Origin: a virus
Strand: one strand, 5' to 3'
Length of the DNA: 24,050 nucleotides
Virus record (IMG/VR): IMGVR_UViG_3300013132_000258
Coordinates: 1 to 24,050 of that record
The notes under the pieces are model-generated. The model worked only from the letters and a program-made list of their open reading frames with translations. It was not told the origin of the DNA and ran no database searches. The translations under genes and the position numbers were made by a program. Shown here piece by piece: positions 1 through 24,050 of this stretch (position 1 is the stretch's first letter; each line of letters starts with the position of its first letter).

Positions 1-1
1 G

Positions 2-1531
2 CCATTTGTTGGTGAATCTGCAATTACAGTGATTTCTGCCGACAATAAAATTCAAACAACTGCTTTATTTTTTGAAAAATCTAAAACTGGAGATAAGGTT
101 CGTTTTACAAAAGATACTGCTGATACTTTTCCAGTTGAAATAGTTGCAAATACTGATTATTACATAGTTAAAGGCATTTCTCCATTTATACAAATAGCTT
201 CTTCTAAAGCAAATGCAATTGCAGCAACTCCTACAATTTTAACACTAAGTGATGATGGGCTTGGTTCAAGTTTTAAAATTGTAAATAATGAAGTTACGAT
301 TTTAGCTTCAATAGATCAAGCATCAGTATTATTTTATGGAGCAAATCCTGGAGATTGGGCAAACTTAATTGAAATAAAAACTACAAATTATTCCACTAAT
401 CAAATTTTAGTAAAAGAACCTGGGTGCTTTTATCTTGAAATATTCTATAAGGGGTATAATACTGGGGAAGCTTATATTTGTTCATTTGATAAAGATAAAA
501 AATCTAAATACGGGTCTTCATTATTTGTTGAAGAAGTGTTAAAGGGATCTAAATATTTAAGAGCTCGCGCAAATGTAAACGTTTCTTCTAGTACACTTAT
601 TAAGGAAAATTCTACAGTAGGTCTTGCATTAGCAAAGGGACTTTCAGACGCTTCAATTTCTGAAGCTGATTTAATTGCAGCTCTTCAACCATTTAGGAAT
701 ACAAAGAAGTACAGTATTCAATTTATTTCTGATTTTGGTATTACTCTTCCTGGATTTCAAAAAGAAATTATTGATATTTGCGAAAAAAGAGGAGATTGCG
801 CATTTATTTTATCTGTGCCTATTGACGTACAAGATGCCAATAATTTTATGGACGAAATTGTTCAATACAAAACTACTGATTTAAATTCTGCTTCTAATTA
901 TGGCGTAATTTATTCTGGACACTGTGAAGTTACTGATTCTCAAATTGGGCGTAAGGTTTGGATTTCTCCATCTGGTCTTATGGCTGCAAAAGCTGTAGCT
1001 GTTTGGGATTCTGGTAAACCGTGGGAAATTATAGCTAATACACGCGCAACATTAAATGTAACTGATGTTCGTAGACATTTTGAAGAGGAAGAAGAATCTA
1101 TTTTAGTCGACAATGGGATTAATCCAATAAGATTTTCTTATGGCGAAGGAATTAAAGCTTGGGGTGAAAGAACTCTTCAAATTGCTCCTACAGCATTTGA
1201 TAGATTCCACGTTCGTCTCTTATTTAACTACATGAAGCCAGCAATGAGAAAAGCTCTTGAGCCTTTCTTATTCGAATTGAATAATATGAATGAAGAAGCT
1301 GATTCAGTAATGTCTACAATTGAAGACGTACTTGGTCAATTTTTAAGTGATATTCAATCGCAAGGTGGAATTTACGGATTTGAAGTACAATGTAATAGAG
1401 AAAATAATACAGAGCAAAATATTGTAAATAGCGAATTAAATGTAGATGTTTATTTGACTCCAGCATACGGAATTGAAAAAATACACTTGAATCTTACAGC
1501 TAATAATAACTTTATAGTGTTTAATAATTAA
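2..1531 (+). CDS. Contractile tail sheath protein (5' end outside window)
   Basis: The reading frame is open from base 2, so the gene begins upstream of the window; the GTG at 29 is internal. About 510 residues are visible. The C-terminal 150 residues look like the conserved sheath C-terminal domain (T4 gp18 type): a GEGIKAWGERTL stretch, then FDRFHVRLLFNYMKPA, then a final strand ending in YLTPAYGIEKIHL. The sheath polymerises around the tail tube and contracts to drive it into the cell. The next gene, 14 bases downstream, is the tail tube, which is the usual sheath-tube order. The N-terminal part looks like a variable surface domain. Family assignment is strong; the full length is unknown. 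Confidence 0.9.
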   Translation, partial: PFVGESAITVISADNKIQTTALFFEKSKTGDKVRFTKDTADTFPVEIVANTDYYIVKGISPFIQIASSKANAIAATPTILTLSDDGLGSSFKIVNNEVTILASIDQASVLFYGANPGDWANLIEIKTTNYSTNQILVKEPGCFYLEIFYKGYNTGEAYICSFDKDKKSKYGSSLFVEEVLKGSKYLRARANVNVSSSTLIKENSTVGLALAKGLSDASISEADLIAALQPFRNTKKYSIQFISDFGITLPGFQKEIIDICEKRGDCAFILSVPIDVQDANNFMDEIVQYKTTDLNSASNYGVIYSGHCEVTDSQIGRKVWISPSGLMAAKAVAVWDSGKPWEIIANTRATLNVTDVRRHFEEEEESILVDNGINPIRFSYGEGIKAWGERTLQIAPTAFDRFHVRLLFNYMKPAMRKALEPFLFELNNMNEEADSVMSTIEDVLGQFLSDIQSQGGIYGFEVQCNRENNTEQNIVNSELNVDVYLTPAYGIEKIHLNLTANNNFIVFNN

Positions 1532-1545
1532 TTTGATATAGATAT

Positions 1546-2058
1546 ATGGCTACAAAGAAACTTACAAAATCAGGGCTTTTACAACTTCCTAATTTACAAA
1601 AGACACATAAATGGACTATTGAGTTTATTCGTAGGCCCGTTATTTCTGGAATTATAGATAATTCTACAATTGCTGGAATTGTTAAATCTGCTGATACTCC
1701 AAAGTATCAAGTAGAAACTGGGGAATTTAATGTACACGGGCTTAAATGGGAAGAGCCAGTAAACGTTTTAACTAATGGGGAATGGCAATTTACCGCGTTT
1801 GAATTGGAAAATGCTATTATAAGAAATCTCTGTACGGCTTGGAATAATGCATTATTGTCTGGTACATTATCTCGTAAAGATGGAACTGGAGATATTAAAT
1901 TAACTTCAACAACTGCAGCTGGAAAAGCAAATCAGATTTATATAATTAAAAATTGGTATCCTACAGATGTTCAAGTTCCTGAATTTGCTTCAGACGCTGC
2001 TTTAATGGAAACAACGATTGCTGGTAAATATATGGATTTAGAAATTCGTAGAGCTTAA
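1546..2058 (+). CDS. Tail tube protein (gp19-like)
   Basis: 170 residues, directly after the sheath gene. Size, position and pattern fit the contractile tail tube family (T4 gp19): an early beta-rich part with TPKYQVETGEFNVHGLKWEE and a C-terminal helix-strand part ending in MDLEIRRA. Tube proteins form stacked hexameric rings that make the channel for DNA. The ATG has the context gatatATG and no Shine-Dalgarno. The assignment rests on synteny plus overall resemblance; no catalytic residues are expected. A second tube-like protein lies at 9421-9948, so this is most likely the major tube subunit. Confidence 0.78.
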   Translation: MATKKLTKSGLLQLPNLQKTHKWTIEFIRRPVISGIIDNSTIAGIVKSADTPKYQVETGEFNVHGLKWEEPVNVLTNGEWQFTAFELENAIIRNLCTAWNNALLSGTLSRKDGTGDIKLTSTTAAGKANQIYIIKNWYPTDVQVPEFASDAALMETTIAGKYMDLEIRRA

Positions 2059-2079
2059 TGAAATTTATTATTTAATGGT

Positions 2080-2376
2080 ATGCTACTTAAAAGGAAATTT
2101 GCAAATTTAGATAAAAATCAATTAGAGATTTTATCTCTATTTCTTTCTAATATGAAAGATCAAAAACAAAAAGCTATTTTTTTGGCTACTATAAAGTCCA
2201 GTACATCTGTGATTGTCGAAACATACGACTCTAATGTTTGGTACATAATGTGTTTTGGTGCAAAATCACAATTATTTGAAATGTCTTTTAAATATGAAAC
2301 TTTACAAACTGCTGGTGGAATAGAAAAATACACAGCTATGTCTAAACAAGATATTTCTATATTGTTAAAATCATAA
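2080..2376 (+). CDS. Unknown 98-aa protein with ML(I/L)K-type N-terminus
   Basis: I do not recognise this protein. It begins MLLKRKFAN, a variant of the MLIKYKx(S/A) start seen in five other genes here (2391, 2940, 3930, 4623, 12984). The rest is a mixed alpha/beta domain with a hydrophobic strand (SVIVETYDSNVWYIMCFG) and no signal peptide or clear membrane segment. It lies 21 bases after the tube gene and 14 bases before the next gene, inside a closely packed + strand tail cluster, so it is probably expressed late and may be a minor virion protein or assembly factor. The start ATG follows aatggt, with no Shine-Dalgarno. Confidence 0.7.
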   Translation: MLLKRKFANLDKNQLEILSLFLSNMKDQKQKAIFLATIKSSTSVIVETYDSNVWYIMCFGAKSQLFEMSFKYETLQTAGGIEKYTAMSKQDISILLKS

Positions 2377-2390
2377 ATTATTTTTAAAGT

Positions 2391-2930
2391 ATGCTTATTA
2401 AATATAAAACTTCAGACAGTCTTAAAAAATTTAAAATAGATGATTCTATTGAAGATAATTACATTGATTTAATATCTCAAATAAGATCTATTGGGGGTTC
2501 TAAAAGTTCTTCTGTTGCTTTAAAATTAATTACGCTTATTCTTAAGAATGCTCTACCATCTTCAACTAAAAATTCTAAAAATATTTTTATTGTAATTGAT
2601 ACAAAATCTAAAGATGTTTATTTAGAAGACCAAGATAATGACGAATTTCTTACTCTTGATAATAGGGGAAGTCTAGTTGATTACGTCAATGACCAATATT
2701 CTTCAAGCCAAAAAAAATCTTCTGTTGATATAAATGAATTAGCTAAAGACATATATTATATAGAAAATAGTGGAAAAGTGTCTGATTCTAAAATTAACAA
2801 AATGCACAAAATTTTAGGAAACAAAATAAATGGAGATTTAAGCGATGAAGACTACATTTTAGAAGAATTAAAATCTTTAAGTGATAGGGATTTACAACAA
2901 ATCTCATTAGGAATATCTACAATTTATTAA
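2391..2930 (+). CDS. Unknown 179-aa protein with MLIKYK N-terminus
   Basis: Not recognised. It starts MLIKYKTSDS, then has a helical segment rich in Ser and Lys, a short strand-like stretch (NIFIVIDTKSKDVYLED), and an acidic helical C-terminus (LSDEDYILEELKSLSDRDLQQ). There are no cysteines of note and no membrane segment. It sits between two other genes with the same N-terminal motif and is separated from the next by 9 bases. Beyond the first eight residues it shows no obvious similarity to the other MLIKYK proteins, so the motif looks like a shared tag rather than the sign of a recent tandem duplication. Function unknown. Confidence 0.72.
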   Translation: MLIKYKTSDSLKKFKIDDSIEDNYIDLISQIRSIGGSKSSSVALKLITLILKNALPSSTKNSKNIFIVIDTKSKDVYLEDQDNDEFLTLDNRGSLVDYVNDQYSSSQKKSSVDINELAKDIYYIENSGKVSDSKINKMHKILGNKINGDLSDEDYILEELKSLSDRDLQQISLGISTIY

Positions 2931-2939
2931 CATAAGTAT

Positions 2940-3926
2940 ATGCTCATTAAATATAAACTTTCAAATTTAACAAAAGATCAAGCTAAGGAAATAACTAAAA
3001 AAGCCGCATTAGACTTAGTAGCTTATTTAAAATCAGATAGAAACTACTATACGGCCTCTTTATCTTCTACTTTTGGAGATACTGAACAATACAGATGGTG
3101 TGATGCAAAATATTCTTTTTTAGAAGGTGATTGGTATTCTACTATAATTAAAATAAATGGAATATATGGAGACAATAATTTTGAATTGTTATTAAGAAAG
3201 CATGGTCTTAAAAATGATATAAAAATAGAAAATTATACTCAAGGAAAAGGTTCTAAATTAACATTGGCTAATGGAAAAGTATCTCCTATTGGTAGATATA
3301 TTTATGTTGGTTTAAAAAATGTAACTGATTTAAATATAGCTTCTAAGGTTTCTAGTCTAGTTGTATCTAAAGACGAATTAACAAGCGTAGCAACAAAAAC
3401 TTTTGGTTCTGTAGTAGTTTTAAAAAGTAATGTAAAATTTGTAAAACTAAAGGATGACGAGGTTTTTAATTATATAAAAGCTTATAAAATTCCAAAAGAT
3501 GTGCAAAGTATTTATGAATATTTGAATTCTTACATTCCATTTCAATCATTAGAAACTACATTAGCTTGTACAGATAAAACAATAAATGAATACCATAATA
3601 AGTATTCGAAGAATAAAAAAATAGAAATGTATAAAGTTTCTTCTGATAAATTAAGCATTAATTCATATTTATACTTAGATTTATTAAGAACTATTCGTCA
3701 GTATACTCATGGAGCTTCTGGAGCAATAGGTAAATTTAATAAAATGGCTGAGAAATATATTTCACTAATAGAAACTAAATACAATTATGGTCAATTGAGA
3801 ATTGATGATTCAACTATTCAAAATGAAATAGAAATTCTTATAAATAAGAATAATAATCTTCTTAAGAAACATGGATCTTCTGATTCTTTAAATAGATATT
3901 CTCAGATTAAAAATAGATTCTTATAG
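2940..3926 (+). CDS. Unknown 328-aa protein with MLIKYK N-terminus
   Basis: The largest of the MLIKYK genes and not recognised. It starts MLIKYKLSNL, followed by a Lys-rich helix, a beta-rich middle (about residues 40-150, with YRWCDAKYSFLEGDWYSTIIK) and a helical C-terminal half with repeated Tyr and Asn. No catalytic motif or membrane segment was seen. The leucine in the N-terminal motif uses ctc, whereas neighbouring copies use ctt or tta. That argues that the peptide, not the DNA, is conserved. The ATG context is agtatATG. It lies between the tube and the gp53-like wedge gene, so a structural or assembly role is plausible but unproven. Confidence 0.72.
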   Translation: MLIKYKLSNLTKDQAKEITKKAALDLVAYLKSDRNYYTASLSSTFGDTEQYRWCDAKYSFLEGDWYSTIIKINGIYGDNNFELLLRKHGLKNDIKIENYTQGKGSKLTLANGKVSPIGRYIYVGLKNVTDLNIASKVSSLVVSKDELTSVATKTFGSVVVLKSNVKFVKLKDDEVFNYIKAYKIPKDVQSIYEYLNSYIPFQSLETTLACTDKTINEYHNKYSKNKKIEMYKVSSDKLSINSYLYLDLLRTIRQYTHGASGAIGKFNKMAEKYISLIETKYNYGQLRIDDSTIQNEIEILINKNNNLLKKHGSSDSLNRYSQIKNRFL

Positions 3927-3929
3927 TAT

Positions 3930-4202
3930 ATGCTTATAAAATATAAACAAGCTGCAACAACAGAAGACGTTATTGTTAAGCAAGATAAAAAAACTAAAGG
4001 CTTAGTTGGTTTTTTTCCAAATGACGATGTTAGTTCTGATAAATTAATCGCGTCTGCTGATTCTAATGGTTTTACAGAAGCTTCTAAAGACTATATGCAA
4101 AAAGATTGTGAATCAGTAAATTATAGTTCTCCACAAATTAAAGATTTTATTAAATATTTAGAAAGCCAATATAAAATAAAATGTAAATTAATTCTTGAGT
4201 AA
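3930..4202 (+). CDS. Unknown 90-aa protein with MLIKYK N-terminus
   Basis: Not recognised. The N-terminus is MLIKYKQAATTED, again MLIKYKx(A/S). A short Lys/Asp-rich region follows, with GLVGFFPNDDV, and the C-terminal helix YLESQYKIKCKLILE closes the protein. The start is only 3 bases after the previous stop and the stop is 2 bases before the next ATG, so it is tightly coupled to its neighbours. It is too short to place in a family by eye. The isoleucine of the motif is ata here and att in most other copies. Confidence 0.68.
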   Translation: MLIKYKQAATTEDVIVKQDKKTKGLVGFFPNDDVSSDKLIASADSNGFTEASKDYMQKDCESVNYSSPQIKDFIKYLESQYKIKCKLILE

Positions 4203-4204
4203 TT

Positions 4205-4564
4205 ATGGCAGAATCTAATTTTTACATAAATAAAGAGTTTGAATATAAAAACAGATTTGATTTAGAACGCTTTATTGATTTTAATGGAGAGTATTATGAT
4301 ATTTTACAGTCTCCTATTTTAGATCAAATAAAAAAATTTCCAAATATTGGGCAATACCAAATTTCAGAATATCCATACCGTCCTGATGTCGTGGCATATA
4401 ACATATATGGAGATTCTCAATACTGGCCATACATATTATTATATAACGGTATAACAAATATTATGGAATTAGAATTGGGAGTAGTTCTTAAGATTTTTTC
4501 AATTGACGATCTTGAAAAAGTTCTTTACAGTTATTCAAATTTTAACAGGAAAATCATAAAGTAG
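4205..4564 (+). CDS. Baseplate wedge protein (gp53-like)
   Basis: 119 residues. The central part (Y-PYRPDVVAYNIYGDSQYWPYILLYNGI, about residues 57-84) matches the pattern of T4 gp53-type wedge subunits: an aromatic-rich stretch with a YGDxxYWPyIL core, followed by a segment specifying an axis or index (ELGVVLKIFSIDDLEKVL). In T4, gp53 joins wedges together during baseplate assembly. The gene follows the 90-aa MLIKYK gene by 2 bases, and the start context is aattATG. Its stop codon lies in an 8-bp inverted repeat (4556-4580). The assignment comes from motif recognition and its place among tail genes. Confidence 0.72.
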   Translation: MAESNFYINKEFEYKNRFDLERFIDFNGEYYDILQSPILDQIKKFPNIGQYQISEYPYRPDVVAYNIYGDSQYWPYILLYNGITNIMELELGVVLKIFSIDDLEKVLYSYSNFNRKIIK

Positions 4565-4580
4565 TTGTTATTTACTTTAT
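4556..4580 (+). repeat. Inverted repeat at 3' end of gp53-like gene
   Basis: ataaagta (4556-4563) and tactttat (4573-4580) form a perfect 8-bp stem with a 9-base loop. The stem spans the stop codon of the upstream gene. No U-tract follows, so it does not look like a standard intrinsic terminator. It could be an mRNA 3' boundary or chance in A+T-rich DNA. Confidence 0.35.
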
Positions 4581-4622
4581 CAGTCTGTGTAATATAAATG
4601 GACATTAATTTAAATAAATTGT

Positions 4623-5204
4623 ATGCTTATTAAAACTAAAAAAGCTTCTAAATATTCATATATAACAAATGACGATTTTTCTAAAATTGCATTTACTGGA
4701 GCTGAAAAAATAAATCCAAATAATAAACAAGTATATTCTTTTCTTGAAAAGGCTACTCAATCTAAAGTAAAAAATGCATACAATCTTTGCGATCAATATG
4801 GAGAGACTTTAGGAATTTTATTTTGTAGAGTAATAAATACAAATGAATTTGGCGGAATAAGCATTTCGTATCTTCCTTTAGGCGAAGATGGATTTTACGA
4901 TGTATCTAGTATTTTTTCAGTTTATAATGCTGTTTTTAAATATAAAGATTTGTGTCAAGATACAAATGAAGGCGATTTTTGGCATTACGAAGAAGAAAAT
5001 TTACCAAACAATATAAATCAAGCACTAGAGTTAGAAGAATTCGTTTCTAATGATAAAACAAAGTATCATATAGTTAAATCTATAAAGGGATCACAGGCTG
5101 CACCTAAATTAATTGTAAGGCTTTCAAATCTCATAAAAAGCATTTATTCTGAAGATCTTAAAATTACAAAAGCATTTAACGCCATTACTTTTTCAGATTT
5201 GTAA
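4623..5204 (+). CDS. Unknown 193-aa protein with MLIKTK N-terminus
   Basis: Not recognised. It begins MLIKTKKASKYS, a close variant of the MLIKYKx(S/A) start, with Thr in place of Tyr. The body is mixed alpha/beta with a strand pair around GETLGILFCRVINT and a C-terminal basic helix. It follows the gp53-like gene after 58 bases and precedes the hub gene by 1 base. That tight coupling suggests co-translation with the hub protein. The ATG context is ttgtATG. No enzymatic motif was seen. Confidence 0.7.
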   Translation: MLIKTKKASKYSYITNDDFSKIAFTGAEKINPNNKQVYSFLEKATQSKVKNAYNLCDQYGETLGILFCRVINTNEFGGISISYLPLGEDGFYDVSSIFSVYNAVFKYKDLCQDTNEGDFWHYEEENLPNNINQALELEEFVSNDKTKYHIVKSIKGSQAAPKLIVRLSNLIKSIYSEDLKITKAFNAITFSDL

Positions 5205-5205
5205 T

Positions 5206-6321
5206 ATGATTGGAATTGATGGTCAATGGATTTTTGATTTGGCTGATGAGAATCAAAAATCTTTAATTAAAGTTAAGGATTTACAATCATTTGTTGCAAT
5301 AGAAGAATGTGGATTATTACTTCCAGTTTTTAAAATTTCATTTATTCTTAATGATATAAAAAGTCTTTCATATATGAATGAAGGGGCAATTTTAAAAGTT
5401 GCTTTAGGTAAAAATATAAAAGATCTTAAATACATAAATCTTCAAATACTTCAAGTTAGTGAGTCCACCAATGACGCTAAAATAATATATCTTACCGCTA
5501 CTTTATATAAACCGACGTATTCTAAAACTTCTAAGTGTAAAGTTTATTCAAATAAAACTTCTGTAGAGTTATTAAAACAAATAATTTCACAATATTTTGA
5601 AATTATTTCTAATACTTCTATTTCTACTGATAGAAAAGATTGGACTCAATTTGGAATTTCTGATAAAAACTTTGTTGAATATTTATGGTTCAATTCTCAT
5701 ATAGACAATGGATTTTTATCATTAGGTTGTTCTGCAATTGAAAATAAATTTATAATTAAAGATATTGTAAAATCATTTACTTCCGCTTCGTATGACTATA
5801 AAATGGGATACACAAAAACAGAAGATAAAGATCTTTTAATATCAGCAATTTCTGGATCTGCTGGAAATTATGGATTCTATAATACATGGGCAGCTAATGA
5901 CACTACTATATTAAATTTTAATCCATCAACAAATAGTTTTTTTACAAAAGAATGTAAAATGAACACTTTGCTTTCTACTACTGATAAAAATTCAAAAAAT
6001 ACTAAAATAGAAAAAAATATCAATAAAATAAGTTTACATGCAAATAATAATTATGCACAAGCCAAAGTTTATAATATGTTTGCTTTGTCAAATTATTCTA
6101 AATATTCTTTAGAAGTTACAACTATTGGTGAATTTAATCCAATAAAATTGCTTGATAAAATCTATCTTGACCTTAATAAAGAAACAAAAGGAAATGAAGA
6201 ATATTTTTCTGGGAATTACTTAGTTACAAGAGTTGTTAGAATTATTCAAGACAACGCTGTAGCAACAAAAATTACTATTAGTCGCGAATCTCCTGGAAAT
6301 ATTAAAGGCGCTGATCTTTAA
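5206..6321 (+). CDS. Baseplate hub protein (gp27 / gpD-like)
   Basis: 371 residues with the look of the central hub family (T4 gp27, Mu gp44, P2 gpD): an N-terminal beta domain with early FKISFILND, a long central region, and a C-terminal strand pair FSGNYLVTRVVRII...ATKITISRESPGN that matches the usual hub ending. Hub proteins trimerise at the centre of the baseplate, carry the spike (here probably 18856-20907) and connect to the tube. The start overlaps the upstream context by one base (gtaatATG). In this genome the hub gene is separated from the spike gene by about 12.5 kb of other genes, which suggests inserted modules. The assignment is by pattern, not alignment. Confidence 0.68.
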   Translation: MIGIDGQWIFDLADENQKSLIKVKDLQSFVAIEECGLLLPVFKISFILNDIKSLSYMNEGAILKVALGKNIKDLKYINLQILQVSESTNDAKIIYLTATLYKPTYSKTSKCKVYSNKTSVELLKQIISQYFEIISNTSISTDRKDWTQFGISDKNFVEYLWFNSHIDNGFLSLGCSAIENKFIIKDIVKSFTSASYDYKMGYTKTEDKDLLISAISGSAGNYGFYNTWAANDTTILNFNPSTNSFFTKECKMNTLLSTTDKNSKNTKIEKNINKISLHANNNYAQAKVYNMFALSNYSKYSLEVTTIGEFNPIKLLDKIYLDLNKETKGNEEYFSGNYLVTRVVRIIQDNAVATKITISRESPGNIKGADL

Positions 6322-6440
6322 TATTTTTTAAAATACTCATTATTTTTTATAATTTGCAATTATATACTAAATGAATAAAAATAATAAGTATAGCTAGCGC
6401 TTAAAATGAGCTAATTTATGTATGCATATATTTTTATTCA
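6322..6440 (+). other. Non-coding A+T-rich spacer
   Basis: No open frame of note. It contains ttaaaatact at 6328-6337, just after the hub stop, a sequence that recurs after other genes (8872, 14057, 14891). A tataat hexamer lies at 6348-6353, and there is a short inverted repeat tagct...agcta near 6393-6415. It could hold a promoter for the tRNA/endonuclease module; nothing is decisive. Confidence 0.3.
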
Positions 6441-6566
6441 GTTTCTCTTTTCTATAAAAGAGCAGTGAAAAATAGTAAAGAAAATTGAAGCCCGCCTTCT
6501 ATTTTATGGTCTTTAAGATCTCGTTTTCTTTACAAATTAGGACTATTTGATAGAGAATAGTTTTTT
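6441..6566 (+). ncRNA. Candidate structured RNA ending in a terminator-like hairpin
   Basis: Several perfect inverted repeats are packed into about 125 bases with no coding frame: ctctttt/aaaagag (stem near 6445-6462), gtaaagaaaa (6475-6484) with ttttctttac (6524-6533), and gtgaaaaa (6465-6472) with tttttcac (6562-6569) enclosing it. Inside, gaag/cttc forms a small hairpin around the relatively G+C-rich cccgc. At the end, actatt (6542-6547) and aatagt (6556-6561) form a stem followed by a run of T, like a weak intrinsic terminator and mutually exclusive with the outer stem. It could be a small RNA, a leader to the tRNA, or a processing signal. I do not recognise a known family. Confidence 0.4.
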
Positions 6567-6574
6567 CACATTTT

Positions 6575-6650
6575 GGGGATGTGGTGATAATGGTTAGCAC
6601 TCCGGTTTTGCATACCGGCAGTCTGGGTTCGACTCCCAGCGTTTCAACCA
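6575..6650 (+). tRNA. tRNA-Ala (anticodon TGC), CCA encoded
   Basis: A cloverleaf can be drawn: D-stem gtg/cac around ataatggttag (6584-6600), anticodon stem ccggt/accgg with loop tttgcat (6602-6618), anticodon TGC at 6609-6611, T-stem ctggg/cccag with loop ttcgact (6623-6639), and 3' end acgtt-type strand cgtttca, A, then CCA (6648-6650). The acceptor 5' strand ggggatg pairs weakly with cgtttca, including G3-U70, the alanine identity pair, which supports Ala. The first pair would be G-A, a mismatch. The weak acceptor stem lowers confidence that the tRNA is fully functional. It is probably carried to support the phage's own codon needs. Confidence 0.8.
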
Positions 6651-6654
6651 AAGT

Positions 6655-6677
6655 GCCCTTATAGCTCAGCGGCTAGA
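6655..6677 (+). pseudogene. 5' fragment of a second tRNA
   Basis: The bases gcccttatagctcagcggc followed by taga look like the acceptor 5' strand, positions 8-9, the D-stem gctc and most of a D-loop of a typical tRNA. They start 4 bases after the CCA of tRNA-Ala. The expected D-stem 3' half (gagc) and everything beyond are missing; unrelated A+T-rich sequence and then an endonuclease gene follow. I found no matching 3' half (an acceptor strand complementary to gcccttA plus CCA) elsewhere in the window. It is read as a tRNA truncated by insertion or deletion. Confidence 0.6.
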
Positions 6678-6717
6678 TTAAGTTAATAGGCACGATTTTT
6701 ACTTAATTTTTAATAAT

Positions 6718-6749
6718 CATATCTTAATAGAATTTAAAATTAAGATATG
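6718..6749 (+). promoter_or_regulatory. Hairpin burying the endonuclease start codon
   Basis: catatcttaat (6718-6728) and attaagatatg (6739-6749) form a perfect 11-bp stem with a 10-base loop. The last three bases of the stem are the ATG of the endonuclease gene. Such a hairpin would block initiation on any transcript that reads through from upstream. Phage T4 homing endonuclease genes use comparable hairpins to limit translation (established for I-TevI). The function here is inferred. Confidence 0.6.
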
Positions 6750-7610
6750 TATAATTGTCAAAAATGTCAAAAAGAAGTAGTAGAAAAATATGGCTCAGGA
6801 AAATTTTGTTCAAAATCATGCTCTAATTCTAGGATAGTTTCATTCAAAACTAAAGAGAAACTTTCAAATTCATTGAAAGGTAGAAAAGGACTACCACATC
6901 CTTTAAAAGGAAAACAGGGAAAAATTCATTCTGTTGAAAGTCGTTTAAAAATTTCAAATTCATTGAAAGGTAGAAAAAGTCCTTTAAAAGGAAAATCACA
7001 TTCTTTAGAAACTAGATTAAAAATTTCAGAAAATCAAAAAGGGCGAGTTTTGTCTCAAGAAACTAGAACTAAAATAAGTCAATCATTAAAAGGAAAAGAA
7101 AGTCCTTTAAAAGGAAAATTAGGAAAAATACATTCATCAGAAACTAAAGAGAAACTTTCAACCTCCTTAAAAGGTAGAAAAAGTCCTTTAAAAGGAAAAT
7201 CTATTACAGAAGAACATAAATTAAAAATTTCAAAAGCAAATAAAGGAAAACCAGGAAAATACAATCCAAAAAGTTCAAGAGGAAAATCTGGGTGGTATAA
7301 AGGATATTGGTCTGATTCTTCTTATGAATTAGCATACATCATATACAACTTAGAACATAATATTCCCTTTGAACGTAATACAAAATCATTTGAATATATA
7401 AATTCAAAAGGAGAAAAACGTAAGTATTATCCAGACTTTATTTTACCGTGTGGAAAATACATTGAAATTAAAAATTTCATTTCTGAAGACGTCTTATTAA
7501 AAGCAACTTCTATTAGTAGCATAGAAATTTTATGCAAAAATGAAATGCAACCTTATTTAAAATACTGTAAAGAAAAATATGGAAAAGATTTTATTTCATT
7601 ATATGAATAA
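6747..7610 (+). CDS. Homing-type endonuclease: zinc finger, NUMOD3 repeats, PD-(D/E)XK nuclease
   Basis: 287 residues. The N-terminus has a zinc-finger-like C4-x2-C7-x13-C21-x3-C25. Residues about 33-165 hold six NUMOD3-type repeats (for example KEKLSNSLKGRK, RLKISNSLKGRK), DNA-binding modules found in homing endonucleases. The C-terminal domain has E194 (SSYELAY), then KYYPDF with D230 and YIEIK with E240 and K242. This is a PD-(D/E)XK arrangement, not GIY-YIG or HNH. It lies just after a truncated tRNA and has a hairpin over its start codon. It probably cuts a tRNA-region allele lacking the insertion. The nearly identical repeat units (agtcctttaaaaggaaaa at 6978, 7101 and 7182) suggest recent repeat expansion. 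Confidence 0.8.
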   Translation: MYNCQKCQKEVVEKYGSGKFCSKSCSNSRIVSFKTKEKLSNSLKGRKGLPHPLKGKQGKIHSVESRLKISNSLKGRKSPLKGKSHSLETRLKISENQKGRVLSQETRTKISQSLKGKESPLKGKLGKIHSSETKEKLSTSLKGRKSPLKGKSITEEHKLKISKANKGKPGKYNPKSSRGKSGWYKGYWSDSSYELAYIIYNLEHNIPFERNTKSFEYINSKGEKRKYYPDFILPCGKYIEIKNFISEDVLLKATSISSIEILCKNEMQPYLKYCKEKYGKDFISLYE

Positions 7611-7643
7611 ATATACCGTATAAAATAACATATAGAATTTAGT

Positions 7644-8858
7644 ATGACACTTCTTGAAGAATTGAAAATTAGAGGATTTATTAAGGATATTGCTAATGAA
7701 CATATACTAAAAAAGTATCTTCAAGAAAATAAAAAATTAACAGTTTATGCTGGATTTGATTTAACCGCTCCATCTTTACATATAGGTCATTTAATGACTA
7801 TAATGATGTTAAGAATTTTTGAAAAATACGGCCATAATATAATAGTTCTTTTAGGAGGTGGCACTACAAAAATTGGAGATCCTTCTGGAAAAGATAAAAC
7901 TAGACAAATATTATCATACAAACAAATTAAGCAAAATCAAAAAGGAATAGAATCTAATCTTACTGGATTTATTAATTTTAAAAAGAATATTAAAATTTTG
8001 AATAATGATAAGTGGATTTCTAAAATTAATTATGTAGAGTTTTTAAGAGACATTGGAAAGCATTTTACTATAAATAGAATGAACACTATGGATTCAGTAA
8101 AAATGCGTCTCCAAAGAGAACAGCCGTTGAGTTTTACTGAATTTAATTACATGCTTATTCAAAGTTATGATTTTCTTCATTTGTATAAAAAACATAAATG
8201 TAATATGCAAATTGGTGGGTCTGATCAGTGGGGTAATATTACAGAGGGCATTGAGTTAATTAATCGCGTTAATTTAGAAGAAGGAAAAGAAAAGGATACA
8301 ATATTTGGAATAACTTGTCCATTAATAGAAACATCTGATGGTAAAAAAATGGGTAAAAGTGAAAATGGAGCAATTTGGTTATCTAATAAATTACTTTCAG
8401 ACTTTGATTATTTTCAATATTTTAGAAATGTTTCAGATGATGACACCATAAAGTTTTTATATTTGTTTACTGATATTTCAATTAAAAAACTAAATGATTT
8501 AATAGAAAGGAACACAAATATCAATCAATTAAAAAAAATTCTTGCCTTTGAAACTACTAAATTATGTAGAGGAGAAAAAATTGCATTTGAATGTTTAGAA
8601 AAAGGTATTTCTTTATTTGAGAAAAGAGAAAATAATATGATTGATGAGATTGTAGTAACTTCTGCATATTCTAATATAATTGAATTTTTAACGTATACTT
8701 GTGATTTTATTAAGTCTAAATCAATAGCAAAAACGTATATATCACAAGGAGCTATTAAAATAAATACACAGCCAATTTCTACATTTAATATAACTCTAAA
8801 AACTGGAGATATAGTTCAAATAGGAAAAAAGACATTCAAAAAGGTTATAATAAAATAA
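7644..8858 (+). CDS. tyrS: Tyrosyl-tRNA synthetase
   Basis: 404 residues, close to the full bacterial length. Class I signatures are intact: HIGH at 46-49 (APSLHIGHL), GGGTTKIGDPSGKD at 71-84, GGSDQWGNI at 191-199 with the tyrosine/ATP-binding Asp and Gln, and the KMSKS variant KMGKS at 235-239. A C-terminal S4-type RNA-binding domain covers about 340-404 (SKSIAKTYISQGAIKIN). It charges tRNA-Tyr with tyrosine in the cytoplasm. No tRNA-Tyr is visible nearby, so it would act on host tRNA or on one encoded elsewhere. The GGGTTKIGDPSGKD form resembles alphaproteobacterial enzymes, hinting at the gene's source. It looks functional. Confidence 0.95.
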   Translation: MTLLEELKIRGFIKDIANEHILKKYLQENKKLTVYAGFDLTAPSLHIGHLMTIMMLRIFEKYGHNIIVLLGGGTTKIGDPSGKDKTRQILSYKQIKQNQKGIESNLTGFINFKKNIKILNNDKWISKINYVEFLRDIGKHFTINRMNTMDSVKMRLQREQPLSFTEFNYMLIQSYDFLHLYKKHKCNMQIGGSDQWGNITEGIELINRVNLEEGKEKDTIFGITCPLIETSDGKKMGKSENGAIWLSNKLLSDFDYFQYFRNVSDDDTIKFLYLFTDISIKKLNDLIERNTNINQLKKILAFETTKLCRGEKIAFECLEKGISLFEKRENNMIDEIVVTSAYSNIIEFLTYTCDFIKSKSIAKTYISQGAIKINTQPISTFNITLKTGDIVQIGKKTFKKVIIK

Positions 8859-8861
8859 AAA

Positions 8862-8914
8862 TTAAAAAAACTTAAAATACTTATGTACATTTAAAAATGT
8901 TATATGTATAAATA
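8862..8914 (+). repeat. 53-bp exact direct repeat, copy 1 (putative promoter/leader)
   Basis: Identical base for base to 14881-14933. It begins 4 bases after the tyrS stop, contains ttaaaatact (8872-8881), an inverted repeat acattt-aa-aaatgt (8887-8900) and ends in tataaata (8907-8914), the sequence of T4-type late promoter -10 elements. In both copies a hairpin follows, and a small gene starts exactly 53 bases after the repeat. The promoter role is inferred from the position and the TATAAATA end. Confidence 0.7.
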
Positions 8915-8922
8915 ATCATGGA

Positions 8923-8940
8923 AGATTCAATGTTGAATCT
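8923..8940 (+). promoter_or_regulatory. Leader hairpin after repeat copy 1
   Basis: agattcaa and ttgaatct form a perfect 8-bp inverted repeat around tg. If tataaata is the -10 element, the transcript would begin around 8920 and this hairpin would lie at its 5' end, where it could protect the mRNA. A hairpin with a different sequence but related core (ttca...tgaat) follows copy 2. Confidence 0.5.
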
Positions 8941-8966
8941 CCTTAATGTTAATTATTGTAAATTCT

Positions 8967-9371
8967 ATGTCTCATGGATTAGTTTTAGTGATTTCTGAAA
9001 ATCCTATTGAATTATTGAATAACTATTTAAAGTTTTCTCAATCTACTCACAGTGGAATGGATTATTTTAAAAAAGACGTAATAGAAAAAATACCTCTTTT
9101 AGAAAGAAAAAAAGAAATTGATGAGGACGGGTATGAAGAAGATATTATTCAATATACTGGAAAAACTGAAATTTCTAAAGTCGACCTTGACGAAATTTAT
9201 TTTAGACCTATATGTTGTGCTATATTGTCTGATCATGGATTTATTTCTTGTGATATGTTTCAACATCTAGACTGTGAAGAATGGTCTATTTTTTGGAATA
9301 ATTATGTTGAAAAAATTTTAAGTTCTCTTGACAAGGATCAGATCATTTCACTTTATGACTATCATTGTTAA
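8967..9371 (+). CDS. Unknown 134-aa acidic protein, leader-paralogue of 14986 gene
   Basis: Not recognised. The frame also offers an ATG at 8946, but 8967 is preferred: it lies 53 bases after the repeat, exactly as 14986 does after copy 2, and its N-terminus MSHGLVLVISENPIELLNNY resembles MSNILLLVLKNPSIIKKAYK of that gene. The remainder is acidic, with a central EDGYEEDIIQY region, a Cys-rich stretch (FRPICCAILSDHGFISCDMF) and a C-terminal helix. There is no signal peptide. It stands alone between tyrS and a tube-like gene, with its own putative promoter, so it may be expressed at a different time from the tail genes. Confidence 0.7.
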   Translation: MSHGLVLVISENPIELLNNYLKFSQSTHSGMDYFKKDVIEKIPLLERKKEIDEDGYEEDIIQYTGKTEISKVDLDEIYFRPICCAILSDHGFISCDMFQHLDCEEWSIFWNNYVEKILSSLDKDQIISLYDYHC

Positions 9372-9381
9372 TATATTTTTA

Positions 9382-9406
9382 AATGTTCTCTATTAAAGAG
9401 AATATT
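9382..9406 (+). terminator. Intergenic hairpin
   Basis: aatgttctct (9382-9391) pairs with agagaatatt (9397-9406) over 10 bp with one G-T pair, loop attaa. It lies 11 bases after the stop of the upstream gene and 15 bases before the next ATG. No clear T-run follows, so it may be a weak terminator, a processing site or a leader hairpin. Confidence 0.4.
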
Positions 9407-9420
9407 AATATTAACATAAA

Positions 9421-9948
9421 ATGGCAACGTCAAGTTCATCTATAAAATCTGTTAAGCCATATTTAAAAGCTAAGGAACAATTGTTGGCTATTGAATGGGC
9501 AAAAACTAATAAATGGGATATACGGCTTTTAGATAAGGATGCTCCAGAACCATTTAAAAAATTCTTTCCAGCTCAAAGTGTAACTGAACCTGTGTTTAGC
9601 ATGTCAGAACACACTTTTAATATTGGAATGGCTGGACTAAACGTAATAGATGGATATGCCGCTCCTTCATTATCTATAACATTTTATGATACAGATAAAT
9701 GCGTTTTAGAAAAATATTTTGAAAATTGGTGTAATTCTAAAATACTTGGAAATTATACTTATGTACTTCCAATTGAATCTTCATTAAAAACTATTGAAGT
9801 ATACAGGTATGATAATAGAGGCAAAAAAGTTTGGAGTACATTATATAACATATGTCCTAAAGGCTCTGTAACTAGAGAAAGTAATTCTTCTGGGGAATTT
9901 ATTCTATTTACTGTAGAATTTATTATAGCTTCAATGACTCGTAAATAA
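9421..9948 (+). CDS. Tube-like / baseplate tail protein
   Basis: 175 residues. The pattern is that of small beta-barrel tail proteins related to tube subunits: an N-terminal helix with WAKTNKWDIRLLD, a central barrel (SMSEHTFNIGMAGLNVIDGYAAPSLSI), and a terminal strand FILFTVEFIIASMTRK. It may be a tube initiator or adaptor (T4 gp54/gp48 type) or a second tube paralogue; the sequence alone does not decide. It precedes the chaperone gene by 12 bases and the tape-measure-like gene follows that, consistent with tube assembly functions. The ATG context is cataaaATG, one of the few without a T before the start. Confidence 0.55.
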   Translation: MATSSSSIKSVKPYLKAKEQLLAIEWAKTNKWDIRLLDKDAPEPFKKFFPAQSVTEPVFSMSEHTFNIGMAGLNVIDGYAAPSLSITFYDTDKCVLEKYFENWCNSKILGNYTYVLPIESSLKTIEVYRYDNRGKKVWSTLYNICPKGSVTRESNSSGEFILFTVEFIIASMTRK

Positions 9949-9960
9949 TTTATTTAATAT

Positions 9961-10749
9961 ATGCAAAACGAAAGAATATTTAGAGAAGAATCAGATGTTG
10001 TTAAAAAGAATAACCCATACATAGAGGGTGGAGTTTTATCTGGGTCTGATCTTCCATCTAGTGGTTTATTTTATCCTGCTAATTTTGAAATATCATATAG
10101 ATTATTTTCATTTGGGGAATTAAAATTCTTATCTCCAAAAGTATTAGACGAAAAAAATGTTCGTACAGTTAAAGAATACATAGATATGTGTCTTAAGGGA
10201 ATTCATTTTAGTCATGATTTTAATCCTTATGATTTGTGTTGGTATGATTTTATTTATATTTCAATTCTTCGTAAATTTCCATCATTAGCAAAAAATTTAG
10301 ATGATCCTTATGACATCGCAACTAAATGCCCTCATTGCGCTGCTTCAAATATTTCTGCATTAGATTTAGATTCGTTAGAATTTAATTCATTAGAGACAGT
10401 GGAAAAATTATCTGTGGAGTATAATGGGGAAATATTAAAGTTTAAGCCCATGACAATAGGAAAATATTTTGATCTTATAGAATTGTCTAATTCCATTTCA
10501 AATGTAGATATGGATATAGCTTATCTAGCTGGAAGCCTAATTTCTGATTTATCAATAAAAGACGCATACACAAAATTGTATGAGATTCAAGATCGTAAAG
10601 TAATTGAAGCCTTATTCAAATTAGATCCAATATTAAATTTAGGTTTAATGCCACATGTAATCCAATGTCAAAAATGCCAAGAAGAGTATTCAATATCATT
10701 GCAATCAAGCAATGTTGAATATTCCTTGGCATTTCCCAGGCTCATCTAG
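9961..10749 (+). CDS. Baseplate hub / tail assembly chaperone (gp26-like), CxxC zinc ribbon
   Basis: 262 residues. Two CxxC pairs, C123-x2-C126 (TKCPHC) and C236-x2-C239 (CQKC), could form a zinc ribbon. The region YIDMCLKG...LCWYDFIYISILRKFPSL is typical of T4 gp26-like hub assembly proteins, which help the hub and tape measure come together but may not stay in the virion. It lies immediately upstream of the tape-measure-like gene, the standard location of a tail assembly chaperone. Its 3' end overlaps a 59-codon frame at 10712-10891, with a possible +1 slip site TTT C at 10732-10735. The family call is moderate. Confidence 0.65.
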   Translation: MQNERIFREESDVVKKNNPYIEGGVLSGSDLPSSGLFYPANFEISYRLFSFGELKFLSPKVLDEKNVRTVKEYIDMCLKGIHFSHDFNPYDLCWYDFIYISILRKFPSLAKNLDDPYDIATKCPHCAASNISALDLDSLEFNSLETVEKLSVEYNGEILKFKPMTIGKYFDLIELSNSISNVDMDIAYLAGSLISDLSIKDAYTKLYEIQDRKVIEALFKLDPILNLGLMPHVIQCQKCQEEYSISLQSSNVEYSLAFPRLI

Positions 10750-10891
10750 TTTAGGCCAAATTTCTTCAATGTATAAAAAATTAATGGAAATTTCTAAAAG
10801 AGTTGTTAAGGATTTTAATATTTCTATTTTAGACATTAACTATATAAGTCTTAATGAAATATTATCATTACTTAAAAATGAAAAAGAATAA
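10712..10891 (+). CDS. Small ORF overlapping chaperone 3' end; likely frameshift extension
   Basis: 59 codons in the +1 frame relative to the chaperone gene, overlapping it by 38 bases and filling the gap before the tape-measure-like gene. Its first residues run MLNIPWHFPGSSSLGQISSM and the rest is helical (MYKKLMEISKRVVKDF, ISLNEILSLLKNEKE). The upstream gene could enter this frame by slipping TTT to TTC at 10732-10735, followed by CCA instead of CCC and the codon AGG. This is the arrangement of tail chaperone pairs such as lambda G/GT or Mu 41/42. Alternatively it is a separate small gene (gp51-like by position). No expression evidence is available. Confidence 0.55.
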   Translation: MLNIPWHFPGSSSLGQISSMYKKLMEISKRVVKDFNISILDINYISLNEILSLLKNEKE

Positions 10892-10906
10892 ATTTAATAT
10901 ACTCTT

Positions 10907-12943
10907 ATGATAGATGCACTAATACCATTGATTGCTGGAAAAATAGGAGAAAAGGTTAATGAAAAAGTACGCTCTAAAATAAGTGATCTTGACATTAAAG
11001 ATAAAGCAAAGAGTTTTTTTCAAAAAAAATATCAAGAATCTAATTTGTACAGAAAGCAACAAGAAAATAAGGATAAACAATTCATAAAGAAAAAAGATGA
11101 TTATGAAAAACAGCTTCAAAAAGAATTAGAAAATCTTAAAAATTTAAAAGATAAAGGAGCCAATCAATCTAAGCTTATTGCTCAATTAGAAAAGTTATCT
11201 GAACTTGAAGATAAGATTTCTGAAATAGAGGATTTTAAAATTGAAAAAGAACGAAAGGTAAAAGAAGTTCAAGAAAAAACAGAACAGAAATTATTGACAA
11301 TAGAACTTCAAAAACAACAGGCTTTATTAGATAAACTGCAAAAAGGAAGGAAATCAAAAAATAAACAAACAAAAATTGATGCTCAAACTAAAAAAATAGA
11401 AGAAATTCAAAATAAAATTAATGGCGTTAATAATCAAAATCAAGATGATACCAATTTTAGCTTTGAAGAATCTCCAAAACTAAAATCTAAATCATCTAAA
11501 ACTCCTAAAACTGAAGAATCTATTTTAGGCGACATAGAAACTGGAATGGAGAATGTTAGCGTTTTAGAAGATTCGAATATTGGATTTGGGTCATCTTTAA
11601 CAAACACTGATTCTGAAGAAGACTCTATTTTACCAAATGAAACTGAAATCAAAGGCGTAAAATTGACTAATTTATTGTTACTTAACAATAAAAAACAATT
11701 GGAAGAGCTAGAAGACGTAAACAAAAATTTAGATAAACTTACTGATAAAGTTGAAAATATGGAAGGCGGAGGAGGATTGTTAGATCTTCTTAAGAAACCT
11801 AAAAATATTGCAAAAACTGCATTAAAATACGCACCAAAAATGGCTAAAGTAGGTGGAGCAGTATTAGCTGGAGCTTTTGAAGTAGGGGGAGCAGCTATTG
11901 ATTATAATACTACACAAAAAGAATTAAAAACAAAACTTGAGAATGGGGAAATAACTCAAGAAGAATATGATCAACTTTCTAAAAAGAATAAGTATAAAAA
12001 TGGTGGAAGAGCTGGAGGAGCACTAGCTGGTGCAGCTGCAGGGGCCGCAATTGGTTCATTCGTTCCTATTATAGGAACAGCTATTGGGGCTGGAGTTGGT
12101 GCATTAGCTGGTGGATATTTAGGAAAATCTGGTGGTGAAGAAATGGCTGATTATCTCAAAACTACAGCTTATTTAGAGTCTGGATTTAATCCAAATGCTA
12201 AAGCTGGGACATCATCTGCTTCTGGTCTTTATCAATTTACTCAAGGAACTTGGGACGACATGAATAAAAAGCATGGATTAAATTATTCTCAAGAAGATAG
12301 ATTTGATCCGCAAAAATCTGCTCAAATGGCTGCTTTATTTGCTGCTGAAAATAAACAGAAAATTGAAAAAGGAACAGGACAAAAAGCTACTGGCACTGAC
12401 ATGTATATGGGGCATTTTTTAGGGGCTGGAGGAGCTGTAGATTTTTTAAATGCAAAGAATAAAAGAGGTGATGATATTGTAGCGAATGATCCTAAATTTA
12501 AAGCAGCCGCAGCTGCGAATAAATCTATTTTCTATAATAAAGACGGAACTCCTCGTTCTTATAAAGAAATTTATCAAGTTATGGATAATAAGTACAAAAA
12601 AGGTGAACAAAAAGCTGATGCTCTTTTAGAAAAATACGGTAATGGAATTCCTGAAGTTCCTGGAAAAAAAGAAGAATTAATGCAAACTCCAATTGTTGCT
12701 CCTCAAGAAATTAAAGAACCTGCAAAAATGACTAAAATAGATTCAGCTGTTTTTGACTACGACAAGAAAAAAGAAACTGAGGCTAAAACTGCTCAAGCCG
12801 AATCTTCTAAAATGATTTCTTCAGCTGTAGCACAGAGTATACCTAGTCCTCAAATGTCTATTCCGCAAAGTTCTAAAAATTCTTCATTACCTATGGTTGA
12901 CGATAGTATTTCTAGCGCTATTAGATGGGTAATAAATAATTAG
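10907..12943 (+). CDS. Tape-measure-like protein with lytic transglycosylase (SLT) domain
   Basis: 678 residues. Residues about 15-190 are a Lys/Glu/Gln-rich coiled coil. A Gly/Ala-rich hydrophobic region (about 305-405, with AGGALAGAAAGAAIGSFVP) could cross the inner membrane. Then comes an SLT lysozyme-like domain at about 415-560: TAYLESGFNPNAKAG with the catalytic Glu at 424, SASGLYQFTQGTWDDM and MYMGHFLGAGGA. The C-terminus is low complexity with Pro and Ser. This combination, directly after the chaperone gene, fits a tape-measure protein that cuts peptidoglycan as DNA enters. It might also be a separate tail lysin if another tape measure lies outside the window. The SLT call is strong, the tape-measure call moderate. 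Confidence 0.78.
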   Translation: MIDALIPLIAGKIGEKVNEKVRSKISDLDIKDKAKSFFQKKYQESNLYRKQQENKDKQFIKKKDDYEKQLQKELENLKNLKDKGANQSKLIAQLEKLSELEDKISEIEDFKIEKERKVKEVQEKTEQKLLTIELQKQQALLDKLQKGRKSKNKQTKIDAQTKKIEEIQNKINGVNNQNQDDTNFSFEESPKLKSKSSKTPKTEESILGDIETGMENVSVLEDSNIGFGSSLTNTDSEEDSILPNETEIKGVKLTNLLLLNNKKQLEELEDVNKNLDKLTDKVENMEGGGGLLDLLKKPKNIAKTALKYAPKMAKVGGAVLAGAFEVGGAAIDYNTTQKELKTKLENGEITQEEYDQLSKKNKYKNGGRAGGALAGAAAGAAIGSFVPIIGTAIGAGVGALAGGYLGKSGGEEMADYLKTTAYLESGFNPNAKAGTSSASGLYQFTQGTWDDMNKKHGLNYSQEDRFDPQKSAQMAALFAAENKQKIEKGTGQKATGTDMYMGHFLGAGGAVDFLNAKNKRGDDIVANDPKFKAAAAANKSIFYNKDGTPRSYKEIYQVMDNKYKKGEQKADALLEKYGNGIPEVPGKKEELMQTPIVAPQEIKEPAKMTKIDSAVFDYDKKKETEAKTAQAESSKMISSAVAQSIPSPQMSIPQSSKNSSLPMVDDSISSAIRWVINN

Positions 12944-12983
12944 ATTTTAGAAATGTATTATAAAATTGATATTTACCGAAAAT

Positions 12984-13406
12984 ATGTTAATAAAATATAA
13001 AAAATCTTTTAATATTCAAAACATTAAAGATATGGCAAAGTCTATAATTTCAGAAAAAATATTGCCATCTTTAAGAGATGGATTTTTAGCTTTTCCAGAG
13101 AAATACTTTAATGGCGAATATTTCTCTATTTATGTTTATAATCCTAAAGAATCAAATAGCCGAAAATTGGTTTTCATAAAAGTTTCAAATGAAAAAAAGT
13201 GCATGGATTTAATAAAAAATTATGTTGCTTTAAATAAAGAGTATTCTTCTGCAAATGAAGAAGATTTAGAATATTATCAAGATCAATTAGAGTCTATCTT
13301 TGATTCTATAGAAAAACTAACTGATTTTATTGGATCACTAAATTCTGATAGTATTAAGTTTTTATCAAAAAACCATATTGAACCAATTGAATCTTATTAT
13401 AAATAA
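12984..13406 (+). CDS. Unknown 140-aa protein with MLIKYK N-terminus
   Basis: The start is set at ATG 12984 (context gaaaatATG), not the TTG upstream, because it gives MLIKYKKSFN, the shared N-terminal motif of five genes at 2080-4623. Here Leu is tta and Ile is ata, so the peptide is the same although the codons differ. The rest is alpha/beta with a strand region YFSIYVYNPKESNSRKLVFIK and an acidic helical C-terminus (ANEEDLEYYQDQLESIFDSIEKL). Not recognised. It sits between the tape-measure-like gene and a tube-cap-like gene, 2 bases before the latter, so the motif genes follow the tail structural genes across 9 kb. Confidence 0.72.
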   Translation: MLIKYKKSFNIQNIKDMAKSIISEKILPSLRDGFLAFPEKYFNGEYFSIYVYNPKESNSRKLVFIKVSNEKKCMDLIKNYVALNKEYSSANEEDLEYYQDQLESIFDSIEKLTDFIGSLNSDSIKFLSKNHIEPIESYYK

Positions 13407-13408
13407 AT

Positions 13409-14038
13409 ATGGCTTCGTATAATTTTATTGACATTGCAAAAAAGAATCCAGATAATATAGTGGTTCTTGATTATGGTTCTGGAAATTTAACTTTGTTACT
13501 TGCTGATGAAGTTTCATTTAATACTGGAAATCAATGGGAAGCTCCACTAGAGGGAGGAATTATGAATTCATTAGGTGGAGTTACTACGGCGATAAGAGCT
13601 GGACAACAACTCTTAGGTGGTGCTCAAACAGATATTAAAAATTTTCGTGAAACAATTTTATACTACAATAATTCTAAATCATTAGATATTAGCTTAAACT
13701 GTTTATTAATAGCTTCAAGGGAAGACGAAGACTTAAATTTAAATTTAAAACCTTTATTTGATTTAACAAATCCAGATTTTGACGCTTCAGCAAGTTTTGA
13801 TATAACTATGAAAGCGCCTTTAAATTATTCTCCTGATCCTAAAGATCCTGGTGGAAAAATTGCTATTAAAATAGGAAGATTTTTTGCCAGCACTAGAGTC
13901 TATGTTCTTGAATCTTGTACTCCAACTATAAGCAAAGCCAAATTGCCAAACGGTAAGCCTATGTATATGAGTCTACAAGTTTCTTTAAAGCCTTTTAGAA
14001 TTTTATCCAATACTGAAGTAAAAAGTTTCTTAATCTAA
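13409..14038 (+). CDS. Probable baseplate / tube-cap protein (gp48/54-like)
   Basis: 209 residues. The layout resembles tail tube cap or tube initiator proteins: an N-terminal beta part (IVVLDYGSGNLTLLLADEVSFN), a Gly-rich linker with GGIMNSLGGVTTAIRAGQQLLGG, a barrel-forming region with DASASFDITMKAPLNYSP, and the C-terminal SLQVSLKPFRILSN strand. In T4, gp48 and gp54 sit between the hub and the first tube ring. The context (after tape measure, among baseplate genes) fits. No decisive motif was seen; a baseplate hub subunit is the main alternative. Confidence 0.5.
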   Translation: MASYNFIDIAKKNPDNIVVLDYGSGNLTLLLADEVSFNTGNQWEAPLEGGIMNSLGGVTTAIRAGQQLLGGAQTDIKNFRETILYYNNSKSLDISLNCLLIASREDEDLNLNLKPLFDLTNPDFDASASFDITMKAPLNYSPDPKDPGGKIAIKIGRFFASTRVYVLESCTPTISKAKLPNGKPMYMSLQVSLKPFRILSNTEVKSFLI

Positions 14039-14053
14039 TTATATATCATTAAG

Positions 14054-14067
14054 AACTTAAAAATACT
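14054..14067 (+). promoter_or_regulatory. Recurring aacttaaaaatact motif
   Basis: This matches the start of the 53-bp repeat (aacttaaaatact at 8869-8881 and 14888-14900) with one extra a. It lies 16 bases after one stop and 18 bases before the ATG of the glycosyltransferase-like gene. Similar ttaaaatact is found at 6328-6337. It may be part of a phage promoter; the role is inferred only from recurrence and position. Confidence 0.3.
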
Positions 14068-14084
14068 CTAGTTATAATATAAAT

Positions 14085-14894
14085 ATGGCAATAGATAAAA
14101 TAATAATTCCAACTTTAGGAAGATTAGAAAATCAAATCACATACTCAAATATTCCAGATAAATGGAAATCTAAAGTAACATTTGTTCTTCAGGAAAAAGA
14201 ATCTAATCATGAGTGGTTTAAAGATAAAAATGTAATGGTAGTTCCAAATGATATTGGTATTGCTAAGACTAGATATTTAATCGCCGATAAACATAGAGGT
14301 ATAAAATATGCTGTATTTGATGATGACTTAGTATTTCATTATAGACCAGATATTACTCTTCATAATAAACCAGAAATGACGCCAGAGATATTCGATGAAG
14401 CTTTTGATTTAATGGATAAAAATTTAGATCAAGAAGACGTTGTAGCTTCTGGATTTGCAGCTACATGGTCAATGTATCCAGAAGGCGAAGAGTTAGAATG
14501 CGCAAGACCATGTGGAAACGTCTTTTATAATGGATCTAAATTGCCAGTTGACGAATTAGACTGGCTTTCATTTCAAGTCAGTGAAGATTATTGGTTAATG
14601 ATGCAGCTTTTATCTAAGGGATACAAGAACAAAGTGTCATTAAAGTATTTTATAAATTGTGGAGCAACTCAAACTGCTGGAGGTTGCGCTGCTTTTAGAA
14701 CAGTGGAATTACATAACCAGTGTTTTCAAAAACTTAAGAATAAATTTCCTAGGTATGTAAAGCTTCATAAAAAAGTTATAAATTCCGGAGGTTTTGCTGG
14801 CATTGTTCAATTAAAAGCAATAATTTCATTTAGAAAATTGTATGATGAGAGTAAGGTTAAATTAGCTTCACAAAATTTTTTTAAAAAAACTTAA
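14085..14894 (+). CDS. Glycosyltransferase-like protein, possibly TAGT type
   Basis: 269 residues with a GT-A-like fold pattern: IIIPTLGRLENQ at 6-16, then a VTFVLQEKE strand, VVPNDIGIAKTRYLI at 52-66 and FDDD at 78-81, a DxD-type metal and sugar-nucleotide binding motif. A later acidic segment, SEDYWLMMQLLSKGY, fits the usual second half of such enzymes. The combination of PT-GR-xNQ, IGIAKTR and a DDD-containing strand resembles the TET-associated glycosyltransferases of phages that put sugars on modified DNA bases. Glycosylation of another target is possible. The gene ends inside copy 2 of the 53-bp repeat and starts after a related motif, so it may be a mobile cassette. Confidence 0.65.
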   Translation: MAIDKIIIPTLGRLENQITYSNIPDKWKSKVTFVLQEKESNHEWFKDKNVMVVPNDIGIAKTRYLIADKHRGIKYAVFDDDLVFHYRPDITLHNKPEMTPEIFDEAFDLMDKNLDQEDVVASGFAATWSMYPEGEELECARPCGNVFYNGSKLPVDELDWLSFQVSEDYWLMMQLLSKGYKNKVSLKYFINCGATQTAGGCAAFRTVELHNQCFQKLKNKFPRYVKLHKKVINSGGFAGIVQLKAIISFRKLYDESKVKLASQNFFKKT

Positions 14895-14933
14895 AATACT
14901 TATGTACATTTAAAAATGTTATATGTATAAATA
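14881..14933 (+). repeat. 53-bp exact direct repeat, copy 2 (putative promoter/leader)
   Basis: Identical to 8862-8914. It overlaps the last 14 bases of the glycosyltransferase-like gene, whose stop codon (14892-14894) is supplied by the repeat. It ends in tataaata (14926-14933), is followed by a hairpin and, 53 bases on, by an ATG, as in copy 1. The ATG inside the repeat at 14923 is unlikely to be a start, because the same ATG in copy 1 runs into a stop after three codons. Confidence 0.72.
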
Positions 14934-14938
14934 TCTAA

Positions 14939-14960
14939 GAGAAGTTCAGGTGAATTTCTC
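14939..14960 (+). promoter_or_regulatory. Leader hairpin after repeat copy 2
   Basis: gagaagttca (14939-14948) pairs with tgaatttctc (14951-14960) over 10 bp with one G-U pair and a gg loop. It takes the same place as the hairpin at 8923-8940 but has a largely different sequence, so the structure seems kept while the sequence drifts. It would lie at the 5' end of a transcript from the TATAAATA element. Confidence 0.5.
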
Positions 14961-14985
14961 AAAATGTAATTTATTTTGTCTCTTT

Positions 14986-15183
14986 ATGTCAAACATTCTT
15001 TTATTGGTTCTTAAAAATCCTTCAATAATTAAAAAAGCTTATAAGCTCTATTCTTATTATTCAAAATCTGGATACAGGCTATCTAAAAATTTTAAATATT
15101 TTTCAGCCTCTTCTACAAGTTTAGAATTATATATTCAACATAAAGAAAATTGCGGTTTCAAAAGACTCGTAGTTAATATTTAG
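14986..15183 (+). CDS. Unknown 65-aa basic protein, leader-paralogue of 8967 gene
   Basis: Not recognised. An upstream in-frame ATG at 14923 lies in the repeat; 14986 is preferred because it matches the spacing and N-terminus of the gene at 8967 (MSNILLLVLKNPSIIKKAYK against MSHGLVLVISENPIELLNNY). After that shared start the two proteins diverge: this one is basic and aromatic (YSYYSKSGYRLSKNFKYF) while the other is acidic. It is short and may be a truncated or recombined copy. Confidence that it is translated is moderate. Confidence 0.5.
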   Translation: MSNILLLVLKNPSIIKKAYKLYSYYSKSGYRLSKNFKYFSASSTSLELYIQHKENCGFKRLVVNI

Positions 15184-15194
15184 TAAATCGGTAT

Positions 15195-15407
15195 ATGATA
15201 GAAAAAATTAAACGTAAAAGAGATTTCACTTATAAAGGAGTTAGTTTTAACATTAGAAGTGGTAAATATCACGCTCAATTTATAACTCCTTCACCTGAGA
15301 AAAAACATGTGTATATTGGAACTTATGCTACAGCTAGATTAGCTGCTGAAGCGTATAATAAGTATGTAATTGAAAATAAACTAAATAGACCTTTGAATAA
15401 CTTTTAA
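15195..15407 (+). CDS. Stand-alone AP2 DNA-binding domain protein
   Basis: 70 residues, nearly all a single AP2 domain: YKGVSFNIRSGKYHAQFI (about 13-30), HVYIGTYATARLAAEAYNKY (about 38-57). The GV...GKYxAxI, IGTY and AAEAYN hallmarks are present. In phages AP2 domains usually form the DNA-binding part of HNH homing endonucleases. Here no nuclease domain is attached, so this is either a remnant of such an enzyme or a small DNA-binding regulator. It lies in the accessory island 11 bases after the previous gene and 10 bases before the next. Confidence 0.75.
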   Translation: MIEKIKRKRDFTYKGVSFNIRSGKYHAQFITPSPEKKHVYIGTYATARLAAEAYNKYVIENKLNRPLNNF

Positions 15408-15417
15408 TTGAACGTAT

Positions 15418-15651
15418 ATGAATACTTATGAAATTAATTTAAATTATCCTAAAGAGGAAGTGGATGCATTTGAGAATGATTTAAAAAACATTAAGTGTGT
15501 TATAAAATCTAAAAAGATTAATAAATCTACAAAAGATACTATTATACAAATAAATGTTCCAGTTGACAGTCAAAATGAATTCATTGAATATATGGAAGAT
15601 AATTGGCTTGGTTGCTTTGGGGAAAAACAAAATGAATATTTAATTAAATAA
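15418..15651 (+). CDS. Unknown 77-aa protein
   Basis: Not recognised. MNTYEINLNYPKEEVDAFEN, then a Lys-rich middle, a beta strand TIIQINVPVDSQ and an acidic/aromatic end (FIEYMEDNWLGCFGEK). It could form a small alpha-beta-beta-alpha fold. The start context is cgtatATG, and it lies immediately before the truncated ligase start at 15655. It was probably adjacent to the ligase gene before the endonuclease inserted. Confidence 0.62.
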   Translation: MNTYEINLNYPKEEVDAFENDLKNIKCVIKSKKINKSTKDTIIQINVPVDSQNEFIEYMEDNWLGCFGEKQNEYLIK

Positions 15652-15654
15652 TAT

Positions 15655-15702
15655 ATGAAAAAATGGGTACAAACATTAGTTGATATTGCTTCTATTAAGT
15701 AG
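15655..15702 (+). pseudogene. Remnant of the original DNA ligase start
   Basis: ATG then MKKWVQTLVDIASIK and a stop. The first 14 bases (atgaaaaaatgggt) equal those of the intact ligase gene at 16595, which begins MKKWVSTLDLIQNT. The VDIASIK part resembles the early IASI segment of T4 gp30, so it looks like a real ligase N-terminus and not a chance ORF. The endonuclease gene follows directly. It appears that insertion cut the resident ligase gene and a diverged copy of the 5' end was supplied on the far side. Confidence 0.65.
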
Positions 15703-15740
15703 TTTTTAATGTTATTATTTTAATAAGTATTAATTAATGT

Positions 15741-16589
15741 ATGAACCTAAAATATTATGGTCTTATTTACAAGACTACAAATTTAATAAATAATAAACCT
15801 TACATAGGCCAAACTACTGATGAAGAATATTGGAAATCTGGTAAATACAAAGGATCTGGATCTTTATTTAAAAAAGCTATTAAAAAATATGGGTTTAATA
15901 ATTTCAAATCAGAATTAATTTGTTATGCAAATTCTCAAGAAGAGTTAAATGACTTGGAAATAAAATATATTTCAGAATTTAACTCTATTTATCCTAATGG
16001 GTATAATATAAAATTAGGAGGAAATAATAATGGAAAGCAACACGTTAAAACAAAGGACAAAATAAGAACAAAATTAACTGGTACAAAACATTCCGAAGAA
16101 ACTAAAATTAAAATGTCATTAGCTAGAAAAGGAAAAACAGTACTAGAAGAAACTAAAGAAAAATTAAGACAAGCGAATTTAGGAAAAAAAATATCAGAAG
16201 AAACTAAACAAAAAATGATTATTTCTAAGCAAAATATTTCTAAGGAAACTAAAATTAAAATGTCAAATAGTCATATAGGAAAGAATTTAACTAATAAAAC
16301 AAAAGAAAAAATAGCAAAAAGTCATATAGGAAAAAAACATTCTGAAGTAACAAAAGAAAAAATATCTAAAGGAAATAAAAATAAAATTATTTCTGAAAAA
16401 ACAAAATCAAAAATGTCAAATTCTCAAAAAGGGCGTATTCTATCCGAAAGCACTAAGGATAAAATTGCTCAAACTTTGAAAAATAAACCTATGTTGCAAT
16501 GTACTGTTTGTTTAAAGCAAAGTACAAGCGTAGCATATATAAATAAATATCATAATCAAAATTGTTATATAACATCAAATTTAAATTAA
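15741..16589 (+). CDS. GIY-YIG homing endonuclease with NUMOD3 repeats
   Basis: 282 residues. The N-terminal GIY-YIG nuclease domain covers about 1-95: YGLIYKTTN (GLIY at 7-10), KPYIGQT (YIG at 21-23), YKGSGSLFKKAIKKYG, and LNDLEIKYI with the likely catalytic Glu at 73. Residues about 102-250 hold about nine NUMOD3-type repeats (EETKIKMSLARKGK and relatives). The C-terminus carries a zinc-finger-like C-x2-C-x12-H-x3-C (QCTVC...HNQNC). Stand-alone enzymes of this kind cut an uninterrupted allele and spread by repair. The position between a ligase 5' remnant and the intact ligase gene identifies the ligase gene as its likely target. Confidence 0.9.
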   Translation: MNLKYYGLIYKTTNLINNKPYIGQTTDEEYWKSGKYKGSGSLFKKAIKKYGFNNFKSELICYANSQEELNDLEIKYISEFNSIYPNGYNIKLGGNNNGKQHVKTKDKIRTKLTGTKHSEETKIKMSLARKGKTVLEETKEKLRQANLGKKISEETKQKMIISKQNISKETKIKMSNSHIGKNLTNKTKEKIAKSHIGKKHSEVTKEKISKGNKNKIISEKTKSKMSNSQKGRILSESTKDKIAQTLKNKPMLQCTVCLKQSTSVAYINKYHNQNCYITSNLN

Positions 16590-16594
16590 AAATT

Positions 16595-17923
16595 ATGAAA
16601 AAATGGGTTTCAACTTTGGATTTAATTCAAAACACAAGTTCAACTAATACTAAAAAAGAAATTTTACAAACATATTTTGATGGGATTTCAGATATTGAAA
16701 ATGACATAATTTATAAATTGTTTGATTTACAATTTAATTATACTATAAATTCATATATTTCAGACGTTAATAAAATTTCTCCAAAATTAGATCAAGGGTT
16801 ATTCTCTGCTATAAATCTTTCTGAAACTCCTAGTGAAGAATTTTTTATAAATCAAATATATAATAAATTAAAAGACAACTATCGTTTCAAAAAACATGAG
16901 TATTTGAATGTCTTACAAAATCTTGCTAAAACATGTAAAACAAAAGAAGAATTGGATTTTTATTTAAAAGCATTAACAAGAAAGTTGGTAATAGGAATGG
17001 CTATTGCTGGATTTAATAAAGTTATAGCTTCATATCCTGGAATACCTGAAATAGAGGTTTTTGAATGTATGAGAGCTGAGTCTATGAAAAATTCAAGAAT
17101 AGATTATACAAATGCGTATGTAAGCGTAAAAAAAGATGGAGTAAATTGCACTTATGTAAAAGGCAAATTTTATACAAGAAATGGAGGAGATATAATTTTA
17201 CCTCACATGGATAAAGAGATGGAAGAGATTTTTAAAAATTATGCTGTATTCGGAGAATTAGTATCTATTACGCGCCAACAAACTGCTGGAATAGTAAATT
17301 CTGCTTTAAAAATGGGATTAGCTTCAACTTTACCAGTTGATTCTTTAAGATTACATATTTTTGATATACTTCCATTAGAAAAATACGTGAATAAAGATTT
17401 TTATGGGTACACATTTGAGGATCGTTTAAAATTATTAAAAACATTTTCTACTGGGACTGTATATGAAATATTAGAACATCATAAAGTATCTTCTCTTGAA
17501 GAAGTATACAATTGGAATGATTTTTATTATAAACAAGGAGAAGAAGGTGTTATTGCAAATGACGCAAAACAATTGTTTGAATTAGAGAGATCAAAATATA
17601 GAGTAAAGGTTAAGGCAGAGCATGACGCAGAATTTCAAATAGTTGATTATACTATTCATGAAAGGGAATCAAATTGGATTGGAGCTTTGATAGTTCAATC
17701 TAAATGCGGAAAAATAAAAACTCGTGTAGGATCTGGATTTACTGAAAAAGAAAGAGCTGAAACATTTGAAAATATTCAATCAATTATAGGAAAAATATGT
17801 ACAGTGATTTTTAATAATGTAGATGCAAAGAATAACACTTTATTTTTGCCAGTTTTTAAAAGTTTTAGAGAAGATAAAATTGAAGCAAATACATACGAAG
17901 AAATTTTATCTATTATAAAATAA
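16595..17923 (+). CDS. ATP-dependent DNA ligase (T4 gp30-like)
   Basis: 442 residues from ATG 16595; the frame is open upstream, but this start matches the remnant at 15655. Nucleotidyltransferase motifs are in order: KKDGVN with the adenylated Lys at 179, FGEL (motif III), EEGVIA (motif IV) and YRVKVK (motif V), followed by an OB-fold region (IVDYTIHERES...GKIKTRVGSGFT). It seals nicks using ATP during replication, repair and recombination. One oddity: motif I usually reads KxDGxR, but here Asn184 replaces the Arg. A replication gene in the middle of a tail cluster is unusual; it lies in an island with an endonuclease, an AP2 protein and an Nfu-like protein. Confidence 0.92.
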   Translation: MKKWVSTLDLIQNTSSTNTKKEILQTYFDGISDIENDIIYKLFDLQFNYTINSYISDVNKISPKLDQGLFSAINLSETPSEEFFINQIYNKLKDNYRFKKHEYLNVLQNLAKTCKTKEELDFYLKALTRKLVIGMAIAGFNKVIASYPGIPEIEVFECMRAESMKNSRIDYTNAYVSVKKDGVNCTYVKGKFYTRNGGDIILPHMDKEMEEIFKNYAVFGELVSITRQQTAGIVNSALKMGLASTLPVDSLRLHIFDILPLEKYVNKDFYGYTFEDRLKLLKTFSTGTVYEILEHHKVSSLEEVYNWNDFYYKQGEEGVIANDAKQLFELERSKYRVKVKAEHDAEFQIVDYTIHERESNWIGALIVQSKCGKIKTRVGSGFTEKERAETFENIQSIIGKICTVIFNNVDAKNNTLFLPVFKSFREDKIEANTYEEILSIIK

Positions 17924-17924
17924 T

Positions 17925-18230
17925 ATGGAAACTCCAATATTAATGCTTGAAGGAATTATAGACTGTTTGGTACTTGGGACTCATACTCAATGTAAATGGT
18001 ACGTTACTTTAAAAGATTATAAAATTATACAAGGAAATGAGTCCAATCAGTACATAGATCTTCCATCAACTTTTACTATATTATCAGACGACTTAAATTT
18101 TTTTGGTGAACTGGCTAAGAAATGCTCTGAAAATCCTAGCAAACCGATAGCTTTATGCACCACTCCAAAGATAGCTTTAAAACTATCAAATCCTGAAATT
18201 GTCTTTACTTTATTTTCACTATGTTTTTAG
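17925..18230 (+). CDS. Unknown 101-aa protein
   Basis: Not recognised. It starts 1 base after the ligase stop (taatATG) and overlaps the start of the Nfu-like gene by 10 bases, so it is probably co-transcribed and translationally coupled with both. The protein is mixed alpha/beta: METPILMLEGIIDCLVLGTH, a strand KWYVTLKDYKIIQG, then SDDLNFFGELAKKCSE and a hydrophobic C-terminal end FTLFSLCF. It contains five cysteines but no CxxC motif, so no Fe-S role is claimed despite the neighbour. Confidence 0.6.
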   Translation: METPILMLEGIIDCLVLGTHTQCKWYVTLKDYKIIQGNESNQYIDLPSTFTILSDDLNFFGELAKKCSENPSKPIALCTTPKIALKLSNPEIVFTLFSLCF

Positions 18231-18754
18231 AAATAAAATCAACTCCAAATCCTAAATCAATTAAATTTGAATTAATAGGAAAAACTTTTGATATAGATAG
18301 ACCTATTATTTTTTCTCGTTCTCAAATAGGAATAGATAAATTCATAGACATGTTATTCGTTAATGAAGAAGTTGAAAGCGTGTTTATTAACAAAATTTTT
18401 GTTACATTAACATTTAATGACGCCACACAAATTCAAAATAAAGAACTTTTATCAAATATTCAATGTTCTATTAATAATTACATACGTAATTTTGAATCAT
18501 TGAAAATTGAAACTACAAAAAAACAAATTACACAAGAAGAAATGCAGCAATATACAAATGAGGTATTAGAAACTGACTCTGAAATTGTAAAGCAAATTAA
18601 AGGGTATTTAAAGCAATATATTGAACCGGCTGTTTCTGCAGATGGCGGAGAAGTTCTATTCGTTAGTTATGAAAATACTATTGTGAAACTTATTCTTTTA
18701 GGAGCTTGTCGTGGATGTCCTTCATCTTCTGCAACATTAAAAGGTGAATTTTAA
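18221..18754 (+). CDS. NifU/Nfu-like Fe-S protein, frameshifted near 3' end
   Basis: 177 residues as read. The N-terminal Nfu domain covers about 1-85 (STPNPKSIKFEL, VESVFINKIFVTLTF). The C-terminal NifU domain starts at about 120 (IVKQIKGYLKQYIEPAVSADGGEV) and includes GACRGCPSSSATLK with the cluster-binding C163 and C166. The family normally continues with a GGI-helix-HFxPE ending. That ending exists one frame over (18748-18807, KHFIPEITDAQAIN), so one base, probably a g in ggtggaatt, is missing at 18745-18748. Nfu proteins carry Fe-S clusters to target enzymes. The truncated form keeps the CxxC but loses the terminal helix, so function is uncertain. A sequencing error is possible. Confidence 0.85.
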   Translation: MFLEIKSTPNPKSIKFELIGKTFDIDRPIIFSRSQIGIDKFIDMLFVNEEVESVFINKIFVTLTFNDATQIQNKELLSNIQCSINNYIRNFESLKIETTKKQITQEEMQQYTNEVLETDSEIVKQIKGYLKQYIEPAVSADGGEVLFVSYENTIVKLILLGACRGCPSSSATLKGEF

Positions 18755-18807
18755 ATGTATTAAAACATTTTATTCCAGAAATTACTGATGCACAAGCAAT
18801 TAATTAA
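18748..18807 (+). pseudogene. Out-of-frame C-terminus of the Nfu-like protein
   Basis: In this frame the bases read ILNVLKHFIPEITDAQAIN then stop, which is the normal end of NifU C-terminal domains. It is one frame away from the Nfu-like ORF, which stops at 18754. Restoring one base near 18746 would join the two parts into a protein of about 196 residues. No convincing slippery sequence is present, so mutation or sequence error is more likely than programmed frameshifting. Confidence 0.75.
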
Positions 18808-18838
18808 TTTATATTCTACTATTAATTGAATATAAATT
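18806..18838 (+). repeat. 11-bp inverted repeat upstream of spike gene
   Basis: aatttatattc (18806-18816) and gaatataaatt (18828-18838) are perfect inverted repeats with an 11-base loop. It lies at the very end of the Nfu remnant and 17 bases before the spike ATG at 18856. It contains only one G-C pair per arm, so it is a weak structure; it may separate the accessory island from the baseplate genes. Confidence 0.4.
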
Positions 18839-18855
18839 TATCATTAAGATACAGT

Positions 18856-20907
18856 ATGCACATTCCTTTAGACAAAGCATTTAAATTAGAAGTAAAACTT
18901 AGGGGAATTCATTTTGGTATTGTAGTCGATAATTCATCTGATCCGGATAAGCGTGGTGGCATAAGAGTAAAAATTCCAGGGATTTTTGAAGCCAATGAAA
19001 AAGATATTAAAGCTTTACCATTGATATATCCAGCTCATTCTATCGGAGGAACTCAAGACAATACAGATATAAATATTCCAAGGTTGTATTCAAATGTTTT
19101 TGTAGAATTTCTGAATGACGATCCTCTATCTGGGCAATACATTTCATCATTATTATCACAAAAAAGTTTTCCAGAAATATTTAAAGAAAGTTATCCAAAT
19201 TCTATGGGTAAAACTTGGGCTGGACCTCAATCATTGCCTTCTTGGCTTCGAATAAATAGACAAGAGGATTATGTTGAACTTTACTTAAATCCTTCAAAAG
19301 CTTTATTGAAGATAGATAAAGAAGGACGCATTTTTGTAAAAACTCCAAATGACATATCTTTTATCAGTGATCAATCTATAAATTTAATCGCAAAAAATAA
19401 TATCAATTGTAAATCAACCAGTTTTAATAATATAGCAACTTCAATAAGTGAAAAAGCTACTTTAAAGAATCAAGACATTACTACATGGAATGTAAAAAGT
19501 ACCACCACTAATCTAGATCTTGGAACATTAATAAAGAAAACTATAGCTGAAGCATACCAAACTGGAACTTACTCTATTACAGTTCCTCAATTTGTGGTCA
19601 ATGGAATTATAAATTCAGCTAATGCTATGCTCGGCACCATAAATGGAACCCCTGTTCAAGGTTTATTTGTAGGCACTCCTGCAACTTATGCTGGTGGTCC
19701 ATATACTGCAGTTCCAGCGGTACCTGTTGTAGTACCTCCATTAGTAGATCCTAATATAGAGGTATCAGAAGAAATCACTTCATTTATTGAAAGTTTAGTT
19801 GATTCATTTGTTACAGATTATGCAGCAACTTCAGAATACATGAAAAAACAATCTGATGAGCTTAGAGCTACCTTTCAAGCATTTGCTTCAAAATTAACTG
19901 GCGCAAAAGATATGACTCTTAAAAAGGAAGAGGTAGATCTTTCAGATCCTTTATTGCAAGCTGAAGAATATTTGGTTGCTTTAAAAGGAAAACAAGAACT
20001 AGAAAACATAAAAGCAAAATTAATTTTAAGTCAATTAGACGCTACTGGTTCTTTAGCTTCTATGAATGCAAAATATGCAACTCAAGTAGTTGATGCGCAT
20101 TCTCAATTGCAAGATGGGTTTGATTCTCAAACTAATTATAAAGATGTGGTTTCAGAAATGGATCCTAAAGTTCAAAAAGAATTATTAGATACATTTAACA
20201 GTTCAGCTCCGCCTGAACTAAAAATGACTCCTCCAGGTGGAGCTTCATCTTTTGCCAATACTGATTCTGGGGTTTTTGATCAATGGTTTGGAAATATGGA
20301 TTCTTCTCAATTTCTTCCAGTTGTTAATGGGCCGATATTTAATTTATTGGATTTTACTGGAATGACTACTTGGGCTAAAACGAATATATTTACCTCAATG
20401 ACTAATTATAAACAAAAAAATATTGTTCCAAGTTGGACTACTCAAGCAAAACAGCAGTTCGATGATTTTGTCTTATTAGTTAGAAAAATCGAAATGATTT
20501 CATGCAAAATTTATGAATTAATTAAATTAATTGAAGATCTCATTAAAGCCATTGCTAATTTACAAATTGATATAAATAAAATTATTCAAGCTCTTTCTGA
20601 AATAGAAATAATTCTCCCTACATGGATTAAAGATTTGATAAATCAATTAATTAATCAAATTAAAGCTGGAGATTTACCTCAATTTTGCACAGTTGGGACA
20701 ATTTCTTTAGAAGAGCTACAATCACTTCCAAGCGATCTTCAATCTTTATTCGGAAAACAAAATAAAATAGTTACTAAATCATATCAATACCAAAAACAAT
20801 ATGAAACTTTAATCAATACTATAAAGCCTAGTACTGATCTTTTAAATTCTATGACTGATTGGTCAAAGAATGCCGTTCCAAATCCAGGAATTTTTATTAA
20901 TAAATAA
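18856..20907 (+). CDS. Baseplate central spike (gp5/VgrG-like OB-fold)
   Basis: 683 residues from ATG 18856 (context acagtATG); the frame opens upstream at a TTG, which is rejected. The N-terminal OB-fold is clear: HFGIVVDNSSDPDKRGGIRVKIPGIFE (about 19-45), followed by VFVEFLNDDPLSGQYISSL. A short beta-helix-like strand region follows (KTPNDISFISDQSINLIAKNNI). Beyond about residue 290, a Pro-rich linker (VPAVPVVVPPLVDP) leads to a long helical C-terminal part without a lysozyme domain or T4-type beta-helix. The protein sits under the hub and punctures the outer membrane. Cell-wall cutting is probably done by the SLT domain of the 10907 gene product. Confidence 0.78.
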   Translation: MHIPLDKAFKLEVKLRGIHFGIVVDNSSDPDKRGGIRVKIPGIFEANEKDIKALPLIYPAHSIGGTQDNTDINIPRLYSNVFVEFLNDDPLSGQYISSLLSQKSFPEIFKESYPNSMGKTWAGPQSLPSWLRINRQEDYVELYLNPSKALLKIDKEGRIFVKTPNDISFISDQSINLIAKNNINCKSTSFNNIATSISEKATLKNQDITTWNVKSTTTNLDLGTLIKKTIAEAYQTGTYSITVPQFVVNGIINSANAMLGTINGTPVQGLFVGTPATYAGGPYTAVPAVPVVVPPLVDPNIEVSEEITSFIESLVDSFVTDYAATSEYMKKQSDELRATFQAFASKLTGAKDMTLKKEEVDLSDPLLQAEEYLVALKGKQELENIKAKLILSQLDATGSLASMNAKYATQVVDAHSQLQDGFDSQTNYKDVVSEMDPKVQKELLDTFNSSAPPELKMTPPGGASSFANTDSGVFDQWFGNMDSSQFLPVVNGPIFNLLDFTGMTTWAKTNIFTSMTNYKQKNIVPSWTTQAKQQFDDFVLLVRKIEMISCKIYELIKLIEDLIKAIANLQIDINKIIQALSEIEIILPTWIKDLINQLINQIKAGDLPQFCTVGTISLEELQSLPSDLQSLFGKQNKIVTKSYQYQKQYETLINTIKPSTDLLNSMTDWSKNAVPNPGIFINK

Positions 20908-20961
20908 TATTTTCTTTATAATCTATTATGTATCAGTTGAAATTAATTTTATTTTTCATAT

Positions 20962-21456
20962 ATGCAAAAACTATTTCTTTTTTTAGCTCTTAGTGCAGTT
21001 GTTAGTTGCACATCAAAAGTTCCTCAATCTTCACAACCAAAGCCTCAAGTAAAACCAATTGAAGTTGCTGTTGTAAAGGAATCGCCTAAGTCTGGAACAT
21101 CATCATTTATAATTAAAAATTCTAAAAATGAAGTTTTTTTCAAATTTGATTCTTATGAATTATCACAATTAGGAAAAGATAAAATTAAAGAATTTTCAAG
21201 AATTCTTCAAAATGATAAAGTAGTTAAAATCAATTTAGCTGGTTATGCTGATGAACGTGGAACAAAGGAATACAATTTTGTTCTTGGAATGAAAAGAGCC
21301 GAAGCAGTTAGAAATGAATTTACAAAATATGGATATTCCAAAGATTCATTTAATCTTGTAAGTTTTGGAAATTCTGTTATTGAAAATGCTGGAAACACAG
21401 AAGAAGCTCATTCTTTGAATAGAAAAGTTAAAATATCTATTACAATAAATCAATAA
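20962..21456 (+). CDS. Pal/OmpA-like lipoprotein
   Basis: 164 residues. The N-terminal signal peptide MQKLFLFLALSAVVSC ends in a lipobox with the lipid-modified Cys at 16. A Pro/Lys-rich linker (about 20-50) leads to an OmpA-like peptidoglycan-binding domain: EVFFKFDSYELSQLGKDKI, then LAGYADERGTKEYN, LGMKRAEAVRNEF and NRKVKI. The Asp and Arg of the DERGTxEYN segment are those that bind diaminopimelate in Pal. The mature protein would be anchored in the outer or inner membrane and bind peptidoglycan. Its place between spike and gp25 is odd for a lipoprotein; it could act in lysis, superinfection exclusion, or the virion. The motif form resembles proteobacterial Pal. Confidence 0.85.
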   Translation: MQKLFLFLALSAVVSCTSKVPQSSQPKPQVKPIEVAVVKESPKSGTSSFIIKNSKNEVFFKFDSYELSQLGKDKIKEFSRILQNDKVVKINLAGYADERGTKEYNFVLGMKRAEAVRNEFTKYGYSKDSFNLVSFGNSVIENAGNTEEAHSLNRKVKISITINQ

Positions 21457-21473
21457 ACTAATAGTCAATTTAT

Positions 21474-21516
21474 TATTAGGCAGATGCTAGATAATAAAAT
21501 TAGTATTTGCCTAATA
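21474..21516 (+). promoter_or_regulatory. 17-bp hairpin ending on the gp25 start codon
   Basis: Bases 21474-21490 pair with 21500-21516: tattaggca with tgcctaata outside, then eight further pairs, including three G-U, around the loop ataataaaa. The A of the gp25 ATG is the last paired base. It is the longest hairpin I found in the window. It may control translation of gp25 or end the Pal transcript; no T-run follows. Confidence 0.6.
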
Positions 21517-21887
21517 TGGGAACAATTGTTACAGCCGAAATTTATTCAGATATAAATAAAGCAAATCCTTTAGAAAAGGTTAGGCTTGTAAATATTGAAT
21601 CAATAAGAAATTCTTTAAAAAATATTCTAAATTTAAGAGATAAAGATATTTTATTTGATTTTACTAATCAAAAAATTGCTAGCTATTTATTTGAAACTAT
21701 AAGCGACGCTAATTCATTCTCATTAAGAAATCATTTGATTCAAATTTTATCAAAAGATTCTCGCATTATTCCTGACATTAAAGCTTCAGACGTTATTCCA
21801 GATTATATAAATAGTGAATATATTGTAAATATAGCATACACTATTAAAAATATAAATTTAAGACAACAAACTTCATTTAGAATATAA
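21516..21887 (+). CDS. Baseplate wedge protein gp25-like
   Basis: 123 residues from ATG 21516 (context ctaatATG); a TTG nine bases upstream is rejected as start. The body fits the gp25/GpW family: ESIRNSLKNILNLRDKDILFDFTNQKIASYLFE (about 23-55), then LRNHLIQILSKDSRIIPDI. In T4, gp25 joins the wedges to the sheath at the baseplate and is one of the most conserved contractile tail parts. The gene is directly followed, 3 bases on, by gp6/J, the usual partner. Length agrees with the family (about 130 residues). Confidence 0.75.
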   Translation: MGTIVTAEIYSDINKANPLEKVRLVNIESIRNSLKNILNLRDKDILFDFTNQKIASYLFETISDANSFSLRNHLIQILSKDSRIIPDIKASDVIPDYINSEYIVNIAYTIKNINLRQQTSFRI

Positions 21888-21890
21888 TAT

Positions 21891-23261
21891 ATGGCCACTA
21901 TAAATATTGACGAACTTTCAAAAGTTATAAATTCTAAATCATTATCTTTTGAAAAAATAAAAGAGGATGTTCAAGGGTATATTAGCAGTCTTCCAGACGG
22001 AAAAGTTTGGAAAGATTCATTTTATTCTACTTCAGATGGTAGTATAATTTTGACTTTATTATCTGGATTAGCTGCATTTAAAGTATTTCATGAACTATCT
22101 AGAGTTAGAGAATCAAGTTTAGACCATGCTACAGTAGATACTAATGTGTTCAATTTGGCCGCTAATAAAGGATATTTAATTGCACCATCTTATGCACCTG
22201 AAGTGGATCTATACCTTAAATTAGACGCTTCTGCTGTTGCAGAAGTTGTAATTAATAAAGGAGATATTTTAGGATCATTGGGAAATTATTATTTTTATGC
22301 AGCTGATTCATACCAAATCACTTCATATATAACTGCTATTCCAGTTAGGTGTATTTATGGATATAAAAATGAATATTCACAAGCTATTTTAGACAGTAAA
22401 CCTAATGAAGTATTTTCATTTATTACTAGAGATAAATATATTGCATCTCAATTAGAATCTTTAAAAATTGATTCTGTGCAAAAAGAGTTGTCCGCAGATA
22501 GTTCAATATATGGGGATTTAGATCAATTTTTATTAAGGCGAATTTTATATTTCACTACTAAAATTTATTTAGGAAATGGTACTATAGGATTTTACAATGC
22601 TACTTCAGCTAATATTTCATACACTTGTATTTCTTATGACACTGATATTTTGGAACAAATTGAAGATGCTCCAACTATGTATTCAGCTAATTTAGTTTGT
22701 GAAAAGAAAACAATAATTTTAAATCCTTCATTTGAGCCAGATATAGAGCAAGTTAGAAATTTAGCAAGATACTATCCAATTGATGGTAGAATTGTTCAAG
22801 ATAAAGATTATAAAGTAGCTATCTTAAAAGAATTTGGTTCGTATTTATACGACGTTCTTTCATATAATTCAGACACGGATCAAGAAATAACTTTATTGGT
22901 AAAAAATACATACACTTCTCAAACTCTTACAAAAATTCAAGAAATGCTAGATAAAAGAAGAGCTCTTGGTATTAATGTAAATTTTTATACAAAAACAATT
23001 GATTTGGGAAAGACATTTACTTTTGAATGCAGGGTTGATCCTAAACAGTATTACGTTGAATTGTATTCACAAATAATTCAATTTTTTAAAGAAAAAAGTT
23101 TAAAATTTTTAGAAAAGAATCAAACTTTAACAGCTATGAATTTATGTTTAGAATTATCTGCTAAGTTTGGAATTACATTTACTCCGACTGGAGCTGAAAC
23201 TATTTCTGTCCTAAAAAATGATTTCTTTAAGGCTATAAATGTCAATATTTTATTAAGCTAA
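21891..23261 (+). CDS. Baseplate wedge protein gp6/J-like
   Basis: 456 residues. The N-terminal region has the typical pattern of the gp6 / P2 J family: LPDGKVWKDSFYSTSDGSIILTLLSGLAAF then LSRVRESSLDHATVDTNVFNLAANKGY, where early helices line up with a tail-like domain. The C-terminal half has repeated strand and helix units (YYPIDGRIVQDKDYKVAIL, RRALGINVNFYTK, TFTFECRVDPKQYYVELYSQI) resembling baseplate J-like proteins. It forms the ring of wedge dimers around the hub. It follows gp25 by 3 bases and precedes the gpI-like gene by 2, in the conserved order W-J-I. Confidence 0.8.
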   Translation: MATINIDELSKVINSKSLSFEKIKEDVQGYISSLPDGKVWKDSFYSTSDGSIILTLLSGLAAFKVFHELSRVRESSLDHATVDTNVFNLAANKGYLIAPSYAPEVDLYLKLDASAVAEVVINKGDILGSLGNYYFYAADSYQITSYITAIPVRCIYGYKNEYSQAILDSKPNEVFSFITRDKYIASQLESLKIDSVQKELSADSSIYGDLDQFLLRRILYFTTKIYLGNGTIGFYNATSANISYTCISYDTDILEQIEDAPTMYSANLVCEKKTIILNPSFEPDIEQVRNLARYYPIDGRIVQDKDYKVAILKEFGSYLYDVLSYNSDTDQEITLLVKNTYTSQTLTKIQEMLDKRRALGINVNFYTKTIDLGKTFTFECRVDPKQYYVELYSQIIQFFKEKSLKFLEKNQTLTAMNLCLELSAKFGITFTPTGAETISVLKNDFFKAINVNILLS

Positions 23262-23263
23262 AT

Positions 23264-24050
23264 ATGACTAAACAATTTTCATCCGCATATTTTTTACCAA
23301 AATATTTAAAAGATTATCCATTATACAAACATTTGATTCCTGTATTGGATTTAATTTTAAATAGTGAAATATTCACATTTAAAACAACCGAAAATTTAAA
23401 TGAAGTATTAACTACATTTTTTGGAGCTAATCTAACTGAAGAACAACAAGAGTCAGTGCTTCTTTATTATAAGGTATTTGTTGAACCCAATATAGGTACT
23501 ATTGATGCAATTGAAAAACTTTTTAAGATACTTAATATAAATGCAAAGGTGGTTGTATGGTATAAAAATATAGTTCCATTACCTCCATATAAATTTAATT
23601 TAGAGTTTCCAGAGACTCCAGAAAATTTAAATTTTAGATTGATTATTGATTTAATAAATCTTGTAAAAAATGAAAGATCACATTTAGCTTCTGTTAAAAA
23701 TGAAAATTCTCCCGATATTGCCGTATGGGATTATTCTTATTGGGATGCAGCTTGTTGGGATTCTCCATTTGGAATTGTTATAGATGGCGTTACATTTAAT
23801 TTAGTTAAATCTATTGTAAAGCATTATAATACTGGATTTAACATAGTTGAAAATAGAGGCATAAACACAACCTATGAATTTGAGAATAAATTTAAGACAA
23901 ATAGAAATCTTAATGACGATTTATTAACAAATTTTGATCCTGATCCGTATACTGCTCCAAAATTTAGTGTACAAGAATTTAGCATGTCTGATATTCCTAT
24001 TAAGTTTGAAACTACTTTAATAGGAGATTTTGATAATAATACTTTTGAAA
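23264..24050 (+). CDS. Baseplate protein, gpI/gp7-like (3' end outside window)
   Basis: 262 codons are visible; the gene continues past the window. The start ATG 23264 has the context aaatATG. The N-terminal section YFLPKYLKDYPLYKHLIPVLDLI, then EKLFKILNINAKVVVWY and RLIIDLINLVKNERSHLASV, fits the phage tail protein I family (P2 gpI), where an NERSHL-like segment is a frequent feature. This is followed by an aromatic stretch WDYSYWDAACWD. Its position after gp25 and gp6/J gives the W-J-I order of many myovirus baseplates. The family call is moderate; a gp7-type wedge protein is the other possibility. Confidence 0.6.
   Translation, partial: MTKQFSSAYFLPKYLKDYPLYKHLIPVLDLILNSEIFTFKTTENLNEVLTTFFGANLTEEQQESVLLYYKVFVEPNIGTIDAIEKLFKILNINAKVVVWYKNIVPLPPYKFNLEFPETPENLNFRLIIDLINLVKNERSHLASVKNENSPDIAVWDYSYWDAACWDSPFGIVIDGVTFNLVKSIVKHYNTGFNIVENRGINTTYEFENKFKTNRNLNDDLLTNFDPDPYTAPKFSVQEFSMSDIPIKFETTLIGDFDNNTFE

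Follow-up and report, generated by a model that had tools for sequence, protein, structure and literature searches.

A short N-terminal peptide shared by six dissimilar phage proteins is a candidate virion-targeting tag

The internal proteins of T-even phages are a diverse set in which only the capsid targeting sequence (CTS) is conserved (PMC3012670), and 10 residues of the T4 internal protein IPIII are enough to target a protein to the head (PMC9026906). The CTSs of T4 are removed (PMC9026906). In phage P1, an N-terminal signal loads DarB into the head, for which 30 residues are enough, and since a BLAST comparison found no consensus among the Dar N-termini, the signal there is not a shared tag (PMC9024508). 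In SPN3US and related giant phages, the inner head proteins have N-terminal propeptides that are thought to steer them to the prohead (PMC5694885); unlike the peptide described below, these propeptides mostly exceed 100 residues and are cut off by the prohead protease.

Here we describe a peptide of the form M-L-(I/L)-K-x-K-x-(S/A) at the start of six genes in a fragment from the IMG/VR virus collection, a record of 24,050 bases with a GC content of 27.6% and 30 called genes (hereafter the window). As with the T4 CTS, carried by IPI, IPII, IPIII and Alt, a few residues at the very start are what these otherwise dissimilar proteins have in common, and our proposed role for it, an N-terminal packaging signal, would match that of the P1 DarB signal. 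A first-pass annotation had noticed the six starts, and the ORF list places them exactly where it did. Starts in that list are mechanical calls, and for gene F the call is a TTG at 12966, whereas the ATG at 12984 is the fitting start; the annotation had this start right, although its end position of 13007 cuts the gene, which in truth runs to 13406. The six genes are:

2080..2376, + strand: gene A, 98 aa, starting MLLKRKFA, the most divergent tag
2391..2930, + strand: gene B, 179 aa, starting MLIKYKTS
2940..3926, + strand: gene C, 328 aa, starting MLIKYKLS
3930..4202, + strand: gene D, 90 aa, starting MLIKYKQA
4623..5204, + strand: gene E, 193 aa, starting MLIKTKKA
12984..13406, + strand: gene F, 140 aa, starting MLIKYKKS, with an SLT tail protein on one side and a PmgG-like protein on the other

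The pattern ML[IL]K.K.[SA] opens these 6 of the 30 called genes and is absent from the remaining 24, compared to an expectation of 0.0008 matches when residues are shuffled within each protein. Clustering of N-termini with no motif supplied gave a cluster of six, against three at most in 2000 residue shuffles, and a cluster of this size was reached in none of 200 column permutations, which preserve N-terminal composition. Chance or composition as the source of the peptide, a concern that the first-pass annotation had itself raised, is ruled out by these shuffles and permutations. We also scanned viral contigs for the exact peptide using three degenerate DNA patterns that included position 8 (CTN, TTR and CTT-ATT) and one that did not, which together cover some of the codon spellings, in collection scans that may omit records very near the window. 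Within this scope, no contig among the matches listed held several copies of the exact peptide; the matches were scattered singles, mostly off gene starts.

The leucine at position 2 is encoded by CTA, CTT, CTC, CTT, CTT and TTA in the six genes and isoleucine by ATT or ATA, and because the codons differ, it is the peptide itself that is conserved, as originally argued. Yet five of the six Leu2 codons are CTN, compared to 30% for leucine across the window (p = 0.01), which hints slightly at a common DNA ancestry for some of the 5' ends. Carried further, the same excess could mean that the likeness resides in the mRNA or DNA, with gene starts sharing either a recombination seed or an element for starting translation, and genes B and C do differ at just 1 of their first 18 bases. 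However, several base differences, both synonymous and amino-acid-changing, set genes A, E and F apart, the 40 bases upstream hold no obvious common element, and other genes of the window, tail genes included, lack the likeness; we consider such an origin extremely unlikely. A late-promoter or start-region element was also considered and rejected, as the tagged genes are not alone in having TATAAATA.

Beyond the peptide, the six proteins look different, as first reported: all-against-all searches found no reliable similarity among their bodies. None of genes A-F has a usable match in Pfam, PHROG or PADLOC. By tblastn against 50,697 phage records, genes B and E have no match and genes C and F match solely near E = 1 (genes A and D were outside that search). 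Gene C has no relative among viral contigs, neither C nor E has a PDB match, and AlphaFold2 run without an alignment gave unusable models of both (mean pLDDT of 37 for gene C and 36 for gene E). The six could nonetheless be ancient paralogues, their bodies now too diverged to be recognized as related while the N-terminus persists as a working part, for instance an edge strand or an arm for oligomerisation. This would fit the adjacency of four of the tagged genes, the slight CTN excess at Leu2, a weak and borderline similarity between the C-terminal half of gene D and gene F (E 0.005 in the set of six), and a match of 23% over 124 aa between genes E and F. It sits poorly with lengths running from 90 to 328 aa, with the all-against-all result, and with the tagged bodies of related phages (described below), which are mostly unrelated to one another bar a single paralogous pair, and we regard it as quite unlikely.

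The window holds a contractile-tail module, recognized by PHROG, Pfam and tblastn, and all six tagged genes lie in this tail region. Head genes were not recognized within the 24 kb. Gp5-like, gp25-like and gp6-like proteins also belong to the module, together with:

29..1531, + strand: tail sheath (PHROG 23, 3e-51; best phage match to Rhizobium RHph phages, 32%; best contig match 39%)
1546..2058, + strand: tail tube (PHROG 45, 1e-4)
4205..4564, + strand: gp53-like baseplate wedge (PHROG 15542/7145/232; alignment)
5206..6321, + strand: hub-like protein, homologue of RHph_Y65 gp299 (tblastn to L122 and others, E down to 3e-34)
9421..9948, + strand: second tail-tube-like protein (PHROG 1842; 31% to Rhizobium phages)
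10907..12943, + strand: tail protein with an SLT transglycosylase domain (Pfam SLT 9e-10; PHROG 3201)
13409..14038, + strand: PmgG-like protein (PHROG 1114, 1.6e-6)

By their sheath (32%), Rhizobium phages such as RHph_Y65 are the nearest named relatives of the window. RHph_Y65 and its relatives (Kleczkowskaviridae) share homologous sheath, second tube, PmgG-like, gp53-like and hub proteins with it, but arrange them in a compact order without tagged genes, and no repeated tag was found in the 33 kb examined. Tail genes are likewise closely spaced in Ab1-TPeters and in the contig relatives, whereas those of the window are separated by genes A-F and several more.

Several of the other genes in the window are of separate interest. 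Two homing-endonuclease-like genes lie in the tail region, one at 6747-7610 with matches to homing-endonuclease PHROGs and one at 15741-16589 with a GIY-YIG look by sequence, and such genes may have helped to split the tail module. The same region carries a TET-associated glycosyltransferase-like gene (14085-14894), which suggests modified phage DNA, and an ATP-dependent DNA ligase (16562-17923). An OmpA/Pal-like lipoprotein gene (20962-21456) is flanked by the gp5-like and gp25-like baseplate genes. The C-terminal end of an Nfu-type iron-sulphur scaffold gene (18221-18826) runs on in a different frame, which is a broken gene or a sequencing error. The window also encodes a tRNA-Ala (TGC; 6575-6650) and a tyrosyl-tRNA synthetase (7644-8858), whose closest matches in genome contigs, at 50% and 48%, are alphaproteobacterial MAGs (one labelled Rickettsia typhi); these matches hint at an alphaproteobacterial host.

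The setting of the tagged genes lends itself to a reading in which the peptide docks on the tail or baseplate by binding the hub, tube or wedge, in which case the six would be accessory components of the tail or baseplate and not cargo of the head. They lie among tail genes, at sites where relatives have none, and the gp5-like hub proteins of several relatives begin M[LF][IL][KN], similar to the tag (L186:2526, L190:6631, L162:15502, L166:11591 with a TTG start, and L122:20712). However, the window's own gp5-like protein starts MNINLSLRYSMHIPLDKA and lacks such a beginning, the conserved tail proteins of the window do not carry the tag, and the tagged genes of relatives favor the head module. 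We judge docking unlikely, while keeping a tail or baseplate destination in view because the tagged genes sit among tail genes. Mimicry of the N-terminus of a gp5-like hub was rejected, since MLIK-like letters occur there in relatives only and are absent from the hub protein of the window.

Relatives were found in viral contigs with an alignment of the second tube protein and with a sheath motif pattern; the sheath as a single query in viral contigs and the sheath motif pattern in genome contigs gave no matches. Longer pieces of seven relative records were taken for unbiased N-terminal clustering, a procedure that recovers the six tagged proteins of the window. Three of the relatives, possibly fragments too, each carry a repeated peptide of their own: M.LI.EL..LLE on 10 genes of G001 (88.8 kb; L183-L187), MSKAKELLE on 8 genes of G003 (95.7 kb; L188-L192) and MRAKNLLQLLNE on 4 genes of G005 (34.8 kb; L199-L200). 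A permutation control that took just the first ATG per ORF left clusters of 9 in G001 and 8 in G003, sizes that no permutation attained; in G005 the cluster was one of 3, attained in 1 of 200 permutations at a looser threshold and in none at a stricter one. The tagged bodies in these phages are mostly unrelated, the one paralogous pair being in G005, and the search for homologues of the six window bodies among these relatives found none. Most of the tagged genes are found in the stretch from terminase or portal to sheath, where they alternate with genes for protease, major capsid and neck proteins, and a protease gene is present in all three phages. The window tag is unlike the tags of these relatives, which resemble short helices with an (L/I)xE motif.

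Applied to 50-100 kb of T4, the same clustering returned IPI, IPII and IPIII with 57B as a false member, a cluster that was reached in 1 of 200 permutations. With the permutation control, no repeated tag was found in G004, G007 or the Pelagibacter phage HTVC008M, in which such peptides had been expected beforehand; none was found in partial sequences of RHph_Y65, Ab1-TPeters, GR7B and phiLo, and G008 gave no cluster clearly above chance. In G009, three genes (L201:988, 2712 and 4484) start M[AS][FI][IV]PG[AN][TS]G, as in MSFIPGNSG, which is perhaps another shared N-terminal peptide or a sign of simple paralogues.

In the relatives, homologous bodies were found under different tags. One body family occurs in three phages (G001 L185:1800, G003 L189:9908 and G005 L200:13147), with E-values of 3e-14 between the first two and of 2e-4 and 3e-5 from these to the third, and has no body homologue in named phages. 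A second family occurs in two phages (L185:12771 and L191:9473, E 3e-17). Compared with each other, these homologues have N-termini that score 0, 8, -3 and 2, but the average of the same N-termini against the remaining tagged proteins of the phage concerned is 18 to 21. High scores within a phage are expected, as the tagged sets were picked by their N-termini, and the independent part of this evidence is the low scores between homologues. Homologous bodies thus wear the tag of their own phage, indicating that a tag belongs to the phage and not to the protein family; the evidence for such swapping comes from the relatives and does not extend to the phage of the window.

The (L/I)xE motif is the gp21 site of T4. 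It occurs within residues 4-18 of 21 of the 22 tags in relatives, compared to a background of 13-18%, and T4 IPII and IPIII likewise carry it. In G001 the motif falls mostly at residue 6, inside the repeated peptide, and so may not mark a cut there. In the first 18 residues of the six tagged window proteins it is absent throughout (0 of 6). This bears on the suggestion, made at first pass, that the peptide is a leader removed by a phage protease cutting beside the small residue 8. Position 8 is indeed Ser or Ala in all six proteins, the relatives' tags carry a plausible prohead-protease motif, and removal is what befalls the CTSs of T4 (PMC9026906). However, with the motif missing and residue 7 being F, T, L, Q, K and K, which leaves no conserved P1 for a cut before residue 8, the leader is unsupported and in our view very unlikely, although another protease could be involved. 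An uncleaved tag is conceivable for the window, given that Asp at position 10 of IPIII stops processing, not targeting (PMC9026906).

Together these results bear on how far the window peptide resembles the T4 system. Direct comparison with IPI, IPII and IPIII shows a different sequence (MKTYQEFIAEA in T4, MLIKYKxS in the window), and the window tag further differs in lacking (L/I)xE in the first 18 residues, in sitting on genes placed among tail genes and in having a packaging role that is putative. On the evidence available, the peptide appears CTS-like in its working and is not classed as a T4-type CTS, as both the sequence and the processing site depart from that type. The initial statement that no signal of this form had been described holds for the sequence, which matches nothing that we found described; the kind of signal, by contrast, is that of the T4 internal-protein CTS (PMC3012670, PMC9026906). 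Among the roles first suggested for the peptide, a packaging or assembly tag is backed by the relatives and by the T4 comparison, with the cleaved-leader variant left unsupported.

In our view the chances are about even that M-L-(I/L)-K-x-K-x-(S/A) serves as an N-terminal tag private to this phage, targeting proteins to the virion in the manner of the T4 CTS, with the head as the likelier destination. A scaffold or another assembling component of the virion would recognize the peptide, and this recognition would load accessory proteins, whose set can change, into the particle and probably into the prohead, for delivery or for use at an early stage of infection. Lacking the usual site for the prohead protease, the tag itself would probably stay on or else be cut off by some other cleavage. 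A bolder generalization, in which every phage of this group has a private address code at the N-terminus, accessory families switch code on moving from one phage to another, and the window code is uncleaved, of a new type and possibly directed to the tail and not the head, strikes us as rather improbable.

If the window peptide is such a virion-targeting tag, a repeated N-terminal peptide would make it possible to tell, by sequence alone, which uncharacterized proteins go into the particle of a phage, among them the first actors in a new host cell. A single genome is enough for the clustering method, which recovers the known internal proteins of T4 and here succeeded with four uncultured phages. 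Each tag would further offer a means of loading proteins of choice into the particles of that phage. Finally, the exchange of tags between relatives suggests that cargo genes travel between phages and receive the local address on arrival, and such re-addressing would explain how sets of internal proteins change so fast.
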